Shown here piece after piece: positions 1 through 64,000 of a stretch of 64,000 bases of DNA (positions are counted from its first letter, which is position 1; the number at the start of each line of letters is the position of its first letter). Both the position numbers and the translations under genes were made by a program. The stretch covers positions 45,966 to 109,965 of IMG/VR virus record IMGVR_UViG_3300036985_006427. One strand, given 5' to 3'. The notes under the pieces were generated by a model. It was not told the DNA's origin. It was given only the letters and a program-made list of their open reading frames with translations, and did no database searches. The DNA is from a virus.

Positions 1-3000
1 AGAAGCAGATATTAACTTCACACCTGAGAATACTATGTTTTGATCACAATCTTCAGTGCAGCAACCGCTATTGTTTGGATACCAAGCTGGTCCACACATT
101 CCGTATTCCCATTCTTCGAATGTTCTTGGAACAGGAATAGATTGATTAGAACCAGTTTTAATAACTAGCGTGGTCTTATAAGCAAGCGATGGCAATAGCT
201 GATCAAACTTTCTTATTCCATAGTAATTTCCGCTATATCCAAATCCACCTGCGAAATTAATTGCTCCAGAGTTTGTGTACGTATTCTTTGCTCTGAAGAT
301 GCCTCCATCATTGCATGTTTCTTGTCTCCACGTAATGCCGTCAGTAACCAAAGCTTTATCTATAGCTTTGCTTGGACTGTCTCCTGTGCATGATCCATAA
401 CCTATTAAATCTACACCTCTGATTTCATTGTTTGCAGGCAGAAATGCAACATGATTGTCTGCAAGTTCTATTGGAGATCCATAGCTACTGCTGTTCCATA
501 CAGCCAAAGAAGATCCAAAATTAGAGCTATAGTTTGCTGTTACAAAATTTAGAGATCCAGTCAACAAGGATTTAACCAAAGGATTATGCACATACAAAGG
601 CATAGATTGATTTATAATGTTTGGAGCGTTTATGTACAAAGGCATAGAATGTGAGCGTCGTGTGGACACTCCTTGATTATGACCAACAATGGTCAATCCG
701 ATCACTCCACTGGCACTGCCTTTTTGTCTGTTCAATTGCTGGTTATGTAAAAATAATGGCAATGAAGATAAAACGCCCACGTTTCCAGAAGAAGCGAATA
801 GATTAAGATTTAATACTGGACCTTCTGGTTTACCTGCCAACTCTATATTGACCAGAGTCAATGGCATACCAAAGAAACTACCAACAGATGTATTTGGGTT
901 TCCGTCATCTGATGTATCGAGCATACCTAAAACTTTAGGCATAGATAAAGACAAGCCGCTACTCAGCGATGTTGGTAATTCTCCGCTGATATTTAAATTA
1001 AAATAGCTGTATCCAGATTGAGGAGGTATAAATAGATTCAATGAATTAGATTCAGTGAAAGCTCCACTTACATTCAAGAAAAATCCAGATGGATGATCTA
1101 CTTCATTGAAGATATTATACGGTATAGGAACCTGAACTATCAACGGTAGTATTCCACTGTTTTCTCTTGGGAAACCGCCAATGTTAAGATTGATTTGGCT
1201 AGAAGCCGGGAAAGCTCCACTAACATTCATATTGAATGTGCCGGAAGAACCCAGTGCCAAAATATTAGCATCTACCATTCTCACATGAGAAGAGTGCATA
1301 TCTATTCTAGATTCAAATGCTGGTCCAGAAGGATAAACCAGATCGTATTGAACGAACATTTGATTTACATCGTCTTTGAAATATCTTTCTGAAAAATCTT
1401 TTAACCTTGGTTCTTTTGGGAATACAGCCCAAGGCTCTGTTTCATCGATTAGATCTTCATAATCAAATGTAGATTCTAACTTAACAAAACAGCTAGACGG
1501 TTCGATGTAATGAATTTTTCTGTTTACCAATCCCCAATTCGGCTCTTCTGTTGTCCAATATGGGTCTTGTTTCTTTGTGTACAAGCTAACTATAAACTTT
1601 GGACCAGATGGAGCGATTGTTTCACAAGATGGCCACTTTATTCCATCTCCAAATTTATGCTCAACAATAGTTTCTACAACGAGGGCTCGTTCAGAAAATT
1701 TATATCCAACTGGTATGCTCTTGGTTATTCTTCTGTTGACTGCGTAAAAATTATCCACAACGTCAGATAAATGAAATCTTAAAAAGTCATTTTCTATCTG
1801 AGTATGGTAAGCTACAGTGTTATCCACAGATGTTGGCAGCGTTATATTTGTCTTGTCTGAATATCCAATGCCATCGCTTTTCAAATTAAAGGAAATCAGA
1901 TCACGACCTGTGCGTTTTGTCAAGAAGTCAAACGAAGCGTCAAATTGGCAATATTTAAAGTCACCTACGTGCCAATCATTGTGCGTATCTTCGTCAACGT
2001 TTTGCCATAATGTAAATCTATCGTTGGTGTGTGATTCAGAAGGATTCCATAGTTTAACTCTTTGATTTGCTAAAAATACATCTGCACTAGTTTCTTTGAG
2101 TTGTAAATCTGGATCTGATTGGACTATTTTACAACCAGACGCAAGACCAAACTCACTAACAAACATATTCATGCCAACACCAGAACCAGTAGAAAACCCT
2201 ACTGTAACATCGCTGTCTCCGACATAGATATCAAACGGAGTAGAAGTAGCACGCAATGTATTCCAAGGATAAGCAAATTCGTTGTCTGTATATAATTTTA
2301 ATTCACTCAAATCCTTATCGTTATAAGTAAGAATAACTGCAAGTGGATATTGATATTCTGAATAATGAGCAGTGTCAGTTATTTTAATGATATTTCCAGT
2401 TGTGCTCCGAGCTAAACCGCAGAGATAACCGTTTTCGTAAGATATAGCAAACTCTAATTGTCTTCCTCCATGAGCATTGTGGAGACCCCATTTAGACACA
2501 AGTACTCCGCTATTAAATAAATTATAACCAACACCGCTTACATTTACGTCTGGTGTAAATTTAATATAAGAAACAAATCCATCGGAAGTATCTAAAGAAT
2601 GATTAAAATCAATATAAGAGTTTTGTCCGCTAATTCTTACTATGTTGTTAAAAGCATCTGAAATCTGACCGTATAGCTGATCACTTGTAAAATTAGCCGC
2701 TCCATTGCTTAAAGACGTCCAGTCGGTAGTTTGGTAAGAGGTACTATAACCCGGCAACTGATTGTTGAATATTGTAGGGTTAGTAAATCTCCAACCAATG
2801 TTTTTATATCTATATTGACCATTACCATAAGTTGTGTGTAAAACACCGCCATTTCCGGTGTTATTGTGTGGATTTATTGTATGACCATCATCATAATCAA
2901 AATCATAAAAACCAAAATTAAATGGAGAATCTAACAATGGATTATAGAATGAAAAACCAAACATGTTGGGATGGAAATCCCCTTGTGTTAGACCTTCCAT

Positions 3001-5604
3001 TCCTTTCCATCTTCGAGCGTAGTTGGTTCTTATTGTATTTGGTGAACCATAAGCATGGGGAATGTTTTGTATTCTAGATATTGGCCCATATCCAGATCCA
3101 GCGTTGAGTACGCTATCATAAGATTGCATACCAGAAGGATACAAAGCGGCTTCAGATCTTCCGTCTTGAGTTTTGCCAAACTTCTCTCCACCCTGAGTGT
3201 ACAGATTTATAGCATTAGCAGGAGCATATCTCACGCACAATTCGGCGTATCCAATAGCTGCACCGCTTGGCAATGGGAATATATCAAGGTATACATTTTC
3301 TAAGAAAGAGCTAAGACTATAATCTCTAGACAACCCCAGCTTTACTTTATCGTCAAGTATAACCAAAGGTATTTCATAAAGTTGAAAACCCGTACTGTTA
3401 ACAACTGGGTATTGAGACAATCTATAATGATCGTTTCCGCTTGATTCAAAGTAAGTGTCATTTTCAGACAATGAACCACCACCGATTGTTCTGTCTGAAT
3501 CACCTCGGTAAAATCCAGACAGCACAGGGTAGTTGCCAATGTTAGAAACGAAAGTGTCATTCAAGAAAATTCCAGATGGATCTTGAATAAATCCGCCAGA
3601 CGGAGGTGTTACAAACAATAAATCGTCGTTGCTGTACCCTACAACGTCCAAGATATAATCTCGGCTACCAACCTGTTTCTTAGCAAGAACTTTGAGTGTT
3701 AGAGATTCAACGTTATAAAAACAAATATCTTCTTGAATATTTTCAATACGTTTTTCTACACTGAATGCTCCAGTTGGTTTCCACCATGTTGTGTTTGTCC
3801 CTTGATCAAATGAGAAGTTAAAATCACCATTTGTAATTTCATCTACTTTGTTGTATCCGGTTTGAAACTTTAAAATCAACTTTCCAGAATTCGCTATGTT
3901 TCCACCGCTGGTTGATTGCAATTTGATGAATCTATCGGCATTTTTAACATTCAATATATTTATTAATTCTTTAGAGCCACAAACGTCTTGATTTGTTGCT
4001 CCTATTGGATATCCAGCAGTTATCGTTGTGTCATCTGCCCATACATTGTTGTTGACAGAAGGATAAATGGTTGTATCGTACGTATTGATAGCTATGAACG
4101 TTGGATTGATGCTTCTCTCTAGCCTTCGTCCAATTTCTCTCACAGGTATGCGGAATGGTAAATAATTCTCTAACCTTGGACCATACCCGCCACTGTTGCA
4201 AATTTCTACTGCTGATATTCTGAATCCTCTGGTAGGATTTATAAATCTTGTTTCATTGCTTGATAAAGGTTGTCCATCAATCGCCAAGTAGCTGTTGCCA
4301 TTGTTGCTAAGTATCTCTGGAATAATATAATTTTCTTCAAAACCATCATCGAAACCCTTGTTGAAGGGATCGTCTAATGAGACAGCTCTTACGCTAAAAG
4401 ACAATTGATATCCACTCACCTTATGCATATGAGGAATGGTTCGCTGCCAGTCGTATTTTTCATTTATAACATTTATTTGAGGAAGAGATGAATACGTAGT
4501 AAAGTTAGAGTATTCTTCTGTGGAATCGCCTCTCATCTGAATGTCATTGTATTTAACTATCAAATTTCCAGATGGGTCAGATAATTTAATGTTATATAAT
4601 GTATACAGGGGTGGAAGTTTAGACTCATAATTATACAGAGGTGTTGCTACTCTTATTCTAAAAGAAGAGCGTTCAGGTCTGACATACATATCAGTAAGTT
4701 CGCACTTGTACTGAAAAAGACCCTCTGTATGAAAAGTGTTTGGTTCAATGTAGGAGTTTTTGTCATCAGACAATAAGTTGGAATCTCCACGATCTTTCAA
4801 GACGCCTTCATAAATACCTTCATCTATATTGGACCATAAGTTTGTTGACTCTAAAGACGGTCCAGCAAAAGTTCCAAACCCACTGTCTATCGGCAGATCG
4901 TTTGATGGATACAGTTTGCCTTGACAGTAAAAGTCCCCAAAATCACCCGCTACCTTGTCTGTTATTGTGTTTATGATATTAGCTTCGCCGGTTATCACTT
5001 GTGACAATACATAGCTAGCCTTGATGCTGTTGAGAATATCTGACGAACCTATGATTTCTGACACAAGGCTTATGTAAGAACTAAAAATAGTTGATATGTC
5101 AGCTACACCAACAATACTTGCTCCTCCAACAGACTTAGCGGTCACCATGTTCGGAGCGGTGGCGTTAGCGTATCCAAAAACACTTGGATCTACAGCAGGA
5201 GGATTGCTCAGCAAGCCAAGGTTTGGACCGTCATAAAAAAATAAAACTGATCCATTTTCGAATTTTTGGATCACATTGGATGAAATCTTGACAAACTGAT
5301 TTGGAGAAACTTCATACGACAACTCTATATTCCAGCCTTCATCGATAAGATCTTTGTACTGACAGGTGTTTGCAGAACATCCAGATAGAGTGTATAATGG
5401 TCCACTTCCAGCCAATGAATTTTTATCGAAATAAACAATTATTTGCTGTGGAGGCGCTGCTATTTTAGAAAACGTATTGAATGAGGCTGATAAAGCAGCT
5501 TCATTGAGTGTCATTGTAGCAAGAAGCTCACCTCCTCCGGGACAGGTGGCTGAGGTTCCTTTTATACAACAACATTCCAAACTCTTCAAGAACGGTTCTG
5601 ACAT
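1..5604 (-). CDS. Giant tail/baseplate protein with LamG-like domain, partial
   Basis: The frame is open from ATG at 5604 to the window edge (1,868 codons, no stop), so the C-terminus is missing. ATG follows AGGT and lies 4 bases after the tape measure stop. The product is rich in Gly, Ser, Asn and beta-forming residues. The part encoded by about 2120-2700 reads as a LamG/concanavalin-like jelly roll: an FNHSLDTSDGF-type start, then LTYNDKDLSELKLYTDN. Near 950-1240 a motif of the form NVSG-x(5)-S-x(2)-LNL recurs three times, followed by MPLYIN/MPLYVH repeats. Position after the tape measure and the lectin-like fold suggest a tail tip or baseplate protein that binds surface glycans; this is inference. 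Confidence 0.8.
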   Translation of the reverse strand, partial: MSEPFLKSLECCCIKGTSATCPGGGELLATMTLNEAALSASFNTFSKIAAPPQQIIVYFDKNSLAGSGPLYTLSGCSANTCQYKDLIDEGWNIELSYEVSPNQFVKISSNVIQKFENGSVLFFYDGPNLGLLSNPPAVDPSVFGYANATAPNMVTAKSVGGASIVGVADISTIFSSYISLVSEIIGSSDILNSIKASYVLSQVITGEANIINTITDKVAGDFGDFYCQGKLYPSNDLPIDSGFGTFAGPSLESTNLWSNIDEGIYEGVLKDRGDSNLLSDDKNSYIEPNTFHTEGLFQYKCELTDMYVRPERSSFRIRVATPLYNYESKLPPLYTLYNIKLSDPSGNLIVKYNDIQMRGDSTEEYSNFTTYSSLPQINVINEKYDWQRTIPHMHKVSGYQLSFSVRAVSLDDPFNKGFDDGFEENYIIPEILSNNGNSYLAIDGQPLSSNETRFINPTRGFRISAVEICNSGGYGPRLENYLPFRIPVREIGRRLERSINPTFIAINTYDTTIYPSVNNNVWADDTTITAGYPIGATNQDVCGSKELINILNVKNADRFIKLQSTSGGNIANSGKLILKFQTGYNKVDEITNGDFNFSFDQGTNTTWWKPTGAFSVEKRIENIQEDICFYNVESLTLKVLAKKQVGSRDYILDVVGYSNDDLLFVTPPSGGFIQDPSGIFLNDTFVSNIGNYPVLSGFYRGDSDRTIGGGSLSENDTYFESSGNDHYRLSQYPVVNSTGFQLYEIPLVILDDKVKLGLSRDYSLSSFLENVYLDIFPLPSGAAIGYAELCVRYAPANAINLYTQGGEKFGKTQDGRSEAALYPSGMQSYDSVLNAGSGYGPISRIQNIPHAYGSPNTIRTNYARRWKGMEGLTQGDFHPNMFGFSFYNPLLDSPFNFGFYDFDYDDGHTINPHNNTGNGGVLHTTYGNGQYRYKNIGWRFTNPTIFNNQLPGYSTSYQTTDWTSLSNGAANFTSDQLYGQISDAFNNIVRISGQNSYIDFNHSLDTSDGFVSYIKFTPDVNVSGVGYNLFNSGVLVSKWGLHNAHGGRQLEFAISYENGYLCGLARSTTGNIIKITDTAHYSEYQYPLAVILTYNDKDLSELKLYTDNEFAYPWNTLRATSTPFDIYVGDSDVTVGFSTGSGVGMNMFVSEFGLASGCKIVQSDPDLQLKETSADVFLANQRVKLWNPSESHTNDRFTLWQNVDEDTHNDWHVGDFKYCQFDASFDFLTKRTGRDLISFNLKSDGIGYSDKTNITLPTSVDNTVAYHTQIENDFLRFHLSDVVDNFYAVNRRITKSIPVGYKFSERALVVETIVEHKFGDGIKWPSCETIAPSGPKFIVSLYTKKQDPYWTTEEPNWGLVNRKIHYIEPSSCFVKLESTFDYEDLIDETEPWAVFPKEPRLKDFSERYFKDDVNQMFVQYDLVYPSGPAFESRIDMHSSHVRMVDANILALGSSGTFNMNVSGAFPASSQINLNIGGFPRENSGILPLIVQVPIPYNIFNEVDHPSGFFLNVSGAFTESNSLNLFIPPQSGYSYFNLNISGELPTSLSSGLSLSMPKVLGMLDTSDDGNPNTSVGSFFGMPLTLVNIELAGKPEGPVLNLNLFASSGNVGVLSSLPLFLHNQQLNRQKGSASGVIGLTIVGHNQGVSTRRSHSMPLYINAPNIINQSMPLYVHNPLVKSLLTGSLNFVTANYSSNFGSSLAVWNSSSYGSPIELADNHVAFLPANNEIRGVDLIGYGSCTGDSPSKAIDKALVTDGITWRQETCNDGGIFRAKNTYTNSGAINFAGGFGYSGNYYGIRKFDQLLPSLAYKTTLVIKTGSNQSIPVPRTFEEWEYGMCGPAWYPNNSGCCTEDCDQNIVFSGVKLISAS

Positions 5605-5608
5605 TTTG

Positions 5609-8600
5609 TTAACCTAATACAGAGTTAGTTTTCTTTAAATCACCGGATGTGTTTGTCTTAAACTGCGATATTTGTTTTCCTACTTCGGTCAACAATTCTT
5701 GCTTTATGTCTTCTTTCATTGTTTCTAAGAAAGAAGCTCCATTAAAGTTAACATTGATATTCGTTGTATCTAAAGCTACTTGGAATTTACTTCCTATAAG
5801 CTTGTCTACGGTCGCAGCGAAATTATTGAATATAGTTGTTAACTGTGGTATCGCTGCACTGAATGCGCTGCCTACACCATCTACCGCTCCTCCAACGTTA
5901 TAATATCGAGCTTTACCTCCACCGCTCATTGCTCCGGGAGCACTCGCTCCACCACCTTTGTTCATAGCTTGTAGTATCTGTAAATTATTGCCACGTTGAA
6001 CTGACGATCTGTTGACCACAAATTCTCCCGGAGTCAACATAGCCGGAACGGTATCTGTTCCACGCGGAACGAACATTCCTCTGTTCGCATAAACTGGACC
6101 TCCTCTGTAAAGACCCGGAGGAGCAGGTGCCGCAGCAGGTGCTTGAGCTGGAGCAGCAGCAGCGCCACCTAAAGCTTGGTTTAATTGTTTGCCAATGTCT
6201 CCAATTGTAAGTTCTTGAGCATAAACAATTGCTTGTTTAGTATTAACTTCTGCTCTTTCAAATTCGGCTGCTTGTTGACCAAGTTGACCAAGTGTTGTCG
6301 CTAATTCTCTACCTTCAGCTTTCTTAGCTTGCTCTTCGGTTGTTGTGCCAGATAGTACACCCGTTGATTGAACTCCGAAACGTTGCAGCGTTAAATCTTC
6401 TGCTCTTCTTTTTTTATCATCCGATAAGCCTTGTCCCTCAAGGGTTTTGAAACCAGCTCCCAACGCTGAACCACTAAACAAACTAGTCAAAGCAGAGCTT
6501 CCGCTCGCTAGTGCAGCACCAGCTCCAGCAGCCGCTTGTTTTTCTAAAAACCCTTCTATGTCACCGCTTATGAGTGATTCGAGAGAATCCTTTTCTGCTT
6601 GATTTTTTCTTTGAATTAATTGAAGTTCTTCTTTTCTAGCTTCAATTTCTTGTTTTGTTTGTGAGATTAAATCTTGTTGTAACGCTTTCAGTCTTTCTCT
6701 AGTGTCTTCTTCCGCTCCAGCGCCACCAGAAAAAGCTCTTTCTCCAGACACTGCGCCAGCTCTAGCTCTTTCTTCTAGTTGTAAGAATTGATTGCTAATA
6801 TCAGCGGATACGCTTTGAATATCACCAGCGTTGCCAGTTTGAAGACCACGCACACCAACAGCCTCAGCGCCAACATTGAAGCTTGCAACTCTAGCTTGTT
6901 GTTTTTCGCCTGCTGTTAAAGCTTTACCACCAAACTCTTCAAAGATCTTGCCAGCCTCTAGTTGTAATTCTATAGCCCTTCTTTGTGCTGCTACATATTC
7001 TTGTTCAGATGCTATACGTTGTTGAATTCCCTTGATCAGTAATTGCTCTGCCTCTGAGCGTTTTTGAAGAACACCAAGAACTTCTTTGTTGAATGCATCA
7101 CTAGTTTTTTGCAATGCTTCTCTTAATGGACCAAAATTTCCAGCTTGAATTTCAGCAAGATCTTCTCCGTTAAACTTAGAGCTTGCTTCGTCAAGACCAG
7201 CATTAATTCTTGTTGCCACTTCAGGATCTAATCCGGCGGTCAATTCTTCACTGAGTATCCTTGATATTTCTTGTGGAGTTGCTCCCGCCGGTCCTTTTTC
7301 CGTTAATTTCTTTTGTATGTTTGCAAAAGAATCTGAATCTTTATTTAGTCTAGAAAAGGCAGTGTTGAAACCTTTAGCTGCACCACTCGCGTTACCTATG
7401 GCAGCCTCACTAGCTCCAGCTTCACGCAAAGTACCTTCTAGTGTTGCAATGGCTCCATCTAATTCCTTTGCTGACAAAGTGCCAGCAGCGCTAGTCAATG
7501 CGGTCTGTAAGATATCTAATGAATCACCAAACTTATCTCCAACCTGATCTATAGTTAATAATTTCGATAATTTTTTGTTTGTAGCATCCAATGAATCAGA
7601 AAGTGTTCCAAGGCCAAAGTTAGTAGCTTTGATAAGAGCTAATTGTCTTATGGCTTGCTCTTTAGCGGCTTTCAAAGACTGTTTACCAGCTTCTTCTCTT
7701 TGTTTTTCAAATCCTCTAATTTTAATTTCTTGTTGTTCAAGATCTGAAAATACTCTGGCTCCCGGTCCTTGTGATTGCTGCACATTTGCGTCAATTCTAG
7801 CTTGCTCTGCTGGAGAAAATTGTGAAGTAGTAGCAGCTTTAAATGCTGAATTATCGGTAACAGTCCTTTCAGCTTCGTCCGCCGTTGCTCCTCTCATGAT
7901 CTGATCCGCAAGAACATTACCAAACATTGGTAATTGTTCCATAAATGCAGTAGTAGCTTTTTCTTGGTCTGGAATTTGTTCTTTCAAAGCTTCGGCTCTT
8001 TTTTTGTCGTTAGACTTATCCAATTGCCCCTGAAGCATACTGCCAACCAAAGCACCCAAAGGACCAGCAATAGCTAATCCAGCCATAGTTGAGGCTCCTT
8101 CCAGAGCCCAGAATGAATTATTAACATCTTCAATTCTTGAATTGCTCAAAGCTATGGATTGTGCAAGAACACCAAACTCATTGTTTAAATTACCAGTTAA
8201 ATTGCCTTTCGTAAATTCATCGGTTAAAGTGCTAGATCCAGACTCTACACGTTGCATAGCCATAGCGACATCGTTGGCGTTTTTAGAAGCTTCGTTTTCC
8301 TGTTTCTTTCTGGCGGCAGCTAATCTAGCTTCTTGTTTAACTGTATCTGTACTTGGACCTAATCCAAAGAATGCTAAAGTTTTTCTAAAGGCATTTAATG
8401 GTCCTTCTAACAGCCCAAACGCATCAGCTAATTTAAGACCAATCGCAACAATACCAATCGTAACACCAACTAGCACACCTAATGGTCCACTGACAGCAAT
8501 TAAAACACCAGCTAAAATTCCAAGAGCTATAGTTACTTTATTTACTATGTTAGAATTTGCAGACGCTACAGCCGTTTCTCCAGCTTTTGCGACATTGCCT

Positions 8601-11600
8601 TGCTCAATAGCCTTTTTAGCTTTTTCATGCACGCCTGTTAAAGAATCAACAGCTTTAGTTAAAGCAAAAGCAGCTATACCGCCAGCAGCAAACCCAGCAA
8701 TCAATGGACCAAGTACTGGACCAGAACGGGCAAGTACTTTACCTAGCTGTGGACCTAATTTAGTTAGTTGGGAGCCGAATTTACCTAATCGACCCGGAAA
8801 TTTTTCTAATATCTCTCCTGCTTTTTTAACTCCGCTTTCCAAACCACTGTTCTTGGCTCCAACTTGTAAGCCAGCACCTACTCTGGAAGATTTACCACGG
8901 AAGAATTGACCAATGTCTTTCAGTCCTGCTGCGTTTAATTTTAGACCAAAAGCTTGAGCAGCAGCAGCAGCACCAAGTAATCCTGCAAGAAGTGTTTGCA
9001 AACCACCCACTAACCCATCGGCAAATTTTGCAAGAGCGCTGCTATTTTCATCAATTTGTGGTTTTAAATAACCTAAGCCGCCAATAACAGCAGACACCCC
9101 AACAGATAACTTCAGAAGGTAATCATCATCTTTTTTTCGTGTTTTACCTGTTGGTGGACTAGTTGGAGATGTTCCTGTGCCAGTTCCAGCGTTTGGACTA
9201 GTCGGACTAACTGGAGGACAAGGACACACCGGAGGAACTACTTGAGGAGTTGCTGCGGGTAGACTAGTTGGATACCCTAGCCCTCCCGGTTTTGGATTGG
9301 TAGTTGCTGCGGGTGGAATAATGACTGGAGGTTTTACCGTAGTCATTGCCGGGTTTCGTCTTTGCACTGAACTTGGCTTCTTGCCTAAGGCTAATTTAGC
9401 TGCATTTTCTTGAACTCCAGCAGCCTTGATAGCTTGAGCGTTTGTCTGTAATTCTGCTGTGACCTTATCTCTAATTTCCTTTCCTCTTTTTAAAGATTCT
9501 TCTTCTCGCTGTAAAGCAGCGTTTGTATCTTTTAGATTTTTATCCATCACTGTGGATTCTTTCAGAAGATCATTCAGCTTTTTCGCATGCTCATCTTGAG
9601 CCTTCCTGTGGGTTCGTAAAGCCTTTTTATATTCGTTTAAATCTTTCTCGACCGATTCTTTGCTATCACCAAAATCCTTGAAACCATTTGGACCAGATTT
9701 TTTTCTAAGAGCAAGTTTACGTTCTTCAATTTTTGCTTTAATTTCTGCTTCATTTAATGGTTTCGAGGAACCTCTAACATCAACAGTAGTTTTAAGATCT
9801 TTTACTGAAGTTAGATCGGCAAATTCCTTTGTTTTTAAATCTATAGCGGATTCTTGTTCAGCCTTCTTTGCTTTTAAAGAGCCGACAGTAATCTCTTTTT
9901 TGGATATGCTTGATGAGATACCAACCTGTTGTCTTTGTAAATTACCCCTATCTTTTTGCAAATTTTGTCTAGTTACTTTTGCTGCATCTCTCATAGCTTC
10001 AAGCTCTGCTTTAGTAGGAGACACTGGAAGAACTGCCGGAGTAGTAGCCACTGGAGGTGCTGCAGTAACTGGCGGAGTAGTAGCCACTGGAAGAACTGCC
10101 GGAGTAGTAGCCACTGGAGGTGCTGCAGTAACTGGCGGAGTAGTAGCCACTGGAGGAACTGCCGGAGTAGTATCCACTGGAGGTGCTGCAGTAACTGGCG
10201 GAGTAGTAGCCACTGGAGGTGCTGGTACAGCAGCTTCTGGTGCAGGAGGTTCTGGCTGTTTAGGAGTTGGAGTTCCTAAAAATTCAGCAGCTTTCTTTTC
10301 TTTTACGTTAGCCTCTTGTGTGAGTTTAGCGTTTTTCTCTAAGTTAGACTGAAGCTTATCTCTAATTCTAATCGAACTATTTAAACTATCCTGTTCTCGC
10401 TTTAAAGAATCTGCTGTCTTTTTTAACGAGTCTTTGAGATCTGTTTCTTGTTCTTCAAGCTTCTTGGTTTGTAAATGAGCAGAAGCCATATCTTTAGCCA
10501 AAGATTGAAGATTACCTTTTAATAGTTCTAAATCCTTTGTTACAAAATCTCTACCTCCAAGGAGTTCAAGCTCACCAGAATCTCCGTTAAGAGCAGATTC
10601 ACGTTTCTTAATTTCACTTTTTATATTGACAGAGGTTTGTACGTCGGACTTTCTTTTCCTCTTATTCACATAAATGTCATCACTCACTGACGTCAGAGTA
10701 GATATTTGTTCATTCCTCTGAGCATCTAAAGCGTTTATATTACCTTGTTTTTCAGTTATGTCACCAGAAACATGAGCCTGACCGCTTTTTAACCCATCTC
10801 GTTTCTTTTCTAATTCTGCTCTAGTTTCGATTGCCGCTTTGTGAATAGCTTCAACGTCTGATGTTAAATCCTCTGCAGATAATCCAGCAAAACCTTCACC
10901 ACTCTTTTTTAACTCCTCGGCCATCGCAATCATAGCTAATTCAGCGTCACCAGTACTTGCTAATATAGATTGTGCAGCAGTATTAGAGCCTGCAAACAAA
11001 TTAGCAAAAACTTCTCTGTTTTGACCAGCATAGTTTTCAATAAAATTTAAACTAGCACCAGTCTTTTTCATAGACGTTACAAGAGCTTGAGTTATTTTAT
11101 CTGTTATTTGCTTTTGAAAAGTACCTTCTTTTTCGCTAGCATAACCAGAACCTCCTCCACCAATCTTGTCTCCAGCAGCAACATCCACTAAATGACCAAC
11201 CTCATGATCTATTGTTCCTGTTGTTGCTTTATCCTTGGCTGTCTTAACTTGAAATACACGCTCATTTTTGTCGTTTCCACCAGCTCTAAACTGACCGTAG
11301 GATGAACCACCATCAATATTGTCAACAATCCCACTTTTGTACTCTTCAGTACCTTGACCCTTTTCAATTCCGTCTAATATTGCTTTCTTTATATCTTCTG
11401 GTAGATGATTCGTTACTTTTTTGAATGCCTTACCGAAATCTTCGGCGGTCTTTACTTTATCTTTTCCACCAACCCGTGCTCGCACGATATCTTTAGCAGC
11501 TTCGTCAGTCGCTAGACCTCCAACTTCAAAACGATTCCAACCGCCTCCAACCGAACCGCCCTTGGCGAATTTAGCAACACCCTGCTTGTTCATTCGGTTA

Positions 11601-13987
11601 AGGTTTCCATAACCGATACGCTGTGCAGAGCTTTTGTTCACAACAAACTCACCGGGAGTCAGCAAAGCTGGAACCGTGTCTGTTCCAGCAGAACCTCCTT
11701 CAGCGAATTTAGCAACACGCGAACCAGATGTGGAACCTCCAGACGCTTTCTTTGAAGTATTTGTCGCTTTAGGTTGAATTTGTATATTTTTGAAAGTAGA
11801 TTCATATAAATCTGAAGCTAATTGATTTTTTATCTTTTTGTGAAATTCTGCTGGTGCAATATTACTGTTACTTGAGCCAGCAGACACTTTAGCGTCAATA
11901 TACTTGATATTTTTCAATGCCTTGAATAAATTCCCAGAGTTTATACCGCCGGTAAAGTCAAATGGTCTATTTTCTTCTTTAGCTTCAACAGCAATTGGCT
12001 GACCATTGAAAGCATCAACAACATCTTCAAATAAATTACCTTTTTGAGCTTGAGCTAACTTATATTGCGGAGAAAATCTAACTTCATCCCCTTTTAATTT
12101 AACGCCAGCGAAGTTTCCAAATTTATTTACTACAGATTTTATTAAAACTTTAGATTCTTCGTTTACGATATCATCGAAATTAATCTTTTGCTCATATCCA
12201 ATACCTTCTGCTAATGTAGAATATGTTTTTTGTTCAAATTGAAGTTGTTTTCGTGCTATATTTTTTATGTCGTCGGTGGACATATTTCCAGAACTGCCGT
12301 ATATGTCTTCGATTGATAATGATCTTAGTCCACCAAATCCAGTTCTTGTCTTTATAATATCATCAATAGATACTATAGCTTTTCCAACTTTTGGTTCGAG
12401 TTCTGGATTTATTATATCTGGAACTGCAATTCCGACAGAACTTTCTTGAGCTATTCCTCCAGTAGCATATCTATGCTCATTCATCGCCGCCAATTTATCA
12501 GCACCAATTTTATTGACGCTGCTCTTGCGGATTACGAATTCTCCGGGAGTGAGCATAGCCGGAACGGTGTCTTGATTTCCAACACCCGGAACAGAACCTC
12601 CTCGTGCAAAACCTAATATTCGTCCACCATCATTTTTACCCAACGTTCCCAATCCACGAATAGCAGCTCCAGCGCCAGAGGCGAAAGAACCTAGGCCCTT
12701 AGCGAATTTAAATGCAGCCATAGCAGCAATAAGAGGAACAAGCGGTTTAATAGCATCAGCGACTTTGATTAACGCACTAGCAACTTCTAAAGCTGTACGA
12801 GCAAAAAGCTGAAAAGATGTGCTTTCGGCAATACTACGAACTAAAGCTAAAAATTCTTCTTTGACTTTAGTGATTTGAACCGCTAAGGCTTGCTGTGCAG
12901 TAGCGGCATCCTTAGTCAATGAACCACTACCGGATTGCGCGACATTGAGAGCATTTTGAGCTACAGAAAACTGCTGTAGTAAAGGAATGACTTTACCAAT
13001 TTGTCTAAAACCACCGAGTTCTTCAGCTACTCTAATAAATTTAATATCACCCTCTTCTAATCCAGATAATGCTTGTGCTAATCGTTTAGAAGCTTCGAAT
13101 GGTCCAACAAATTTACCCTCCAAATCCAATAGTTCAACGCCATATTGACGTAAGAACTCAATTGTCTGGGGTCTTTGAATACGTGTAAAGATCGTTCTCA
13201 AGCCAGTGGCAATACTTTCAGCACTTTCACGAGTTGTGGCTCGAACCGATGTAAATAGAGCTAATAGTTCTTCTAAACTACCGCCAGAAGCTTTAAAAAC
13301 ACCACCAAATCTGCGAACAGCACTGATTAAGTCTTCAGCTTCAACGGCAAACGCTCCAGCAACAGCGTTAACAGAGCCAAGCTGTGCTTCTAAAGCACCA
13401 ACACCTTGTCCAAACTGAGCTAAAATAGCAACAGCACCCTCGGCAGTTTCTGTGATGCTATCGAAGTTTGGAGCAAGAGTTGTTTTAGCAAGAGCCTCAA
13501 GGGCCACTTTTAAGTCGTCTGCACCAATACCAGCTTGTGCTAATATAGTTGCTGTACTTAATAAGTCTTTACTAGAAGTGCCAAGGCCGACAGATAGTCT
13601 AGTTATTGTGTCTGTTAGGTCTCTTAATTCACCTATTGACTTACCTGTAACTTGAGAAACTTTAATGACTTCCCTTTGGAAAGCGATAGATTCATCTATT
13701 GCGCCAGCTAAAGAATTTGTAAACAAACTGACTGCACGACTTGCAATCGTAAAAGCTGCAAATCTTTTTATAGCCAAACCAAAAGATCTACCCATAGCAT
13801 CAGCGGCAGAAGAAGCTCTCTGTGTTGCCGCTGTTAATTGGTTTATCTGTTTGGTGGCAGATCCAGCGGCTTTGATAGACACTGGAATGTTAACGCCCTG
13901 AAGTTGTTGATTTATTTGCTGTACAACTTGAGAGGCGTTGTTTGGAGCTTGCAATTGAATTTGTGCAGTGAGTACAAATTTAGCCAT
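5609..13987 (-). CDS. Tail tape measure protein with embedded peptidase and nuclease-like domains
   Basis: 2,792 residues. Residues about 90-310 match the TP901-type tape measure core (SQVTGKSIGELRDLTDTI region and SGGSLEELLALF). It sets tail length and is ejected with the DNA. Residues 645-705 carry a PD-(D/E)XK-like pattern (LFEDVV ... FDF ... YIDAK). Residues 925-995 carry an HEVGH zinc-peptidase motif (H928, E929, H932) with E992 in NREVFANLF as possible third ligand. The motif DTVPAMLTPGEFVV occurs at about 473, 769 and 2645, bracketing these domains. A Pro/Ala/Thr-rich linker of 21-residue repeats follows, then coiled coil and several hydrophobic, membrane-spanning-like segments in residues about 1550-1850. 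If fully helical it would span about 420 nm; inserted domains make this an upper limit. Confidence 0.93.
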   Translation of the reverse strand: MAKFVLTAQIQLQAPNNASQVVQQINQQLQGVNIPVSIKAAGSATKQINQLTAATQRASSAADAMGRSFGLAIKRFAAFTIASRAVSLFTNSLAGAIDESIAFQREVIKVSQVTGKSIGELRDLTDTITRLSVGLGTSSKDLLSTATILAQAGIGADDLKVALEALAKTTLAPNFDSITETAEGAVAILAQFGQGVGALEAQLGSVNAVAGAFAVEAEDLISAVRRFGGVFKASGGSLEELLALFTSVRATTRESAESIATGLRTIFTRIQRPQTIEFLRQYGVELLDLEGKFVGPFEASKRLAQALSGLEEGDIKFIRVAEELGGFRQIGKVIPLLQQFSVAQNALNVAQSGSGSLTKDAATAQQALAVQITKVKEEFLALVRSIAESTSFQLFARTALEVASALIKVADAIKPLVPLIAAMAAFKFAKGLGSFASGAGAAIRGLGTLGKNDGGRILGFARGGSVPGVGNQDTVPAMLTPGEFVIRKSSVNKIGADKLAAMNEHRYATGGIAQESSVGIAVPDIINPELEPKVGKAIVSIDDIIKTRTGFGGLRSLSIEDIYGSSGNMSTDDIKNIARKQLQFEQKTYSTLAEGIGYEQKINFDDIVNEESKVLIKSVVNKFGNFAGVKLKGDEVRFSPQYKLAQAQKGNLFEDVVDAFNGQPIAVEAKEENRPFDFTGGINSGNLFKALKNIKYIDAKVSAGSSNSNIAPAEFHKKIKNQLASDLYESTFKNIQIQPKATNTSKKASGGSTSGSRVAKFAEGGSAGTDTVPALLTPGEFVVNKSSAQRIGYGNLNRMNKQGVAKFAKGGSVGGGWNRFEVGGLATDEAAKDIVRARVGGKDKVKTAEDFGKAFKKVTNHLPEDIKKAILDGIEKGQGTEEYKSGIVDNIDGGSSYGQFRAGGNDKNERVFQVKTAKDKATTGTIDHEVGHLVDVAAGDKIGGGGSGYASEKEGTFQKQITDKITQALVTSMKKTGASLNFIENYAGQNREVFANLFAGSNTAAQSILASTGDAELAMIAMAEELKKSGEGFAGLSAEDLTSDVEAIHKAAIETRAELEKKRDGLKSGQAHVSGDITEKQGNINALDAQRNEQISTLTSVSDDIYVNKRKRKSDVQTSVNIKSEIKKRESALNGDSGELELLGGRDFVTKDLELLKGNLQSLAKDMASAHLQTKKLEEQETDLKDSLKKTADSLKREQDSLNSSIRIRDKLQSNLEKNAKLTQEANVKEKKAAEFLGTPTPKQPEPPAPEAAVPAPPVATTPPVTAAPPVDTTPAVPPVATTPPVTAAPPVATTPAVLPVATTPPVTAAPPVATTPAVLPVSPTKAELEAMRDAAKVTRQNLQKDRGNLQRQQVGISSSISKKEITVGSLKAKKAEQESAIDLKTKEFADLTSVKDLKTTVDVRGSSKPLNEAEIKAKIEERKLALRKKSGPNGFKDFGDSKESVEKDLNEYKKALRTHRKAQDEHAKKLNDLLKESTVMDKNLKDTNAALQREEESLKRGKEIRDKVTAELQTNAQAIKAAGVQENAAKLALGKKPSSVQRRNPAMTTVKPPVIIPPAATTNPKPGGLGYPTSLPAATPQVVPPVCPCPPVSPTSPNAGTGTGTSPTSPPTGKTRKKDDDYLLKLSVGVSAVIGGLGYLKPQIDENSSALAKFADGLVGGLQTLLAGLLGAAAAAQAFGLKLNAAGLKDIGQFFRGKSSRVGAGLQVGAKNSGLESGVKKAGEILEKFPGRLGKFGSQLTKLGPQLGKVLARSGPVLGPLIAGFAAGGIAAFALTKAVDSLTGVHEKAKKAIEQGNVAKAGETAVASANSNIVNKVTIALGILAGVLIAVSGPLGVLVGVTIGIVAIGLKLADAFGLLEGPLNAFRKTLAFFGLGPSTDTVKQEARLAAARKKQENEASKNANDVAMAMQRVESGSSTLTDEFTKGNLTGNLNNEFGVLAQSIALSNSRIEDVNNSFWALEGASTMAGLAIAGPLGALVGSMLQGQLDKSNDKKRAEALKEQIPDQEKATTAFMEQLPMFGNVLADQIMRGATADEAERTVTDNSAFKAATTSQFSPAEQARIDANVQQSQGPGARVFSDLEQQEIKIRGFEKQREEAGKQSLKAAKEQAIRQLALIKATNFGLGTLSDSLDATNKKLSKLLTIDQVGDKFGDSLDILQTALTSAAGTLSAKELDGAIATLEGTLREAGASEAAIGNASGAAKGFNTAFSRLNKDSDSFANIQKKLTEKGPAGATPQEISRILSEELTAGLDPEVATRINAGLDEASSKFNGEDLAEIQAGNFGPLREALQKTSDAFNKEVLGVLQKRSEAEQLLIKGIQQRIASEQEYVAAQRRAIELQLEAGKIFEEFGGKALTAGEKQQARVASFNVGAEAVGVRGLQTGNAGDIQSVSADISNQFLQLEERARAGAVSGERAFSGGAGAEEDTRERLKALQQDLISQTKQEIEARKEELQLIQRKNQAEKDSLESLISGDIEGFLEKQAAAGAGAALASGSSALTSLFSGSALGAGFKTLEGQGLSDDKKRRAEDLTLQRFGVQSTGVLSGTTTEEQAKKAEGRELATTLGQLGQQAAEFERAEVNTKQAIVYAQELTIGDIGKQLNQALGGAAAAPAQAPAAAPAPPGLYRGGPVYANRGMFVPRGTDTVPAMLTPGEFVVNRSSVQRGNNLQILQAMNKGGGASAPGAMSGGGKARYYNVGGAVDGVGSAFSAAIPQLTTIFNNFAATVDKLIGSKFQVALDTTNINVNFNGASFLETMKEDIKQELLTEVGKQISQFKTNTSGDLKKTNSVLG
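10023..10211. repeat. 63-bp minisatellite inside the tape measure gene
   Basis: Three in-frame 63-bp units begin at 10023, 10086 and 10149, and a partial fourth follows at 10212. Each encodes 21 residues of Pro/Ala/Thr/Val-rich linker (PPVATTPPVTAAP type). Copies differ at few positions, so expansion looks recent. It sits between the peptidase-like part and a second coiled-coil part. Confidence 0.9.
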
Positions 13988-14014
13988 GACTTGGTCTTAC
14001 CTTTTTATGTAAAT

Positions 14015-14935
14015 TTAGACTACACTTTCCGCTTCACTTTCCTCTTCACTTTCCGTATTCTTTTCTGTCGTTTTTTTACTCTTTGTTTTTGGTTTCTTTA
14101 CACTTTCAGGTTCTACAGTCAGTTCTACGATCAGGTCGTTTTCATAGTCGGCTAATTCATAAGTTCCCTCTTGAGTTAACTTAGAACCTTCTCGATCTAT
14201 TCTGTTGCCTTGATCGTCGATGTAATAACCGTCTTTGTCGATATTTTTACCCTTTGTATCAACCAACTGGCTTGGGTTTTGAGGATCAACCAAACTCAAA
14301 TCTTCATTCACCAAACCAAACTTTGTAAGGAATTTATTTTCTGGTAAATTCTTCTCAAAATCACTGTCTAAATTATACAGTATCTTTCCCAGCAACCCTG
14401 CGCAAGCGTAGGCTATTTCGTCCGCACTTTTATTATTATACTCATTAAAGTCTTTATAAACGCGAGTTCCGTTTTTATAGAAAGAGCAACTAGCAACGAG
14501 ATAATCGAATCTAGAGTTGTCGGCTAAATTATCAGCCGTATTTTCTTCCAGAGTGATTCTTTCTGTGATCAAGTCTCTCAACTCAAAGCGTTTTCTTCTG
14601 ATTTGAATGGCAACGTCTCTGCCTTCAGATAACTTTGGCTTTGCTTTGCCAATTTTGCCTTGATAGAGTTCTCTTTCGAGCATCAATATTTCTTTGGTTA
14701 TTTCTTCTTCTTCTCTGTCTTTGGATTCATCCCAAATGCCACGCTTTCTCATGAAAACTGCTAGTTCTTTTTTGGTCAAGATATCATCTTGAATACATTG
14801 ATTCCAAACCTTGGATTTGTATCTTTCAGCCATCTTCAAAACTTCATTGCTTGGCTTTTGTACGTAAATTTCAACTTCCTTGATTTCACCGTCAACGTTA
14901 ACGCTAACCTTGGTTTCCATCTTATTATTAATCAT
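14015..14935 (-). CDS. Probable tail assembly chaperone-type protein (DDILT paralogue)
   Basis: 306 residues ending in a Lys-rich then Glu/Ser-rich tail (ESEEESEAESVV). Residues about 45-75 (QDDILTKKELAVFMRKRGIWD) match a segment of the protein encoded at 15308-16342 (SDDILTYEEMLEWMKGHGLW), so the two are paralogues. ATG overlaps the stop of the upstream gene by 8 bases and has its own AAGGGG ribosome site. It lies directly upstream of the tape measure gene, the usual place of tail assembly chaperones. The family itself is not recognised, so function rests on position. Confidence 0.6.
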   Translation of the reverse strand: MINNKMETKVSVNVDGEIKEVEIYVQKPSNEVLKMAERYKSKVWNQCIQDDILTKKELAVFMRKRGIWDESKDREEEEITKEILMLERELYQGKIGKAKPKLSEGRDVAIQIRRKRFELRDLITERITLEENTADNLADNSRFDYLVASCSFYKNGTRVYKDFNEYNNKSADEIAYACAGLLGKILYNLDSDFEKNLPENKFLTKFGLVNEDLSLVDPQNPSQLVDTKGKNIDKDGYYIDDQGNRIDREGSKLTQEGTYELADYENDLIVELTVEPESVKKPKTKSKKTTEKNTESEEESEAESVV

Positions 14936-15305
14936 TCTGTTCCCCTTTTCCTTTTATTCTTGTATAAACTGGAAGAGTCGCCTGATATCTCAACCATTTG
15001 ACATCATACTGGGCTAACTCGGCATCAACATTCCTGCATTGAGTGTTTCCCTTGTCGAGAATCTCAGATCTAACTTTTTGAAAAATTTCATACATAATTA
15101 TTTGTTCAGGTGATAATTCCCCTTCCTTTGATAACCATAAAAATGAAAAATGATCTTCCATAGAGCTTAAAGCTCCAATCATTGTTGTTTCCACTTTTTT
15201 CTTTAAAATTTTACTCAATCTGTCCCGAGAGTCTTGCTTGTACTTGTCCTCTCTTACACTTTTATACTCTGATTGCTTTCTTATCAATTCTTCGAAATTG
15301 TCCAT
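14928..15305 (-). CDS. Small protein of the tail-chaperone cluster
   Basis: 125 residues, highly charged and helical (repeated Lys/Glu/Asp, ILKKKVETT). A strong AAGGAGG site precedes ATG, and the gene starts 2 bases after the upstream stop. It lies between the two DDILT paralogues, in the block between tail tube and tape measure. No family recognised. A role in tail assembly is inferred from position only. Confidence 0.6.
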   Translation of the reverse strand: MDNFEELIRKQSEYKSVREDKYKQDSRDRLSKILKKKVETTMIGALSSMEDHFSFLWLSKEGELSPEQIIMYEIFQKVRSEILDKGNTQCRNVDAELAQYDVKWLRYQATLPVYTRIKGKGEQND

Positions 15306-15307
15306 CT

Positions 15308-16342
15308 TTACCTCCTTTTATCCTTCATCATTTGATGTTGAGTAGCTTGAACTTCTATTTTCTTATCTTGAAAGTCAAGGTCTGTAACGTTACCAAGACG
15401 TTTAACTGTATCTAATCTTTGTTTTCTGACTATTTCAGCTCCAAACGAATTCATGCCATGGATATTTTCAGCCTCTTTGGCAGAGTCCGTCATGATCATG
15501 ATCTCATCTGAATTTGCTATTTTTTGATTTGATGTTTTTGATTCTAATTCACTCTTGGCTTTTTCGCTTTTTTGTTTTCTTTTCTGTAAGATAAACCAAC
15601 CGTCGAGCATGTCGTCGTCGGCTATAACTTCTTCTGTTGGACACTCCATAGACTCTTGAATGTTATCATACATACTTGACCAGAGTATCAATGACTTTTG
15701 ATCATTTGATAATACTCTGTTTGTTTCGTTTCCAAAAAGAGCGGAGTAGCTTTTAGAATGCCAACAAACTCTCCAAGGGTCGTTTCTCGCTAGATCTCTG
15801 ATTTGCTTTTCTGATAATTGTATTGAATTATATAGATAGTATAGTTCTGTCAAATCTACATTTCCGATGTCCAACAACTCATTGCCAACAAAACAACACT
15901 TGCCAAATAAAAACAGCGACTTTTCTTGAGTGGCAATACCTTCACACGTTTTACTGAAAAGGTCATCTTTTTCATTGTTGAGTTTGATCAAAGCTTTTTC
16001 AGCAGCCCTGATATAAAGTCTGATGGTTTCTCTTAGCTTTTCTTTGCTTCTGGAGTTGAAGATTTCTACTTTCAGCTTGTCTATATCTTTTTTACAACCT
16101 TCAATTTTTTCTTCTTTTTCTTTTGTCCACAATCCATGACCTTTCATCCATTCTAACATTTCTTCGTACGTAAGAATATCATCCGATCTAGCTGCATCAA
16201 AAGATTCCATGAAGACTTCGTTGGCTAAAAACTCATCTTCTATGGTTGGAGTTACAACCTTTACTCGAACATTTTCTAATTTTAGAATATAAAATCCAGA
16301 TCTTATTCTTGATATGAAATACTCCCGTTCATAAGAGTTCAT
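15308..16342 (-). CDS. Tail-cluster protein, DDILT paralogue
   Basis: 344 residues. The N-terminal 60 residues are beta-rich, then DDILTYEEMLEWMKGHGLW, then a long charged helical stretch and an HSKSYSALFG segment. It shares the DDILT-x-E ... G-x-W block with the protein at 14015-14935, so one probably arose by duplication. GAGG lies 5 bases before ATG. Lying between the tail tube and tape measure genes, it is a good candidate for a tail assembly chaperone or tape measure partner; not proven from sequence. Confidence 0.6.
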   Translation of the reverse strand: MNSYEREYFISRIRSGFYILKLENVRVKVVTPTIEDEFLANEVFMESFDAARSDDILTYEEMLEWMKGHGLWTKEKEEKIEGCKKDIDKLKVEIFNSRSKEKLRETIRLYIRAAEKALIKLNNEKDDLFSKTCEGIATQEKSLFLFGKCCFVGNELLDIGNVDLTELYYLYNSIQLSEKQIRDLARNDPWRVCWHSKSYSALFGNETNRVLSNDQKSLILWSSMYDNIQESMECPTEEVIADDDMLDGWFILQKRKQKSEKAKSELESKTSNQKIANSDEIMIMTDSAKEAENIHGMNSFGAEIVRKQRLDTVKRLGNVTDLDFQDKKIEVQATQHQMMKDKRR

Positions 16343-16476
16343 AAAAACCTCATGATACGGGAGTTTAGTGATTTCATAAAAAAGTCCTTCCTCACCCCAT
16401 CGTCACTCGCTATCCTGTGTCGCTATCGCAGTTCAGGGGTGTGTCCATCAGTAACAAAAACTTACCGATAATTACA

Positions 16477-17664
16477 TCAACCTATCAAGCCAGTTGGAAA
16501 CGTTCCCTGACCAACGTCGTTCGCACGCTTTGAGGTTACACCAGCGTTTAGCGTCAAAGCTCCAAATCCAATATAACCGCTTGCTTGGGCAATGTCTTGT
16601 ACGTCCAATGAATTGAAATTCTGGAAGCTATATGAGCAAGATACGTTTCCTCCACCAGCATCTCCTCCACCATAACTAACGCTCGTTAATTTATTCTTGT
16701 TTCCAAGATCGAACGCAACTCCGCATCTCAGAAGTAAAAATATAGGCTCATTTCTAAGGTTATTGCCAGAGTCAACTGTTCCGGTAAGAGATGCGGCTCC
16801 TGCTTCGAGAGCATCAACAAAATCTCCAGAAGTTGTGATAGCTTCAATCTCACAAGTTACTTCTACAGGAAAAGTAGCTGGTCGAAAGAAAGCTGCTTTT
16901 CTTCCAAGTTCAAGAATGTCCTCACGACCAAAGTCGGTGCTGCAAGTGAAATTCTGAATATGAACCCTTGGATTAGTGCCATTCAAACCATTGCCATAAC
17001 CACTTGCGGCAGTTCCAATGTTCAAGACACCATCAATAACCCTTGGCAGAATCGATCCGGCCAACAGTACGTCTTCGCGTCTTTGAACGCCTCCGCTAGG
17101 TGATGAGTCAATACCAAGAGCTTTTGGAGAGTCGCTTCCGTTAAAAGAAGCCACATCAGCAGATGCGATCTGTTGACCTGTCACTAGCCATCTTTTGTTG
17201 TTGCCCACCAAGGTTACTGATTCTGTACAGTTTCCATCAACAGGAACTGTATAACTAATGGATGAAACCGCCATTCCAGAACAATAAACTTCTACTTCTG
17301 CATTTTGGCCAGCAACATTGTTTTTCTGAGCGTCAAAAATACCAAGTCTAAGATCGCACTTGGTGTCAGCTCGACCAACAATGCCGCTATTGCTTGTTCC
17401 AACAACACCAACAGTAGCCATGTGGTAAATCAATGGGTATCCATCTATTACTTTTTCTAGGGTAACCTCGATATCTGGAGTACCTTCAATGTTTTCATAA
17501 ATTTCTACTTGACCAAGCTCAAAAACCTGTTCAAGGTTGAAACTTGTGTTGATACCTACGCTTTGTACGCCGTGAACCATGTCTGTAGCGTCAATACCGG
17601 CGTCACCCTCGTTGGTGATAGCCAAAGCTTGACAGGCGTAAAATATTCTCTTATTGTTTGACAT
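16477..17664 (-). CDS. Probable major tail tube protein
   Basis: 395 residues, beta-rich. The N-terminus (MSNNKRIFYACQALAIT then GDAGIDATDMVHGVQSVGI, then EVTLEKVIDGYPLIYHM) resembles large tail tube proteins of siphoviruses. A second, partly similar half (NFTCSTDFGREDILELGRK...FPVEVTCEIEAIT) suggests an internal duplication of a beta-sandwich. AGGAGAG precedes ATG. Position upstream of the chaperone/tape measure block agrees. Confidence 0.7.
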   Translation of the reverse strand: MSNNKRIFYACQALAITNEGDAGIDATDMVHGVQSVGINTSFNLEQVFELGQVEIYENIEGTPDIEVTLEKVIDGYPLIYHMATVGVVGTSNSGIVGRADTKCDLRLGIFDAQKNNVAGQNAEVEVYCSGMAVSSISYTVPVDGNCTESVTLVGNNKRWLVTGQQIASADVASFNGSDSPKALGIDSSPSGGVQRREDVLLAGSILPRVIDGVLNIGTAASGYGNGLNGTNPRVHIQNFTCSTDFGREDILELGRKAAFFRPATFPVEVTCEIEAITTSGDFVDALEAGAASLTGTVDSGNNLRNEPIFLLLRCGVAFDLGNKNKLTSVSYGGGDAGGGNVSCSYSFQNFNSLDVQDIAQASGYIGFGALTLNAGVTSKRANDVGQGTFPTGLIG

Positions 17665-17718
17665 TATATCTCTCCTGAGTTAAAATGAAAGATCGCTATT
17701 AAATAATACACAAAAATG

Positions 17719-18699
17719 CTAAATATTTGTCTTTATTCCCAATGTGCAGAACCTCACAATACCTCCAAATAAATTAGGACTCACCATGTCCATTTTCTCG
17801 ACGACGGTGTTTTCCATACGAAAAGGACCAGCGTTATAATTCTCTATCAATTCTGGGTACAAAATAGCGCTTGGATTAGGATAACCTAAATGATTTATAG
17901 GGTATTTATTCTCACTGTTTAGCCTATCGCTATCAATAACATATACGCTTTTATCATTTTGAAGCGAAACTATATCCACCAGCATATTGCGTGTTTGTTC
18001 GTCTTCAGCTATGCAATGAGCTATAACATCTGTGTAAACCCATTGACCGCCACCAAGTTGGTACGGTTTGAACTTTCTGATTGGAACAATTTCAAAAGCT
18101 ATAGCTGGTAATTGTAATCTATTTTCTGGAGGAATATCCCAAGCCCCAGTGCTCACGTCATAGAAATTATTATTTGGCTGGTTGCTGTTTGTTTGAATCT
18201 GCCTCAACCAAGGCACATTGTTTGCATAAACTATATTTATGTATTTGTATGAATATTCTACTTGAACCAAAGATCCACTTGGTACGGCAGAATTAAATAT
18301 AACCCTACCGTTAAAATAATCAACATGGTGAGCGTATGTGCCCACTCCAGAATTTGGCTGAAACTGATTGTTCACATAAATGCCACTTATTCCGGGAAAG
18401 TTTGCATTTGATCCAACCTTTGGCGATGCCATTCCAATTCCAGACACTCCACTTTGCCAAACCCAGTTTTTTCTAAAACCCTCCCAAACTTGTCCAGAAG
18501 TATAAGAGTCGTTGGATGAGAGTCTAAGACGACTCATATCAAGACCATTTGGAGAAGTTTCACCTTTTGTTACATTGAAGTAATTGCCTTTTTCAAGCAA
18601 TGCCCAGTCAAAATATTCGACCAAGGCGTCTTGAATATTGTTGTTTAAACTGTAATCATTTATGCTTGTGAAACCTTTTAAGCCGTCATAATTAGCCAT
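17719..18699 (-). CDS. Virion structural protein, neck or tail completion region
   Basis: 326 residues from MANYDGLKGFTSI. A longer start at 18708 would leave no spacing from GGAGG, whereas ATG at 18699 lies nine bases from it and is preferred. The protein is rich in Asn, Gly and aromatic residues and shows alternating beta-type patterns (VEYSYKYINIVYANNVPW). The gene overlaps the end of the preceding one by 8 bases. No family recognised; the neighbourhood is head-tail joining proteins and the tail tube. Confidence 0.6.
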   Translation of the reverse strand: MANYDGLKGFTSINDYSLNNNIQDALVEYFDWALLEKGNYFNVTKGETSPNGLDMSRLRLSSNDSYTSGQVWEGFRKNWVWQSGVSGIGMASPKVGSNANFPGISGIYVNNQFQPNSGVGTYAHHVDYFNGRVIFNSAVPSGSLVQVEYSYKYINIVYANNVPWLRQIQTNSNQPNNNFYDVSTGAWDIPPENRLQLPAIAFEIVPIRKFKPYQLGGGQWVYTDVIAHCIAEDEQTRNMLVDIVSLQNDKSVYVIDSDRLNSENKYPINHLGYPNPSAILYPELIENYNAGPFRMENTVVEKMDMVSPNLFGGIVRFCTLGIKTNI

Positions 18700-19324
18700 A
18701 GAAAGCATCCTCCATTATCGAAGATAGCTCTTTGTCTCTGCCCTGTAGGGCTCTGGTGATAAAATTATTTTCTGCTGTACCCGCAAAATTAGGAGGAATT
18801 CTCCATAAATTTCCCGACACCATTGTTCCTCCTCCAGATCTTCCAGAATTATCTGGCTTGTATGTATATCCAGAAACGATAGTGTTTGAACCTTGAGTCA
18901 ACAACCAATTCAACCAAGGCAATCGAGCGGACGTAGCCTGAATCACAGCTTCAGGCAAGCCCAGAATATTGGAAAAATTATCTGGTTGTAAGTAAAAAAT
19001 TATTCCACCTTGAAGCTTGTCGTTTATTTCTTCAAATTCCACAGCAACGCTTTTCGCTACAGCCAAAGATATTGCCTCTATCGCCTGATTGGATGTTCCA
19101 GTTATAAAACCAAGTTGTGCGTTCAAGCTGTTTAAAACACCCTCATCTAATATACTGGAGATTTCCGGTTGTTCAAAAATCCAACCCTGAACCAAAGATC
19201 TGACTTGGTCTTCTGCTTTTTTATGGTTCTTTTTTAATTTCAAATTCAAATCCTTGGCCATTGCTGTGAACAAGGTTTTTTGTATTGAATTTTTAGAACC
19301 GGATAATTTTAATGAGATGCTCAT
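18692..19324 (-). CDS. Possible head-tail or tail completion protein
   Basis: 210 residues from MSISLKLSGSKNS. The start is fixed by an ATGA overlap with the stop of the upstream gene (TGA at 19321-19323). The N-terminal helix-rich part (TLFTAMAKDLNLKLKKNHKKAEDQV) followed by a LPWLNWLL segment is reminiscent of small tail completion proteins, but no family can be named. Translational coupling with its neighbours suggests a shared complex. Confidence 0.55.
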   Translation of the reverse strand: MSISLKLSGSKNSIQKTLFTAMAKDLNLKLKKNHKKAEDQVRSLVQGWIFEQPEISSILDEGVLNSLNAQLGFITGTSNQAIEAISLAVAKSVAVEFEEINDKLQGGIIFYLQPDNFSNILGLPEAVIQATSARLPWLNWLLTQGSNTIVSGYTYKPDNSGRSGGGTMVSGNLWRIPPNFAGTAENNFITRALQGRDKELSSIMEDAFYG

Positions 19325-19806
19325 GTTGCTCGCTGCCAAAAACAACCAAAATAGCGGTTTTGTCTTAAACCCATTGGAAAAGGTTCACCAAATTTAGTGA
19401 ACTTAAACTCTCGTAAATCTTTGATATTGTTGTGAACCACGAGGTATTTTGCCCTCATGACTTTGTCTAAATCAGAAGCAAAGAATATAGTTTGAATACT
19501 GTTGTCTGGAGCAACAATGTCGCCACCAAGCTTGATCCAGCTTCTGCTGTCCCAGTACACCTTTAATCTGATGGTTTCAAGCTTTTCAACTTCTTTAAAA
19601 GTTTTATCAGCACGCTTGTAATTGTCAGATTGTAGTCTGTGGGCGTTTACGGATTTGTTGTACGGAATATTATCATAGGTATTGGATATTTCTTCTACCT
19701 TTTCTATAAACACCAGCGTACAATCAATACCAAATATATCTGTGATTGTAGAATCAATGATATCATAGTATTTTATAAAAACGCTCTCTGGAATATTGAT
19801 AGGCAT
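19321..19806 (-). CDS. Possible head-tail connector protein
   Basis: 161 residues, mixed alpha/beta. GGAG lies seven bases before ATG. It overlaps the next gene by ATGA. The sequence (SVFIKYYDIIDSTITDIFGIDCTLVFIEK then IRLKVYWDSRSWIKLGGDIVAPDNSIQTIFFASDLDKVM) has the size and setting of phage neck or connector proteins. The assignment is by context only. Confidence 0.5.
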   Translation of the reverse strand: MPINIPESVFIKYYDIIDSTITDIFGIDCTLVFIEKVEEISNTYDNIPYNKSVNAHRLQSDNYKRADKTFKEVEKLETIRLKVYWDSRSWIKLGGDIVAPDNSIQTIFFASDLDKVMRAKYLVVHNNIKDLREFKFTKFGEPFPMGLRQNRYFGCFWQRAT

Positions 19807-19818
19807 AATTTACTCCAA

Positions 19819-20019
19819 TCAAGAAGCTCCACCACCGTAATGTTCATCGAATCTGCCGCTGGTTCTAACGTTCATAACACCAGAAGTGACGTACTGATTT
19901 ACATCTGGCGATCTTTTTTCAACAGAAGCAGAGCCAGCTTCAGTTACAAAAGTAACCATGGAGCCATTTTGTATTCCGTTTGCAGGAATCACAGGCTGCA
20001 CTGCGTAAGGATGACCCAT
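19819..20019 (-). CDS. Small structural-operon protein
   Basis: 66 residues from MGHPYAVQPVIPANG. ATG at 20019 is preferred over an upstream TTG because TTGGAG lies at the right distance. No family recognised. It lies between the giant fibre gene and the connector genes, and may be a small virion component. Confidence 0.5.
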   Translation of the reverse strand: MGHPYAVQPVIPANGIQNGSMVTFVTEAGSASVEKRSPDVNQYVTSGVMNVRTSGRFDEHYGGGAS

Positions 20020-20049
20020 TTTATTCTCCAATATAAGTTGATTGCTAGT

Positions 20050-23000
20050 TTAGAATGTAGTTATTGCATTAAATTTATACCACGTAAAACCAGTAGCAGT
20101 TGATCCAAGACACACGGCTATCCCACTCCCGTTATTAGTTCCTAGGTGTGGTATTTCATATAAGGCTACAACGCCTTGTCCTTTGGGTATAATCTGATTG
20201 CTATTACCTATTAATTCCGCAGCGGCTCCAGTTCCCTGAGTTCCACTTGCCAAAGGTAATCTCAATACTCCATATTGATTGATGATAGCGTTTGTTACGG
20301 GATAAGGAGCGCTTGACCCTCCAACTGAAGGAGCGCTTCTGTATTGTGTTTCAAATAAGTTTTTGGATTGATTGCTAACATTATAATTCTCTGGATACAA
20401 CCATAACTTTAAAGCTGATCTGGTCGCTACTGTCGGAGTAAGATTCAGCGCTGAGTTTAAGATTCCAGTTGCCTTGATTGTAGCTGCACCTGCTGCGTCA
20501 TGAGGGTCTAATTTTTTGCCTATGTGCAATGAAGCTCCGATGTTTGGAATATGACCCTGAATACAACCATTGATGTCAATGAGGTTAGGCTGGCCTGTAG
20601 GATGAGCCCAATAAAAATCTATGCCAGTGTTTGCTTGGAACGATATTGAGCTTCTTATTCCACTGGCGGTTCGTCCTGCGTAAGTTCCAATAAACAAAGA
20701 ATGATCGCAATCATACGAGCGATCACCGGCTTGTGTTCCAATCATTACGGCATTACTAGATGCACCACCTGAGAATGCAGTAAAACTTCCAATAAGAACG
20801 CAACCATTCATTCCGCTAGATAGGTATCCAGCGTTCACGCCCATTGCTATGGTTCTGCTTGAATTGTATGATTTAAAACCCGCGTTGTACCCAACACACA
20901 CGCCACTGCTAACTTCTACAGAGTTTCCATCCAAAGCATTCGCTCCAACGCTCACCATACTGAAACAGCCACTGGCAGTTCTCGCTGCATCATAACCAAT
21001 GCTTACATTCAGATTATGACCAGAACCTGCATAAGCAGCCTGTGAACCGATATTTACATTGCTGCCTGCGATATCCACACCGTTACGTCCAGCCGAACTA
21101 CCAATGTTGATATTTCCAGCTAATCTTGGATTTAAGTCAGTATCGACTCTTCCTGCCATCCAACCAATACTTACTGAATTATTTCCTTGAGCAAAAGAGC
21201 GGTCTCCCATTGATATGGAATCGGCTCCACTCACCATAGCGTTACCACTTATTGATCCAGCGTAACTTCCAATACATATACTGTCTACTACACTTCCTCC
21301 AGCAGGAGTCCCAAAGATTACCTGTCCAGCCCCTTTGCCTATATTGATGATAGTCGCATCCTTAACCAAATCGCTTCCGAAACCAGCTCCACTACCAATC
21401 AATATGCTTCCGGGTCCAGCGTTTATGTTCCTAAAACTTGGATTGCTTCGGTTTAGAGCAAAACTATCGATAACAATGGTGCCACTAGGAAAGTTTAATT
21501 GACGTATACTTCCACTTCCATCTGGATCTAATATAATTTTACTGTTTGCAGAAACCAAACCACTGGCTGCACTCAACGCTGTAAAACCAACAATCTGTCC
21601 AGAAGCAAAGGCCGCAATTCCACTGATGGCTAAACCGCTTGCGGTATTTTGTAGAATTTGACCACGCAGAAAATTACCTGAGTTTTGTATTGTATCAAAC
21701 AATACTCCGGATAGTCCACTGGCTCCAATGGTAAACGTATTGGTTCCAGAATCATATTCAGCACTAACTCCAGAAATACCACTTATAGTTACTGTTTGAC
21801 CATTGAGGATAGTGTCATTGGCAAATTTTCCATTCGTTACATTGAATGTATAAGTATTGTTATTGTCATAACCAATGACGAATACACCACTGCTGTTTGT
21901 TCCATCATCTAGGTCGCGATAATCAATGTTGATGCCGCTAACCCCAGAAATAACCAATCTAGATCCAGCAGATCTAAGGTCTGGCGTATTATTGCCGTAA
22001 CCATTTCCACTGGCCAATGTGAAAAAGTTATAAGTTTGTGCAATTATTTGATTTTGTAAAACTCCGGACAAACCGCTTGCCGAAATTGTTAAACTGTTAT
22101 TTGAAGGATCATATTGAACCTCTACTCCACTGACACCACTGACGGTCACGGTTTGTCCATCGGTGATTGGGTCATCGCTCACTTTACCGTTGGTTAATTT
22201 CCAGTTAGCATAAGATCCAGTTCCTCCAACAGTTCCTCCATTCCACACCAACGAGCCTCCATTGTTCCAAAGCATATAACCACCAACACCAGAGTTTAGC
22301 ATTGGTTTATTATCGTGAGGCAGAAAAATGCCTCCGCTGGGAGCCATATAGCCGCTGGTGATAACAGATCCGCTGTTTGTTATTTGATAAAAAGTTGTTC
22401 CATCTCCGCTTTGCATTTGGAAGAACGGAGTGCTGCTGCCAGAACCTTGATGTTGAATGATAAATGCGGCGTCATCAGCAAATTTAGGTTTTACGTACAG
22501 TGTAGCGCTTGGGTTAACATTTTCCGGAGAACCAACGGTCACACGACCCTTGTAAATATCTCCAACAATTGTGTTTCCAACGTTGATCTTGCCGCTAGCT
22601 TGATGTGTCAAGAAACTTGAGCTAGAACCAGAAGCAATGATTTCTATATTTTCATTGCCAGAAACAGATATTCCAGCATTTGACCCCAAGTATACGTTGT
22701 GTACACCGCTGGCATTTTGTGCTGATTTGGTTCCTATTGCTATTGAGTTTGTTAAAACAAGACCAGACAAACCAACATCTCTGCCAATAGCTACGACGTC
22801 AGATGAATTTCTAGAGTATCGAAGTGCGTTTTTTCCAACGGCCACTGAGCTTGATAATAAAGAAGTTTCACCGACAACATCTTTGCCAATCGCAACAATT
22901 TCATTTAAATTAAATGATCCGCTGGCAGATGCATCACCGATCAAATAAGAAGAGTAAATTCCACTGGAACCCTTCACAGAGTTTTGGCCAATAGCAACTA

Positions 23001-24741
23001 CATTTGATAAACCTGAAGCCACAGAAGCTGAGTCTAGGCCGATAGCCACGACAGATGTTGAGCTTCTCATTCCGCTGGCAGAATAATCTCCGATAGCAAC
23101 AACATTATTCAACCCACTGGAGCTAAAGCCTGCGTTTCTACCCACAAAAACAAGACTATTTGAATTTTTTGCACCAGCACCAGCTTCAGTTCCAATGGCT
23201 ACCGTGTGATTTGTACTGTTTGAATTTTGCAAGGCTTTTAGACCAACGCCAATGACACCCGAGGATGAAGCTACGTTTTCACCAGCATTACGACCCACAA
23301 AGATTGAATCAAAGGTTCCGCTAGCCCCAAAGCTTGCGCTTTTCCCAATACTTACCGTGTAATAATTATCGGATAGATTGCCAAGATTTGTATTGTTGTT
23401 GCCATCGCCAATTCTTATCAAATCATCTTTGAAGATCAATTGATTGAAATATCCAGATGCGGCGGAAATTGTACTGTCGCCTTTGACATCCAATGTGTAA
23501 GCTGGAATATCTAAAGAGGCATTTCCACCAACAAGAAGTCTATTGGTAGCATAGTCAAAACGTATTCCGCTGTCATGAGTGATAACTCCGTTAGCCTTAT
23601 AGATAGGAATCATACCTGTAATAAGAACATTGGGATTCTGACCATCTAGACCTAAATTATCTTGAATAACCATTGACCATGCGTTTTTAAGCTCTGTCAC
23701 TGTCGGAAGATCGCTAACAACCAACCTTCGGAAACTAGGAGGACCGTCTGGGCATGGGTTGCACACTCCGCTTATTGGTCCAGAGAACACCGTGGCAACT
23801 TGTTGATCCACAAAGTCTATGATTTGACTCACAACACCACTCAGTTCAATGACACCCTGCGCTGATGAACCTTTTATGTTTCTACGAAATGGTTCAAATT
23901 GTCTTCCACCAGAAGCTGTCTCAAGAGTGTCTGTGAGTTGTCCTCCGGCAAATAAAACTCCAGAACCACCATCAACAAAACCAGAAGCTCTGATTATTGA
24001 GTTGGGAAGTGAACCGCCCACATCTATTGAATATCCGGGGGTTTTGTTTATACCTAAAAATCCGTTTGAATTGTTCCACACAAGATTTGAAGTATAATTT
24101 AAGATTTGTTCATTTTCCCAAAACGCGATGCCGCTTTGCTTGGGCTCTTTGACGTTGTTGGAGATGCCAAATCCGTTGTATACAGATGTCTTTCCGGGAT
24201 ATGTAACAAAAACTTCTTTTACGCCTACACCAAAAGATACTGGCGTTCCAGATGCAGCGTAATCAGATCCGCTTGCAGCCAAAGAAGCAACACCAAGAGC
24301 AGCGTGTTCAGCGATATGATAAAAAGTAATTCCGGGATATCCGTTGAAATTAATTCCACTAACAGACGAAAATGGGCCAGTTGAAAAACCAACTCCTTTT
24401 TCAGCAGATGATCTGGACAACCAAAGAGGATAAAAATATCCAGTGTTGCCATTTGTTGGTCCACTGTTGCTGGTTCCGTTGATATACCAAGGTCCAACAT
24501 TTATCTTGGAACTTCTGAACGGATTTCTAGTAACAGAATCTGTGGAACCGTCTTTCTTGAAGATTCCCGATCCGATCTCATACTGCACATTGTCTGTTAT
24601 AGCATAGAATACTGCGTCTCCAGAAGCATAAAAATCTTTGAAAGCGCTAAAACTAGACACTGGACCATCCAAAGAGATGTTTCCGGTGCCTTGCACTCTG
24701 GACGTTTCTTTTATTCTATCTGCCAAGAAAAAATTTGACAT
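20050..24741 (-). CDS. Giant tail fibre with YadA-like beta-roll repeats
   Basis: 1,563 residues. The N-terminal ~100 residues (FFLADRIKETSRVQGTG ... YAITDNVQYEIGSGIF) form a fibre-attachment domain shared with the protein at 33048-33632. The middle and C-terminal thirds contain many VAIG-x-A/NIGSSAG-type repeats of about 14 residues, typical of left-handed beta-roll heads of YadA-like trimeric adhesins, in two clusters (about 22640-23420 and 20640-21430). VSGVSGV/SGLSGVL spacers lie between them. The C-terminal tip is non-repetitive. GAGGGA precedes ATG. It probably forms a trimeric fibre for host binding. Confidence 0.8.
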   Translation of the reverse strand: MSNFFLADRIKETSRVQGTGNISLDGPVSSFSAFKDFYASGDAVFYAITDNVQYEIGSGIFKKDGSTDSVTRNPFRSSKINVGPWYINGTSNSGPTNGNTGYFYPLWLSRSSAEKGVGFSTGPFSSVSGINFNGYPGITFYHIAEHAALGVASLAASGSDYAASGTPVSFGVGVKEVFVTYPGKTSVYNGFGISNNVKEPKQSGIAFWENEQILNYTSNLVWNNSNGFLGINKTPGYSIDVGGSLPNSIIRASGFVDGGSGVLFAGGQLTDTLETASGGRQFEPFRRNIKGSSAQGVIELSGVVSQIIDFVDQQVATVFSGPISGVCNPCPDGPPSFRRLVVSDLPTVTELKNAWSMVIQDNLGLDGQNPNVLITGMIPIYKANGVITHDSGIRFDYATNRLLVGGNASLDIPAYTLDVKGDSTISAASGYFNQLIFKDDLIRIGDGNNNTNLGNLSDNYYTVSIGKSASFGASGTFDSIFVGRNAGENVASSSGVIGVGLKALQNSNSTNHTVAIGTEAGAGAKNSNSLVFVGRNAGFSSSGLNNVVAIGDYSASGMRSSTSVVAIGLDSASVASGLSNVVAIGQNSVKGSSGIYSSYLIGDASASGSFNLNEIVAIGKDVVGETSLLSSSVAVGKNALRYSRNSSDVVAIGRDVGLSGLVLTNSIAIGTKSAQNASGVHNVYLGSNAGISVSGNENIEIIASGSSSSFLTHQASGKINVGNTIVGDIYKGRVTVGSPENVNPSATLYVKPKFADDAAFIIQHQGSGSSTPFFQMQSGDGTTFYQITNSGSVITSGYMAPSGGIFLPHDNKPMLNSGVGGYMLWNNGGSLVWNGGTVGGTGSYANWKLTNGKVSDDPITDGQTVTVSGVSGVEVQYDPSNNSLTISASGLSGVLQNQIIAQTYNFFTLASGNGYGNNTPDLRSAGSRLVISGVSGINIDYRDLDDGTNSSGVFVIGYDNNNTYTFNVTNGKFANDTILNGQTVTISGISGVSAEYDSGTNTFTIGASGLSGVLFDTIQNSGNFLRGQILQNTASGLAISGIAAFASGQIVGFTALSAASGLVSANSKIILDPDGSGSIRQLNFPSGTIVIDSFALNRSNPSFRNINAGPGSILIGSGAGFGSDLVKDATIINIGKGAGQVIFGTPAGGSVVDSICIGSYAGSISGNAMVSGADSISMGDRSFAQGNNSVSIGWMAGRVDTDLNPRLAGNINIGSSAGRNGVDIAGSNVNIGSQAAYAGSGHNLNVSIGYDAARTASGCFSMVSVGANALDGNSVEVSSGVCVGYNAGFKSYNSSRTIAMGVNAGYLSSGMNGCVLIGSFTAFSGGASSNAVMIGTQAGDRSYDCDHSLFIGTYAGRTASGIRSSISFQANTGIDFYWAHPTGQPNLIDINGCIQGHIPNIGASLHIGKKLDPHDAAGAATIKATGILNSALNLTPTVATRSALKLWLYPENYNVSNQSKNLFETQYRSAPSVGGSSAPYPVTNAIINQYGVLRLPLASGTQGTGAAAELIGNSNQIIPKGQGVVALYEIPHLGTNNGSGIAVCLGSTATGFTWYKFNAITTF

Positions 24742-24755
24742 TTATATTCCCTCAA

Positions 24756-25730
24756 TTAAAACGTTGGTGCTGAACTTTCATCTATCATCGTTGGAGGTGT
24801 TCCAGAAGATTCTGAAGGGCTGTAGCCATAGGCGACGAATGAGCAAACTTTACCATCCACATATTGACCGCCTTCGTCTTGAATAACATATGTTACAGAT
24901 CTCAAGAAAGTGCCATCATTGCCAGATCTTGCTATGCAAGAAACCGTATTGACATCCATATCCAAAAGATTAGAATTTGTGCTTGTGCCATTGGATGTTC
25001 CAATAGCTACAAAATTATTATTTTCAAATACGCCAGAAGAAAAAGTGATCTTCAACTTTCCAGCTTCTTTTCTTGATATGCTGTGAATATTATGCCAAGA
25101 GTATACAACGGGAGCATTGTTGGCTCCGCTGGCGCTAAAGTAGACCCAAGCTTTAGCTACGCCCTTGGCGTTGCTTATTGTCGAATTATCTCCCCATTTC
25201 ATTGCTCCAGAAACGTATATTTCTTGGATTGTAGCATTGGCATTCAACTGTTGAAATCTGAATCCGACATCTGGGATGCCAGACTTATTGATCCAATTAG
25301 CTCCTGTTGACATATTTCCAGTCAATGGTCTAGCACCATCACGGTTATAATACTGGGTGTGAGTATCATTTGCTAGACCCGCTAAAGAGTCATGGTTTAT
25401 ACCACTATCGCCAAGCCAAGGCTCCGTTTGTCTTTTTGTTCGTTTGGCCACAGCATCACAATTAGGAAAAAATATACCAGATTCTATTATTAGATCGCCA
25501 TGATCCGCTCCAGCGCTAGCTCCAGAAGAATCAGCCTTTGAAAATTTTACAGCGTTGAAAAACGGAAACTTAACTTCCGTATCGCCACTGGCTACGATTT
25601 TATTTATAGAAAACGCTATGTCTTCCAAGTTATGACGCACATCATAAGCAGAAATAAGACCTGCGTTATTATCAGCAAGTTCTGAACTTATATTAGCAAT
25701 TAACTGACCAGAATTAAGTTGACTAGGCAT
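24756..25730 (-). CDS. Tail fibre or baseplate-associated protein
   Basis: 324 residues. The N-terminus (ISSELADNNAGLISAYDVRHNLEDIAFSIN) matches the start of the fibre at 37080-38681 (LPDNATQEISPLDLRTSLIDLIDS), so both share an attachment module. The middle has a DGARPLTGNM motif common in fibre shafts. A compact beta-rich C-terminus follows (WHNIHSISRKEAGKLKITFSSGV ... VTYVIQDEGGQYVDGKVCSFVAYG). GGAGAG lies before ATG. The gene immediately precedes the giant fibre gene. Confidence 0.65.
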   Translation of the reverse strand: MPSQLNSGQLIANISSELADNNAGLISAYDVRHNLEDIAFSINKIVASGDTEVKFPFFNAVKFSKADSSGASAGADHGDLIIESGIFFPNCDAVAKRTKRQTEPWLGDSGINHDSLAGLANDTHTQYYNRDGARPLTGNMSTGANWINKSGIPDVGFRFQQLNANATIQEIYVSGAMKWGDNSTISNAKGVAKAWVYFSASGANNAPVVYSWHNIHSISRKEAGKLKITFSSGVFENNNFVAIGTSNGTSTNSNLLDMDVNTVSCIARSGNDGTFLRSVTYVIQDEGGQYVDGKVCSFVAYGYSPSESSGTPPTMIDESSAPTF

Positions 25731-25742
25731 TTAAGCTCTCCT

Positions 25743-26267
25743 TTAATATTCAAAATATCCGTTACCGGCCCTATGACCGCCAAAGTAGTTCCTAGATACA
25801 CCGTCAGATCCGGGACTGTATGGACCAAGAATTGCTTGACCTCCGATACTGTTTCCGGCTCTGTATTCTAACAACTGTTGTTCAAATTTATCACACAGAT
25901 CTTTGTAAAGAACCGTTAGTGTTTGCGTTACTCCGCGTAGATCGATTGCGGAAGGACCATCTTTTATGGAAATGGCATTTCCGGATTCACTGCGAATAGA
26001 GCCACCGACTATTATACACGCTGTGCGTAAACATATCAAAGTTATGAAAGCTTTGTCTTCATTGCTTGGATCTGTAGGATCTGGCAACAGAGTACAGTTT
26101 TCTACATTTATATTATAATCTTGATTAAAATCCACATTTATTTGCGTGAGTTGGCCAGCCACAAGAATAGCGGTTTCTATTCTATGGTCAGAATATTTAT
26201 AGTTATCTGGATCTACGTCATCTATAAGATATCGAACAATAGTACCCATTTGACCTTGCCAAGACAT
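25743..26267 (-). CDS. Probable head-tail adaptor protein
   Basis: 174 residues. The N-terminal part (IVRYLIDDVDPDNYKYSDHRIETAILVAGQLTQ) fits the first helices of phage head-tail connector/adaptor proteins. The C-terminal ~40 residues are Gly-rich (GGQAILGPYSPGSDGVSRNYFGGHRAGNG). GAGGTGA lies before ATG. Adaptors of this type bind the portal ring. Family assignment is by eye. Confidence 0.55.
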   Translation of the reverse strand: MSWQGQMGTIVRYLIDDVDPDNYKYSDHRIETAILVAGQLTQINVDFNQDYNINVENCTLLPDPTDPSNEDKAFITLICLRTACIIVGGSIRSESGNAISIKDGPSAIDLRGVTQTLTVLYKDLCDKFEQQLLEYRAGNSIGGQAILGPYSPGSDGVSRNYFGGHRAGNGYFEY

Positions 26268-26277
26268 ATCGTCACCT

Positions 26278-26583
26278 CTATAAGTTGCGATGTACTTTAA
26301 AAGTTACAGTGCTAGTGTAAAAACTGCCATTTGCTAGGATGACACGCCCTTGAAGTTTATACAAACCAGCAGTATCTATATCTCCAGACACCGTCGTGTA
26401 ATACATCTTGCCGTCTGTGCCGTTGGTTTCGAAAGTTCCAGATCTAGTCAATATAGATCCATCTGGCTTTTTAATAAAAATAGATAAGCTTGTAGCTGAC
26501 GATATATTTACAATAGCATCATTGTCAGTTATTGTAACTAACAATTTAGTTCCTATGTCTCCCTCTTGGATTTGACTTGCCAT
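26278..26583 (-). CDS. BppU-N-like immunoglobulin-fold baseplate protein
   Basis: 101 residues. The pattern (EGDIGTKLLVTITDNDAIVNISSATSLSIFIKKPDG ... DIDTAGLYKLQGRVILANGSFYTSTVTFKV) fits the small beta-sandwich found at the N-terminus of BppU-type baseplate proteins, here as a stand-alone gene. AAGGGTG lies before ATG. It probably decorates or attaches to the tail. Confidence 0.6.
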   Translation of the reverse strand: MASQIQEGDIGTKLLVTITDNDAIVNISSATSLSIFIKKPDGSILTRSGTFETNGTDGKMYYTTVSGDIDTAGLYKLQGRVILANGSFYTSTVTFKVHRNL

Positions 26584-26616
26584 ATTGCACCCTTAAAACA
26601 AAAGAAAGGTTTTTTT

Positions 26617-26859
26617 TTAAAGAATAAATTCATTTATTTTTTTTAGTTGAGTATTCAATTCATTTATTTCTTTTATTCCAATTGTTATTTCAAACCCTCT
26701 GGAAATCTTCATGTCAAAGCTTTGCTGTTCATTCACATCCAAGTTTAACGGTAATATTTCATCAATAAACAATTGATAAGCGATAAGATCACCGTTCAGA
26801 GCTTGCTCTGTAGAGGATGATAATGGCACTTCTGACCAAGCTGAGGCGGAAAATATCAT
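26617..26859 (-). CDS. Small protein, unknown
   Basis: 80 residues (MIFSASAWSEVPLSSS ... KKINEFIL). The beta-rich N-terminus is followed by a helical end. No convincing ribosome site lies upstream: the leader is almost entirely A and T. It fills the gap between the glycosyltransferase-like gene and the BppU-like gene in the same direction. No function can be given. Confidence 0.45.
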   Translation of the reverse strand: MIFSASAWSEVPLSSSTEQALNGDLIAYQLFIDEILPLNLDVNEQQSFDMKISRGFEITIGIKEINELNTQLKKINEFIL

Positions 26860-26907
26860 ATGTTTTTTTTATTTATTTATATCAAACGAGTGTGTAGGTA
26901 GGTTTTC

Positions 26908-27525
26908 TTATAGATAATTGTGTGTGATGTAATCAAGGTGATGTTTTCCGTGAAACCCAAAAGAGCTATCGATACTTCCGACCAACTCAGTAGAAAAGGT
27001 CTTAGCTACTTCTTCTGTGGCAAATTTACAATCTGCGTCCTCGTATACTGACCTATTGTGGCAGCAGATGAACACGTCCTCATTAAAGAAGCCATAATTC
27101 GACTTCCAAGGAATATCTTTCTCCTTCGCGAGCTTAAGCAGCTTTTTGCTCCTCAATGAGAAGCCACCGTTGCCAACTCGAATAAGAGTGTTATCTGGCG
27201 TTCTGTAAGAAATTGGATCATTGGGGATCGGCCATATCGCACCAATGTAATCGTAGTTCAAAAAATCATCACGCCATAGGGAAGGATTAATGATAAAGCC
27301 ATCATCTTGTATGATCAGAGCATGAGAAGTATGTATGTATTCTGCTAAGTCATAGACTATGAAACGATTATATTCTTCATAAGTTCTATTCTCATCTAAG
27401 AATATTGCTGAGTCAAAACTGCACAACTCATTCATCTTGTCAAAGATGACTCTAGCTTTAACCTGATTCACTCCGGCTACACAGACTAATGAAGCCGGAA
27501 TCTTGATTTTTTGTGCTGTTTTCAT
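26908..27525 (-). CDS. DUF5672-like glycosyltransferase
   Basis: 205 residues with the family pattern: HALIIQDDGFIINPSLWRDDFLNYDYIGAIW, then VGNGGFSLRSKKLL, then FNEDVFICC and a closing FGFHGKHHLDYI. The IQDDG acidic cluster is the likely metal/sugar-nucleotide site and the NEDV acidic pair a likely catalytic site. It lies within the virion gene block, so it may glycosylate virion or host surface components. It could act with the GDP-mannose dehydratase at 48108-49208; that link is inference. Confidence 0.75.
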   Translation of the reverse strand: MKTAQKIKIPASLVCVAGVNQVKARVIFDKMNELCSFDSAIFLDENRTYEEYNRFIVYDLAEYIHTSHALIIQDDGFIINPSLWRDDFLNYDYIGAIWPIPNDPISYRTPDNTLIRVGNGGFSLRSKKLLKLAKEKDIPWKSNYGFFNEDVFICCHNRSVYEDADCKFATEEVAKTFSTELVGSIDSSFGFHGKHHLDYITHNYL

Positions 27526-27601
27526 ACTGTCTCTTTCCGGATAGTAATTTCATGTTGTAATTCAAAATATAATACACTTTTTATCTAAAATAGACTCTCA
27601 A

Positions 27602-28039
27602 TTACTCTGGGGGAGTTTCTGCTGGAGGAACTGCCCACTCCGTAGTAAGTTCGCTCAGAGTTAATCCAGATGGTTCAATAGTATAGTTGAATGCGGCCCA
27701 TTTATAACGGTCTGCCAATACTCCCGGATAGGAAATGTCGATAAACTCGACAAGACCGGCTGCTGCTGTAAGGATCTGGATAGCTGTGTCTCCCAACACA
27801 TCCAAGATTGACTGCATCTCCGACACAGAATGGCGACTACCGCCACTGACGAATGTGGTGACTTGCACCCCATCAACCTCATTTGTGGATTCTGATCCAC
27901 TTACCCCCCAAAAATCCTCATAAGCAGCCTTGAATTGCTCAAGAATGGTTACTTCAAGTTGATTGGAACGTAGCACCTTGTTGGTGGCATGTTCCTCAGC
28001 ATTGTGTGAAAACGTTGGTGTTGGTACTTCGAACGGCAT
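27602..28039 (-). CDS. Small fibre-cluster protein, unknown
   Basis: 145 residues, starting MPFEVPTPTFSHN and ending in AVPPAETPPE. AGGAG lies 6 bases before ATG. Mixed helical content (SVSEMQSILDVLGDTAIQILTAAAGLVEF). No family recognised. It precedes the glycosyltransferase-like gene. Confidence 0.55.
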   Translation of the reverse strand: MPFEVPTPTFSHNAEEHATNKVLRSNQLEVTILEQFKAAYEDFWGVSGSESTNEVDGVQVTTFVSGGSRHSVSEMQSILDVLGDTAIQILTAAAGLVEFIDISYPGVLADRYKWAAFNYTIEPSGLTLSELTTEWAVPPAETPPE

Positions 28040-28061
28040 AATCGACTCCTATTGAAAACTG

Positions 28062-29051
28062 TTAAAAAGAAGTTCCCATCATAAGGTTATTTAAATTCAG
28101 GTTGATTGGGGCGGAACTGCCTGTAAGCGTACCAGAGACAGTTGCAACTCCCGCACTACTCGCACTAATCTGAACGGAATTTTCTAGCAAGCCAGAGGCC
28201 GACGCAACTCCCGCAACCGATCCTGCTAAGGTTCCCGAACCTCTTACTGTTCCCGTAAGAGATGCAACACCGGCAGATGTGCCGACAAGTCTACCACTAC
28301 CTTTTAGAACACCAACAGTTGATGCAGTACCAGAAGAATAGTTTCGTGCCGGTCGCAGAGCAATCGTAGTCGTCACCCAAGTTCCAGTGTTTGTGGATGT
28401 CGAGCCGCCGAATATAGCGGGGTTATAATTCCCAGAGGTCCATGTTGTTAGTAGGGCTGTTCCCGCATTTGCGTCGGACGTTGTTGTCGTGATGGTGACG
28501 CTGCGAAAATGGTTAGTTGTCGCTGACATCCCAGCAGGATTTGTGAACACCGCTCCAGCCGCAACACCAGCAGCCCCACATGCTAGAATCCACGAACCAG
28601 CAGTGACTGGCGTAATCGCAGCAGCATTAGCCAAACCTGAATTGACGCCTCCTGCGGTCGTCGGTGTGACGTCCGATGGAGTGGTCGTATCTACCCCACG
28701 AAACGCATGAATTACAACAGCAACACCAGCCGTCGTAGCATTGCTCGCTGGGATTGAAACCGTTGCGTCCGGTGTCACGCCCATGAACTTATACGAGACT
28801 AATTGATTCGCATTGTTGTCGTCGTCTCGATACAGGTCTGTTGCAGTAAACGCCGTGTACCCGGTTGGCGTCATTTGCGCGTTTGTGCGGTTGACGTTGT
28901 CGGTTGATATCACATAGTTTACAACAATGATGTCGTGCTGCAACAGGGTTGCAGACGCTCCGGCTGCATCAAGTAAGTCCGTGAGGGAGCAAGACTGTTC
29001 AGTCGTAGCATTATGTATGAATGTCTTGCTTCCAACGAACGTGATTGCCAT
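28062..29051 (-). CDS. Ser/Thr/Ala-rich tail or capsid surface protein
   Basis: 329 residues. Residues about 1-230 read as a beta-sandwich (IIVVNYVISTDNVNR ... GVAVVIHAFRGVDTTTPSD ... TAGSWILACGAAG), a type common on phage virions. Residues about 235-300 hold repeated GVA-x-x-G/SGTL units (SGRLVGTSAGVASLTGTVRGSGTLAGSVAGVA). Its DNA looks visibly more GC-rich than the neighbours, suggesting recent acquisition. GAGGA precedes ATG. Confidence 0.6.
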   Translation of the reverse strand: MAITFVGSKTFIHNATTEQSCSLTDLLDAAGASATLLQHDIIVVNYVISTDNVNRTNAQMTPTGYTAFTATDLYRDDDNNANQLVSYKFMGVTPDATVSIPASNATTAGVAVVIHAFRGVDTTTPSDVTPTTAGGVNSGLANAAAITPVTAGSWILACGAAGVAAGAVFTNPAGMSATTNHFRSVTITTTTSDANAGTALLTTWTSGNYNPAIFGGSTSTNTGTWVTTTIALRPARNYSSGTASTVGVLKGSGRLVGTSAGVASLTGTVRGSGTLAGSVAGVASASGLLENSVQISASSAGVATVSGTLTGSSAPINLNLNNLMMGTSF

Positions 29052-29054
29052 AGA

Positions 29055-29495
29055 TTAGTCCTCAGAGATTGACAATTGTCCGATAGCAAACGCTGGCGTG
29101 ATTCCGTTAGAGACTACAAGCGATGAAGACAGAGAACCTTTGTAGAGCACCTTTCCTGTACCGCTGATGGCAGTGCCGACAGCAAAATGCGTAATCGTAT
29201 TTGTTCCGCCCGTCGCTGCAGGAAAAGTAACGGCTCCAGCATTGGTCGCCGTGCCGGTCGTCACGGTCCACGTTGCACCAGATCTAGCGATTGCAACACG
29301 AGCATAGCTCGTATAAGTGGCTTCAGTGGTCGATTGGGTTCCTGTCTCACCAACGTCGGCTGTGTGAAGAGACACGTACAGTGATCCCGCTGTAGTTGAA
29401 CCGCGTAGCCCAGTCGCGTCCCCAACCAACGCACAATCGATGTTGTTCAGGATTAGCGACAACAAATCAGATTCGAATGTATTTCCTTTTGACAT
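29055..29495 (-). CDS. Tail fibre-associated protein, 29055/38691 family
   Basis: 146 residues. The pattern (NTFESDLLSLILN ... LYVSLHTADVGETGTQSTTEATYTSYARVAIAR ... TFPAATGGTNTITHFAVG) is a recurring small phage structural family. It shares the layout F-x-x-x-LL ... LYVSLHTA ... YAR ... FPA with the protein at 38691-39179. AAGGGT lies before ATG. Probably a fibre or tip component. Confidence 0.65.
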   Translation of the reverse strand: MSKGNTFESDLLSLILNNIDCALVGDATGLRGSTTAGSLYVSLHTADVGETGTQSTTEATYTSYARVAIARSGATWTVTTGTATNAGAVTFPAATGGTNTITHFAVGTAISGTGKVLYKGSLSSSLVVSNGITPAFAIGQLSISED

Positions 29496-29507
29496 TATTT
29501 TTTACCC

Positions 29508-29666
29508 TTAGTAAATAGTGAAAGTATCACCGCCAGTCGGTGCTGTTGTGAATGCGTACCCTACTGCGACAGTAATTGTCGTCGTATCGATATTTGATCC
29601 TTGGAATTTAGTGAGTGTCTCTGTAAATAAATACACAATTAGAACTCTTAATGCATTATACTGCAA
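29508..29666 (-). CDS. Possible 52-residue protein, TTG start
   Basis: An open frame begins at TTG (29664-29666), overlapping the stop region of the fibre gene ending at 29656, and ends at TAA 29508-29510. The C-terminal part (FQGSNIDTTTITVAVGYAFTTAPTGGDTFTIY) has protein-like beta patterning and fills an otherwise empty 160-base gap. No ribosome site is evident, so it would depend on translational coupling. Confidence 0.35.
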   Translation of the reverse strand: MQYNALRVLIVYLFTETLTKFQGSNIDTTTITVAVGYAFTTAPTGGDTFTIY

Positions 29667-31506
29667 CGTCCGTTGAAGCTAGATATATGACAGATCCATT
29701 GTATCTCCAAGATACTATACGCACAGAATCTATCGCGTCCGCCGCCCAATCGGGTTCAGCTCCCATCCATTTGATCGTTCCAGCAGAAACCGCCCATACG
29801 ATATCTTTCGCAGCAGAAGCATGTTGTCTCACTATTATACTTCCAGCGCTAGAACCTGTCGGAACAGTTAATGTAGCGGTGACAGTCCCTGTAGCAGATG
29901 TCAGAGCTAAGGTTTGATGATTGCCGCTGTCTAAAGTTATAGTCTGCGTTGTTCCAGATGGAGTGTTGGTTGTTTCGCTGTGACAGGCCAGCTTGTAGAA
30001 TTTTGTTACTCCAGAAGACTCAATCTGAACACTTGTGGCAGAGATCGTAGATCCAATAGGTGTAGTAGCGAACTTAATTAAAGATCCGTGGCCTGTAGAG
30101 GTTATATCTTCAGCAGCGACGAATCCAATGTAGGCCCCAGCGAGAGTATGAAATGCTGATCCATTATGATAACCGTATGATCCGAAGACCCCAATTATAT
30201 CTGCGCTAAGAGCTTGTGTGGGTGATCCACTTGTGCCCTGAGCTTTTCTAAATCTTACAGATGAAATACTCGCCCCGTATCTTTCGACGTGTATGTTTGC
30301 GTTGGTAACAGTTGTAGTGTTAGAACAGTTTAGTTCTTGGGCAAAAGTGGCGGCACCAGCATTCGTGAAACTCAGCCACGGTGCAATCGTTGTAGTACCT
30401 GCACTATACCCCCCAATCGTCAAGCCTCTCAGAGTGCCACCGGTACTACCGTTCTCTGGTCCGATTTCGAAGTTCGCAGAGGCTTTGCCTCGAACGTTGA
30501 TTCGTTCGTAGCTCGTAGTAGATGTCCATGTGCCGTAGACTCCGAATGACTGAACATTCGCCGCATTTCTGAGTGCTAGTGTACCTGCAGCGTCTCTATA
30601 TAAATATAAATCTTTAGTTCCGGCTGAGTCATCACTACTTGTCCAAGCGATATTATTATTAGCATTAAGTGTAATTCCACTATCGCTAAACTGCAGTCTG
30701 CCTGTACTCTCTCCCAATACTCTAAATCCAACAGTATAGTTAGTTGTCCATACAAGAGCCGCTCCGACATTTCCAACTAAGGAACTCGACCCAAATGTCA
30801 GTTTATTTGAGTTGAGTATTATTTCACCTCCAAAATTACTCGTTCCACTCTCCACATTCAACACATAAGCACTCGTGATCGTAGCATTCGTGCCAGCCAC
30901 CGGAGGTCCACTAATTGACAACGTACTCGCAGTAGTGATCGTACTCGCCCCAACAAATCCATAAGTCGGAGCCTGAATTCGCATCGCCCGCTGAGTGGTC
31001 AAAGCTCCTGTTGCGAACTGAACAGTTCGTGCTAGGTTGAAGTTAAGGTCTGTTGCTTCAGTGGACGCTGTAAGCGTAGTGTGGGCGGCACCAGTTAGAG
31101 TCAGTGCAGTAGGCGATCCATCAGTAGATACCGTTTGGCTTAAAACTATACCACTAGCATTGAGACTTGTGAAATTTCCACTAGAAGCATAAATATTTCT
31201 AAATTGTAAATTCTGATCGCCAATATCATAGGTGTTATTAGTCATTGGCATGACATTTCCATTGTCCGTAATCTTAATCTTGCCAATAGCCCCTGCTGTA
31301 GAAGAGGCTGTGGCGAAGACTAAAGATGTTGGATTAGAAGCAGACTGAAAAGACCCTTCTGCCTGAGCTATAACTCTAGCGCCAACAGAGATAGCTGAAA
31401 GACCATCGATTTCAGAGGAGGCGGCAAAACTAAGTTTTCCCACTTCATCGCCAGATGCAACTATCGTACTGTTGCTTTGTAGAGTTAAGCTTCTCATGAT
31501 ACTCAT
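29656..31506 (-). CDS. Tail fibre protein
   Basis: 616 residues, Ser/Thr/Gly-rich. It contains the shaft motif NTYDIGDQNLQFRNIYASSGNF that is widespread in phage fibres, then repeated TLTGAAHTTL-type segments. The C-terminal part (TITLDSGNHQTLALTSATGTVTATLTVPTGSSAGSIIVRQH ... WRYNGSVIYLA) matches the usual fibre-tip style. It follows 31523-32992 closely. AGGA lies upstream of ATG. Confidence 0.7.
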   Translation of the reverse strand: MSIMRSLTLQSNSTIVASGDEVGKLSFAASSEIDGLSAISVGARVIAQAEGSFQSASNPTSLVFATASSTAGAIGKIKITDNGNVMPMTNNTYDIGDQNLQFRNIYASSGNFTSLNASGIVLSQTVSTDGSPTALTLTGAAHTTLTASTEATDLNFNLARTVQFATGALTTQRAMRIQAPTYGFVGASTITTASTLSISGPPVAGTNATITSAYVLNVESGTSNFGGEIILNSNKLTFGSSSLVGNVGAALVWTTNYTVGFRVLGESTGRLQFSDSGITLNANNNIAWTSSDDSAGTKDLYLYRDAAGTLALRNAANVQSFGVYGTWTSTTSYERINVRGKASANFEIGPENGSTGGTLRGLTIGGYSAGTTTIAPWLSFTNAGAATFAQELNCSNTTTVTNANIHVERYGASISSVRFRKAQGTSGSPTQALSADIIGVFGSYGYHNGSAFHTLAGAYIGFVAAEDITSTGHGSLIKFATTPIGSTISATSVQIESSGVTKFYKLACHSETTNTPSGTTQTITLDSGNHQTLALTSATGTVTATLTVPTGSSAGSIIVRQHASAAKDIVWAVSAGTIKWMGAEPDWAADAIDSVRIVSWRYNGSVIYLASTDVAV

Positions 31507-31522
31507 AAAACGTTATGTCCTA

Positions 31523-32992
31523 TTATAGAATGTGCCAGTTTGTTCCATCTGAAGCTACACTTAAAGATTCATACTGATGATACAACAAGACCGAAGTCGA
31601 ACCGTCAATAGTTGCTGATCCTCCTCTTTCGACAGTAACCGTTCCTGCTGCGCTGTCAACTTTCTTCACATGCATAATCTTTCCTGTTGCAACCGCTGGC
31701 AGATTAACAGTGATACCACCCGCACCAGCCGTGCAAAGATTGATATCATTGCTCAGAATCACGTTTGTGCTAACAGCGGCTGCTGTTCTTGATCTTTTAA
31801 CTTCAGCAACACCAGCGTCTTTAATTCTTAGAATATCAGCATTAACTTCTACCGTAGAATTATCAACATTTAAACTAAGGACACCACTACCATCTGTAAT
31901 GAGACCAGTACCAGCAAGGTAACTGCCAACATCAGAAATGGTGCTACGCTGCTCTGTCGCTCCGTCAAAGTCAAGCATAGCGAAGCTGTCACCGCTAGCA
32001 AGTGCCACAACAGAAAACTCGTTAAAGTCAATGCTCAACACTTGGCTAGCCATTGCCAAACCGTTACCAGCAACCCCAGCATTCAATGTACCGCTAACGG
32101 TATCTGTTGCGCTAACGGTAAAGCTAATAGCAGTTCCGCCTTTAAACATTAATGTATTTGAATCTAACATTGTTTCAGTCGTCGCACCATCGCTGATGCT
32201 AAAACTGCTCATAGATCCAAGTCCAGTAATAAAAGTCTCTCTATTTACCTTGGTTAGACCTGTAGTAGAAGCGTCGTACAGCAAGATAAAATCGTTTGTT
32301 CCATCAACAGCTCCAGTGAGTGTTGGCTGTGAACTGATAGCGGTTTTATCTAACGCTGTTGTCAAAGTGACATTGCTACCGCCGTTAAAATTCTCAGCAG
32401 ATGCTAACGTCTGACCAGAAACAGTAAAAGTCCTTGTTGTTGCAAGGGTAGTTGCGGTTGTTGCTGTTGTTGCGGTACTTGCATTGCCCGCCAATTCACC
32501 GGAAACACCTTGAACTTTCAACCAACCGAGCTGGCCGGTAAATACGTTGGAGGTCATATTTCCTGTCGAGTACAGAGCAAAACCTTGAGTGTCATCGTCC
32601 CAGCCAAAGAAACCAGATCTTGCTGCACCATTATAATAATTAAAAGCAATGCCGCGATCAAAATTATCATCAACAGTAGGAGAGCCACTCCCAAGAACAA
32701 TAACTGGATCTTCAACAGTAACAGTTGTAGAGTTAACGGTTGTTGTCGTGCCATTAACAGTAAGATTACCGGCAATACTCAGACTTTGAGTAAGGCTAAC
32801 ATTACCATTAGACGCAATTGAGATTGAATCAGAATCATCCTGCGTGCCAATAAAGCCGCCATTTGGTAATCTTAAAGAATTATTTACAACGTCGTAAGTG
32901 AACGAAGAGACTGATTCGTAAAGTTTATCAGTAGCCGAGGTGCCAAAAAAAACTATACCACTAGGATTACGATCAAAGGGAGAAAATGACAT
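31523..32992 (-). CDS. Tail fibre protein
   Basis: 489 residues. Residues about 70-150 contain the hallmark LSIAGNLTVNGTTTTVNSTTVTV ... DPVIVLGS ... DRGIAFNYYNGAARSGFFGWDD seen in many aquatic phage fibres. The C-terminus (GKIMHVKKVDSAAGTVTVERGGSATIDGS ... LSVASDGTNWHIL) resembles the end of the short fibre at 33048-33632. GGAG lies before ATG. Confidence 0.8.
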   Translation of the reverse strand: MSFSPFDRNPSGIVFFGTSATDKLYESVSSFTYDVVNNSLRLPNGGFIGTQDDSDSISIASNGNVSLTQSLSIAGNLTVNGTTTTVNSTTVTVEDPVIVLGSGSPTVDDNFDRGIAFNYYNGAARSGFFGWDDDTQGFALYSTGNMTSNVFTGQLGWLKVQGVSGELAGNASTATTATTATTLATTRTFTVSGQTLASAENFNGGSNVTLTTALDKTAISSQPTLTGAVDGTNDFILLYDASTTGLTKVNRETFITGLGSMSSFSISDGATTETMLDSNTLMFKGGTAISFTVSATDTVSGTLNAGVAGNGLAMASQVLSIDFNEFSVVALASGDSFAMLDFDGATEQRSTISDVGSYLAGTGLITDGSGVLSLNVDNSTVEVNADILRIKDAGVAEVKRSRTAAAVSTNVILSNDINLCTAGAGGITVNLPAVATGKIMHVKKVDSAAGTVTVERGGSATIDGSTSVLLYHQYESLSVASDGTNWHIL

Positions 32993-33047
32993 ATTAAAAA
33001 CTCCAGCTAAAGTGTTTAAAAATAAATTATAAAACTAATCTACACCA

Positions 33048-33632
33048 TTAAATTAGAAACCAATTTGAATTATCTGATATTAAAGTATAGCTTTCGTGCC
33101 TAAAAAGAATTCCTAATCCACTTTGTCCGTCTATAGTTTGAGATCCGCTAGGTATAAGTATTCCTGAATTAGACCCAGACTTAAACTTTACAGTGAAATG
33201 TTTCCCTCCATTTTCCACTGCTGTCGGTAAATATACTTTTACAGGATTATTAGTGGTATCTAAGAAAACAACATCAGAGTCATTTGATAAGCTAACATCT
33301 GAATTAATGTTAACAAAGTTTCTATAACCCGACAATGTAGCCTTGCTTGCCGGAAGAGTGCAAAATACAATGGAAATTCCTTCAAGGTTTACTTTTGCTC
33401 CACCGGCAGAGCTGTTAAAAATAGTATCTCTAGACAGAGAATTTGAAGAAGATGTATAAACACCCTTACCAACTTCCCACCTACTGTTGTTTTCTATAGC
33501 GTAATATGTTTCATTTCCATTGCCAATACCCTGATTGAAGCTTTGAAAAGCTCCATAAGCACCATTTAAAGCTACGGAGCCGCTGCCGACAGTTGAAGAT
33601 GTTTCTTTTACTCTATCCGATAAAATAAACAT
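33048..33632 (-). CDS. Short tail fibre with shared attachment domain
   Basis: 194 residues. The N-terminal ~100 residues (FILSDRVKETSSTVGSGSVALNGA ... YYAIENNSRWEVGKGVY ... LSRDTI) are clearly homologous to the start of the giant fibre at 20050-24741. The C-terminal part (KHFTVKFKSGSNSGILIPSGSQTIDGQSG ... YTLISDNSNWFLI) resembles the end of 31523-32992. It looks like a chimera of the two ends of larger fibres. AGGGA precedes ATG. Confidence 0.75.
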   Translation of the reverse strand: MFILSDRVKETSSTVGSGSVALNGAYGAFQSFNQGIGNGNETYYAIENNSRWEVGKGVYTSSSNSLSRDTIFNSSAGGAKVNLEGISIVFCTLPASKATLSGYRNFVNINSDVSLSNDSDVVFLDTTNNPVKVYLPTAVENGGKHFTVKFKSGSNSGILIPSGSQTIDGQSGLGILFRHESYTLISDNSNWFLI

Positions 33633-33730
33633 TTTAAATCCCTAATAAACGTTTCTATCCGCAGCGTATTGGTGTACAATAATTTAGAAGTGAATTAACC
33701 GTAATATTAGTCGAATCTACCTAACTATCA

Positions 33731-34393
33731 CTAGAGACCGCATAGACTCCGTAAAGTCTGACTAGCCTCACCTGTGTTGCACGAAGTTTGAACAAAAGGG
33801 CATATAATGTCTTCGTTGCGATTCGAAATACTTGATACTATGATTTTATGATCCGACCTAGCATCTTGCTTTAGTTTTTCCACAGTAGCTTCAACTTGGA
33901 TTGCTGTCATACTGCCGGAATCATCAACAAAAATTGCAACCTCTCTGGAAGAATTGAAAGACTGTAATACATCTCCTCCGTAGTGATTTACTATTGTTTT
34001 TATTCTTTGCCAAGGGTCATTCTGATCTGCTGTATAGGTATTACCATAATCCCTTTTCATATACTTAATTAATCCTCCATAAAATTTATTGTATTCTAGT
34101 TTTAGAGAAAAAGCTTTTGGCCAAGATATAAATGTTGAAGGATAAGACACAGACCCTTCGTAAAGGCCAGCTTGAACGTCTAAAACAAACAGCAATCTAT
34201 CTGGATATGCTAGTCTCCATAAATACATTTTCTGGTTAAAAGAATTAGCACCAACATCTGATCTAGCAGTGTCATCAATAATCGCTACGCAAATAACTTT
34301 TTCGCAATCTGAAATTTGCGGTTCTTCCGAGCCTCCAGAACCTCCAGAACCTGCGTTTCCGCAACAAGGATTGCATTGATTTGGTCTTCCCAT
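33731..34393 (-). CDS. VWA-like protein with MIDAS motif
   Basis: 220 residues. A Cys-rich N-terminus (CNPCCG) and a Gly/Ser linker precede two alpha/beta stretches. VAIFVDDSGSM (D157, S159, S161) is a DxSxS metal-ion-dependent adhesion site, followed by helix TAIQVEATVEKLKQDA and strand HKIIVSSIS as in von Willebrand A domains. It lies among fibre genes, so it may be a metal-dependent adhesion component of the tail. AAGGA precedes ATG. Confidence 0.7.
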   Translation of the reverse strand: MGRPNQCNPCCGNAGSGGSGGSEEPQISDCEKVICVAIIDDTARSDVGANSFNQKMYLWRLAYPDRLLFVLDVQAGLYEGSVSYPSTFISWPKAFSLKLEYNKFYGGLIKYMKRDYGNTYTADQNDPWQRIKTIVNHYGGDVLQSFNSSREVAIFVDDSGSMTAIQVEATVEKLKQDARSDHKIIVSSISNRNEDIICPFVQTSCNTGEASQTLRSLCGL

Positions 34394-34403
34394 GTTTGTT
34401 TCC

Positions 34404-37076
34404 TTAGCAACTAACCCATATAGGTCGATATTCGTTTCCTAACTTTATAGCAACAACGTATGTATTAACATTTAAAGTAAGTTTACTGTCCCTGTTGGTG
34501 ACGTAAACACTTCGCCCAGCAGAAATTCCATTTTCATATACTGTCAACAATCCAGATTGTGGACTAACGATACCTGTCACTGGCGTAAAGTTCTGAGATA
34601 ATATTCCTTCAACGAACAGTGGATTGATGCTAGAGGTTGTGCTTACAACATGCCCACTGCAACTCATGTAAGCAACCATATTGTTGTTGCAATACCACGA
34701 TTGAAGAACCTTGTTTCCACTTATTATTGGATTGCCTGAATGACCAACTGTGTCTTCATACCTAACTTCCAAAGGAGCTGTAGGAGTTAACCTTGCATCA
34801 CCTATAGATATATTTCTCAAGTCTGTGCGTCCAGCAATAGCCTTGTTGATGGCAAGTCTGTTGGATAATGCTAAATCGGCTGGGTCAGAGAACAATCTTT
34901 GGTTATCGCCTAACCCTGCTACAATCTCAATATTTCCTGTTCCGCCTTCTCCGGCAGTCGCAGTTCCTTTGAGCGCAAATTTTCCGATACCAACGGAGCT
35001 TGTCAAAGTGGAGTTTAAACCAGCGCTGTTTCCAATAAACACACAATCTACTGCTGAGTCTGAATTTTTACCAGCACTGGTTCCAATGCACACGGCGTAG
35101 GCCGTATTGTTAGAACCTTCACCAGCGGACGGTCCAATGAAAATATTATTGAATGGTGTTGAAAGCGTTGGGTTTGATACTGTAGCATTGGCTCCAGCGT
35201 AAGACCCAATGATAACTGAATTGTATTGACCGCTAGAACCAAAGGCAACGTCACAACCTATCATCACAGATCTTGCGTTTGCCGATGTGTTTACATTCAG
35301 TTCGTTTTCTGGGTTAGAAATCAAAACATTGCAGTTTTCTGCTATCGAAGATATTCCACTGGACACGTAGTCTGCTAAACCCTGCAAAGACATCTTGCCT
35401 ATTTTAGAAGAATTTGTTCCGTCCAACTGAACAGCAACAAAAGTATTGTCTGTTCTGATGTTGTTGGATACTGAACCAGCAAGACCCAAAGATGAATAAT
35501 TAAGACTAAAATAGTTTGAATTATTTGAAGCTTGAAATGCCTTGTTTACTCCAGATACTCCAAAAGTTGGAATCAATTCAAAAGAAGATAATCCATCCAA
35601 TGAAGTTCCATCTCCGAAGAATATAGATCCTGTCACATCTAGGTTGCCGTATAACCTACAGTAAGAGCCAATAGGGTCTAATTCAAGTAAAGTCTTTTTA
35701 TTTGAAAGATCGGTATTTAGGAAATTGAATCTTAATTTATCTCTAGCTGGATTGCCTGTGCCTGCAGGAGCATCATGGTCGATGACATCTAAGTTTATTA
35801 CTTCTCTATCAGAGTTAGAACCAGTATTAATATATTCTGTTGATACTTTAAATTCTGAAGCTTGCGTTTGGCTTACAGAAAAATATCCACCAAGAATTGT
35901 TAAAAATTTACCTCCTTGCAACAGATTGCCTGTCACAAGAGGTGAGGTTCCAAATCCAATTGCCAAAGCTCCCGTTGGAGGCTCGTCGTTATTGCATAAG
36001 TTTCTTCCTATCAGTATTGTGTCTTTTACGACATATGGGTTGTACTCGTCCGCATTTATCAGGTTATTACTGCCAATGATAACGTTGCCTGTGGCACTGG
36101 AGTAAGTCGTGAGATTTTCAGCTCCGACGATTGTATTGTTTACTGATGATGTAAGACCGCTACCAGTTAAATATCCAATCATCGTGCTTCGTGAAGATTG
36201 AGAACTTTGACCGATATGAAAACCAGCAAAGTATCCGTAGCATGTATTTCTTATGCTATTTGCATTAACGGTTCTAACGTTGGGGGTATACCAACCTCCA
36301 TGTGTATTTCCGTGGATGTTTCCGTATATCAGTCCGTGCAAGTTATTTTCTGGCACTAAATCTTGACTAAGCACAAGATTTGTTTCAGCTCCTCCATCAT
36401 CTTTAAAGAACAAGGCTTGTGTTCTTCCTCCTCCAGAATATGGTTTTACGTAAATTTTACCAAAGTCTGCGTGATTTGCTGGCGATGAAGCTTGTTCATG
36501 CATGGATATTGTGCCGCTATCCTGATGACCAGCGCATGAATAGGATATTGTCAGAGGCGCGTTTGCTTCAAATGTTCTGACGGAACCAGATCTTGTGAGC
36601 CCTAGGCTGATATAACCTCTTTCTGAAATTGACAAGTGAGAAAATTCAACACCTTGAGTGCCACTCGCGCGAATGAGAGAAAAATCAACAACAGTTTTAT
36701 CTCCAGTCACTCCCGGTCCCGGATCAACACATGGGTTATTCCCATAATATCCGCCAATTATCGAGGCATCATCAAGAGCTGGGTCATAACAGATATGCAA
36801 TCCTGATGACCTTGAGTTTCCGTTTCCCAATAATTCCAGAGAACTTCTATAAGATTTTGATGGACCACTAGAAAATCTGATATTAGAATTTCCAGTAGAT
36901 TGAACGTTCAGTATAGTCGCAGGAAGAAAAGGAGAGCCTGTCGATGGATTGTATTCGGCGTTTGTTATGCCAACGAGACCAGACTGAGATGCTGTTCCGC
37001 CATTTCTTAAAATTGTGACAGCTTCTCTTACGTTTGAGTTGCCGTTATCAATATGTACAGATAATCTATCTTTCAT
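34404..37076 (-). CDS. Tail fibre with YadA-like beta-roll repeats
   Basis: 890 residues. Two clusters of beta-roll repeats are visible: residues about 270-370 (MIGYLTGSGLTSSVNNTIVGAENL ... VIIGSNNL ... ILIGRNL) and about 580-680 (VMIGCDVAFGSSGQYNSVIIGSYAG ... IFIGPSAG ... VCIGTSAGKN). The N-terminus (MKDRLSVHIDNGN) is unlike the other fibres. It lies 3 bases downstream of the 37080-38681 gene and 10 bases upstream of the VWA-like gene. AGGAAT precedes ATG. Confidence 0.75.
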   Translation of the reverse strand: MKDRLSVHIDNGNSNVREAVTILRNGGTASQSGLVGITNAEYNPSTGSPFLPATILNVQSTGNSNIRFSSGPSKSYRSSLELLGNGNSRSSGLHICYDPALDDASIIGGYYGNNPCVDPGPGVTGDKTVVDFSLIRASGTQGVEFSHLSISERGYISLGLTRSGSVRTFEANAPLTISYSCAGHQDSGTISMHEQASSPANHADFGKIYVKPYSGGGRTQALFFKDDGGAETNLVLSQDLVPENNLHGLIYGNIHGNTHGGWYTPNVRTVNANSIRNTCYGYFAGFHIGQSSQSSRSTMIGYLTGSGLTSSVNNTIVGAENLTTYSSATGNVIIGSNNLINADEYNPYVVKDTILIGRNLCNNDEPPTGALAIGFGTSPLVTGNLLQGGKFLTILGGYFSVSQTQASEFKVSTEYINTGSNSDREVINLDVIDHDAPAGTGNPARDKLRFNFLNTDLSNKKTLLELDPIGSYCRLYGNLDVTGSIFFGDGTSLDGLSSFELIPTFGVSGVNKAFQASNNSNYFSLNYSSLGLAGSVSNNIRTDNTFVAVQLDGTNSSKIGKMSLQGLADYVSSGISSIAENCNVLISNPENELNVNTSANARSVMIGCDVAFGSSGQYNSVIIGSYAGANATVSNPTLSTPFNNIFIGPSAGEGSNNTAYAVCIGTSAGKNSDSAVDCVFIGNSAGLNSTLTSSVGIGKFALKGTATAGEGGTGNIEIVAGLGDNQRLFSDPADLALSNRLAINKAIAGRTDLRNISIGDARLTPTAPLEVRYEDTVGHSGNPIISGNKVLQSWYCNNNMVAYMSCSGHVVSTTSSINPLFVEGILSQNFTPVTGIVSPQSGLLTVYENGISAGRSVYVTNRDSKLTLNVNTYVVAIKLGNEYRPIWVSC

Positions 37077-37079
37077 TGT

Positions 37080-38681
37080 TTATTCCTGATTCCGCTCGTC
37101 ATGGTAAATGATACTGAATCCACGGGCTGTATTTACATTTCTTATTCTGCTGGCAAATCTTTGAGTGATTTTAACTCCTGAATCCACAGTTCCGTACATA
37201 ACAGTATAATTGTATCCACTTGGGTTGTTGCTTATAATGTCGGTGCCAGATCGAGATATGAAGTTGATATCGTTCAGTGTCTGATAAGCATTGTTTACAT
37301 GTGGCTCTTGACCAACAATCACTCTTTGACCAGATGCTTCAAACGGCTCTAAGAATATTCCCATGCATCCGCTTTGAGTAACTACAGATGCGGTGTTTCT
37401 TCCCAACAGTCTGTCTGAAATTAAAGATGCTCCAGCATCTATTTCGAGAGAGATGTTGGATTCAAATCTAGATCTGCTGTACGGATTGTCGTTTGGCAAG
37501 CCGTTTAAAGTTGGGTCTGGCTGTTTGTATATGAATTTGTAATCTCTTAAGTATGAATTTGCGGCACCACTAGAGTGAATTTCAAGACCAGCGCCATCCA
37601 GTGATACATCGTCTAGAAACCCGCAAACAGAAGAATTATGAAAACCGTCATCTTCAGCGTCACAAAACCCACTGGTAGCCAGATGCAGGGTTTTGCATTC
37701 ATAAAGACAGTTGGTTATGGTGTTGTACTCTACATCGTTAGCTTTTAATTGACCGCTGATAACAACATCGTTGAAATAACCATCCCATCTCAACAATGGA
37801 TGTCCGATAGCATATCTGTCGTTGATGTTTGGAACCAAGTCACCATAGACTGTGAGCCTTGCATCAGCTATATTGTGCATGGCTCCAGATGGTTTTCCGC
37901 CAATTCCAACAAGATTTCCAGAAAAATATACTGATTCATTTATTGAAGACCACGGTTTTTGACTTCTGCCTAAATTGAAACTACCACTGTTTGTTGGAGA
38001 TATATCCCCAGAAACCTGAAGCATTCCAAAGTTATGAAGAGAGTTTGTTCCAATTGCTAATTTATGCTGAGCTGGATTAAGATTTCCAAATAACAATGGA
38101 GCTTGACCCGAAAAGACTGGATTGCCATTTTGATCACATACGGATTCTGACGATATGGGATTTGCCGAAACAACCAAAGTGTAGCTGTCGTTTGGACTCA
38201 CGTACCAACCAGCTCCATGACCTATAGCAATATTGAAATCGCCAGTCTTGTTGTTGTAAAGCGTAAAGTTCCCAATGCCAATATTTCCAGAACCAATAGT
38301 ATTTCCAGCTAACGACAGGTGACCCAAAGATGTGTTTGAACTTCCATATAAATTACATGAAAGTGAATAGCTGCCAACGGCAGTATTTCCGCTTCCATTA
38401 TAATTATTTCTCAAGGAAGCATAACCAACCGCAGTATTGTCTACGCTGGTTCTTCCAGCAAGAAACATACTGGATAAAGCTAATTTTCCAGCAAATGTAG
38501 TTCTTGTTTCTGGGGTTGAAAAATTACTTGAAACAAGTTCATTTCCAGCAAAAAAGTTTGGAAATGAATCTATTAAATCAATCAAGCTTGTACGTAAGTC
38601 AAGCGGAGATATTTCCTGAGTTGCATTGTCTGGAAGCAACCCCTGAATGTAAGTAATGTATTCAGCCTTTGTGAACCTCAT
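37080..38681 (-). CDS. Tail fibre with YadA-like beta-roll repeats
   Basis: 533 residues. The N-terminal attachment module (LPDNATQEISPLDLRTSLIDLIDS) is shared with 24756-25730. Residues about 80-150 are beta-roll repeats (NTAVGYASLRNN ... NTAVGSYSL ... NTSLGHLSLAGN ... NIGIGNFTLYNN ... NIAIGHGAG), about 16 residues each. The rest is a GDLVPNINDRYAIGHPLLRWDGYFNDVVISG-type shaft and a non-repetitive tip. Confidence 0.75.
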   Translation of the reverse strand: MRFTKAEYITYIQGLLPDNATQEISPLDLRTSLIDLIDSFPNFFAGNELVSSNFSTPETRTTFAGKLALSSMFLAGRTSVDNTAVGYASLRNNYNGSGNTAVGSYSLSCNLYGSSNTSLGHLSLAGNTIGSGNIGIGNFTLYNNKTGDFNIAIGHGAGWYVSPNDSYTLVVSANPISSESVCDQNGNPVFSGQAPLLFGNLNPAQHKLAIGTNSLHNFGMLQVSGDISPTNSGSFNLGRSQKPWSSINESVYFSGNLVGIGGKPSGAMHNIADARLTVYGDLVPNINDRYAIGHPLLRWDGYFNDVVISGQLKANDVEYNTITNCLYECKTLHLATSGFCDAEDDGFHNSSVCGFLDDVSLDGAGLEIHSSGAANSYLRDYKFIYKQPDPTLNGLPNDNPYSRSRFESNISLEIDAGASLISDRLLGRNTASVVTQSGCMGIFLEPFEASGQRVIVGQEPHVNNAYQTLNDINFISRSGTDIISNNPSGYNYTVMYGTVDSGVKITQRFASRIRNVNTARGFSIIYHDERNQE

Positions 38682-38690
38682 TGGTTATCT

Positions 38691-39179
38691 CTATTGTAGT
38701 TTAATTTGTAGTGTTGATAAGTCAAACTTTACAGAGTCGCCTTGATAAATAATTCTTGGGTTGTTTAATTGTGCATACATAAGCATGTTTCCAAGCCCGT
38801 ACTGTCCTGAGTCAACAATAGCTATTCCGGAAATCCAGCCCCAATCAGTCAGAGCAGTTGGAAATAACACTGTGTTTGTATTTTTAATAAGTCCACTTCC
38901 AGCATTATGATCGGCAATGAAATATGACCAAACGGAATCTCCGTTTGTGGATGGATTGCCAAGATCATATCTCGCATAACCAGTTGATGCACCACCGGGA
39001 GTTCCAGATGGAATCTCTGGTAAAGTGCCGCCTTTTGCGTACTGAGATGATCCGGTGTTAGATTCTCTTGGAACCCCACTGCACAACGCTATAGCTATAT
39101 TGGTTGGTTTTGGAAAAGAACCATTTCTAAAAAGATGATGGAGCAATCCAGATTCCAAGTAATCAGAAAAAGCAGTCAT
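38691..39179 (-). CDS. Tail fibre-associated protein, 29055/38691 family
   Basis: 162 residues (FSDYLESGLLHHLFRNGSFPKPTNIAIALCSGVP ... YARYDL ... VLFPTALTDWGWISGIAIVD ... GDSVKFDLSTLQIKLQ). The layout matches a common phage structural family, with the same order of motifs as 29055-29495. AGAGGA precedes ATG. It is the first gene after the capsid terminator, so it starts the fibre block. Confidence 0.65.
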   Translation of the reverse strand: MTAFSDYLESGLLHHLFRNGSFPKPTNIAIALCSGVPRESNTGSSQYAKGGTLPEIPSGTPGGASTGYARYDLGNPSTNGDSVWSYFIADHNAGSGLIKNTNTVLFPTALTDWGWISGIAIVDSGQYGLGNMLMYAQLNNPRIIYQGDSVKFDLSTLQIKLQ

Positions 39180-39235
39180 AAAATTATCCTCTTTACGAAT
39201 CCTATCTATTGGAATACGATTTACAAATTATTATA

Positions 39236-39278
39236 CACAAAAAAAGAGCCATCACCAAACAAATGGAGATGGCTCTTC
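39236..39278 (-). terminator. Intrinsic terminator after major capsid gene
   Basis: On the minus strand a perfect 10-bp stem AAGAGCCATC / GATGGCTCTT with a 14-base loop is followed by a run of T (plus-strand A tract at 39237-39245). It lies 28 bases after the capsid stop and would limit read-through from the highly expressed capsid genes into the fibre block. Confidence 0.85.
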
Positions 39279-39305
39279 TTGTAGATAAAAGCAGATTAAA
39301 TACTA

Positions 39306-40313
39306 TTAGTATGAACCAAGGATAATTCGACGATTGTCGAGAACGCCAAATCCAAGTTCAGCAAATCCATAGTAACCAACTCTCTGCTGACGATGAAGTG
39401 AAGGATCTTCAAACACCTGAAGAGCCTGCTTCATAGGCATGATAAAGCTATCGCTAGAACCCTGATCGAGACCAATAACCAACTCTAGGTCGCTAGCCTG
39501 AACAGCGCCGCCAAGACCATTTGTGAAGAAGTCTTGGTACTCTTGACCTTCGCCAAGTTCGTCTAGGTCATGCAGGTTAACACCAAAGATACGAGTGATA
39601 GGAGCGCCACCTTCACTCGCTGAATAGATTTCGCGACGGGTAACTTCATCAATCTGATCAAGACCCCAATTGCGAACATCTTCAAGAGATTCTGGAGATA
39701 CGTAAAGATCAGTCAATCTACCTCGATTGGCTGAACCAGTGTTGCCACCAGCATTTCTACGCATAACAGTCTGCATAAGAGAAACGAATCTCTTTGTGAA
39801 TAGACCGGCTGTAGCATCACCGTCATAAACCAAGATGTTGCGATCAACACCAGCAGCCAACAGCGTGTGAAAACCGTCATCGTTCATCTTCTTTACGAAG
39901 CCAGCTTCCATTACCTGTGCGGCACGAGCAGCAACATCCCAGCGAGCTTCACGAGCATAACGCAGCAAATAATCGATGCTGGACGTGATCGTGTAGGTAG
40001 GAATCGTTACATAATCACTTTCAACCGCACGTTCAGGAATACGACCGTGACCCGGATTTGTGTAAGCAACGTGCTCACCTTCAAGTCCCGGAGAAATCAA
40101 GTCGAGAGGATATTCAGTGCTTGCGCCCGGCTCAACACTGATTGTCTCGAAGATATCAGAAAGAATATTGCCAACAAGAACACCCTTACGCAAAGGAAGT
40201 TCAAGAGCTTTAGCAAACTCACGCTGAGATGCAAGAGCTACATTCTGATCATTATCACCAGTCTTTGAAAAAAGACTGATAAATTCATTACTAGGTCTCT
40301 CTGTATATGACAT
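39306..40313 (-). CDS. Major capsid protein
   Basis: 335 residues with HK97-fold features: an N-terminal arm, an E-loop-like stretch (EYPLDLISPGLEGEHVAYTNPGHGRIPERAVESDYVTIPTYTI), a long spine helix (YAREARWDVAARAAQVMEAGFVKKM) and a P-domain/A-domain end (RIFGVNLHDLDELGEG ... QQRVGYYGFAELGFGVLDNRRIILGSY). AGGAGAT precedes ATG. It is preceded by the decoration and protease/scaffold genes and followed by a strong terminator, as expected for the most abundant virion protein. Confidence 0.88.
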   Translation of the reverse strand: MSYTERPSNEFISLFSKTGDNDQNVALASQREFAKALELPLRKGVLVGNILSDIFETISVEPGASTEYPLDLISPGLEGEHVAYTNPGHGRIPERAVESDYVTIPTYTITSSIDYLLRYAREARWDVAARAAQVMEAGFVKKMNDDGFHTLLAAGVDRNILVYDGDATAGLFTKRFVSLMQTVMRRNAGGNTGSANRGRLTDLYVSPESLEDVRNWGLDQIDEVTRREIYSASEGGAPITRIFGVNLHDLDELGEGQEYQDFFTNGLGGAVQASDLELVIGLDQGSSDSFIMPMKQALQVFEDPSLHRQQRVGYYGFAELGFGVLDNRRIILGSY

Positions 40314-40346
40314 ATTATATATCTCCTTTAAAATTAAAGATTAGTT

Positions 40347-40832
40347 TTAGCCGAAGTTAGGAAGGTTAACGTAAACTTTAGCATAACCATCAGCGTCCTT
40401 GCGGGACATGAAACGGCCAATAGCCAAGTTACCAGATGCTACTGCATTAGAAGCTACGGTTGAAATGTTACCAGCAGTAATATTGTCTGCATAAGCAACC
40501 GATCCCGGAACTGGAGTTCCAGTAACCAAGTTGGTTACAACCCAACCACGAGTTAGCACAGTTACCTTGCCACCCTTTTGTACTTCATCCTTGTACTGAT
40601 TGATGTGAGTACGAGTAAGGTCTTTATCAACAACATCGTTCAGCAAAATACCAACTGGAACGCCAGTAACTGCAACCTGCTTGTAAGCTACGGTATTGTC
40701 TCCCTGATCCATCGCTGCGCCAGAAGCGCTTAAAACGTCCAAGCAAACAACGCCACCGCGACTTGCGGTTCCAGTCGTATAGAAAAAGCTGATATCTGTA
40801 GATTCTTCATATCTATCTGATTTAAGAGCCAT
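40347..40832 (-). CDS. Head decoration (cement) protein
   Basis: 161 residues from MALKSDRYEESTD. ATG at 40832 follows AGGAGA; a longer frame from 40925 would overlap the upstream gene and has no ribosome site. The pattern (RGGVVCLDVLSASGAAMDQGDNTVAYKQVAVTGVPVGILLNDVV ... GGKVTVLTRGWVVTNLV) fits small capsid-cement proteins encoded just upstream of the major capsid gene. It probably stabilises the expanded head. Confidence 0.7.
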   Translation of the reverse strand: MALKSDRYEESTDISFFYTTGTASRGGVVCLDVLSASGAAMDQGDNTVAYKQVAVTGVPVGILLNDVVDKDLTRTHINQYKDEVQKGGKVTVLTRGWVVTNLVTGTPVPGSVAYADNITAGNISTVASNAVASGNLAIGRFMSRKDADGYAKVYVNLPNFG

Positions 40833-40860
40833 AGTTATATTCTCCTGTTTTTTTTTATAA

Positions 40861-41502
40861 TTACTTGTTGAGTACGTGATTTTCAAACCAGTTTGAAACA
40901 CTCGCTCTGGTGGATTCAAGTTCATTGTGTTCTGGAACGATCAGTGTAGCTTCTGAACTTTCTATTTTTTCGAAAGTTTCTGGAGTTACTTCGGCTTCTG
41001 TGATCTTAGCCTTAGAATCCTTCTTCATAGATTCTTTATCTTCCGTTGACTTCTTTTCAAACATCATCTTCTTCTTGCCGTACATAGCAACTACGGCTTC
41101 AAAAGAAGCGTCATCAAGAGCATCAAAAGCAGCAAGAGTTGTTTCTACTTCTTCTTGCTCAAAACCAGCTTCTACCAAAGAAGCCATTCTCTTCTGCATC
41201 TTTTCTTTCTTCTTCATTTCTACCATGTTCATAGTTGCTTCGGCAAGCTGATTGCTCGATTGAGCCAAAGCGTCTTCGAGTTCAGCAACACGAGCCTGAG
41301 TAGACTTGATAACTTCATTAAGCTGATCAATCGTTGCGTGACTTTGTTCAGCGGCAGTCTTGAAGGAATCAACCTTGGAAGCAAATTCCTTGTCTTTAGC
41401 TTCTTCGATCTTTGCCTTGATAGCTTCGTTTTCAATCTTAGCTTTTGCTAGCTGATCACGAACCTCTCTTAGCTGCGTTTCGAACAATGTATCTTCAGCC
41501 AT
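40861..41502 (-). CDS. Nested scaffold protein from internal start
   Basis: In-frame ATG at 41500-41502 is preceded by TAGGAGAAATTAAA, one of the better ribosome sites in the operon. It begins exactly at the start of the coiled-coil part (MAEDTLFETQ; 213 residues). This arrangement is the same as lambda C/Nu3, where the scaffold is made from within the protease gene. The scaffold would shape the prohead and then be degraded. Confidence 0.75.
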   Translation of the reverse strand: MAEDTLFETQLREVRDQLAKAKIENEAIKAKIEEAKDKEFASKVDSFKTAAEQSHATIDQLNEVIKSTQARVAELEDALAQSSNQLAEATMNMVEMKKKEKMQKRMASLVEAGFEQEEVETTLAAFDALDDASFEAVVAMYGKKKMMFEKKSTEDKESMKKDSKAKITEAEVTPETFEKIESSEATLIVPEHNELESTRASVSNWFENHVLNK

Positions 41503-42312
41503 TTTAATTTCTCCTATTGAAAATTTAGAGTATGCATTAAAGTTTATAACATTTGCAACCGTATTATTAAATATAACACTTCTCGGGTTCGCAGGCTTTG
41601 AAACCAACCCTTTGCCAGAAAAAGAAATGTTTGACAAAGCACGACCTAATTTATAACCTTCATATACGCCAGTTCCACCGTAAGACTTTAGATGTTTGGT
41701 CAAAAACGCTGAAGCTTCATCGCGTTCCAATATTTTTGCCATACCCTTGTTGTCGATCATCGCATAATCAAATCCAGAAAAAAGACATTCCATAGAAACG
41801 TACCATTTTCCTTCTTCAATTTCAGCAATGATTTTGTCCATCCGCTCTTTGTTTGTTTCATCACTCCAACTGTTGTATAAAACAGCCTGAGTGATAATAT
41901 CAAAATCTTCTGGACGGGCATCATCTTCGTCGGCTACAGATTTACCATCCTTGGTTAAAACGTAAGAACCTGTGATATGACCAATTATATCATTTTCATC
42001 ATGCATGAAATTGAATTGTTTATCTTCTGGAGTTTTCCTCGCAGCCCAAGTGGCTTCAGGAGTAAAAACGTCATCATTTTTATTCCATCCAGTAGAAACA
42101 AGAACAGACTCTATGTAGTAGAGGTCTAGCTGATTTTTATTCTCAGCAAGTGCTATCTGAAGAGAATCTGGTATTTTAATATGATCGGATATTGATGGTA
42201 ACCCTCTCTTGTGTAGATCATCTACGCGAGAGCAATAAGCTATAGATGCCTGAGTTTTAACTAACTCGGCTACTCCATCTTTAATTTCATGTTTAAAAAT
42301 TTTTATTGTCAT
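40861..42312 (-). CDS. Prohead protease fused to scaffold
   Basis: 483 residues. The N-terminal ~260 residues look like a T4 gp21-type prohead serine protease: H104 in NFMHDENDIIGHITG and S173 in WYVSMECLF are the likely catalytic pair. Residues about 271-483 are a charged coiled coil typical of scaffold (EVRDQLAKAKIENEAIKAKIEEAKD ... VAELEDALAQSSNQL). An internal ribosome site allows separate scaffold production. GAGGT precedes the upstream ATG. Confidence 0.82.
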   Translation of the reverse strand: MTIKIFKHEIKDGVAELVKTQASIAYCSRVDDLHKRGLPSISDHIKIPDSLQIALAENKNQLDLYYIESVLVSTGWNKNDDVFTPEATWAARKTPEDKQFNFMHDENDIIGHITGSYVLTKDGKSVADEDDARPEDFDIITQAVLYNSWSDETNKERMDKIIAEIEEGKWYVSMECLFSGFDYAMIDNKGMAKILERDEASAFLTKHLKSYGGTGVYEGYKLGRALSNISFSGKGLVSKPANPRSVIFNNTVANVINFNAYSKFSIGEIKMAEDTLFETQLREVRDQLAKAKIENEAIKAKIEEAKDKEFASKVDSFKTAAEQSHATIDQLNEVIKSTQARVAELEDALAQSSNQLAEATMNMVEMKKKEKMQKRMASLVEAGFEQEEVETTLAAFDALDDASFEAVVAMYGKKKMMFEKKSTEDKESMKKDSKAKITEAEVTPETFEKIESSEATLIVPEHNELESTRASVSNWFENHVLNK

Positions 42313-42370
42313 ATTTTACCTCATGACATTATACACAAAAAAATAAAAAACACAAAGAAAGCATCTTTTT

Positions 42371-44386
42371 TTAGCTTAACAATAACTCCACATAATTTGC
42401 GATAACAAGCTTTCTGTAATTTTCTATACTGTTTGCTGAAACTTTTATTTCTTTTAATTCTGATGGAATAGGCTTAAATTTTTCGGAGATAGCTTTGTAT
42501 ATAGAACCGTCGTTTAGATCGCACATTGGAGTAAGATTCAACAACGTTGCCAATCTTAATTGCTCAAACTCTTGAGCTTCTGCTTTCGTTAGCTGTCTCA
42601 TATTAGCTTTGCCTTTATTAGACAAATATCCATCTATCAATATGGAGGTGTGATCAAAGGCTGACGTGACCCACATAAACAACTCAGCAACTCCCGGAGT
42701 GCTCTTTGGTGTATCCACACGCTTTTTCCTTGGACCCTCATCTAATTTATTTGGAGGTCTTCCGTTGTCCTTTTTTGCAGCAGGGCTGCTTTTTAAACCA
42801 GTTTCAGGTTTAGATTCTTGTATGTCTTTATTGATTTCACCTTGCTTTTCTATTTTTTCCATATCAATCTGCTGATTTGCATTGTGGAAAGGGCTGGCTT
42901 TTGGAGGCAGCTTTTCATCTTCTCTGGATTTAGCTTCTCTTTGTAGTCTAACCTTTTCTACGTTTGGAACTTCCTTGAATCTTTCAAGCACAGTTTCGTG
43001 AGAAATAATATCTCTGTCAGCAAGTTGAATCAGCAAATTCTTTTCACTGGATTCGTCAGATAGACTCATTTGATCATAAATAACATGAGCTGATTTTCTG
43101 AAGCCCATAGATTTTCTTATGTCTTCAAGTTCTTTTTCCCAAAACTTAGTGAGCTGATCTCTTCCGTACTGTAATCTTTCGACCAAGGTTTTAAGAGAGA
43201 TAAAATTGTTTGTGAAACCACCTCCCTGTCCAGACATTCCGGTCAACGTTGGAGGAACTCCAAGTCCAGCAAAAATACTGTTTAGTACATTTTGGTATTT
43301 TTCAGCTCCCAAGAACTTGTAAACTTGAGAGTTACTTTCTGTGAATTTTAACTCTGGTCCATAAACAAGCTCCATACATCCGCCTCCAGTATTGCTGGCT
43401 AGTATGTTTCTTAATTTATTTACACCTTCTTTTGTTGGTAAAACCTTGTGTTCAAAGCTTCCGAGTGTCCATAGTCTGATGTTTGAAATAGCACCATCCA
43501 ACGCTGCCAAGTCTGCTAATTTCATTTTCTCCAACATTACAATGTCGTCAAGAATTGCGTAAACAAGTGGATTCGCCCATTGTTGCCAGTCGTCCTTTTT
43601 ATAATAAAACACTGATAATTTTTCAGGATCTAAGTCTATCTTTCGATTATTGCTCTTTATACTGTTCTTGATGTTGGTTGGTAGAGTTTCAAGAACTTTT
43701 ACCGGAATGGTGCCGTCTTTGAAGTTGTCAAAAAAAGAGTCTGAGCTTAACTGATAGTTTTGTTTGCCAAGAAAGAGACTAACGACACCGTCCTTCATGT
43801 CTATGGTCATTGGATTAAAGAAGTTGTACCTCCAAGGAATTACATTCTTTTTAATAGTTGGTATTTCTACCACTATGTCTTGAGCCAAAGATTTGATATA
43901 AGTAACTATGTCTTCACTGATATTAGCGTGACTTTTATATACAAAAACATTTCCAGTTCTGTACAGATTGTTTAAAAATCTTTCTGATCTCTCTTTGCCA
44001 TCAACCTTTTTGAACCATTGCTGATAGAATTTTTCAACACTCTTGTTTTCATGAACAATGTTTATTCCTTGACAACCAAAATCACCCATTAAATCTATAA
44101 TATTCCTTACAATCCCAACCTTATCATAAGCTTCCATGCACATTTTTATTATACTTTTAGAGCGCGTAGGAATTTGCTCTTCTGGTCTAAACGCATAATA
44201 ATCATTGCGAGTAAATCCGGGTTTTACAGATCTGTTTGGTTCAATGTTTAAAAAATCTCTGTGATAAGCTTTGCTCACACCGGCATAAGACTCGGAAGCT
44301 TCAGAAAAATTTTTAAAAGCCAAGGCTTTTGAGTTTTGATCGTTTTCATTCCAAGTCGAAAGAGAGCCGTTGGTTTTTTCAGACAT
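42371..44386 (-). CDS. Portal protein
   Basis: 671 residues. The core fits portal proteins: KMCMEAYDKVGIVRNIIDLMGDFGCQGINIV, RFLNNLYRTGNVFVYKS, IPWRYNFFNPMTIDMKDG, then the helical clip/stem region and GLGVPPTLTGMSGQGGGFTNNFISLKTLVERLQYGRDQLTKFWEKEL. The C-terminal ~130 residues are Lys/Pro-rich then helical. It forms the dodecameric DNA entry ring and lies directly downstream of terminase. AAGGCG precedes ATG. Confidence 0.9.
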   Translation of the reverse strand: MSEKTNGSLSTWNENDQNSKALAFKNFSEASESYAGVSKAYHRDFLNIEPNRSVKPGFTRNDYYAFRPEEQIPTRSKSIIKMCMEAYDKVGIVRNIIDLMGDFGCQGINIVHENKSVEKFYQQWFKKVDGKERSERFLNNLYRTGNVFVYKSHANISEDIVTYIKSLAQDIVVEIPTIKKNVIPWRYNFFNPMTIDMKDGVVSLFLGKQNYQLSSDSFFDNFKDGTIPVKVLETLPTNIKNSIKSNNRKIDLDPEKLSVFYYKKDDWQQWANPLVYAILDDIVMLEKMKLADLAALDGAISNIRLWTLGSFEHKVLPTKEGVNKLRNILASNTGGGCMELVYGPELKFTESNSQVYKFLGAEKYQNVLNSIFAGLGVPPTLTGMSGQGGGFTNNFISLKTLVERLQYGRDQLTKFWEKELEDIRKSMGFRKSAHVIYDQMSLSDESSEKNLLIQLADRDIISHETVLERFKEVPNVEKVRLQREAKSREDEKLPPKASPFHNANQQIDMEKIEKQGEINKDIQESKPETGLKSSPAAKKDNGRPPNKLDEGPRKKRVDTPKSTPGVAELFMWVTSAFDHTSILIDGYLSNKGKANMRQLTKAEAQEFEQLRLATLLNLTPMCDLNDGSIYKAISEKFKPIPSELKEIKVSANSIENYRKLVIANYVELLLS

Positions 44387-44446
44387 TTTATCGCCTTTAT
44401 AATTGAACTGTAATCAGATTGTATTCCAAATGACTATACACATATT

Positions 44447-46447
44447 TCAATAAAGGTTATTATTCATATTGTCTGTGAACCAAGCTGGGCCATTATACAG
44501 TTTACCTTTTGGGTCTTTTTCTTTCTCAACTGTTGCAAATCCTCCATAAAAATTATATATTTCTGAGCTTGGAGTTCGGGCTATGGTTCTGGCGGACATA
44601 TTGGCCATCAAAAGAGCTGAGTATCTGTCTTTTCTTAGCTTGCCCTTTTTGCCAGTTCCTATGACTGTTTCTGGCGTGTCCCATTTGTCTCTGCCAGAAG
44701 GTGTTTGTGATATTTGAATCATAGCCAACTCATCTTTTAGATCCTCTATTTCCATAACGCACTGTTCCAGTGTGTCAAAAGATCTGCCCTTCATTTCATC
44801 TTCGATTGCTGAAATATCCAGACTGAGCGTATCGAACATGGGGAATAAAAGAGCTTTATCCTCAAAGTCTTTTCTCATTCCGTGATTTGATTCAGACACC
44901 CAGTCATATCTAGAAAATTGGCACATTTCTAATATATGTAGACCTCTGTTGTCGTCTGAGTCTTTTGGTTTTTCTGGGTCGATTGTTTCCCAGATTGGAA
45001 CTTCATTTTCTTGTATTTTATCTTTATCGTGTAAGCTTTCCATAACAGCGATACCGCCACCTCCAGCATCCATAGCTATTTGAACGCATGGAAAAACTAT
45101 CATCAAATCTCTTATTTTTCTAGCGCAATAAGCGTAAAAATCAGATTCAGATGAAAATCCACTTTTAATTTTTTCTTTGTGCTGATCTCTGTTTGTTGTC
45201 CAACAGTGGACGACTCTTCTGTGATCTTCGTTTAGTTCTAAAATCACAATACTGAAATTGTCTACTTCTGAAGCTGGGTCAACTCCAAAGATGTATTTCT
45301 TTTGTATGTCGCCTCTGATTCTTGTTGAAAAACAAATATCAATTCCATTTTTGTCTTTTATAGGAGCTTTGTCCAAGTACTGATCGTTTGTGACGCACGC
45401 CTCTATCAGGGATCGCTTGAAAAAGCCCTGTGAGTCGCGTGTGAAGCAAGCTCCGAACTCCATCTGGTATATTCCAGCGTGAACGGTAGCCTTTGATCTA
45501 GCGACCTGTGAGGCGTCCATAAAGCCCTCTGGTAAAAGCTCGTAGGGTATTCTTATTATCGAATAATCTTTCCAGTTAAAACCTTCTGGGGGATCTTCAT
45601 TGAAGATGTCTCGTAATCTACTTTCTTTGCCTTGGCTCTTTATTATCGATTTCCACTTTTTCCAATATTGAGCGAAATGGTTAAAATCGTAATAGGCTGT
45701 TCCTGAAAGAATTATTTGATTGTCACTCTTTTTAAGAATATTGCTATCTTCTTCAAAATAATCTAAATTATACTCTTTGGCCTTTTTTTTCGCTGCCATG
45801 CTTTTAACGTTTTCGATGGGATCTGAACTCACTGCAGCAAAACCAGCAACAACATTTTCGAAAATATCCCTTGGTATACTTGCAAATTCATCAGAGATAA
45901 TATCATTTGCTCGTTGACCTCTTATCTTCTGGCCATCTCCTAAAGGTAGGCATGTCACGCGAGACTGATTTATTCTGAGTACGCATCTGTCAACGTCTCT
46001 TCTTGGTCCAGACTCAGCATCGCACATGCTTCTTAGGATTGGAGCTTTGTTCCATATTGTTTCCATGTATTCAAACAGCACTTTTGATTGTCTGAAAGCA
46101 GCACCAACAATAACAATCTTTCTTTCTGGAAGGATCAAAGCTCTGAGTATTGAATAAAGAGATAAAATAAAAGACTTGCCAAAACCTCGGCTAGCGATAA
46201 GCATCGGAAATTTACGATTCCACATCTCATGTAAAAACAAAGCTTGAGATGGCAGTATGTTGACGTTCAATATGTGTTTGCATAAAAACGAAAAATACTC
46301 TGGCCTTGTCATCAACCACAACAATCTATAGTGAGAATCGTTTGCAGATCCTATGAATTTCATTGGATTGAATATTAATTCATCATTGATGTCGTCAAGG
46401 TTCAGCCAAGCTTCATTTATAACTTTGATTTTGCCATCGTCTTTCAT
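44447..46447 (-). CDS. Terminase large subunit
   Basis: 666 residues. Walker A at 85-92 (ASRGFGKS), Walker B near 183-187 (IISDE), coupling motif ILSGT at about 246-250, then an RNase H-like nuclease domain with acidic residues D390 (FGVDPASE) and D460 (AMDAGGGG). It packages DNA into the prohead and cleaves concatemers. ATG overlaps the ClpP-like gene stop as ATGA. Confidence 0.93.
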   Translation of the reverse strand: MKDDGKIKVINEAWLNLDDINDELIFNPMKFIGSANDSHYRLLWLMTRPEYFSFLCKHILNVNILPSQALFLHEMWNRKFPMLIASRGFGKSFILSLYSILRALILPERKIVIVGAAFRQSKVLFEYMETIWNKAPILRSMCDAESGPRRDVDRCVLRINQSRVTCLPLGDGQKIRGQRANDIISDEFASIPRDIFENVVAGFAAVSSDPIENVKSMAAKKKAKEYNLDYFEEDSNILKKSDNQIILSGTAYYDFNHFAQYWKKWKSIIKSQGKESRLRDIFNEDPPEGFNWKDYSIIRIPYELLPEGFMDASQVARSKATVHAGIYQMEFGACFTRDSQGFFKRSLIEACVTNDQYLDKAPIKDKNGIDICFSTRIRGDIQKKYIFGVDPASEVDNFSIVILELNEDHRRVVHCWTTNRDQHKEKIKSGFSSESDFYAYCARKIRDLMIVFPCVQIAMDAGGGGIAVMESLHDKDKIQENEVPIWETIDPEKPKDSDDNRGLHILEMCQFSRYDWVSESNHGMRKDFEDKALLFPMFDTLSLDISAIEDEMKGRSFDTLEQCVMEIEDLKDELAMIQISQTPSGRDKWDTPETVIGTGKKGKLRKDRYSALLMANMSARTIARTPSSEIYNFYGGFATVEKEKDPKGKLYNGPAWFTDNMNNNLY

Positions 46448-47097
46448 TTCAAACTCCCGATACTCTTCATTTTTCTTGTGTCAAGTACATGGTCTGCAAA
46501 ACCATAATAAACGGATTCATTTGCTTCTAGATACCAATCTCCGTCTTTTAATTTTCTCTTTAAGAAATTTCTTACCTTGTCTATGTCTAGATTGGTGTAA
46601 CTTTCCTTGAAGTATTTACCATAAATACATTTGTTGGCATAGATATCTATCATGATCTCAGCGTTGATCTTGTCTAACTTTGCCAAGTTGTGTGCGCTTA
46701 AATGATCGCTTGCGCAAGCAAAGCTTCCATAATGAAGCATGAAATGGGCGTTTGGAGTTAAAACTCTTTTGTCTGCTGCTTGCAGAATTATGCCGCTCAT
46801 AGACTCAGCTTGACCATAAGCCACTATCGTAACGTAAGACTTAGTCAAAGCTATCGCGTCGTAGATGACCATACCGTCAGACCAATTGCCTCCGATACTG
46901 TGCATGTGAACAATTATCGGTTCTTCAGAGATGGTGTCTAAAAGCCTGATGTTCTTATAAAAGTTAACAGCCATTCTGTACTCGACACCGGGATCTTCAT
47001 CAGTATTGAATACATGTCCATGAAGATATATTTCTCTGTTCTTTACGTCTAATCCATATTGATGTATGTCCGAAATAGTATCTGTTAGAATGTCCAT
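46444..47097 (-). CDS. ClpP-like serine protease
   Basis: 217 residues from ATG 47097, which follows GGGAG; an upstream TTG at 47115 is less likely. Catalytic triad by comparison with ClpP: S99 in QAESMSG, H122 in NAHFMLHYG, and Asp in KDGDWYLEANESVYYGFAD. Phage ClpP-like proteins often process capsids, yet a gp21-like prohead protease is also encoded at 40861-42312. This copy may therefore have a different target or a cellular role. Confidence 0.8.
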   Translation of the reverse strand: MDILTDTISDIHQYGLDVKNREIYLHGHVFNTDEDPGVEYRMAVNFYKNIRLLDTISEEPIIVHMHSIGGNWSDGMVIYDAIALTKSYVTIVAYGQAESMSGIILQAADKRVLTPNAHFMLHYGSFACASDHLSAHNLAKLDKINAEIMIDIYANKCIYGKYFKESYTNLDIDKVRNFLKRKLKDGDWYLEANESVYYGFADHVLDTRKMKSIGSLK

Positions 47098-47098
47098 T

Positions 47099-47608
47099 TT
47101 AATCTTTTCTCCCAATAGAGTAGTGTTCGTTTACCCTCTTCAAAATACTGTTTACTGCTAACTTTGCATTTTTCCTGTTGCCGCAAAAAATAACATGTAT
47201 GCCATGATACATTTGGAATTCTATTAGCATTTTAAGGATGTACTTGTTGGTTACTTTTATCGAAGACCATTTTTCCTCAGGAATATCAGATCTATCTGGA
47301 AAATCCATTACATCTTCAAGAGAAAATTCTAATATCAGAAATTTAAAAGGAAAGGGTGTCATTCTTTCTATTTCTCTGATGAATCTATGTTTATCTTTTC
47401 CAAGATTTATAGCTAATTCAGAAATCCTACCTTTTCTTTCTATGCAGATTTTATCTTCAAGACCAACAATCGAATAATCTCCTGTGTCGAGTTTTTTAAC
47501 AACCATTCCCTCACATGAGGTGTAGGTTCCAGAAAACTTTTCAAAAGTATATCCGTCTTGCTCCCTTGTGTCTTTTATGACCGTGTAAGGAGGTGATTTA
47601 ATTGGCAT
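47099..47608 (-). CDS. ERCC4/XPF-type nuclease
   Basis: 169 residues. The family pattern is clear: VIKDTREQDGYTF, VKKLDTGDYSIVG, then IERKGRISEL, close to the GD ... ERKx3D active site, with Glu where Asp is usual. Such nucleases cut branched DNA and may resolve structures during packaging or recombination. It lies between HNH and ClpP-like genes. Confidence 0.75.
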   Translation of the reverse strand: MPIKSPPYTVIKDTREQDGYTFEKFSGTYTSCEGMVVKKLDTGDYSIVGLEDKICIERKGRISELAINLGKDKHRFIREIERMTPFPFKFLILEFSLEDVMDFPDRSDIPEEKWSSIKVTNKYILKMLIEFQMYHGIHVIFCGNRKNAKLAVNSILKRVNEHYSIGRKD

Positions 47609-47864
47609 TTTTTCTTATTATCTCCATAAAAAGCGAGCTATAGAAATGTTCCTTGTCTTTGATAGAGTCGTGACACGATCTACAAAGTGTTATTCCATTT
47701 TGAGTGTCGAACCTCAAAGACGGAGCACTGGACCATTTATTGATATGATGTGCTTGTAATTTACTTTTACGCTTACAATTTGGCATTTGACACATGAATT
47801 TATCTCGTTTGTAAACTCTTGTTCGCCATTCTTTGTAAACTGGATCATCATAATTTCTTTTCAT
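47598..47864 (-). CDS. HNH endonuclease
   Basis: 88 residues from MKRNYDDPVYKEW. HNH signature: CQMPNC ... LQAHHINKW ... NGITLCRSCHDSI, with the four-Cys zinc site. Short HNH proteins near terminase genes often assist DNA packaging. It overlaps the upstream gene by 17 bases and the downstream nuclease by 11. Confidence 0.85.
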   Translation of the reverse strand: MKRNYDDPVYKEWRTRVYKRDKFMCQMPNCKRKSKLQAHHINKWSSAPSLRFDTQNGITLCRSCHDSIKDKEHFYSSLFMEIIRKNAN

Positions 47865-48111
47865 CTTTACACACAACCTTTATTATTCTGATATCGTTTT
47901 CGATGTCTTTTATAAAAAGAGCGATCTTGTCAGAAGGCTTTTGTTTGAGCAGAGTTTCAGAAAATTTACAGTAAGCCAAGTAACAAGCTTCGTCTGGATC
48001 TGCAGCTTCAATAAAGATATCTGGATACCCATGGTTAAATTCATTCAATCTGAATTGCACAAGTCTTTGTAAGACAGCAGTAAGATTAAAAGTTATTACA
48101 TAAATCTTCAT
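47848..48111 (-). CDS. Small protein, unknown
   Basis: 87 residues, mixed alpha/beta (MKIYVITFNLTAVLQRLVQFRL ... VVCKDEKKL). It overlaps the GDP-mannose dehydratase stop as ATGA, so it is translationally coupled. The EAADPDEACYLAYCKFSETLL helix suggests a compact domain. No family recognised. Confidence 0.55.
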   Translation of the reverse strand: MKIYVITFNLTAVLQRLVQFRLNEFNHGYPDIFIEAADPDEACYLAYCKFSETLLKQKPSDKIALFIKDIENDIRIIKVVCKDEKKL

Positions 48112-49208
48112 GGCAATGTGTCATGATCAATCATTAGTTTCACCAAGTCTGTAAATGTATGTTTTGGTTTCCAGCCAAGAACATTGAGTGCCTTGCTGGA
48201 TTCTCCACATAAATAGTCAACTTCTGCTGGTCTATAGAATTCTGGATCTTGAACAACCAATCCAGACCAATCTACGATACCAACATGGTTGAATGCTACG
48301 TCTAGGAACTCACGAATAGTGTGAGTCTCGCCGCTGCAGATGACGTAATCATCAGGATAATCCTGCTGAAGCATCGTCCACATCGCTTCCACGTAATCTC
48401 CTGCATACCCCCAATCTCTGAATGCTTCTAAGTTGCCCAGACGTAGTTTTGGAAACTTTTCAACAATTGAGCCATCCCCACTGAGTATAAGTGGAGAAAT
48501 TTTAAGAAAATAGTTTGGATCAGAGTCATAATCAATAGCAAGACTATCTACATGGTTTTTCCATTTCACGAATTCTCCAATCCACTTTGTGATTTTTCTG
48601 GTGACGAAATCTTCACCTCTTCTTGGACCCTCATGATTAAAAAGGATTCCAGAGCTAGCATGAAAAGAATAAGCTTCACGAAAAAGGCTAACCATATGAT
48701 GAGCGGCGCATTTCGCTATCGCGTATGGGCTTTGCGGCATGAATTTAGTTTCTTCGTCTTGATATTTTACTGTTAATCCAGACGTTGTGTCAGTATACTG
48801 ATCATAATTTTTACCAAACATCTCGCTTGAGCTAGCCTGATAAAACCTAGCTTTTGTTATTTGTAGATCAACCAATGCTTGTAAAATATTAAGGCACCCC
48901 TTGCCTGTAATATCCCAAGTCAAGGCTGGCTGTTTGAACGATACGGCAACATGACTTTGTGCCGCTAAATTATAGACTTCATCTACATCCGCGTGTTTTT
49001 TAAGGATATTGCTGACAGAATGTACATCAGTGATGTCTCCGTGCATCAGTTCGAAACTCTGATTGCAAAGCACATGTTTGATTCTTTGTGTGTTGTCGGT
49101 ACTTGAGCGTCGTGCAACACCAACAACGTGATAACCTTTTGAGAGTAGCAGGTCTGCCAAGTGACTACCATCTTGTCCTGTTATTCCAAATACGATAGCT
49201 TTTTTCAT
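48108..49208 (-). CDS. gmd: GDP-mannose 4,6-dehydratase
   Basis: 366 residues, the usual length. Rossmann motif G8-x-x-G11-x-x-G14 (GITGQDGSH), then RRSSTDNTQRI, SSSEMFG (catalytic Ser near 127), Y162-x-x-x-K166 in SPYAIAK, and FNHEGPRRGEDFVTRKI. It converts GDP-mannose to GDP-4-keto-6-deoxymannose, precursor of fucose, rhamnose and perosamine donors. It lies unusually between packaging genes. AAGGA precedes ATG. Confidence 0.92.
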   Translation of the reverse strand: MKKAIVFGITGQDGSHLADLLLSKGYHVVGVARRSSTDNTQRIKHVLCNQSFELMHGDITDVHSVSNILKKHADVDEVYNLAAQSHVAVSFKQPALTWDITGKGCLNILQALVDLQITKARFYQASSSEMFGKNYDQYTDTTSGLTVKYQDEETKFMPQSPYAIAKCAAHHMVSLFREAYSFHASSGILFNHEGPRRGEDFVTRKITKWIGEFVKWKNHVDSLAIDYDSDPNYFLKISPLILSGDGSIVEKFPKLRLGNLEAFRDWGYAGDYVEAMWTMLQQDYPDDYVICSGETHTIREFLDVAFNHVGIVDWSGLVVQDPEFYRPAEVDYLCGESSKALNVLGWKPKHTFTDLVKLMIDHDTLP

Positions 49209-49230
49209 AAGTTTTCCTTTTTGCTTCCAA

Positions 49231-50043
49231 TTAATCTTTGACGGTTTCGGGTGTCAAGAAAGGTTGATCTACTGTTCCGTCATTGTACTTGTGGTATTGA
49301 GCAAGCCTGTCTTGTTCTTTGTACATTGAAAGTCGCATTTTTTCCATTTCGAGGCCGTAAGACCTTGCAACCTCTTGGTTGGTTATCAAATATGTCATCC
49401 ATCCGGTAAAACTTGACTTGCTGTCCTGAAAGCGCTGTACGCGCTGTTCGCGCGTTGCTTTCATGTCCTTTAGCATTGAACTCTTTTTGGTTTGAAGCTC
49501 TCGGTAGTCCTTGTTGAGCGATTCCTGAGAGGCTTTGAGCGAGGCGATCTGACTTGCCATGTTGAACAACACGTCTTTGTCGATTTGATCCGGGTCTCGT
49601 TGACGCTCAGCAAAGATCAGGGTTTCTAAAACAGATATTTGTTCTAGGTTTTCTTTGTTGCCCTTCAAAGAGCGGTTCATTAGTAATTCTAATTTTATAA
49701 GGTCAACAACCTGCAGCTCTTCGGTTGGAATAACATCATCTTGAAATTGAGATATAATTCTGGACCAATGATATTGAAATAGCTTCAATTCATCTTCAGT
49801 GAATTGTTGTTTTAGCTCAACGAAGTATGGTCTAAAAGCAAGGTCATATTTTGCTTGGTCTTCAGTTGATATAGAGTCAAACCAACTGGGTTTTTCTATT
49901 TCGTTTTTTGCAACTTTGCGTTTTATGAAGTCTAGAACGCTATCTGGATTTCTGTCTAGAGACAGAGCTAATTTTTGATAACCAAAGTTAACGTTTTCTT
50001 TTATGAACGTTTCTTCTGGTTTACTGATGCGTCCCGTCTTCAT
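49231..50043 (-). CDS. Probable terminase small subunit
   Basis: 270 residues from MKTGRISKPEETF (ATG at 50043 after AGGAG; overlaps the upstream gene by 23 bases). Residues about 5-45 form a helix-turn-helix-like segment (ENVNFGYQKLALSLDRNPDSVLDFI), followed by long helical/coiled-coil stretches (ASQIASLKASQESLNKDYRELQTKK). DNA-binding N-terminus plus oligomerising helices upstream of packaging genes fit a small terminase. A transcription regulator is an alternative. Confidence 0.55.
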   Translation of the reverse strand: MKTGRISKPEETFIKENVNFGYQKLALSLDRNPDSVLDFIKRKVAKNEIEKPSWFDSISTEDQAKYDLAFRPYFVELKQQFTEDELKLFQYHWSRIISQFQDDVIPTEELQVVDLIKLELLMNRSLKGNKENLEQISVLETLIFAERQRDPDQIDKDVLFNMASQIASLKASQESLNKDYRELQTKKSSMLKDMKATREQRVQRFQDSKSSFTGWMTYLITNQEVARSYGLEMEKMRLSMYKEQDRLAQYHKYNDGTVDQPFLTPETVKD

Positions 50044-50539
50044 AGTAACCGTGCTCCTGTAGTATATTTTTAATAATTTCAACGACCTCTTCGCGGCGTT
50101 GTTTTGATATATAAATATCATTGGATATTTTAAGATAATCCATTCGAACACTCGCCGGAATATGACGGTCGAGGGCAACTATCATGTCCTTTACGTCAAG
50201 ATCGTCATACGACTCACCATCAGTATGGTCCACAAGCTTTTCTTCATGATCCAACTGAGCTGGCTGAGCTAGTTTTTTTCGTTGCTCATTTGAGTTTCCT
50301 ATAAAGTAATTGTCACGCATAAAGGTTTTTAGTCTGTTGGATAGGTTTACACTCAGAAAATTCTCAAGGGGTCTGCCTTCTTCGTAACGATTCATGGCTT
50401 CGAGACAAATAATAAAAGACTCTTGGACAATATCATCTTTTGCGTAACCGTAAAACACGTATTTAGGGGCTATGCGTTCGCAAACAATGTTTATTTGTTC
50501 TACGACCTCTTCCTCTGTCATTCCATTTGGTACTCTCAT
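50021..50539 (-). CDS. Sigma-70 region 2-like late transcription factor
   Basis: 172 residues. Residues about 15-75 match sigma region 2 (CERIAPKYVFYGYAKDDIVQESFIICLEAMNRYEEGRPLENFLSVNLSNRLKTFMRDN): the DDIVQES core-binding helix and an aromatic/Arg segment for -10 melting. Region 4 is not evident; the C-terminal ~50 residues are helical. It may direct host RNA polymerase to late promoters, as T4 gp55 does. It is encoded inside the late module, so it could act as a feed-forward activator. Confidence 0.72.
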   Translation of the reverse strand: MRVPNGMTEEEVVEQINIVCERIAPKYVFYGYAKDDIVQESFIICLEAMNRYEEGRPLENFLSVNLSNRLKTFMRDNYFIGNSNEQRKKLAQPAQLDHEEKLVDHTDGESYDDLDVKDMIVALDRHIPASVRMDYLKISNDIYISKQRREEVVEIIKNILQEHGYYEDGTHQ

Positions 50540-51186
50540 AGTTCAATCCAGTCCTTCCCGTTGTACGCTTCGATCTTGTTGTTGTTTTTATTATAGATTA
50601 TTGTGCCTGTTCGCGGACGAACGGGTCTTTTTGATACGGGTTTTAATCTTAGTGATGAAAACAGGGGCGAAGTTTCAGTTTCACCCTTTGAGATTATATC
50701 CAAAACCTCCTGAACGTCCAATTCTTCAATGAGACCGTCACGCACACCTATGAATTGATCTTGATCCAGAGTGATCACACCGTCAGATGTCAAGATCGAC
50801 CGTGAAAATTCCCCTGTGAAAAATAATTTATCTGGAATAAATGGGCTGATCAAGAATCTGTGGTGAAGCTCTGGGTACAGTTTGTTTCCACCGATAATTT
50901 TTTCTATATTTAATACGAAAACGTCTTGATCTTTGGACAAAAACCCTATACAATCACATCGTTCTTGAAAGCTTCCCTTGAAAAATCGACTCAACGAGAA
51001 GAAAAATTTTTCTTGAAGATCAACAACCGTTGACAAGCATCTTCCAGCTTCAGAAAGTTGCTGAACGTATTGTGCAACGTCGTGATCAAAGCCGCATTCA
51101 TCGATGCAAACGTCGCTGATTTCATATCGGTTGTTGTTGAATTGAGCCAAACAACAAACATTATTCTTTATGGTTCGGATTCTCAT
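50536..51186 (-). CDS. Unknown protein at head of late operon
   Basis: 216 residues (MRIRTIKNNVCCLAQFNNNRYEISDVCIDECG ...). The C-terminus (RPRTGTIIYNKNNNKIEAYNGKDWIEL) is a motif seen at the ends of phage structural or fibre proteins. Its stop overlaps the sigma-like gene start as ATGA. The ribosome site is weak. No function can be given. Confidence 0.6.
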   Translation of the reverse strand: MRIRTIKNNVCCLAQFNNNRYEISDVCIDECGFDHDVAQYVQQLSEAGRCLSTVVDLQEKFFFSLSRFFKGSFQERCDCIGFLSKDQDVFVLNIEKIIGGNKLYPELHHRFLISPFIPDKLFFTGEFSRSILTSDGVITLDQDQFIGVRDGLIEELDVQEVLDIISKGETETSPLFSSLRLKPVSKRPVRPRTGTIIYNKNNNKIEAYNGKDWIEL

Positions 51187-51355
51187 CGTTTTTTTCCGAT
51201 TTCAAGGATTCTATAAATTCATCGAGTGATGCACTGAGGGTTTTTTGTGGGTCGGCTACGGTTTTTTCAGCGGCCACTTGCTGTTGCAGTTCAGCGGTTG
51301 CTCGGCAACACATTGTGGCTTGGCATGTTTTTGGGGTTTGTTTATCGTTTTGCAT
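51161..51355 (-). CDS. Small protein, first gene of late operon
   Basis: 64 residues, Cys-rich N-terminus (MQNDKQTPKTCQATMCCRATAEL) and charged helical remainder. A strong AGGAG lies six bases before ATG. It is the promoter-proximal gene of the minus-strand operon. No family recognised. Confidence 0.6.
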   Translation of the reverse strand: MQNDKQTPKTCQATMCCRATAELQQQVAAEKTVADPQKTLSASLDEFIESLKSEKNDENPNHKE

Positions 51356-51387
51356 GTTTTCTCCTAATTTTAAATTGCGTACACAGT

Positions 51388-51416
51388 ATTATACTCAGTT
51401 GTGGTGTTTTTCGCAA
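51388..51416 (-). promoter_or_regulatory. Late operon promoter
   Basis: Minus strand TTGCGA, 17 bases, TATAAT (-10 at 51388-51393). The transcript would begin about 26 bases before the 51355 start codon. It overlaps nothing coding and is divergent from the plus promoter at 51425-51452. Confidence 0.7.
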
Positions 51417-51424
51417 AAAGCTTT

Positions 51425-51452
51425 TTGTTTTTTTACGCAAAATGACTATAAT
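51425..51452 (+). promoter_or_regulatory. Divergent promoter, rightward
   Basis: TTGTTT, 16 bases, TATAAT (-10 at 51447-51452). It faces away from the late promoter only nine bases off, so the two polymerases would compete or share an operator. Confidence 0.6.
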
Positions 51453-51463
51453 ACAGAGTGATA

Positions 51464-51550
51464 ATGGCTGTAAAGTATCACAAATTCAGCGAATATTTGT
51501 ATAAAGTGGTTAAATGGGCTGTAGTCGAAGAGTTTCTTCACGCCACCTAA
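51464..51550 (+). CDS. Possible 28-residue peptide
   Basis: ATG lies 11 bases after the -10 box, so the leader would be only about 5 bases. The peptide is MAVKYHKFSEYLYKVVKWAV then VEEFLHAT, amphipathic and basic at the N-terminus. No homology can be judged at this size; it may also be the 5' end of the structured RNA that follows. Confidence 0.4.
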   Translation: MAVKYHKFSEYLYKVVKWAVVEEFLHAT

Positions 51551-51890
51551 GTCCTGCTGAAGCGAAGAGTCACATGCGAGTGAACAAGCACTCCGAGGTT
51601 GGGCAAAAAATAAATCTGGGCAATGTCTCACCATGACAACCCAGTACCTGTGAAGCAGCGAAAGCTGAAAAAGTACTAGATTTCCATCAGCAAACAAGCC
51701 CCAACTGCTCTTCAACACCGCCAAGTACCTGTCTTCACAGGTATAAATGGTCTTGTTGCGCCCTGAGCTTGGCATCGAGCTGTTTGTTTGTTTGCGTTGT
51801 GCTTCGATTGCAGGCTTGTGAGGCTGCTCTGAATCGAATTGCTGTTATCTACGTGGATTGGGTAAGACATTACAGAATATTTTCTGAATT
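51551..51890 (+). ncRNA. Candidate structured RNA
   Basis: There is no convincing gene between 51551 and 52128, but several stable hairpins occur: CTGGG-CAA-TGTC / GACA-A-CCCAG (about 51617-51647), CAGC-GAAA-GCTG with a GNRA tetraloop (about 51657), and TACCTGT-CTTC-ACAGGTA (about 51724-51743). TACCTGTGAAG near 51648 can also pair with CTTCACAGGTA near 51732, giving two exclusive folds. The promoter at 51425-51452 would transcribe it. From about 51890 to 52050 I see only AT-rich sequence. Confidence 0.35.
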
Positions 51891-52055
51891 GCTTGTGAAC
51901 CACCCAGCGTTTTTTCCAATAAAATTAACACAAAATTAATGAAGATAAAACACCCACCCCATGCTTTGTGTAGATTGTTAAGATTGTGAAGTCAGCGGTT
52001 TTCATCCCGATAAAAAATACTTTCAGAATATTATTCAAAAACGAACGCCACAGTA

Positions 52056-52084
52056 TTGCAACAATTCGAATGCGTCGATATAAT
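52056..52084 (+). promoter_or_regulatory. Promoter for 52129 gene
   Basis: TTGCAA, 17 bases, TATAAT (-10 at 52079-52084). A leader of about 38 bases follows. Confidence 0.75.
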
Positions 52085-52128
52085 ACGTAGATACAGTGAC
52101 GAACAAAACATCTCAAGGAAAAGTTATC

Positions 52129-52305
52129 ATGGAAATCAACGGCTTCACATTCAGTTCACGTCTCATCGGCACTTCAGCTTGTTACCATATCGCCAAGCGT
52201 GGTGACACTGTGTTCACCTCAAAAGAAATGAGTTATTTGATTCGAAAAGTAAAAAGTTATGGAATTTCACAAATAACAGGTGAAAACTTCTTGAAAACAA
52301 AATGA
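52129..52305 (+). CDS. Duplicated small protein A (copy 1)
   Basis: 58 residues starting MEINGFTFSSRLIGTSACYH. It is a close paralogue of the gene at 53142 (nearly identical over the first 45 residues; the C-terminal ~10 differ). AAGGAAAAG lies before ATG. It is basic and probably a compact alpha/beta fold. No family known to me. Confidence 0.7.
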   Translation: MEINGFTFSSRLIGTSACYHIAKRGDTVFTSKEMSYLIRKVKSYGISQITGENFLKTK

Positions 52306-52319
52306 AATGACGATAAGAT
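52291..52319 (+). promoter_or_regulatory. Internal promoter in duplicated module
   Basis: TTGAAA, 17 bases, TAAGAT, overlapping the end of gene A. The second copy (53287-53315) keeps the layout as TTGCAA-N17-TAATAT, which supports it. Confidence 0.45.
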
Positions 52320-52360
52320 ACTGTCTCACAAGTGTTTCACTCCTGACGAAAGATACCACG

Positions 52361-52555
52361 ATGCGATACGATGACCGAGTTACCAGTGTTGAGCTTTCAG
52401 CCCAGTACGAAAATAAGCAGGCACTGTTCGCCCTGCTGAACGAGCAAGACGCTCAGGCCGACGAGTCATACGCTCAGGCCGATCAGTCACGCGAATCATA
52501 CCAGTGTGAATCAGAGTATGATGATCAGGAATGGTGTGATAAAAACAATTACTAG
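52361..52555 (+). CDS. Small acidic protein B (copy 1)
   Basis: 64 residues from MRYDDRVTSVELSAQYENKQ. ATG at 52361 is preferred over 52307 because this is where similarity to the second copy begins as protein (MRYDDR-V/I-TSVE). The rest is unlike copy 2: Gln/Asp/Ser-rich with a DEQDAQADESYAQADQS tandem. Unknown function. Confidence 0.55.
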   Translation: MRYDDRVTSVELSAQYENKQALFALLNEQDAQADESYAQADQSRESYQCESEYDDQEWCDKNNY

Positions 52556-52616
52556 GCTTCACACAGTTCGGGGAATCTGATAAAATCCCCTTCTCACCTT
52601 CTTTTTGGATAAAAAA

Positions 52617-52754
52617 ATGAATCACTACGCTGCACTCAAAGTTGCCATTGCATCAATCGAGGCCATTCTGTCGAATCAGACATTGAGCAAAGATGTTCGA
52701 ATCGAATTTGAATCAAATAAGAAAAATTTAATTAATCTTTTGCGTTTTCTATAA
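52617..52754 (+). CDS. 45-residue protein
   Basis: MNHYAALKVAIASIEAILSN then helical, ending NLINLLRFL. ATG follows TTGGATAAAAAA. Upstream, GGGGA ... TCCCC around 52570-52590 may be a terminator of the previous unit. Unknown function. Confidence 0.5.
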   Translation: MNHYAALKVAIASIEAILSNQTLSKDVRIEFESNKKNLINLLRFL

Positions 52755-52767
52755 TAGGTGAATTAGG

Positions 52768-52962
52768 ATGAGCCAGATGAACGACCTAGCAATTCAGTTT
52801 TGCGAAGAACAAACCACTAAGGGTGCCGACTTTGACACCACTATGAATGATCTCATTTGTGGTGCTAATCCAACCGCTGACGCATTCACGGCATGGATAT
52901 TCCTACGCCAAAAAAATGATCGCAGGGAAACGGATTTGCTACGAGTTGCGAAAAAATCCTGA
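52768..52962 (+). CDS. Small protein, unknown
   Basis: 64 residues (MSQMNDLAIQFCEEQTTKG ... LRQKNDRRETDLLRVAKKS), helical. It starts 13 bases after the previous stop; AGGTGA lies upstream. It is followed 31 bases later by the first tract hairpin at 52993. No family recognised. Confidence 0.55.
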   Translation: MSQMNDLAIQFCEEQTTKGADFDTTMNDLICGANPTADAFTAWIFLRQKNDRRETDLLRVAKKS

Positions 52963-52992
52963 TTTGTACGTTTATCCCTTTGCGTAAAAAAT

Positions 52993-53013
52993 AAAAAAGG
53001 GCCCCCCCTTTTT
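52993..53013 (+). terminator. Tract hairpin 1 (A6-G3-C7-T5)
   Basis: Stem AAAAAGGG / CCCTTTTT with C loop, followed by ATTTT. Reversed loop orientation relative to most copies. Because both arms end in A and T tracts it could terminate on either strand. Member of an eight-copy family in this arm. Confidence 0.75.
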
Positions 53014-53075
53014 ATTTTGTTGTATTGCAATGCGTATTAAAATAATTATTTGTGTCCTTTTTATTGATTGTTGCG

Positions 53076-53104
53076 TTGACGATTGCCGATATATATGGTA
53101 TGAT
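53076..53104 (+). promoter_or_regulatory. Promoter for 53142 gene
   Basis: TTGACG, 17 bases, TATGAT (-10 at 53099-53104). Confidence 0.75.
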
Positions 53105-53141
53105 CCGCGTGTCAATTCAAAACACTCTAAGGACAACAGTC

Positions 53142-53306
53142 ATGGAAATCAACGGATTCACTTTCTCATCTCGTCTCATCGGAACCGCAGCCTGCTACCA
53201 TATCGCTAAACGTGGTGACGTGGTTTTCACTTCGAAAGAAATGAGTTATTTGATTCGCAAAGTTAAAAATTATGGAACATCTACTGTTGCAATCAAAACG
53301 AAATGA
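53142..53306 (+). CDS. Duplicated small protein A (copy 2)
   Basis: 54 residues, MEINGFTFSSRLIGTAACYH then close to copy 1 until VKNYG. AAGGACA precedes ATG. The shorter C-terminus results from divergence around the internal promoter. Confidence 0.7.
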   Translation: MEINGFTFSSRLIGTAACYHIAKRGDVVFTSKEMSYLIRKVKNYGTSTVAIKTK

Positions 53307-53315
53307 CGATAATAT
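53287..53315 (+). promoter_or_regulatory. Internal promoter in second copy
   Basis: TTGCAA, 17 bases, TAATAT, at the position equivalent to 52291-52319. Confidence 0.5.
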
Positions 53316-53355
53316 ACTGTCTGACAGATGTTTCACCCCGACGAAAGATACGACA

Positions 53356-53628
53356 ATGCGATACGATGACCGAATCACCAGCGTTGAAATGAACGACACG
53401 ATCAACCATACTGAATGTTGGAACGAAATCAACATGCAAGACATTGCCGAAAGCTGTGAATTCTGTAAGGTGGTTACACTCAATCCCTTTACTGGTGTGA
53501 AAGAAAGCCACATCATGGTGCCTTCAGACAAAGTACTCGAAGGTTTGAAAAATGGCGGTTTGAAGCGTTATTCAGAACGTTCACAGATTGTCAGTGTTGA
53601 CGCAGACGACATCAACCGCCTTTGGTAG
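53356..53628 (+). CDS. Protein B (copy 2)
   Basis: 90 residues from MRYDDRITSVEMND. ATG at 53356 is chosen by match with copy 1; the frame runs open to 53272 but without a ribosome site. Only the first ~10 residues resemble copy 1. The rest (CEFCKVVTLNPFTGVKESHIMV ... RYSERSQIVSVDADDINRLW) looks like a small beta-rich domain with a CxxC pair. Unknown function. Confidence 0.6.
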   Translation: MRYDDRITSVEMNDTINHTECWNEINMQDIAESCEFCKVVTLNPFTGVKESHIMVPSDKVLEGLKNGGLKRYSERSQIVSVDADDINRLW

Positions 53629-53654
53629 TATTCATCATTTTATGGAAAAACACA

Positions 53655-53759
53655 ATGAAGACCATTGACAAGGTTTGCATAATTTATTATTATACCATTG
53701 GCCCTGTTGTGTTGTTGTGGTTGGCGTTTGTTGTTCACACAATCTTCTTTATGGAATAA
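53655..53759 (+). CDS. 34-residue membrane protein
   Basis: MKTIDKVCIIYYYTIGPVVL then LWLAFVVHTIFFME: one clear transmembrane segment of about 24 residues. ATGGAAAAACACA precedes ATG, nearly the same leader as the 54257 gene. It ends 6 bases before the next start. Confidence 0.5.
   Translation: MKTIDKVCIIYYYTIGPVVLLWLAFVVHTIFFME
53665..53693 (+). promoter_or_regulatory. Possible promoter inside the 34-codon gene
   Basis: TTGACA, 17 bases, TATTAT. It would drive the 53765 gene with a leader of about 65 bases. Confidence 0.5.
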
Positions 53760-53764
53760 TCGTC

Positions 53765-54181
53765 ATGGAAAATTTCAATTTTGAAAAAACAATCGGCGGA
53801 CGTTTGGTTGCCGAACTTCGCAGAGAAATGATGGAATGCATTGTTGTTCCAAACAGTATGCTTCCTGAAAAGTTTCACGATAAAAGTCGTGGCGGTCGCT
53901 CTTTGGCTAGACTTGAAGAATTGTGTGCAAAACGTGACGGAGAATATACCGCACACCAAAAGGCAAAAGCCGCAAAAGCACGAAACATTGAAAGACTAAC
54001 AAAACAGGCTGAAGCCCTTTCAGTGTACAGTAAGGGTGGAGATTTCATCGACCTTAAACACGGCTTTGATTATAGCGAATGTGAAATTGATGAACATGCA
54101 CTGTACAGAAACGAGTGTGTGATGGTAAACGGTATGGTCAATGGCGGTTTGATAGAAATTGACGATTTGTTGGAAGATTAG
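53765..54181 (+). CDS. Unknown 138-residue protein
   Basis: Starts MENFNFEKTIGGRLVAELRR. The frame is open further upstream (to 53675), but that part duplicates the small membrane gene in another frame. A Lys/Ala-rich helical middle (AHQKAKAAKARNIERLTKQAEAL) and acidic end (LIEIDDLLED). No family recognised. Confidence 0.6.
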   Translation: MENFNFEKTIGGRLVAELRREMMECIVVPNSMLPEKFHDKSRGGRSLARLEELCAKRDGEYTAHQKAKAAKARNIERLTKQAEALSVYSKGGDFIDLKHGFDYSECEIDEHALYRNECVMVNGMVNGGLIEIDDLLED

Positions 54182-54256
54182 GGTTTGTCTTTGCCTATTC
54201 AGGCGAATGGCCGCTGCCATCGCTAAGGTTCTCACTCTTTATTTTTGGAAAAACAA

Positions 54257-54337
54257 ATGATTTATACGTTATTGTGTGCATGGATTGCTATCGTTGATCT
54301 GATTGACTATCTGCGATACCCTGAGTATTTCACTTAA
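54257..54337 (+). CDS. 26-residue membrane peptide
   Basis: MIYTLLCAWIAIVDLIDYLR then YPEYFT. Hydrophobic first half fits one membrane segment. TTTTTGGAAAAACAA precedes ATG, the same leader type as the 53655 gene. Confidence 0.4.
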   Translation: MIYTLLCAWIAIVDLIDYLRYPEYFT

Positions 54338-54391
54338 AGAATGCGTTTCTCTGGGCTAGGGCTTGACGGTGTAAATGGGATTTGATACAAT
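54336..54391 (+). repeat. Promoter repeat, copy 1
   Basis: About 56 bases repeated at 54617-54671 with one single-base gap and few changes. Contains TTGACG, 17 bases, TACAAT. Confidence 0.85.
54363..54391 (+). promoter_or_regulatory. Promoter for 54437 gene
   Basis: TTGACG, 17 bases, TACAAT (-10 at 54386-54391). Confidence 0.75.
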
Positions 54392-54436
54392 CCACGCCTG
54401 CCGGTGGATAGTTAAACACAAACAATGGAGCGAAGC

Positions 54437-54640
54437 ATGTTCATTACCCTCACGATCAAGTCTCTGTCACCAACCAAGTCTGAGATCCATGTACGCACGA
54501 CCAGTATCATGAGCGTCTCACCCTGCTTGGGCAATGGCTCACTTCTCTCAGTACTGGGAATTGGTGATCTTGCCGTTACTGAGAAACCTCTACATATTCT
54601 GAATTGGATCTGTGATAAAGAATGCGTTTCTCGGGGCTAG
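54437..54640 (+). CDS. Unknown 67-residue protein
   Basis: Starts MFITLTIKSLSPTKSEIHVR. GGAG lies 6 bases upstream; ATG at 54425 is open but too close to any leader. The last seven codons (KECVSRG) lie inside the promoter repeat copy 2, so the repeat created the present C-terminus. Confidence 0.6.
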   Translation: MFITLTIKSLSPTKSEIHVRTTSIMSVSPCLGNGSLLSVLGIGDLAVTEKPLHILNWICDKECVSRG

Positions 54641-54671
54641 GGCTTGACGGTGTAATGGGATTTGATACAAT
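54617..54671 (+). repeat. Promoter repeat, copy 2
   Basis: Direct repeat of 54336-54391. One base is missing in the spacer, giving TTGACG-N16-TACAAT. Confidence 0.85.
54644..54671 (+). promoter_or_regulatory. Promoter for 54710 gene
   Basis: TTGACG, 16 bases, TACAAT (-10 at 54666-54671). The discriminator is GGGG, followed by an inverted GGGGCC/GGCCCC. Confidence 0.75.
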
Positions 54672-54709
54672 GGGGCCTTGCGGCCCCTAAACCCTAAAGG
54701 AAATATTCG

Positions 54710-54943
54710 ATGACGATCCAGAGACTAAGTGTAGACGGAGAAGCTGGAGAAGCCACATGGACAGAACCAAATAGGGATGGAGAGTATGTTTATTGGGAAG
54801 ATGTCTCCGATCTGATCATTAAAGTGTCTGGACTGATTTCGAGGATCGAATTGGCAAACGATCTGCATGCCGTATTCACGATCAAAGATTCGGAAGAATT
54901 CGCAAAAGTAAAAGCTGTAGTTTCTGAAACATTAAAGGCGTAA
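54710..54943 (+). CDS. Unknown acidic 77-residue protein
   Basis: MTIQRLSVDGEAGEATWTEP ... VVSETLKA. AAAGGAAAT precedes ATG. Acidic, alpha/beta (YWEDVSDLIIKVSGLISRIEL, then FTIKDSEEFAKVKAVVSE). No family recognised; co-transcribed with 54955. Confidence 0.65.
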   Translation: MTIQRLSVDGEAGEATWTEPNRDGEYVYWEDVSDLIIKVSGLISRIELANDLHAVFTIKDSEEFAKVKAVVSETLKA

Positions 54944-54954
54944 CGGAGAAAATC

Positions 54955-55245
54955 ATGCTAGTTCTTGAAATTGCTCAGAATTCAGTCGAAAGCAAAGTAA
55001 TCGCCGCCAGCATCAAAACGGACGGCGGCTGGACCTTCCTCGACCGTAAAACCAACAAAATGGTAGAATCCCCAAAAGTGACAAAATGCGTCCTTTTGTT
55101 TGACCGGATGCTTGACATGTGGCCGAATTGCTCGGTTGAAGTCGAAGGGCCGGGACAGCAGACGAGTCCCCCATGGGGGTACTGCTGGTACTCTGCTGAG
55201 TCGTGGCCGAATGTATACAAGGAGAACTGGGACACGAGCGACTAG
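54955..55245 (+). CDS. Unknown 96-residue protein
   Basis: MLVLEIAQNSVESKVIAASI ..., C-terminus Trp/Pro-rich (QQTSPPWGYCWYSAESWPNVY). CGGAGAAAATC precedes ATG, 11 bases after the previous stop. A G-rich stretch with partial GGCCTC symmetry follows the stop. No family recognised. Confidence 0.65.
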   Translation: MLVLEIAQNSVESKVIAASIKTDGGWTFLDRKTNKMVESPKVTKCVLLFDRMLDMWPNCSVEVEGPGQQTSPPWGYCWYSAESWPNVYKENWDTSD

Positions 55246-55310
55246 GCACTAAGGGGGGTGACAGGCCTCTGCCTTGCGGTTGCATCTTACAATTTTCAAC
55301 AACTCAAAAT

Positions 55311-55331
55311 AAAAAGGGGGGGCCCTTTTTT
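55311..55331 (+). terminator. Tract hairpin 2 (A5-G7-C3-T6)
   Basis: Stem AAAAAGGG / CCCTTTTT with G loop; same family as 52993-53013 but loop strand reversed. Confidence 0.75.
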
Positions 55332-55391
55332 AATGCCATTCCTTGCACACGAACGTAAATAAAAAAAACCTCAAAAATCTAGTAAAGACCA

Positions 55392-55419
55392 TTGACATGA
55401 AACGCCGATAAGATATAAT
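55392..55419 (+). promoter_or_regulatory. Promoter for 55449 gene
   Basis: TTGACA, 16 bases, TATAAT (-10 at 55414-55419). Confidence 0.8.
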
Positions 55420-55448
55420 AGACAAACGAGAAGTGAACGAAACACCAA

Positions 55449-55622
55449 ATGGAAATCAAGATGAAAACGTACCAAGTAACTTTCAATTGTTCTGACAAAG
55501 TTGTTGTTCTGTATGTTGATTCAATCACAGCAGTGACGGCGATCAAGTTGGCTCACCAGCGTTCAAATGAAACCGGGGTTCTTCAGAATATTGAAGAAAT
55601 CACTTGCAAACTTTTGAAATAG
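55449..55622 (+). CDS. 57-residue protein
   Basis: MEIKMKTYQVTFNCSDKVVV ... ITCKLLK. An in-frame ATG four codons on (55461) is an alternative start. Strand-helix pattern (KVVVLYVDSITAVTAIKLAHQRSNETG) resembles small host-takeover proteins in T4-like early regions, but no family can be named. Confidence 0.55.
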   Translation: MEIKMKTYQVTFNCSDKVVVLYVDSITAVTAIKLAHQRSNETGVLQNIEEITCKLLK

Positions 55623-55631
55623 TGGTATAAT
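55604..55631 (+). promoter_or_regulatory. Promoter for 55667 operon
   Basis: TTGCAA, 16 bases, TATAAT; it overlaps the stop of the preceding gene. Confidence 0.75.
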
Positions 55632-55666
55632 TCACCTGTCTCAACAAATTCTCTAAAAGGGTTTTT

Positions 55667-55894
55667 ATGGTAAATTCTTCTGATATTTTCGATCAACTGA
55701 CCGACGACACCGTAACGGCTTGGCTGTCTGACTCTTCAATGAGTAAAATTGTTTTTGGTCGATTGTCAACAATCTGGAAAAGTCCCAAGGGTATAACCCT
55801 CTATCTCACAAGTCGTCGAACTGTGAGTTGGAGAATGTCAAGTGTAATTGCCGACGAAGTTTTATCACAGTACAGAAGTCACAGCGACCTTTAA
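55667..55894 (+). CDS. Unknown 75-residue protein
   Basis: MVNSSDIFDQLTDDTVTAWL ... RSHSDL. AAAAGGGTTTTT precedes ATG, a leader also seen before 57123 and 63087. Mixed fold (IVFGRLSTIWKSPKGITLYLTSRRTVSW). First of three closely spaced genes (55667, 55910, 56068). No family recognised. Confidence 0.6.
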   Translation: MVNSSDIFDQLTDDTVTAWLSDSSMSKIVFGRLSTIWKSPKGITLYLTSRRTVSWRMSSVIADEVLSQYRSHSDL

Positions 55895-55909
55895 AGAAAG
55901 AATTTTTCG

Positions 55910-56071
55910 ATGCATAGTTTGAGTCAAGAGCAGCTTCTCATCATCGTTCGCGGCCTTTCTTTGTATATTATTGATCAAATCAAAGACGGTGACGTTGACA
56001 ACGCAGAAAAAACTGCTAAAATTATCTCTGAAGCGTCTCATTCTTTACATGTTTTTGAAGGGTTAAAATGA
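55910..56071 (+). CDS. 53-residue helical protein
   Basis: MHSLSQEQLLIIVRGLSLYI ... HVFEGLK. The stop overlaps the next start as ATGA (56068-56071), so the pair is coupled. Two predicted amphipathic helices; unknown function. Confidence 0.55.
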   Translation: MHSLSQEQLLIIVRGLSLYIIDQIKDGDVDNAEKTAKIISEASHSLHVFEGLK

Positions 56072-56337
56072 ACATTCGTACAGCGATCGATAAGATTCTC
56101 AGACATGGTTGTCGCTCAGATAGAAAACTGCCATTCTCGGCAGATGCAACATTCATAGCAAGAGCAAAAGCGGCATACAGGAGGAATCTGGAAAATCCGG
56201 GCGATTGTGCTGGTGATAAATTCCTGCTTTTGGGGCTTTCAATCGCAGAAGCCCACGTTGGAACTGGTCCGGGTTGGATTCCAGAAGTCCAGAGATACGG
56301 CGTAAATTATGCCGAAATTCTGGAAAATAAAGTATAA
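56068..56337 (+). CDS. Unknown 89-residue protein
   Basis: MNIRTAIDKILRHGCRSDRK ... NYAEILENKV, basic N-terminal half, helical (IARAKAAYRRNLENPGD). Coupled to the previous gene by ATGA and followed by tract hairpin 3. No family recognised. Confidence 0.6.
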   Translation: MNIRTAIDKILRHGCRSDRKLPFSADATFIARAKAAYRRNLENPGDCAGDKFLLLGLSIAEAHVGTGPGWIPEVQRYGVNYAEILENKV

Positions 56338-56378
56338 ACAAAAACCATTATTTTAAATCAAATGTGATATGGAGGAAC

Positions 56379-56399
56379 AAAAAAGGGGGGCCCTTTTTT
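56379..56399 (+). terminator. Tract hairpin 3 (A6-G6-C3-T6)
   Basis: Stem AAAAAAGGG / CCCTTTTTT with GGG loop, 41 bases after the stop of the 56068 gene. Confidence 0.8.
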
Positions 56400-56500
56400 A
56401 TTTCCATTTGTTGCAGGATCTTTTTTAAAAGATTGTTTCCCTTTTACTCAAGTCGGCCATTGATTTTGGTCGATAAATAGAGTACAAAGGGAGACTAGCA

Positions 56501-56704
56501 ATGAAGAGTTTTTTTGTTGTAGCGTTGTTTTGTTGTGGTTGTGTTGTGCCGAGCGGTTCACAGGTAAAGGTGAAAGCGACATGTTTCAACGTGCTGAGCC
56601 CATACCCTACGGTTGAAGTTGAGGTCACCATAACAAATCAAACCGTGAAAACTGAAAAGAAAAAATCATTTTCGCTCTTGACATTTGCCGACAAAGAGCT
56701 ATAA
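56501..56704 (+). CDS. Small exported protein, possible lipoprotein
   Basis: 67 residues with a signal-like start (MKSFFVVALFCCGCVVPSGS): one Lys, a hydrophobic core and clustered Cys. The lipobox is not canonical, so lipoprotein status is uncertain. The mature part is beta-rich (VEVEVTITNQTVKTEKKKSFSLL). AAAGGGAG precedes ATG. It could be a small envelope protein involved in exclusion or lysis; inference only. Confidence 0.55.
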   Translation: MKSFFVVALFCCGCVVPSGSQVKVKATCFNVLSPYPTVEVEVTITNQTVKTEKKKSFSLLTFADKEL

Positions 56705-56705
56705 T
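56678..56705 (+). promoter_or_regulatory. Promoter for 56766 operon
   Basis: TTGACA, 16 bases, TATAAT (-10 at 56700-56705). The -10 box overlaps the end of the preceding gene. Confidence 0.8.
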
Positions 56706-56765
56706 ACACATGTAACGTCAGACGTGATTTGGTCAATAACTTGTTTTTTTTTGGAAGAAGTACAC

Positions 56766-56984
56766 ATGAAGACGCACACTACGCATTCAGCAAGGTTGCA
56801 GAGTTCTTACATCTCATATTCAGGAAGCCTAGAGCTTCGTCTGAGTGATTCTGAAGAAATTCAGATCGAAGCCACTATTGATCAGCTTCGTTCTCTGCAG
56901 CGTCAGATTGAAGACCGTGTCAAGTCTCTTGATCTGAGAGCTATTGAAAATCTCAAAGAACGAATGGGGGTTGTAGATGAATAA
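56766..56984 (+). CDS. Unknown 72-residue coiled-coil protein
   Basis: From MKTHTTHSARLQSSYISYSG. GGAAG lies before ATG; the frame is open further upstream but only into the promoter. The C-terminal half is a heptad-like helix (IEATIDQLRSLQRQIEDRV). It overlaps the 56977 gene. Confidence 0.6.
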   Translation: MKTHTTHSARLQSSYISYSGSLELRLSDSEEIQIEATIDQLRSLQRQIEDRVKSLDLRAIENLKERMGVVDE

Positions 56985-57126
56985 TATTCAACAGGCGGTT
57001 GTCAAGGCTGGAACGGTCTTGACAGTTGGCAAGGTCATCGCCATCAAGAATGACCATGTTTTGGTTGATTCAAACGGTAGTGTTCAAAGGTTTACATTTA
57101 GTCAAATTGAAGGGTTTTTAGCATGA
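56977..57126 (+). CDS. 49-residue protein
   Basis: MNNIQQAVVKAGTVLTVGKV ... FTFSQIEGFLA; a small beta-barrel-like pattern (VLTVGKVIAIKNDHVLVDSNG). It overlaps its upstream neighbour by 8 bases and the next gene by ATGA, forming a three-gene coupled set. Confidence 0.55.
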   Translation: MNNIQQAVVKAGTVLTVGKVIAIKNDHVLVDSNGSVQRFTFSQIEGFLA

Positions 57127-57326
57127 TGGTTGATCTGTACAACAAGCGTAATGAACGCAACGTTACTTTCCTGTATCCTGTCCATGGAACGAAGAATATT
57201 CTTCGAAATGTAATTGGCAAGAAAATTGCTAGTTTCACAGGGCCGAATGGAAAAGGCATTACAGTGCAAGAAGCAAACGGAGATTGTCGGTCCTTCTCGC
57301 TGAAAAAGTGTGTGGCCTCACTATAA
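57123..57326 (+). CDS. Unknown 67-residue protein
   Basis: MMVDLYNKRNERNVTFLYPV ... SFSLKKCVASL, basic. Two adjacent ATG codons; GAAGGGTTTTTAGC lies upstream. The second half (KIASFTGPNGKGITVQEANGD) resembles the beta pattern of the preceding protein. Followed by a strong terminator. Confidence 0.6.
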   Translation: MMVDLYNKRNERNVTFLYPVHGTKNILRNVIGKKIASFTGPNGKGITVQEANGDCRSFSLKKCVASL

Positions 57327-57350
57327 ACTGGCCAGTTCAATTTGAACGGA

Positions 57351-57385
57351 AGAAAGCGACCCTGAAAATGGGTCGCTTCTTCTTT
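57351..57385 (+). terminator. Intrinsic terminator
   Basis: Perfect stem AAGCGACCC / GGGTCGCTT with a 7-base loop, followed by CTTCTTTTCT. A tract hairpin follows about 45 bases later, so this unit has two terminators in series. Confidence 0.85.
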
Positions 57386-57427
57386 TCTCACAAATAATAT
57401 ATATTGAGTTGCAAACACGCACACAAT

Positions 57428-57448
57428 AAAAAAGGGCCCCCCTTTTTT
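57428..57448 (+). terminator. Tract hairpin 4 (A6-G3-C6-T6)
   Basis: C-loop orientation, as in hairpin 1. Starts a roughly 120-base cassette that is repeated at 58644-58764. Confidence 0.75.
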
Positions 57449-57547
57449 ATTTCGCATTGTTGCACAACAAAATAAATTTTGCAATCTCCAAAAAAAAACA
57501 ATTAATCACACTCTTGCCATTGACTAAAAGAGTCGATATGTTATAAT
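57449..57547 (+). repeat. Terminator-promoter cassette, copy 1
   Basis: 99 bases after the tract hairpin through the -10 box are about 90% identical to 58666-58764. It contains a GCATTGTTGC-like inverted element, an AT-rich part and the promoter. Confidence 0.85.
57520..57547 (+). promoter_or_regulatory. Promoter for 57610 gene
   Basis: TTGACT, 16 bases, TATAAT (-10 at 57542-57547). Confidence 0.8.
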
Positions 57548-57609
57548 ACGGAAGTGAAGTGTGGATGTGACGAATGGTTTGGTTTTCTTCTTGTTCGGGA
57601 TTTTTGATC

Positions 57610-57786
57610 ATGCAGATTCTAGTTGGTTCATCGTATCCGGGAAATTTCATCACTCGTCCAGAGCCTGTAAACTCGGCCACTTGTGAGACAATCGCTCACC
57701 ATGTCACCGAGGGTGTTGGTGATCATGAGCAGTTCATGACACGCAAACAGAAAACCATCCGAGATCTGATGTTGGCAGGATTCTAG
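57610..57786 (+). CDS. 58-residue protein
   Basis: MQILVGSSYPGNFITRPEPV ... IRDLMLAGF. TCGGGATTTTTGATC precedes ATG, matching the GGGTTTTT-type leader of other genes here; an upstream ATG at 57574 is also open. Unknown function. Confidence 0.55.
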   Translation: MQILVGSSYPGNFITRPEPVNSATCETIAHHVTEGVGDHEQFMTRKQKTIRDLMLAGF

Positions 57787-57805
57787 AAAAAATGGTTTTT
57801 GTCCC

Positions 57806-57833
57806 TTGACATCGTCCTTCAGTATGATAGAAT
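57806..57833 (+). promoter_or_regulatory. Promoter of leaderless gene 57840
   Basis: TTGACA, 16 bases, TAGAAT, then six bases to ATG. Confidence 0.8.
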
Positions 57834-57839
57834 ACACTC

Positions 57840-58166
57840 ATGAGAACAAGCATCAAAACCATGGTTAAAACGAACACAACAACGGGCCAGCGTCACGCAT
57901 CGCTGACTTTCTGGACACGCGATGAAAAGGGAAACCTACGTGGAATTTGGGTATCTGGCAGCACATTCTCGAACTCTGGAGACTCGATTCTTGGAATTCG
58001 GATGACTGGTCATCAGGGGGTTTCAAGCGAAATCTTCAATAGTCTTGACAATTCTGTCGAATTCGGCACAATCCATGGAATGGTCAAAGCACGGATTTCC
58101 GGAAATCGGATTTTTGTCAAAATTCCCCACGGAGTGGCTATGGATCACGAGCCACTTCCTGTATAA
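57840..58166 (+). CDS. Unknown 108-residue protein, leaderless
   Basis: MRTSIKTMVKTNTTTGQRHA ... DHEPLPV. The ATG is seven bases after the -10 box, where transcription should start, and no ribosome site exists. Beta-rich (ASLTFWTRDEKGNLRGIWV, FGTIHGMVKARISGNRIFV). No family recognised. Confidence 0.65.
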   Translation: MRTSIKTMVKTNTTTGQRHASLTFWTRDEKGNLRGIWVSGSTFSNSGDSILGIRMTGHQGVSSEIFNSLDNSVEFGTIHGMVKARISGNRIFVKIPHGVAMDHEPLPV

Positions 58167-58173
58167 TACCAAC

Positions 58174-58199
58174 ACAGCCGGACGATCTCCGGCAAAACC
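58174..58199 (+). repeat. 5' leader hairpin repeat, copy 1
   Basis: 26 bases with hairpin GCCGGA-CGATC-TCCGGC, exactly repeated at 58932-58957. Here a TATAAT at 58162-58167 would place the transcript start at the first base of the repeat, so the mRNA begins with a stable hairpin. The matching -35 is not clear. Confidence 0.75.
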
Positions 58200-58229
58200 A
58201 CTCCTCACTTCCTCGCAAGGACCTGCACT

Positions 58230-58547
58230 ATGATCGTTCACCCCGGCATGTCTGGCTACGCTACTGGCTTTGGCTTCATTGGCAACCCGTACTTCCATGG
58301 TGACATCCACTGGCGTCTCAAGGACGGGGACACCGTAATGGAGTGCGAGAGTACTCACCCTAGGGCTATGCCTGTGCAGGAAGCGTATGACGAGCTGCGT
58401 CGTAGGTTTGACGAGGAGAATGCCGCATGGGAGTGTGAGGCGGCTCGCCTAGACGACATGTATGAGTCTGCCCGATATGAGGCGATGCTGGAGGCCGAAT
58501 GGGCTCCCATCGAGCGGCTCTATGCCATTCAGGATTCCCTCTCGTAG
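58230..58547 (+). CDS. Unknown acidic 105-residue protein
   Basis: MIVHPGMSGYATGFGFIGNP ... AIQDSLS. AAGGA precedes ATG. C-terminal half is one long acidic helix (AYDELRRRFDEENAAWECEA). More GC-rich than the neighbouring genes by eye. Stop is followed by a GGGGGC ... GCCCCT stem (about 58574-58592). Confidence 0.65.
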   Translation: MIVHPGMSGYATGFGFIGNPYFHGDIHWRLKDGDTVMECESTHPRAMPVQEAYDELRRRFDEENAAWECEAARLDDMYESARYEAMLEAEWAPIERLYAIQDSLS

Positions 58548-58643
58548 GGTGGCCTGATTGGTTCCGCTAGGGAGGGGGCTGAAAGGCCCCTATCCTCCTG
58601 TTGTATTTTTGTTTCTTGCCGATCACGCCGCGAGCATTTTTTT

Positions 58644-58665
58644 AAAAAAAGGGGGGCCCTTTTTT
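58644..58665 (+). terminator. Tract hairpin 5 (A7-G6-C3-T6)
   Basis: Same family; start of cassette copy 2, 1,216 bases from hairpin 4. Confidence 0.8.
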
Positions 58666-58764
58666 ATTTCGCATTGTTGAACAACAAAATAAATTTTGCA
58701 ATCTCCGAAAAAAAACAATTAATCACACTGTTGCAGTTGACTAAAAGTGTCGATATATTATAAT
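58666..58764 (+). repeat. Terminator-promoter cassette, copy 2
   Basis: About 90% identical to 57449-57547 up to the -10 box, then unrelated: copy 1 drives a protein gene, copy 2 drives a tRNA. Confidence 0.85.
58737..58764 (+). promoter_or_regulatory. Promoter of tRNA-Met
   Basis: TTGACT, 16 bases, TATAAT (-10 at 58759-58764). Confidence 0.8.
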
Positions 58765-58784
58765 GAGGGTGTGAGGTATGAACG

Positions 58785-58857
58785 GGGCTGGTAGCTTAAC
58801 GGTCAAAGCAGCGAACTCATAATTCGTTGATTGCGAGTTCGAATCTCGCCCGGCCCA
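58785..58857 (+). tRNA. tRNA-Met (CAT)
   Basis: 73 bases. Acceptor GGGCTGG / CCGGCCC, D arm GCTTAACGGTCAAAGC, anticodon stem GCGAA / TTCGT with loop CTCATAA (anticodon CAT), T arm GCGAG-TTCGAAT-CTCGC, discriminator A. CCA is not encoded. It could be elongator Met or a lysidine-type Ile tRNA. Confidence 0.92.
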
Positions 58858-58891
58858 TTCTGGAAAATTCGAATAATCTTCTGATCAGCTC

Positions 58892-58919
58892 TTGACATCG
58901 TCCTTCTATCTGATATAAT
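58892..58919 (+). promoter_or_regulatory. Promoter of the 58926 transcript
   Basis: TTGACA, 16 bases, TATAAT, nearly the same as the promoter at 57806-57833. Six bases follow to an ATG that opens a 13-codon frame only. Confidence 0.8.
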
Positions 58920-58931
58920 ACACTCATGAGA

Positions 58932-58957
58932 ACAGCCGGACGATCTCCGGCAAAACC
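58932..58957 (+). repeat. 5' leader hairpin repeat, copy 2
   Basis: Identical to 58174-58199; lies six bases inside the predicted transcript start of the candidate RNA. Confidence 0.8.
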
Positions 58958-59134
58958 GGCCATATAGACGGAAGCCATGTGCGACCGCGTGACCGGCGTT
59001 ATCTCTCGGGACTATGGAAGACCGAGACACCTAGCAAAAGAAAATCTTCGGGAGTCGATGCCTTTGGGCTAATTTGCTGAGCTTCCCAGTCTCAAGACTT
59101 GACATGGGAATAGGCAGGCTTAAAGTCTCTATTT

Positions 59135-59208
59135 AGCGGACTTACCTAGCGGTCCAACAGGGCTGACGCGAAGGGTTTGGCTTAGTGGTTCGATTCCACA
59201 GTCCGCTT
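59135..59208 (+). tRNA. tRNA-like element (possibly Phe GAA), degenerate
   Basis: Acceptor AGCGGAC / GTCCGCT (7 perfect pairs), D-loop-like AGCGGTCCAAC and T loop GTGG-TTCGATT-CCAC are clear. The anticodon arm is poor: the best fold, CTGAC / GTTTG with one mismatch, has loop GCGAAGG, so GAA would be the anticodon but U33 is missing. It may be a decayed tRNA or a tRNA-shaped part of the larger RNA. Confidence 0.35.
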
Positions 59209-59507
59209 TCTTGCAAGACGGTTTATGGTCATTGGTTTCTCATTCTAAGAGTTGCACCGTAAGCAACATAAAGAAGCGACGTCAACAGGTTTCGGAAACT
59301 CACTGACGAAAACTTGAGTTTGTCCCGTAGAATTGTTTGGTTCAGCAGGTTCAGTTCTTCAACGTTGTAAGAAATGAGAACCGCCGGTTTCGAAGAAATA
59401 AAGTGTCACGTCCGAACGGTCAACAGCCGATTCCTCCAGCGATTGGAGTGGACCTAGGGGGAAACCTGTGAACACGCCGAACGCCATAATTATTTTGTTT
59501 CCAGCTC

Positions 59508-59535
59508 TTGACAATCAAAATGAGTCTGCTATAAT
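59508..59535 (+). promoter_or_regulatory. Promoter of tRNA-Glu
   Basis: TTGACA, 16 bases, TATAAT (-10 at 59530-59535). Confidence 0.82.
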
Positions 59536-59545
59536 CTGTGAACAA

Positions 59546-59617
59546 GGCCCCATAGTTGTACGGTTATGACGCCGCACTTTCACTGCGGAGGAGTGGGATC
59601 GTCCCCCACTGGGGTCA
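59546..59617 (+). tRNA. tRNA-Glu (TTC) with atypical T loop
   Basis: 72 bases. Acceptor GGCCCCA / TGGGGTC, D arm GTTGTACGGTTATGAC, anticodon stem CCGCA / TGCGG with loop CTTTCAC (anticodon TTC). T stem GTGGG / CCCAC, loop ATCGTCC instead of TTCRANY, so the usual U54 and A58 are absent. Discriminator A, CCA not encoded. Confidence 0.82.
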
Positions 59618-59654
59618 ATACTGATCAGATCAATCTCAATTGATCAGGTCTGTC

Positions 59655-59752
59655 ATCTCTGTGATGTAAGGCAAACATGCCCGCACTCAGTATTCGTCCT
59701 GAGAAAACGAAGAAAAGCAGGGAAATGAGGGTTTCGAAGTCCCTCCAGAGAT
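59655..59752 (+). ncRNA. tRNA-like multibranch element
   Basis: Closing stem ATCTCTG / CAGAGAT (7 perfect pairs), then hairpins ATGT-AAGGCAA-ACAT, CTCAG / CTGAG and GAGGG-TTTCGAAGT-CCCTC. The order imitates D, anticodon and T arms, but loop sizes and linkers are wrong for a functional tRNA. It lies in the tRNA-Glu transcript. Confidence 0.3.
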
Positions 59753-59766
59753 CTTTAAAAAAGCCA

Positions 59767-59880
59767 GCCTATTACATTGGTTCGAATCCAATACGTTAGA
59801 ACGATATATCGTTCGTCGCAAGATGACCGGATGATTCCGGTTGGGCGTTCGTCTAGTGGTCAGGACGATAGGCATTTTTT
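59767..59880 (+). other. Inverted-order tRNA halves (permuted tRNA candidate)
   Basis: A 3' half comes first: GCCTAT, TAC, T arm ATTGG-TTCGAAT-CCAAT, acceptor strand ACGTTAG and A (59767-59800). After 41 bases with two hairpins comes a 5' half: TGGGCGT, TC, D arm GTCTAGTGGTCAGGAC, G, ATAGGC (59842-59873). ATAGGC/GCCTAT is a perfect 6-bp anticodon stem; the acceptor pairs 6 of 7 with three wobbles. The 5' half then runs straight into tract hairpin 6. Two decayed tRNAs remain an alternative. Confidence 0.3.
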
Positions 59881-59881
59881 T

Positions 59882-59905
59882 AAAAAAAAGGGGGGGGCCT
59901 TTTTT
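59882..59905 (+). terminator. Tract hairpin 6 (A8-G8-C2-T6)
   Basis: Weaker stem than the others (only two C). It ends the tRNA-Glu unit. Confidence 0.7.
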
Positions 59906-59969
59906 ATTTCGAGTTATTTAACGTTAACGATTCACGATAAAAATAAATAAAAAATTCCCTGACCAGCTC

Positions 59970-59997
59970 TTGACATTCAATTGCCTTGTGATACAAT
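59970..59997 (+). promoter_or_regulatory. Promoter of leaderless gene 60004
   Basis: TTGACA, 16 bases, TACAAT, six bases, ATG. Confidence 0.8.
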
Positions 59998-60003
59998 ACA
60001 CAC

Positions 60004-60168
60004 ATGAGAACAATCAAAGTGCATTTTTCAAATGGTTACCATCTGTTCACCAACATCAATGGTACGAACGATCACATACTCGCGTATTACATTGGGAAAG
60101 AATTCAATCTTGGTAATGGTGAGCATGATCTGATGGCAGTGGCCACAAAAGTTGAGTTTGTCGATTGA
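60004..60168 (+). CDS. 54-residue protein, leaderless
   Basis: MRTIKVHFSNGYHLFTNING ... VEFVD. No ribosome site; ATG at the predicted +1. The stop TGA overlaps the -35 of the next promoter. Small alpha/beta pattern; unknown function. Its first codons (ATGAGAACA) are shared with the transcripts at 57840 and 58926. Confidence 0.6.
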   Translation: MRTIKVHFSNGYHLFTNINGTNDHILAYYIGKEFNLGNGEHDLMAVATKVEFVD

Positions 60169-60192
60169 CTTTCCTTTTACTGATGGTATAAT
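60165..60192 (+). promoter_or_regulatory. Promoter of leaderless gene 60199
   Basis: TTGACT, 16 bases, TATAAT, six bases, ATG. The whole 28-base promoter is identical to 60503-60530. Confidence 0.82.
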
Positions 60193-60198
60193 CACCCT

Positions 60199-60477
60199 AT
60201 GAAAACAAAACCGACAACAGAATCAAAAGCTAACAAAATTAATTTTTCAATGGTGTTCGTCCCTCCTGAAAAGGACTCTATTGAATACGGATCGGAACTG
60301 ACAGAATACAACGAAGCTAGAGAGTGGCTGGATCAATTTTACCCGTGTACGCAGCGGACAATTGCAACGGGGCGGAAAATCCTGCTGATTGTCGGGACGG
60401 AATCATACGTTGAAGAAGTATGGTCAATGAAAAAAAACAACTATCAAGGTGTCTGTTATCTAGAGTGGATACTGTAA
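60199..60477 (+). CDS. Unknown 92-residue protein, leaderless
   Basis: MKTKPTTESKANKINFSMVF ... CYLEWIL. Lys/Thr-rich start then alpha/beta (EYNEAREWLDQFYPCTQRTI, GRKILLIVGTESYVEEVW). ATG is at the expected transcript start. No family recognised. Confidence 0.65.
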   Translation: MKTKPTTESKANKINFSMVFVPPEKDSIEYGSELTEYNEAREWLDQFYPCTQRTIATGRKILLIVGTESYVEEVWSMKKNNYQGVCYLEWIL

Positions 60478-60502
60478 CACCCTGTGTTTCCTGAGCAGGG
60501 TC

Positions 60503-60530
60503 TTGACTTTCCTTTTACTGATGGTATAAT
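60503..60530 (+). promoter_or_regulatory. Promoter of leaderless gene 60537
   Basis: Exact copy of the 60165-60192 promoter, again six bases before ATG. Confidence 0.82.
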
Positions 60531-60536
60531 TCAGCC

Positions 60537-60746
60537 ATGACTATAACACACGCCGAAACAAGATACTACCAAACGCCACCAGAAGAAAAAACGGTACAGC
60601 AATGTGCCTCACATGGTGATGATCATGCCGCCTATGGCTGGAGCAAACAGATCGACCCACGTTGGTCTGAAGAACAGATTGCCGCATATCGAGAGGCTTA
60701 TGCGAAAGGTATTGAGGCCAAGAAGTCTAGAAGTCTAGAATTCTAG
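60537..60746 (+). CDS. Unknown 69-residue protein, leaderless
   Basis: MTITHAETRYYQTPPEEKTV ... SRSLEF. The C-terminal helix (WSEEQIAAYREAYAKGIEAK) ends in repeated AGAAGTCTAGAA units. A CCCGGC-GTCA-GTCGGG hairpin follows the stop (about 60758-60773). Confidence 0.6.
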   Translation: MTITHAETRYYQTPPEEKTVQQCASHGDDHAAYGWSKQIDPRWSEEQIAAYREAYAKGIEAKKSRSLEF

Positions 60747-60779
60747 ACCATAAATAACCCGGCGTCAGTCGGGTGACAC

Positions 60780-61070
60780 ACAGGGGGCTTTAGGCCTAGG
60801 GCCATCACGGTTAAATCTCGAACTGTCGCGGCGGAACGAGCACCTAGCACGGGGAAACCCTAATACCCTGTGTTTCTTTCAGAAACACTATGCCCACTTA
60901 GTTTATGCCAGCGAAAACACAAGAGCGGACTCGGAAGCACGGATCGATACGTGTGGAAGGCGACAGCCTAATTACCTGTCAGCAAACCAATCTTGAAAAT
61001 GGGGTGCGAAGCCCTGAGTGGGAGCTTATGAATTAGCTAAACCATGCGATTCGCCCGAAATGGCGGCGGC
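60780..61070 (+). ncRNA. Candidate structured RNA
   Basis: No gene lies between 60747 and 61264. Visible stems: CTCG ... CGAG followed by CACCTAGC (about 60818-60850), CACGGGG / CCCTGTG (about 60848-60872), GTGTTTCT-TTC-AGAAACAC (about 60870-60888), GACAG / CTGTC (about 60963-60981) and TGCGA / TCGCA (about 61044-61077). A long-range 9-bp stem CCCACTTAG (60893-60901) / CTGAGTGGG (61014-61022) closes about 130 bases. The CTCG/CGAG + ACCTAGC block also occurs near 59009-59037. Confidence 0.4.
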
Positions 61071-61081
61071 ATTCGCACAAT

Positions 61082-61108
61082 AAAAAAAAGGGGGGGCCCT
61101 TTTTTTTG
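61082..61108 (+). terminator. Tract hairpin 7 (A8-G7-C3-T9)
   Basis: Same family, ending the structured RNA unit. Confidence 0.8.
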
Positions 61109-61230
61109 CAATTGCAACGCGAACAAAGGATTTTAAATATATAAAAATAAATAAAAAAATCCCTCAAAAATCTGGAGAATGATCTTGACAGTGGTTTTTT
61201 AAAATAACTTTCAAAATTATACGGTATCAC

Positions 61231-61258
61231 TTGACAATCACAATGAGCATGGTATAAT
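61231..61258 (+). promoter_or_regulatory. Promoter for 61301 gene
   Basis: TTGACA, 16 bases, TATAAT (-10 at 61253-61258). Six bases later is GTG at 61265, in frame with the gene. Confidence 0.8.
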
Positions 61259-61300
61259 TCACATGTGGAGTTTGTGTTCATTCAACCAATCGAGAGAATT

Positions 61301-62047
61301 ATGAAATATTCACCTGCCAACGTCAAAATCAAAGCACTTGCCAACGTTCCCGCAATTGCGAAGTATCTTCCCAAAGGCAAGAAAGTTTACAGTTTTGATA
61401 TTCTTTCTGGACATTCTTGTCCGTTTGCGAATGAGTGCCTTTCCAAGGTGGTCGAGACTCCATCGGGTTTCCGCATTCAAGACGGTCCAAACACAGAATT
61501 CCGTTGTTTTTCTGCTTCTCAGGAAGTCATTTTCACAAATGTGAGAAAGCTACGTTCTTCGAATTTTTCAGAATTGAAGGGATTGACATCGGCGGAAATG
61601 GCCGCTAAGCTTTCCGAAGCCATGCCAAAAAATCTTGGCGTTTGTCGCGTTCACGTTGCCGGTGACTTTTTCAACCAGAATTATTTCAACGCATGGTTGA
61701 CTGTTGCTGTTGCGAATCCTGACAAATTGTTTTACGCATACACGAAAAGTCTACCATATTGGGTTAATATGATCGGTATGATTCCAGAGAATTTTGTGCT
61801 GACCGCTTCTCGCGGCGGACGAAAAGACGATATGATCGAGACTTACAATCTTCGCTCTGTCAAGGTGGTTTTTCATCCATCCGAAACAATTCTCGAAATC
61901 GACCATACGGACGAACACGCTGCAAACCCTGACACTCGAAATCAGGATTTTGCCCTTTTGATCCACGGAGTTCAACCGAAGGGTTCCGCAGCAGGAAACG
62001 CGGTAAAAATCCTAAAATCCGAAAATGTCCAGTTTTCCTATTCTTGA
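61301..62047 (+). CDS. Conserved phage protein with Cys motif
   Basis: 248 residues from MKYSPANVKIKALANVPAIA. Motifs: LSGHSCPFANECLSKV, then DGPNTEFRCFSASQEV, RVHVAGDFFNQNYFNAW, FYAYTKSLPYW, LTASRGGRKDD and LLIHGVQPKGS. I recall a widespread uncharacterised phage family of this shape; its three Cys suggest a metal site. A leaderless GTG start at 61265 would add 12 residues and fits the local promoter rule; ATG at 61301 has a GAGAG leader. Confidence 0.75.
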   Translation: MKYSPANVKIKALANVPAIAKYLPKGKKVYSFDILSGHSCPFANECLSKVVETPSGFRIQDGPNTEFRCFSASQEVIFTNVRKLRSSNFSELKGLTSAEMAAKLSEAMPKNLGVCRVHVAGDFFNQNYFNAWLTVAVANPDKLFYAYTKSLPYWVNMIGMIPENFVLTASRGGRKDDMIETYNLRSVKVVFHPSETILEIDHTDEHAANPDTRNQDFALLIHGVQPKGSAAGNAVKILKSENVQFSYS

Positions 62048-62088
62048 TGGTACGGTTTTTCTCATGGTTTTTAAATAGGGTCGCAAGA

Positions 62089-62163
62089 ATGACGCAGTTT
62101 CTTGTTATGGTGTTTTTCTTTGTTATCGTTCAATCAGTCTCTGAAAAATGGTCAAAGGAATAA
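62089..62163 (+). CDS. 24-residue membrane peptide
   Basis: MTQFLVMVFFFVIVQSVSEK then WSKE: a hydrophobic helix and charged tail. GGGTCGCAAGA precedes ATG, and the stop is 2 bases before the next start. Confidence 0.45.
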   Translation: MTQFLVMVFFFVIVQSVSEKWSKE

Positions 62164-62165
62164 TT

Positions 62166-62603
62166 ATGCCCGTTTCAATTGCCAAAAAGCCCTTTGCGGA
62201 AAATAGCCGCCAGATTTTGGAACTGGATTATATAAATCCCGAAAAAAAGGTTCGGGTATACCGTAATTTGCACAAAAAATGTTTGAGTGTAAAACAGGAC
62301 GGTATTGTAAGGTGTCACGCAAGCTATGTTTCTTTGAAGGATTGTAGTTTTATTGTAAACGCGGCGGGACAAAACCGCGTTCGGACAGAAAAACGAAAAA
62401 ATGTTCATAGTTACATTGAGGGTCTTATAATAGACTCAAAAGAATATAAGAACAATCTGCCCTATGAATGGCAACCCTTATATTATAACCCTTATAAAAC
62501 TGATCATTGGGTCGAGGTTGAATCGGGAAAATATGTAGCGTTTGCACGATTGGTCGAGCTGAATACGATTTCCGTTATAGGTTTCGATATAGTTTATAAA
62601 TAG
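62166..62603 (+). CDS. Conserved phage protein, unknown
   Basis: 145 residues from MPVSIAKKPFAENSRQILEL; AAGGA lies at good distance, so an earlier ATG (62148) is not used. The block GIVRCHASYVSLKDCSFIVNAAGQNRVRTEKRKNVHSYIEG is characteristic of a small uncharacterised phage family with conserved Cys, His and Arg. Basic overall. Confidence 0.65.
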   Translation: MPVSIAKKPFAENSRQILELDYINPEKKVRVYRNLHKKCLSVKQDGIVRCHASYVSLKDCSFIVNAAGQNRVRTEKRKNVHSYIEGLIIDSKEYKNNLPYEWQPLYYNPYKTDHWVEVESGKYVAFARLVELNTISVIGFDIVYK

Positions 62604-62656
62604 GTTTATTTCGAAGCTTCGCACAAAATTCAACGCCGAAAGGGTTCACAAAAAAT

Positions 62657-62680
62657 AAAAAAGGGGGGGCCCTTTTTTTT
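62657..62680 (+). terminator. Tract hairpin 8 (A6-G7-C3-T8)
   Basis: Last copy of the family, 54 bases after the stop of the 62166 gene. Confidence 0.8.
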
Positions 62681-62741
62681 GTGCAACAATTTGCCGCCCG
62701 TCGTTTTAAAAAAAAATGTCAGAAAAAATAAAGTCGAACGC

Positions 62742-62769
62742 TTGACATTGACGATACATACTGTATACT
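62742..62769 (+). promoter_or_regulatory. Promoter of leaderless gene 62776
   Basis: TTGACA, 16 bases, TATACT, six bases, ATG. Confidence 0.8.
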
Positions 62770-62775
62770 ACACGT

Positions 62776-62997
62776 ATGGAGACTACGATGAAAATTGATG
62801 TTTGTTGCAAATGGTGTGAAAAATCCTACGAACTGGAAGTGCCCGACAAGGGTTTCCGTCTTTGGAAAAAAGGAGAATTGATTCAAGATGCGATGCCAGA
62901 ACTTTCTGCCGATGAGCGAGAACTTCTCATTTCTGGGACTTGCGGAAAATGTTGGAATGTGATGTTTGGCATTTCTGAAAATGATGATCGAAAATAA
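62776..62997 (+). CDS. Zinc-ribbon protein, leaderless
   Basis: 73 residues. CCKWCEKSYEL near the start and GTCGKCWNVMF near the end form a four-Cys zinc site. The middle (LWKKGELIQDAMPELSADERELLISG) matches a small phage family common in large phages. ATG is at the expected +1; a second ATG lies four codons on. Probably a nucleic-acid or protein-binding adaptor. Confidence 0.75.
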   Translation: METTMKIDVCCKWCEKSYELEVPDKGFRLWKKGELIQDAMPELSADERELLISGTCGKCWNVMFGISENDDRK

Positions 62998-63010
62998 TTC
63001 GGGATGAGTG

Positions 63011-63038
63011 TTGACAACGGTGAATTTTGTGGTATAAT
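63011..63038 (+). promoter_or_regulatory. Promoter for 63087 gene
   Basis: TTGACA, 16 bases, TATAAT (-10 at 63033-63038), leader of about 43 bases with AGGGTTTT. Confidence 0.82.
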
Positions 63039-63086
63039 TATCGAAGTGAGTTGGTTACAGTTTTTTTCTTTGATAGGGTTTTCAAG

Positions 63087-64000
63087 ATGAGCAATGTACA
63101 GGTTTCCGAAGTTTGTGGTTCAGTCAACGCAGCTTTCAACTTCAGTGTTGACAAGTTTCCATTGTTTGGGCCAGAGAACATGAGAACTGATCAGTACGGT
63201 CTTTTTCGTAGTGACACTGGTTACATCAAAGGAGTGAAGTCCGTTTCTCCACGTTACGTGCCTCACACGACTGACGATGTTTGTGCTCTGGTGGAAGCCG
63301 CGAGCGATGCCTTCGAAGGTGAAGTTGAGTGCAAGACTCATTGGAGTCAGGGTCACTACGTAAGTGTGGCTCCGAGTCGTGACCTGCGAAAGTCAATTTT
63401 TGGAAGTGCTGACAACATCTTTCCTCGAATTGTTATTCGTGCGGGTTATGATGGACAGGCGTTCTCTGGCACAATGGGGTACTATCGTGACGCTTGTAGA
63501 AATCTGGCGATCATGCGTCAGGTTTCCGGAACGAGCGTTTCGATTCGTCACACAAGTGGTTTGCGTAGTTCGATGGACGAATTGATCTCGACGTTTGGCA
63601 AGCTGTCTCTGGGATGGGAAAAGCTTGTTGAGATTGCGGTTGAAATGCAAAGCCGCGAAGTTCGAATGGTGGAATTTTTGGATCAGATCTACGGTCGTCC
63701 CAGCGATGATCAGTTGACGCTGAGTGCTTCGGGTCTTGCTGTTCGAGCGGTCACGGTTCACAAAAACCGTACTGAATCGATTTGGAATCGTCTGAATCGT
63801 GAACGTGTTGCGACTGGTCGTCCTTCACTTGTTGGCGATAAAGTTTCCGTGTGGGAAGCTTACAACGCTATTCAAGGCTTTGTTCAGCACGATGCACAAA
63901 GCAAAGAAGGGTTCAAGAGCGAATTCGCTAGAATTCTTCGGGCGTCAAACGACACTTCTGTTCGTCAAGCGGAATCGCTGGCTCTGTCATTGATCGCAGC
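63087..64000 (+). CDS. DUF932-like protein, partial
   Basis: The frame is open from ATG 63087 (MSNVQVSEVCGSVNAAFNFS) to the window edge, 304 codons without a stop. The layout (SPRYVPHTTDDVCALVEAA ... FPRIVIRAGYDGQAFSGTMG, YYRDACRNLAIMRQVSGTSVSIRHTSG, then WEKLVEIAVEMQSREV) fits DUF932, found in phages and plasmids and of unknown biochemical role. GATAGGGTTTTCAAG precedes ATG. Confidence 0.7.
   Translation, partial: MSNVQVSEVCGSVNAAFNFSVDKFPLFGPENMRTDQYGLFRSDTGYIKGVKSVSPRYVPHTTDDVCALVEAASDAFEGEVECKTHWSQGHYVSVAPSRDLRKSIFGSADNIFPRIVIRAGYDGQAFSGTMGYYRDACRNLAIMRQVSGTSVSIRHTSGLRSSMDELISTFGKLSLGWEKLVEIAVEMQSREVRMVEFLDQIYGRPSDDQLTLSASGLAVRAVTVHKNRTESIWNRLNRERVATGRPSLVGDKVSVWEAYNAIQGFVQHDAQSKEGFKSEFARILRASNDTSVRQAESLALSLIA

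What the first reader, a model, noticed from the sequence alone, without database searches (positions are those of the whole stretch)
11000..12700. Tape measure carries a metallopeptidase and a nuclease-like domain bracketed by repeats
Residues 928-932 (HEVGH) with E992 look like a gluzincin site; residues 645-705 look like PD-(D/E)XK. Copies of DTVPAMLTPGEFVV at about 473, 769 and 2645 bracket these domains like linkers. Since the tape measure is ejected into the host, the domains could act as delivered effectors, cutting wall, envelope or host DNA.
Basis: partly seen in the sequence, partly recalled or inferred. Interest (0 to 1): 0.7.

Follow-up and report, generated by a model that had tools for sequence, protein, structure and literature searches.

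The report
Swappable enzyme modules in tape measure
A giant tail protein of an uncultured aquatic phage carries a likely metal-dependent protease and a possible nuclease as interchangeable cassettes between copies of a 45-residue linker, and near-identical phages carry different cassettes there, as if they swap cargo that enters the host with the phage DNA.

Summary
The 2792-aa tape measure protein (TMP; window 5609-13987, minus strand) has HEVGH at 928-932, E992, and E654...D677...D698-A-K700, with DTVPA..PGEFV motifs at 473, 770 and 2645. The motif is a 45-aa linker found in 56 of 60 non-redundant related TMPs. Linkers A and B bound a hypervariable slot (112-2742 aa, median 410) of shuffled modules: nuclease-like in 35 of 43, plus HAD-, GNAT- and ADP-ribosyltransferase-like ones. 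Six TMP pairs with 95-98% identical cores carry slots only 25-31% identical; DNA homology stops just after linker A and resumes just before linker B: recent cassette exchange. The zincin follows linker B; HEXXH and the downstream Glu are invariant at about 30% identity. Its best fold matches, anthrax lethal factor and Pro-Pro endopeptidases, are sub-significant. The nuclease call rests on motifs only: no profile or fold support, and the lysine is lost in about a fifth of relatives. Best explanation: the TMP delivers exchangeable effector domains, like polyvalent proteins and the TMP-fused RNA polymerase. Delivery, activity and targets are inferred; the host is unknown. New variant of a known kind.

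The parts
5609..13987 (-). Tape measure protein, 2792 aa
   Evidence: PF10145 PhageMin_Tail E=2.4e-22; PHROG tape measure families, best 3e-28
12623..13987 (-). Conserved N-terminal core, residues 1-455
   Evidence: 45-74% identity in 15 relatives, mean column identity 61%
12473..12610 (-). Linker A, residues 460-505 (DTVPAMLTPGEFV at 473)
   Evidence: motif HMM
11711..12472 (-). Slot 1, residues 506-759: the exchanged cassette
   Evidence: DNA identity to L005 falls from about 95% to background here and recovers at linker B
11744..12202 (-). PD-(D/E)XK-like module, residues 596-748; candidate residues E654, D677, D698, K700
   Evidence: motif conserved across about 40 module copies; family unified by hhalign; no fold support
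11579..11710 (-). Linker B, residues 760-803 (DTVPALLTPGEFV at 770)
   Evidence: motif HMM
10856..11542 (-). Zincin-like metallopeptidase module, residues 816-1044
   Evidence: alignment A4; AlphaFold pTM 0.72; Foldseek ranking
11192..11206 (-). HEVGH, residues 928-932
11012..11014 (-). E992, proposed third zinc ligand
   Evidence: invariant in A4
10013..10224 (-). Pro-rich linker with 63-bp tandem repeats, about residues 1255-1325
8408..9013 (-). Hydrophobic, possibly membrane-spanning region, residues 1659-1860
   Evidence: Kyte-Doolittle scan
5951..6091 (-). Linker C, residues 2633-2679 (DTVPAMLTPGEFV at 2645)
   Evidence: motif HMM

Best explanation
The TMP is a carrier of exchangeable enzymatic modules. 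A conserved N-terminal core and a long helical, partly hydrophobic C-terminal part do the usual tape-measure work. Between them lie slots delimited by a 45-aa linker. Phages of this group replace the slot contents by recombination at or near the linkers while keeping the reading frame. In this phage slot 1 holds a PD-(D/E)XK-like module and the position after linker B holds a gluzincin-like metallopeptidase. When the TMP leaves the tail with the DNA, the modules enter the host envelope or cytoplasm and act there as early effectors against host proteins, nucleic acids or defences. Shown: architecture, motif conservation, cassette replacement. Inferred: ejection, enzymatic activity, effector role.
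For: Slots are present in 43 non-redundant TMPs, with different module orders (PD-HADa, HADa-PD, PD-GNAT, HADb-PD-ART, L035a-PD). Six pairs with 95-98% core identity have slots 25-31% identical, with edges at the linkers in the pairs examined at DNA level. WIN and L007 share 66% of the slot but 50% of the core, a sign of module transfer. Module types recur in delivered proteins: ART passes its Pfam cut-off, 24.5 against 23.4 bits; HADb-HAD_2 42.8% and GNAT-Acetyltransf_1 24% in hhalign, off-target pairs at 1.1% or less once the discarded PDall rows are set aside. Zincin site invariant. WIN-L005 dN/dS is about 1.0 in the zincin against 0.16 in the core, Fisher p=1.8e-5, as expected of an effector, though relaxed constraint would also fit. 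Precedents: P23-45 TMP-fused virion RNA polymerase (PMC10770324); lambda TMP labelled by an inner-membrane protein during DNA entry (PMC13190303); ART, GNAT and zincin domains in polyvalent proteins thought to be injected (PMC5512222).
Against: No proteomic, structural or biochemical data. The nuclease-like module has no profile or fold support and some copies lack the lysine. Zincin dN/dS near 1 may mean decay. No host is known and no isolate in the phage collection carries the modules, so everything rests on metagenomic contigs. Whether folded modules can pass a tail tube is unknown.
Confidence: 0.6

Rival explanations
1. The zincin is a processing protease: it cuts the TMP, perhaps near linkers, during tail maturation or after ejection, releasing the other modules.
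For: Sits directly after linker B in several TMPs. Zincins in polyvalent proteins are proposed to process them (PMC5512222).
Against: Most TMPs with linkers and other modules lack the zincin. Nothing here shows that linkers are cut.
Confidence: 0.15
2. The modules help cross the cell envelope: the zincin degrades envelope proteins or wall peptides for DNA entry.
For: TMPs often carry wall-degrading domains (established knowledge; a P23-45 TMP metallopeptidase is noted in PMC10770324).
Against: No Pfam wall-hydrolase family was matched in this TMP; nuclease-, HAD-, GNAT- and ART-like companions have no evident role in the wall.
Confidence: 0.1
3. Slot diversity mainly serves escape from host defences that sense TMPs, or a change of inner-membrane partner; catalysis is secondary or lost.
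For: SNIPE recognises siphovirus TMPs and TMP changes allow escape (PMC13190303). Zincin dN/dS about 1. Lysine lost in part of the nuclease-like modules.
Against: HEXXH and the downstream Glu stay invariant at about 30% identity; named enzyme families recur, one above its Pfam cut-off.
Confidence: 0.1
4. The nuclease-like module is a selfish homing-type element that spreads among TMPs.
For: A nuclease-like module occurs at one site in most TMPs and is recently exchanged.
Against: Near-identical flanks hold different modules, whereas homing spreads one. HAD-, GNAT-, ART- and zincin-like cassettes use the same borders.
Confidence: 0.05
5. The swaps are metagenome assembly chimeras joined at the conserved linker.
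For: Linkers are shared repeats of about 135 bp, where assemblers can misjoin.
Against: The same arrangements occur in separately assembled records (L004, L005 and L006; L041 and L043), joins are in frame, and L007 carries the PDw module in the same slot.
Confidence: 0.03

Closest known systems
Polyvalent proteins of phages and conjugative elements (Iyer et al. 2017, PMC5512222)
   Same: One long polypeptide combining zincin, ART and GNAT domains, linked to virion genes and thought to be injected.
   Different: The carrier here is the tail tape measure. The word 'tape' does not occur in that paper's text. Domains sit between repeated linkers and are exchanged as cassettes.
TMP-fused virion RNA polymerase of Thermus phage P23-45 (PMC10770324)
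   Same: An enzyme built into a giant TMP, also said to contain a metallopeptidase domain.
   Different: One fixed N-terminal polymerase; no interchangeable cassettes reported in the passages read.
Polymorphic toxin systems (PMC3482391, seen as an abstract only)
   Same: Constant carrier, variable toxin-like domains diversified by recombination.
   Different: Modules are internal rather than C-terminal, and the carrier is a phage TMP. Immunity genes were not searched for.
Gluzincins of the anthrax lethal factor / Pro-Pro endopeptidase and MtfA (M90) kind
   Same: HEXXH with a downstream Glu; these were the top, weak fold and profile matches.
   Different: No significant match: Foldseek best E 0.42, M90 18.8 bits against a cut-off of 26.2.

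Membership tests
Tape measure protein | Tape measure domain similarity | tested here: met
   PF10145 80.2 bits, cut-off 33.2; PHROG TMP families
Gluzincin metallopeptidase | HEXXH motif conserved in relatives | tested here: met
   invariant in the 11 aligned sequences
Gluzincin metallopeptidase | Downstream glutamate as third zinc ligand | tested here: met
   E992 invariant; that it binds zinc is inferred
Gluzincin metallopeptidase | Zincin fold with active-site geometry | tested here: inconclusive
   pTM 0.72, mean pLDDT 66.6; lethal factor and PPEP rank top but no match at E<=0.001; no viral match
Peptidase_M90 (PF06167) | Pfam curated cut-off | tested here: not met
   best 18.8 bits against 26.2; no match for the window protein itself
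PD-(D/E)XK nuclease superfamily | E...D...(D/E)xK residues in order | tested here: met
   E654, D677, D698, K700; recurs in most module copies, lysine replaced by Thr in 8
PD-(D/E)XK nuclease superfamily | Profile similarity to known members | tested here: not met
   hhalign with Mrr_cat and PDDEXK_1 at 0.5% or less; other subfamilies not tested
PD-(D/E)XK nuclease superfamily | Core fold | tested here: inconclusive
   AlphaFold pLDDT 49, pTM 0.28: uninformative
Polyvalent proteins | Several effector-type domains in one virion-linked polypeptide | tested here: met
   two candidate modules here; HAD-, GNAT- and ART-like in relatives
Polyvalent proteins | Delivered into the host with the DNA | not testable with these tools
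   needs virion and infection experiments
Polymorphic toxin system | Variable domain at the C-terminus | tested here: not met
   modules are internal
Polymorphic toxin system | Adjacent immunity gene | not tested
   neighbourhoods not searched for immunity genes

The most novel reading that the evidence does not exclude
Tape measure proteins of a widespread group of aquatic phages form a polymorphic effector-delivery platform: a 45-aa linker defines exchange sites at which phages swap injected enzymes (nuclease, protease, phosphatase, acetyltransferase, ADP-ribosyltransferase) in an arms race with host defences or rival phages.
Probability: 0.45. Interest if true: 0.82.

Novelty: new variant of a known kind. 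Interest (0 to 1): 0.63.

Why it matters
A survey of phage protein mosaicism reported that tape measures show a mosaic signal by sequence but that no genuine recent case could be confirmed (PMC10684548). The swaps here, bounded at the DNA level, are such cases and suggest why they happen. If the modules are delivered, the tail tape would be a general route for injected phage enzymes, and each cassette a candidate host-takeover or counter-defence tool.

Tried and rejected
Single-sequence searches with each domain found few relatives; the N-terminal core found 58 loci. Both domain profiles against PDB sequences gave only chance matches. Pfam on the domains: nothing for the window's own zincin, only weak metallopeptidase matches for relatives. 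The nuclease model was too poor for a fold search, so none was run. A combined alignment of all PD subfamilies scored 99% against every family, negatives included, and was discarded as an artefact. The PDc-HADb match at 72.6% covers a shared leading stretch, because the HAD-like module is nested in the PD module in some TMPs. First DNA-edge profiles anchored on HMM envelopes slipped register and were redone on PGE. A host search in genome contigs gave eight MAGs of unrelated taxa, hence no host. A zincin search of 145 bacterial genomes of one phylum was empty and, without a positive control, shows nothing. EF-hand matches stayed below Pfam cut-offs.

Full report
What was claimed and whether it is there. 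The protein is 2792 aa at window 5609-13987, minus strand, in a 109,965-base virus record. HEVGH is at 928-932, E992 in REVFANLFA, and the motifs are at 473, 770 and 2645. It is a tape measure by PF10145 (E=2.4e-22) and PHROG families.

Relatives. A search with the N-terminal core found 58 loci in viral contigs. The core is conserved (45-74% identity to the window in 15 relatives). The motif, extended to about 45 aa, forms a profile that finds it in nearly all these proteins, first at about 450-630, then again downstream. After removing duplicates, 56 of 60 TMPs carry it, and 43 have a first linker at 400-700 and a second one. The first-slot length ranges from 112 to 2742 aa. Single copies also occur in tail-region proteins of cyanomyophages S-SM2 and Bellamy, so the linker is not confined to this group.

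The slot contents are modules. Iterated profiles find in slot 1 a nuclease-like module in 35 of 43, HADa in 8, L019e in 4, L035a in 3, GNAT-like in 3, HADb in 2 and ART in 1, in different orders. hhalign unites the nuclease-like subfamilies (PDw-PDc 94%, PDa-PDc 97%, PDa-PDr 99.9%), with unrelated modules below 6% apart from PDc-HADb, explained by a shared leading stretch. Against reference families each recognisable enzyme module scores best where its motifs predict: HADb-HAD_2 42.8%, GNAT-Acetyltransf_1 24%, ZINC-M90 8%, HADa-HAD_2 1.7%; the last two are weak in absolute terms. The ART module passes the ADPrib_exo_Tox cut-off and one TMP, L024, carries a J-domain above its cut-off.

Cassette exchange. 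The window TMP and L005 are 95% identical in the core. At DNA level they match at about 88-100% to residue 500, fall to background, then return to about 90% or more at linker B and through the zincin. Six pairs with 95-98% core identity have slots only 25-31% identical; for the pair L050/L052 (93% core) the slot is shared as well (95%). Anchored on PGE, identity drops within about 30 codons after linker A and returns about 15 codons before the PGE of linker B in the seven diverged pairs profiled. In four of these it is lost again soon after linker B, leaving the linker as an island. Conversely the window and L007 share 66% of the slot but only 50% of the core. Chimeric assembly is unlikely because the arrangements recur in separate assemblies and the joins are in frame, but long reads would settle it.

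The metallopeptidase. The eleven aligned sequences keep HEXXH and the downstream Glu. Of the ten copies listed, six (WIN, L005, L009, L065, L066, L068) begin 9-16 residues after a strong linker; three (L038, L056, L070) have only a weaker linker match a short way upstream; L075 is a fragment. AlphaFold with these relatives gave pTM 0.72, with HEXXH and E992 on two helices. Foldseek against the PDB ranks anthrax lethal factor and Pro-Pro endopeptidase at the top but without significance (best E 0.42). M90 appears as a weak Pfam match in one relative. The family is therefore a gluzincin candidate, not an assigned member of a named family. Its dN/dS between the window and L005 is about 1.0 (28.8 nonsynonymous, 8.2 synonymous changes) against 0.16 for the core, p=1.8e-5; this fits either diversifying or relaxed selection.

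The nuclease-like module. E654, D677, D698 and K700 have the order and spacing of PD-(D/E)XK enzymes, and most of some 40 related copies keep them. But the lysine is Thr in 8, the profile comparison with Mrr_cat and PDDEXK_1 found nothing, and the model was uninformative. It should be called a candidate.

Mechanism. Shown: a conserved tape measure with linker-bounded, recently exchanged modules, several resembling enzymes found in delivered effectors. Inferred: that they travel with the TMP into the host and act there. Precedents are the P23-45 TMP-fused RNA polymerase (PMC10770324), the lambda TMP close to the inner membrane during entry (PMC13190303) and polyvalent proteins (PMC5512222). Processing by the zincin is possible but cannot be general. 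Variation to escape TMP-sensing defence is a serious alternative.

Novelty. The nearest known kinds are polyvalent proteins and TMP-fused enzymes. The literature searches found no description of linker-bounded exchange of enzyme cassettes in tape measures; they cover open-licence papers only. A mosaicism survey could not confirm recent mosaicism in tape measures (PMC10684548). I file this as a new variant of a known kind.

Noticed in passing
L024:8534-13000, residues 1374-1418 of that stretch: A J-domain (PF00226, 34.6 bits, cut-off 27.8) inside a related tape measure.
   Followed up: no
L076 (S-SM2) 6663-8975; L078 (Bellamy) 6826-9237: Single linker copies in proteins downstream of the baseplate hub gene of T4-like cyanophages, possibly their tape measures.
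   Followed up: partly
window 9390-10870, residues about 1043-1530: Two coiled-coil stretches that look like an internal duplication (about 30% identity between 1043-1238 of the window and the 1326-1530 equivalent in L004), separated by Pro-rich tandem repeats.
   Followed up: no
L050:19793-21316; L051:11603-13621: EF-hand-like matches below Pfam cut-offs near the C-terminal part of two related tape measures.
   Followed up: no
L045, L048, L038, L063: The HADb module appears to be nested inside the nuclease-like module.
   Followed up: partly
window 51800-61200: About 9 kb with no ORF above 170 aa and two tRNA genes on the plus strand.
   Followed up: no
window 48108-49208: A GDP-mannose 4,6-dehydratase gene (PF16363, E=3e-109) beside the terminase and structural genes.
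   Followed up: no
L079-L086: Eight contigs binned in MAGs of unrelated taxa carry this tape measure core, probably binning contamination by phage DNA.
   Followed up: no

Follow-up and report, generated by a model that had tools for sequence, protein, structure and literature searches.

A likely new and conserved phage non-coding RNA with a tRNA-like head, encoded between two tRNA genes

A promoter-rich tRNA cluster and the left end of the reported interval

The window, by which we mean the whole 64,000-nucleotide stretch of DNA that was analysed, covers positions 45966-109965 of a virus record that is 109,965 bases long (IMGVR_UViG_3300036985_006427). The locus is surrounded by short plus-strand genes in series, many of which carry promoters of the form TTGACA-16-TATAAT; between 56.5 and 61 kb, both strands included, there are 20 promoter-like sites against 6.0 expected. 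Capsid and terminase relatives of the phage are very numerous in IMG/VR, and no sequence resembling 57.5-60.5 kb was found in annotated phage genomes. The features of the locus are the following.

58785-58857, + strand: tRNA-Met(CAT), an ordinary cloverleaf (ARAGORN; Rfam tRNA, 72.2 bits)
58892-58919, + strand: sigma-70-type promoter TTGACA-16-TATAAT with a TG extension
58926-59131, + strand: 5′ segment of the reported interval; a 13-codon frame, then a copied hairpin at 58932-58957 (repeat D7)
59099-59126, + strand: inner promoter-like site TTGACA-16-TAAAGT (10/12, consensus match only), ending 8 nt before the tRNA-like domain
59133-59490, + strand: RNA 1, a conserved structured RNA with a tRNA-like 5′ domain and a multi-helix 3′ domain (conservation, consensus fold, both-side changes)
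59135-59207, + strand: tRNA-like domain, first 73 nt, with compensated acceptor and T arm
59175-59181, + strand: GTTTGGC, immediately upstream of the T arm; complementary to 59476-59482 and proposed as the 5′ strand of a long-range helix
59210-59490, + strand: 3′ domain, with helices TTGC/GCAA, GCAGGTTC/GAACCGC, CTCCA/TGGAG, a basal helix and others
59476-59482, + strand: GCCGAAC, which would supply the 3′ strand of the long-range helix; GCCA follows, where conservation ends
59508-59535, + strand: promoter TTGACA-16-TATAAT (12/12) for tRNA-Glu and RNA 2
59546-59617, + strand: tRNA-Glu(TTC), with a non-canonical T loop
59761-59880, + strand: RNA 2, a circularly permuted tRNA cloverleaf (MFE fold, descriptor scan, conservation)
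59882-59908, + strand: A8G8CCT6 terminator-like repeat (family D4) ending the tRNA/RNA cluster

The original prediction described a large, ornate non-coding RNA of about 570 bases (58926-59500) that lies between two tRNAs, starts at a near-consensus promoter, contains no gene and shares its first hairpin exactly with an upstream mRNA leader. Much of this description was borne out. The tRNA-Met and tRNA-Glu genes lie on either side, the promoter at 58892-58919 matches the consensus at 12 of 12 positions, and the hairpin ACAGCCGGACGATCTCCGGCAAAACC is identical at 58174-58199 and 58932-58957; reading frames in the interval reach 44-51 aa at most, and stops interrupt all frames of 59133-59490. The supposed wealth of hairpins fared less well: the minimum free energy of 58926-59500 is -173 kcal/mol, compared with -171.7 +/- 7.3 for shuffled sequences (z -0.18), and since the whole interval folds with the same energy as its shuffles, we do not take hairpin richness as evidence.

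The extent of the RNA also had to be revised, to the roughly 355 conserved nucleotides at 59133-59490, and so did its start. The promoter at 58892-58919 is part of a 63-nt repeated cassette (the promoter plus ATGAGAACA), of which there are three copies, at 57786, 58872 and 59950. Two protein ORFs, at 57840 and 60004, begin with this cassette (...TATAATACACTCATGAGAACA) as well; the frame that it opens at 58926 has only 13 codons. Because this combination of promoter and start codon is shared with protein ORFs, the left end at 58926 has the look of a duplicated gene start, apparently leaderless, to which a copied hairpin has been joined, and not of the start of an RNA gene. No counterpart of 58926-59131 was found in L004 (the relative described below), in L007 or among 160 loci.

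Several other observations concern the same promoters and repeats. At six starts (57840, 58926, 60004, 60199, 60537 and 62776) an ATG lies exactly 6 nt past the -10 box of a promoter with a 16-nt spacer, and these genes are apparently leaderless. A direct repeat of 136 nt (88%) at 57428-57563 and 58645-58780 contains terminator-like and promoter sequences, and terminators of the type A7G6C3T6 recur at 57420, 58637 and 59877. A possible phage sigma factor is encoded at 50021-50539 on the minus strand, where a weak match to sigma-70 region 2 falls below the Pfam cut-off.

Conservation and structure of RNA 1

The block at 59132-59490 is 80-82% identical to L004:284-693, in the phage contig IMGVR_UViG_3300042556_001864. 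In the window the block lies between tRNAs; in this relative it is flanked by two protein genes and is 5.3 kb away from the tRNAs. As it keeps its borders while its neighbours differ, we consider that the block behaves, or moves, as a unit. Upstream of the unit the relative shows no evident promoter, and an ORF with a Shine-Dalgarno sequence begins about 15-20 nt past its end. The presence of stops in every frame, together with frame-breaking 1-nt gaps, excludes a protein on either strand.

Folding the two-sequence alignment with RNAalifold gave a consensus energy of -77.95 kcal/mol, compared with -57.4 +/- 4.4 for 100 column shuffles that preserved gaps and conservation classes (z -4.65; none of the 100 as good). 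Scored separately, the tRNA-like part and the 3′ domain reached z -2.95 and z -3.7, respectively; the single-sequence minimum free energy is unremarkable. We checked the resulting structure by hand: its 81 pairs are all standard in both sequences, and in ten of them both sides have changed. When the partners are slid by 1-3 columns, the both-side changes drop to 0-1 and the paired cells to 32-42%, from 100%. We stress that five of the ten both-side changes fall in Helix 7 and depend on the placement of one 1-nt gap, and that the covariation is shallow because the searched collections hold only two sequences. As judged from these two sequences, the comparison shows a secondary structure that is conserved with compensatory changes.

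Within the tRNA-like domain, the acceptor consists of 8 bp (59135-59142/59200-59207), which read AGCGGACT/AGTCCGCT in the window and AGCAAACT/AGTTTGCT in the relative. Two of its pairs are compensated (GG/CC to AA/TT), which lends the acceptor stem independent support. The T arm at 59185-59199 (GTGG-TTCGATT-CCAC) is canonical and invariant in both sequences, and the domain has, as tRNAs do, a 7-8 bp acceptor and a T arm with a TTCRANN loop. Between them is a strongly conserved stretch that contains a D-like hairpin (59150-59165) and the D-loop-like sequence CCTAGCGGTCCAACAGG. By reading of the sequence, 59135-59207 has no canonical anticodon stem with a 7-nt loop and U33; a 5-bp alternative, GCTGA/TTGGC, encloses a loop of 10 nt. 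Neither ARAGORN nor Rfam calls a tRNA here, the window copy scoring 19.4 bits with the tRNA-Sec model, whose cut-off is 47. The relative's homologue (L004:287-361) is called tRNA-Cys by ARAGORN and fails the Rfam tRNA cut-off.

The basal helix of the 3′ domain, GTGTCAC/GTGAACAC (59403-59409/59468-59475), directly abuts the proposed long-range helix, through which the 3′ end of RNA 1 may, on the evidence of complementarity, pair back onto the 'anticodon' strand. Both substitutions that occur in this helix preserve it (C-G to U-A and G-C to G-U). A comparable long-range helix arose in 13 of 60 shuffled alignments and is not significant alone; we therefore offer the crossing helix as a proposal and not as a result.

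The original prediction had suggested ROOL or GOLLD as the identity of the RNA and named covariance-model searches as one of the checks. Searches with the Rfam ROOL, GOLLD and HEARO models gave zero matches by cmscan at E<=1 (57.5-60.5 kb) and at E<=10 (58.9-59.52 kb), where no family apart from the weak tRNA-Sec match was found; tmRNA, group I/II introns and RNase P likewise gave no match at E<=10, nor did ARAGORN call a tmRNA at RNA 1. Direct searches of the whole virus record with RF02032 (GOLLD) and RF03087 (ROOL) were empty, as they were in every control genome. By the tests run here, RNA 1 is neither ROOL nor GOLLD. What stands of the prediction is a structured phage non-coding RNA beside tRNAs, upheld by conservation and compensatory changes; the proposed ROOL, GOLLD or HEARO identity is not supported, with no model matched and a conserved unit of the wrong size.

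Two covariance models that we built, R1 for the 3′ domain and R2 for the tRNA-like part, found with confidence only the two known copies in 30 related records, and DNA patterns found no further copies in viral contigs and 84,980 species genomes. Weak R2 matches were seen in G005 and G007 (13.9 and 17.1 bits). A 40-nt match to MT836101 in the phage database (E 7e-4) was treated as chance, as it is antisense within an apparently ParB-like frame and scores 12 bits with the model, and the pattern matches L168-L172 were dropped because they score nothing with R1. Taken together, RNA 1 is likely a conserved and apparently new phage non-coding RNA with a tRNA-like head.

tRNA-Glu and a permuted tRNA downstream

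The tRNA-Glu gene departs from the TTCRANN consensus in its T loop, which reads ATCGTCC in the window and AGCATTA in the relative (L004:6002-6073). In the relative's copy the D loop is, in addition, without GG; the two copies share the same anticodon loop, and their stems co-vary.

In RNA 2, the parts of a tRNA follow one another in the order anticodon 3′ strand, T arm, closed acceptor, D arm and anticodon 5′ strand. Its two halves are identical at 34/34 and 31/32 nt to L004:6141-6213 in the same relative, with a middle that varies freely: ACAC-TTC-GTGT closes the acceptor in the relative, and ACG...CGT around two extra hairpins does so in the window. A descriptor scan of 2.2 Mb of related sequence returned only these two copies, one tandem tRNA pair and one weak chance match. 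Matches to the permuted-tRNA pattern at L161-L164 and L190, and R3 matches in G032 and in the contig of L005, proved to be ordinary or tandem tRNAs.

A similar arrangement is known from YrlA, a bacterial Y RNA that can be superposed on tRNA once a circular permutation is allowed for (PMC11472068) and whose ends build a large stem (PMC8394870). RNA 2 resembles YrlA (RF02553) in its permuted T-acceptor-D order and in ending in a stem at the anticodon position. RF02553 gave no match to the RNA 2 segment at E<=10, and the Ro60 gene (TROVE, PF05731) was not found in the 110-kb record, which is possibly incomplete, the control being positive in Deinobacterium; a host Ro60 is possible. RNA 2 is therefore built like a Y RNA, and not shown to be one.

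Permuted tRNA genes of red and green algae and of Thermofilum also encode the 3′ half before the 5′ half; a 2014 review lists such genes in algae and an archaeon and none for bacteria (PMC4033280). These mature via a BHB motif and a circular intermediate, whereas the acceptor of RNA 2 is closed by a short hairpin, and neither RtcB nor RNA ligase families, which could ligate a permuted tRNA, were found in the virus record. As a separate observation, the relative carries a Type-P5 twister ribozyme (L004:7737-7795, 57.1 bits) near a GP88-like gene; none was found in the window.

Proposed function, alternatives and relation to known RNAs

We hypothesize, with moderate confidence, that 59133-59490 is a trans-acting, tRNA-mimicking phage non-coding RNA that couples a tRNA-like domain with a compact 3′ domain; by analogy, its role would probably be that of a decoy, or of a scaffold, for a factor that binds tRNA. 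RNA 1 would be transcribed from the inner promoter at 59099, from the strong promoter at 58892, or from both, and host RNase P would trim its 5′ end at the acceptor. With its 3′ end paired to the strand before the T arm, in place of an anticodon stem, the RNA could display the elbow and acceptor shape of a tRNA without a decoding anticodon and so occupy a tRNA-binding protein. Candidate targets would be a defence nuclease that cleaves tRNA, an enzyme of maturation or modification, or a degradation machine. Y RNAs tether PNPase. For the tRNA-like domain of YrlA, competitive inhibition of an anticodon nuclease has been suggested (PMC7790460). A phage RNA of the shape described might act in either of these ways, and the permuted tRNA mimic at 59761-59880, in the same tRNA cluster, would fit the same purpose.

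Four other explanations have to be weighed. The sequences could be functionless remnants, left behind as tRNA genes and copied promoters decay in a quickly changing tRNA island, as the copied promoter and hairpin cassettes, the likeness of the tRNA-like domain to a worn tRNA-Cys and the out-of-order tRNA halves at 59761-59880 would suggest; we consider this unlikely given that RNA 1 is as conserved as the neighbouring tRNA-Glu (78%), that the permuted halves are so nearly identical, and that RNA 1 has compensatory changes and a significant consensus fold. It is similarly improbable that RNA 1 is only a processing spacer, in one long pre-tRNA running from tRNA-Met to tRNA-Glu, with the tRNA-like domain as a cutting site for RNase P or RNase E. 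Minihelices of acceptor and T arm are RNase P substrates, and no terminator was found between 58860 and 59508; however, tRNA-Glu has its own 12/12 promoter, the relative's unit lies among protein genes far from the tRNAs, and a conserved 280-nt 3′ domain would be superfluous in a spacer.

A highly diverged RNA of the GOLLD or ROOL type, self-assembling into a cage with the tRNA-like part as linker, would account for the position among phage tRNAs, the unconserved 5′ part and the tRNA-like element ahead of a conserved 3′ part. We regard it as quite unlikely, because RF02032 and RF03087 remain unmatched even at relaxed thresholds, the conserved unit is about 355 nt, and in the relative a reading frame, and nothing RNA-like, precedes the tRNA-like domain. 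Least probable, in our judgement, is a cis-acting element (a riboswitch, attenuator or translation element) for the next gene: the Shine-Dalgarno-bearing ORF just after the block in the relative would suit it, but the downstream gene is not conserved, being a protein gene there and, in the window, a tRNA-Glu with its own promoter.

If the tRNA-mimicking RNA that we favour is real, it would represent a new family of structured phage RNA whose larger fold incorporates a tRNA-like domain, and it would lie beside a permuted tRNA mimic. Defences that cleave tRNAs are widespread; as a counter-defence, RNA decoys directed at them would be little explored. More tentatively, and with considerable doubt, we suggest that the phage may carry a whole set of RNAs that mislead host factors acting on tRNA: the new-family 355-nt RNA with its crossing helix, an elbow-poor tRNA-Glu, and a Y-RNA-like permuted tRNA without a Ro60 of its own.

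Among known RNAs, tmRNA joins a tRNA-like domain to a pseudoknot-rich body, and RNA 1 would resemble it in having an acceptor, a T arm and a long-range helix that replaces the anticodon stem; the order of its helix strands is, however, no permutation of that of tmRNA, and no resume ORF was seen. ROOL (RF03087) is likewise a large, phage-borne non-coding RNA found near tRNA islands, but RNA 1 does not match its model, which at 574 positions is far above the conserved unit of RNA 1, and we know of no tRNA-like domain in ROOL. GOLLD (RF02032) has a variable 5′ part, a conserved 3′ region and sometimes tRNAs in the linker (PMC12286853). RNA 1 does not match it in sequence or structure and differs from it in its conserved length of ~355 nt and in that its tRNA-like part opens the conserved unit; yet both are phage-borne, lie among phage tRNAs and join a tRNA-like element to a conserved 3′ part behind a variable 5′ part, and GOLLD remains the nearest analogue of RNA 1 in layout.

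What the first reader, a model, noticed from the sequence alone, without database searches (positions are those of the whole stretch)
59767..59880. Circularly permuted tRNA candidate in a phage
A 3' tRNA half (canonical T arm) lies upstream of a 5' half (canonical D arm). The two anticodon-stem strands are perfectly complementary over 6 bp and lie at the right distance from the T and D arms. The acceptor strands pair 6 of 7 with wobbles. Permuted tRNA genes are known in algae and archaea; I know of none established in a phage.
Basis: partly seen in the sequence, partly recalled or inferred. Interest (0 to 1): 0.72.

Follow-up and report, generated by a model that had tools for sequence, protein, structure and literature searches.

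The report
Phage RNA mimicking a permuted tRNA
A large phage carries a small RNA element that folds like the elbow of a tRNA with its halves in swapped order, but relatives show that it cannot become a working tRNA, so it is most likely a tRNA look-alike resembling the bacterial Y RNAs, not a new kind of tRNA gene.

Summary
At 59767-59873 a canonical T arm precedes a canonical D arm, and the outer strands pair (GCCTAT/ATAGGC, 6 bp). Shuffled sequence gives none (0 in 60 x 64 kb).

It is probably not a tRNA gene. The close relative L008 keeps both halves almost unchanged (65 of 66 conserved-block bases) but replaces the window's 56-nt joining segment by 11 nt, ACAC-TTC-GTGT: a closed 4-bp hairpin with no free acceptor end. 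A distant relative (L276/G060), with the same gene order tRNA-Glu, module, GP88 gene, has a module with new base pairs in the closing and T stems, a matching tertiary-pair change (G15-C48 to A15-U48), and no acceptor stem.

This topology (T arm, closed acceptor, D arm, exit through the 'anticodon' stem) is that of bacterial Y RNAs (YrlA), which superpose on tRNA as circular permutations. Similar modules occur in other phage contigs, several next to Ro60/Rsr genes. G060 is the only one of 50 relatives with such a module and the only one with Rsr.

Rfam's YrlA model does not match the window or L008. No Ro-binding stem was recognised, and no Rsr was found in the two fragments. I call it a Y-RNA-like tRNA mimic, a variant, not a proven family member.

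The parts
59508..59535 (+). sigma-70-type promoter (TTGACA-16-TATAAT, 12 of 12, TG before the second hexamer) ahead of tRNA-Glu and the module
   Evidence: L008 has an equally perfect one at 7896-7923 ahead of the same unit
59546..59617 (+). tRNA-Glu (UUC), probably co-transcribed with the module
59755..59763 (+). 5' strand of a predicted basal helix (UUAAAAAAG) pairing with 59875-59883
   Evidence: z = -2.9 to -3.6; only weakly kept in L008, so uncertain
59767..59772 (+). 3' strand of the 'anticodon-like' closing stem (GCCTAT)
   Evidence: preceded by conserved AAGCCA
59776..59792 (+). T arm ATTGG-TTCGAAT-CCAAT
   Evidence: identical in L008
59793..59848 (+). acceptor-like segment: ACGTT/GGCGT 5 bp, enclosing two perfect hairpins (59799-59814 and 59826-59841); replaced by ACAC-TTC-GTGT in L008 and by 8 unpaired nt in L276
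59849..59866 (+). positions 8-9 (TC) and D arm GTCT-AGTGGTCA-GGAC
   Evidence: identical in L008
59868..59873 (+). 5' strand of the 'anticodon-like' closing stem (ATAGGC; ATAGGT in L008 keeps the pair as G-U)
59874..59910 (+). terminator-like block (T run, A run, G run, CC, T run), one of about eight such blocks in the window

Best explanation
The element is the tRNA-like module of a small phage noncoding RNA with the topology of bacterial Y RNAs (YrlA): exit stem in place of the anticodon stem, T arm, closed or dispensable acceptor, D arm, back into the exit stem. SHOWN: halves and pairing; conservation of the halves with the acceptor closed (L008) or lost (L276); covariation of the closing stem, T stem and position 15-48 between window/L008 and L276; shared gene order; Ro60/Rsr in G060 and beside several other phage modules. 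INFERRED: it is transcribed with tRNA-Glu from the promoter at 59508 to the terminator at about 59905, folds into an unspliced tRNA-like elbow (D loop-T loop), and acts by tRNA mimicry. Most likely it docks an RNA-metabolism protein (an Rsr/PNPase-type particle, if the missing part of the genome or the host supplies Rsr). Less likely it is a decoy for tRNA-binding or tRNA-cleaving enzymes. It is not joined into a tRNA.
For: L008 retains 34/34 and 31/32 bases of the two blocks, although the neighbouring tRNA-Glu is 78% and the GP88 gene 81% identical. Its joining segment is ACAC-TTC-GTGT, so no acceptor end can be made. L276 4198-4251 is an independent module in the same order (tRNA-Glu, module, GP88 gene), with GCGGG/CCCGC in place of CCTAT/ATAGG, a recoded T stem, A15-U48 for G15-C48, and no acceptor stem. 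In 1.37 Mb of related loci only these three non-tRNA modules have canonical arms and at least 5 closing pairs. The RF02553 consensus shows the same architecture, including a 3-nt 5' bulge (CUA; here CCA) before the closing stem. Literature: YrlA has D, T and acceptor arms plus a basal stem (PMC8394870), and Y RNA superposes on tRNA as a circular permutation (PMC11472068). T arm-closed hairpin-D arm modules occur in about a dozen other viral contigs. YrlA-like hits of 29-49 bits occur in seven of the eight of them that were scanned, and six of 15 module-bearing contigs have Rsr-type proteins, E 3e-29 or better. Of 50 relatives, G060 alone has the module and alone has a TROVE/vWA_Ro60 protein.
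Against: RF02553 does not match the window or L008 even at E up to 10. No Ro-binding basal stem was recognised; in the window the basal helix is an A/U run that merges with the terminator. No Rsr is found in the 110-kb and 30-kb fragments. Only three syntenic modules are known, two of them nearly identical. In G060 the module and Rsr are about 30 kb apart or more. Transcription is not shown.
Confidence: 0.66

Rival explanations
1. A true circularly permuted tRNA gene: the transcript is circularised at the anticodon loop and opened at the acceptor to give a tRNA.
For: In the window the acceptor strands pair 6 of 7 and are separated by a spacer, and all tertiary core positions are tRNA-like.
Against: L008 has a closed 4-bp acceptor and L276 none. 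The window acceptor has a 2:71 G-A mismatch, U1-G72 and three wobbles. No anticodon is defined: position 33 would be A, and the closing stem extends through 32-38. No RNA ligase was noticed in the 110-kb fragment (inspection of ORFs only).
Confidence: 0.07
2. Decayed remnant: the junction of a tandem tRNA pair whose outer halves were lost, with no present function.
For: Tandem tRNAs naturally give T arm-acceptor-spacer-D arm. The D half resembles tRNA-Glu D arms of relatives. This may be the evolutionary origin of all such modules.
Against: The halves are far better conserved than the neighbouring tRNA-Glu and coding gene, and the closing stem is kept in L008 and recoded in L276.
Confidence: 0.13
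3. A stand-alone tRNA mimic without Rsr: a decoy or docking site for tRNA-binding enzymes (modification enzymes, RNase P, anticodon nucleases), or a 3' structural cap on the tRNA-Glu transcript. (This overlaps with the best explanation: same RNA, different partner.)
For: No recognisable Ro-binding stem and no Rsr in the fragments. The module sits between tRNA-Glu and a terminator. A decoy role against an anticodon nuclease has been proposed for YrlA's tRNA-like domain (PMC7790460).
Against: Rsr and module co-occur in G060 and in several other phages.
Confidence: 0.22
4. Part of a permuted tmRNA gene.
For: Permuted tmRNA has the same T-half-before-5'-half order, and one occurs in a phage contig fetched here (L054, RF04321).
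Against: RF04321 does not match here. A canonical D arm and a short closing stem, with no room for a tag reading frame before the terminator.
Confidence: 0.02

Closest known systems
Bacterial Y RNA YrlA (Rfam RF02553; Salmonella YrlA structure PDB 6CU1)
   Same: Order exit stem, T arm, closed acceptor, D arm, exit stem; a 3-nt bulge on the 5' side before the closing stem; canonical T/D loop contacts; related modules next to Rsr in phages.
   Different: No Rfam match for window or L008; no recognised Ro-binding stem 1; Rsr not found in the window's fragment; D arm of Glu type (GUCUAGUGGU) instead of GCUC-type; acceptor very variable (56, 11, 8 nt).
Permuted tRNA genes of red/green algae and archaea (from memory)
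   Same: 3' half upstream of 5' half, spacer between the acceptor strands.
   Different: No splice motif or anticodon established; relatives have no usable acceptor.
Permuted tmRNA (Rfam RF04321)
   Same: T half precedes 5' half with an intervening segment at the acceptor.
   Different: Has a full D arm and no tag-coding region; no model match.
Putative Y RNAs with an Rsr-like protein in Listeria phage CKA15 (PMC12282133)
   Same: Phage-encoded Ro60/Y RNA-type system proposed for a lytic phage.
   Different: There Rsr is encoded within 2 kb of the RNAs; no tRNA-like sequence is described in the passages read.

Membership tests
Bacterial Y RNA (YrlA) | tRNA-like module with order T arm, closed acceptor, D arm, opening at the anticodon side | tested here: met
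   (acceptor closed in L008; with a 56-nt joining segment in the window; reduced to 8 nt in L276)
Bacterial Y RNA (YrlA) | Match to the Rfam covariance model RF02553 | tested here: not met
   no match for window or L008 up to E = 10; tandem tRNAs score up to 44 bits, so low scores mean little
Bacterial Y RNA (YrlA) | Basal stem with the Ro/Rsr-binding site | tested here: inconclusive
   a weak A/U basal helix in the window; no Ro-site-like strands recognised by eye
Bacterial Y RNA (YrlA) | Encoded with an Rsr (TROVE + vWA) protein | tested here: inconclusive
   absent from fragments G000 and G001; present in syntenic relative G060
Bacterial Y RNA (YrlA) | Binding to Rsr and PNPase | not testable with these tools
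   biochemistry needed
Circularly permuted tRNA gene | Acceptor strands that can give a 7-bp acceptor with a free 3' end | tested here: not met
   L008 4-bp closed hairpin, L276 none, window 6 of 7 with a mismatch and three wobbles
Circularly permuted tRNA gene | Defined anticodon loop with U33 after joining | tested here: inconclusive
   position 33 is A and 32-38 pair if the stem is read at canonical spacing; the joint is unknown
Circularly permuted tRNA gene | RNA joining the halves | not testable with these tools
   needs RNA-seq
Permuted tmRNA | Match to RF04321 / tag-coding region | tested here: not met

The most novel reading that the evidence does not exclude
A phage tRNA mimic that has kept the permuted tRNA elbow but shed the Rsr-binding stem and the acceptor, and works alone (for example as a decoy for tRNA-binding or tRNA-cleaving enzymes): a new, Rsr-independent class of tRNA-like RNA.
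Probability: 0.2. Interest if true: 0.62.

Novelty: new variant of a known kind. Interest (0 to 1): 0.4.

Why it matters
It explains why a T half before a D half in a phage need not be a permuted tRNA, and it points to a set of tRNA-like RNAs in large phages that tRNA finders and the Rfam YrlA model miss. Several sit beside Ro60/Rsr genes, so the role of Ro60-Y RNA particles in phage infection becomes testable. The tandem-tRNA-junction look of these modules (some with CCA left in the acceptor loop) suggests how Y RNAs may arise from tRNA arrays.

Tried and rejected
Phage records similar to the region by blastn: none. Weak matches with short pieces were generic T/D arms. The 14-mer scan GCCTATTACATTGG gave chance hits; the 19-nt match in L168 looks like chance, since no D arm follows. 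YrlA hits of 16-44 bits in related phages looked promising, but the ones read proved to be tandem tRNA pairs. A covariance model was not built because MAFFT misplaced the closing stem. Pair counts were made by script on named positions instead. A parental collinear tRNA for the halves was sought among 109 tRNAs of relatives: only generic T-arm and Glu D-arm similarity. Other copies of the two acceptor hairpins in the genome: none.

Full report
Observation. The window is G000:C1:45966-109965 of a 109,965-base IMG/VR virus record, a linear fragment. At 59767-59873 a canonical T arm precedes a canonical D arm, and the outer strands GCCTAT and ATAGGC pair over 6 bp. The acceptor-like strands pair 6 of 7, with three wobbles and a mismatch at 2:71. 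ARAGORN and Rfam find only tRNA-Met 58785-58857 and tRNA-Glu 59546-59617. In 60 first-order shuffles of the window, both strands, T-to-D adjacency occurred 3 times and never with a closing stem of 5 bp.

Relatives. The gene downstream (61265-62047, Pfam GP88, PHROG 1392) was used to find related phage contigs. The closest, L008 (88% protein identity), has the module at 8143-8204. The 3' block is identical over 34 bases and the 5' block over 31 of 32, while tRNA-Glu is 78% and the GP88 gene 81% identical at the DNA level. The only change in the closing stem (C to U) keeps a G-U pair. The window's 56-nt joining segment is replaced by ACAC-TTC-GTGT, a closed hairpin. Both genomes have a perfect sigma-70 promoter ahead of tRNA-Glu. 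In the window a terminator-like block of a type repeated about eight times follows the module directly.

A scan of 1.37 Mb of related loci found a third module, in L276 4198-4251 (contig G060, 172.9 kb): GCGGG AAAUU CGGGG UUCGACU CCCCG, 8 nt, UC GUCU AAUGGCCA GGAC A CCCGC. It overlaps no tRNA and lies in the same order: tRNA-Glu 3210, module 4198, GP88 homologue 10001. Compared with the window, four of five closing pairs and three of five T-stem pairs are changed on both sides, and the 15-48 pair changes from G-C to A-U; 8-14 and 54-58 are kept. It has no acceptor stem. The closing-stem match in L276 on its own is only moderately beyond chance; gene order and the canonical loops add the weight. 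A pattern search of 50 related records found this module only in G060, with zero control hits.

What it is. A molecule with this order, whose ends leave through the anticodon side and whose acceptor is closed, is a tRNA mimic and not a tRNA precursor. Bacterial Y RNAs have exactly this topology. The RF02553 consensus reads basal stem, CUA bulge, closing stem, T arm, closed acceptor, UA, D arm, closing stem. Published work describes YrlA as D, T and acceptor arms on a basal stem that binds Rsr, with the tRNA-like part binding PNPase (PMC8394870), and as a circular permutation of tRNA in three dimensions (PMC11472068). The window folds in the same way, with a CCA bulge between basal and closing stems.

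Link to Ro60/Rsr. A pattern scan of viral contigs, filtered against tRNA genes, gave about a dozen contigs besides L008 with T arm, short closed hairpin and D arm. RF02553-like hits of 29-49 bits occur in seven of the eight such contigs scanned. TROVE proteins were found in four of 13. With a profile of phage Rsr proteins, six of 15 gave E-values of 3e-29 or better. Of 50 relatives of the window's phage only G060 has a TROVE/vWA_Ro60 protein, and it is also the only one with the module.

Limits. RF02553 matches neither window nor L008. No Ro-binding strands were recognised. Rsr was not found in G000 or G001, which are fragments. Hence membership in YrlA is not claimed; the statement is that it has the Y RNA topology and probably works by the same kind of mimicry. 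YrlA scores below about 45 bits are unreliable in phages, because tandem tRNAs reach 44 bits.

Origin. The junction of two tandem tRNA genes is itself T arm, 3' acceptor, (CCA), spacer, 5' acceptor, D arm. Some of the phage modules keep N-CCA in the acceptor loop (L316, L029, L027, Sinorhizobium phage Phosso). This suggests that such RNAs arise from tandem tRNA repeats that lose their outer halves. This is inference.

Verdict. The permuted-tRNA-gene reading is unlikely (about 7%). A Y-RNA-like tRNA mimic is best supported (about 66%); within it, whether the RNA works with Rsr or alone is open.

Noticed in passing
L316 8142-8195 (-), L317 3897-3956 (-), Sinorhizobium phage Phosso (L331 about 2985-3075): Permuted tRNA-like modules with an anticodon-like hairpin upstream of the T arm (loops such as CAUCCAA, CUUCUAA); in L316 and Phosso a 7-bp acceptor is followed by N-CCA and a short spacer before the 5' half. 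Unannotated in Phosso. L316's contig encodes an Rsr-type protein.
   Followed up: partly
L021, L027, L031, L034, L045, L046, L067: Pairs of tRNA-like RNAs in the same locus: one YrlA-like (29-49 bits, below Rfam's cut-off), one with a Glu-type D arm and an anticodon-like hairpin with loops such as CUUCCAA and CUGUUAA; L034, L045, L046 and L067 lie within about 1 kb of TROVE genes.
   Followed up: partly
L054 2085-2332 (-): Permuted tmRNA (RF04321, 63 bits) in a 194-kb phage contig.
   Followed up: no
L058 9117-9601: GOLLD RNA (RF02032) in the same phage contig as a closed-acceptor tRNA-like module.
   Followed up: no
L008 9734-9792: Type-P5 twister ribozyme just upstream of the GP88 gene; not found in the window by Rfam.
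   Followed up: no
window 52993, 55312, 56381, 57428, 58647, 59887, 61086, 62659: About eight copies of a block T7-A7-G6-7-CC(C)-T6, both strands, placed like bidirectional terminators between small genes; expected 0.06 by chance.
   Followed up: no
window 59793-59848: Insert in the acceptor region made of two perfect hairpins (GAACGATATATCGTTC, ACCGGATGATTCCGGT), with no second copy in the genome.
   Followed up: partly
L008 8075-8135: Long hairpin between tRNA-Glu and the module that contains GATAGGT/ACCTATC, the same letters as the module's closing stem; possible competing pairing.
   Followed up: no
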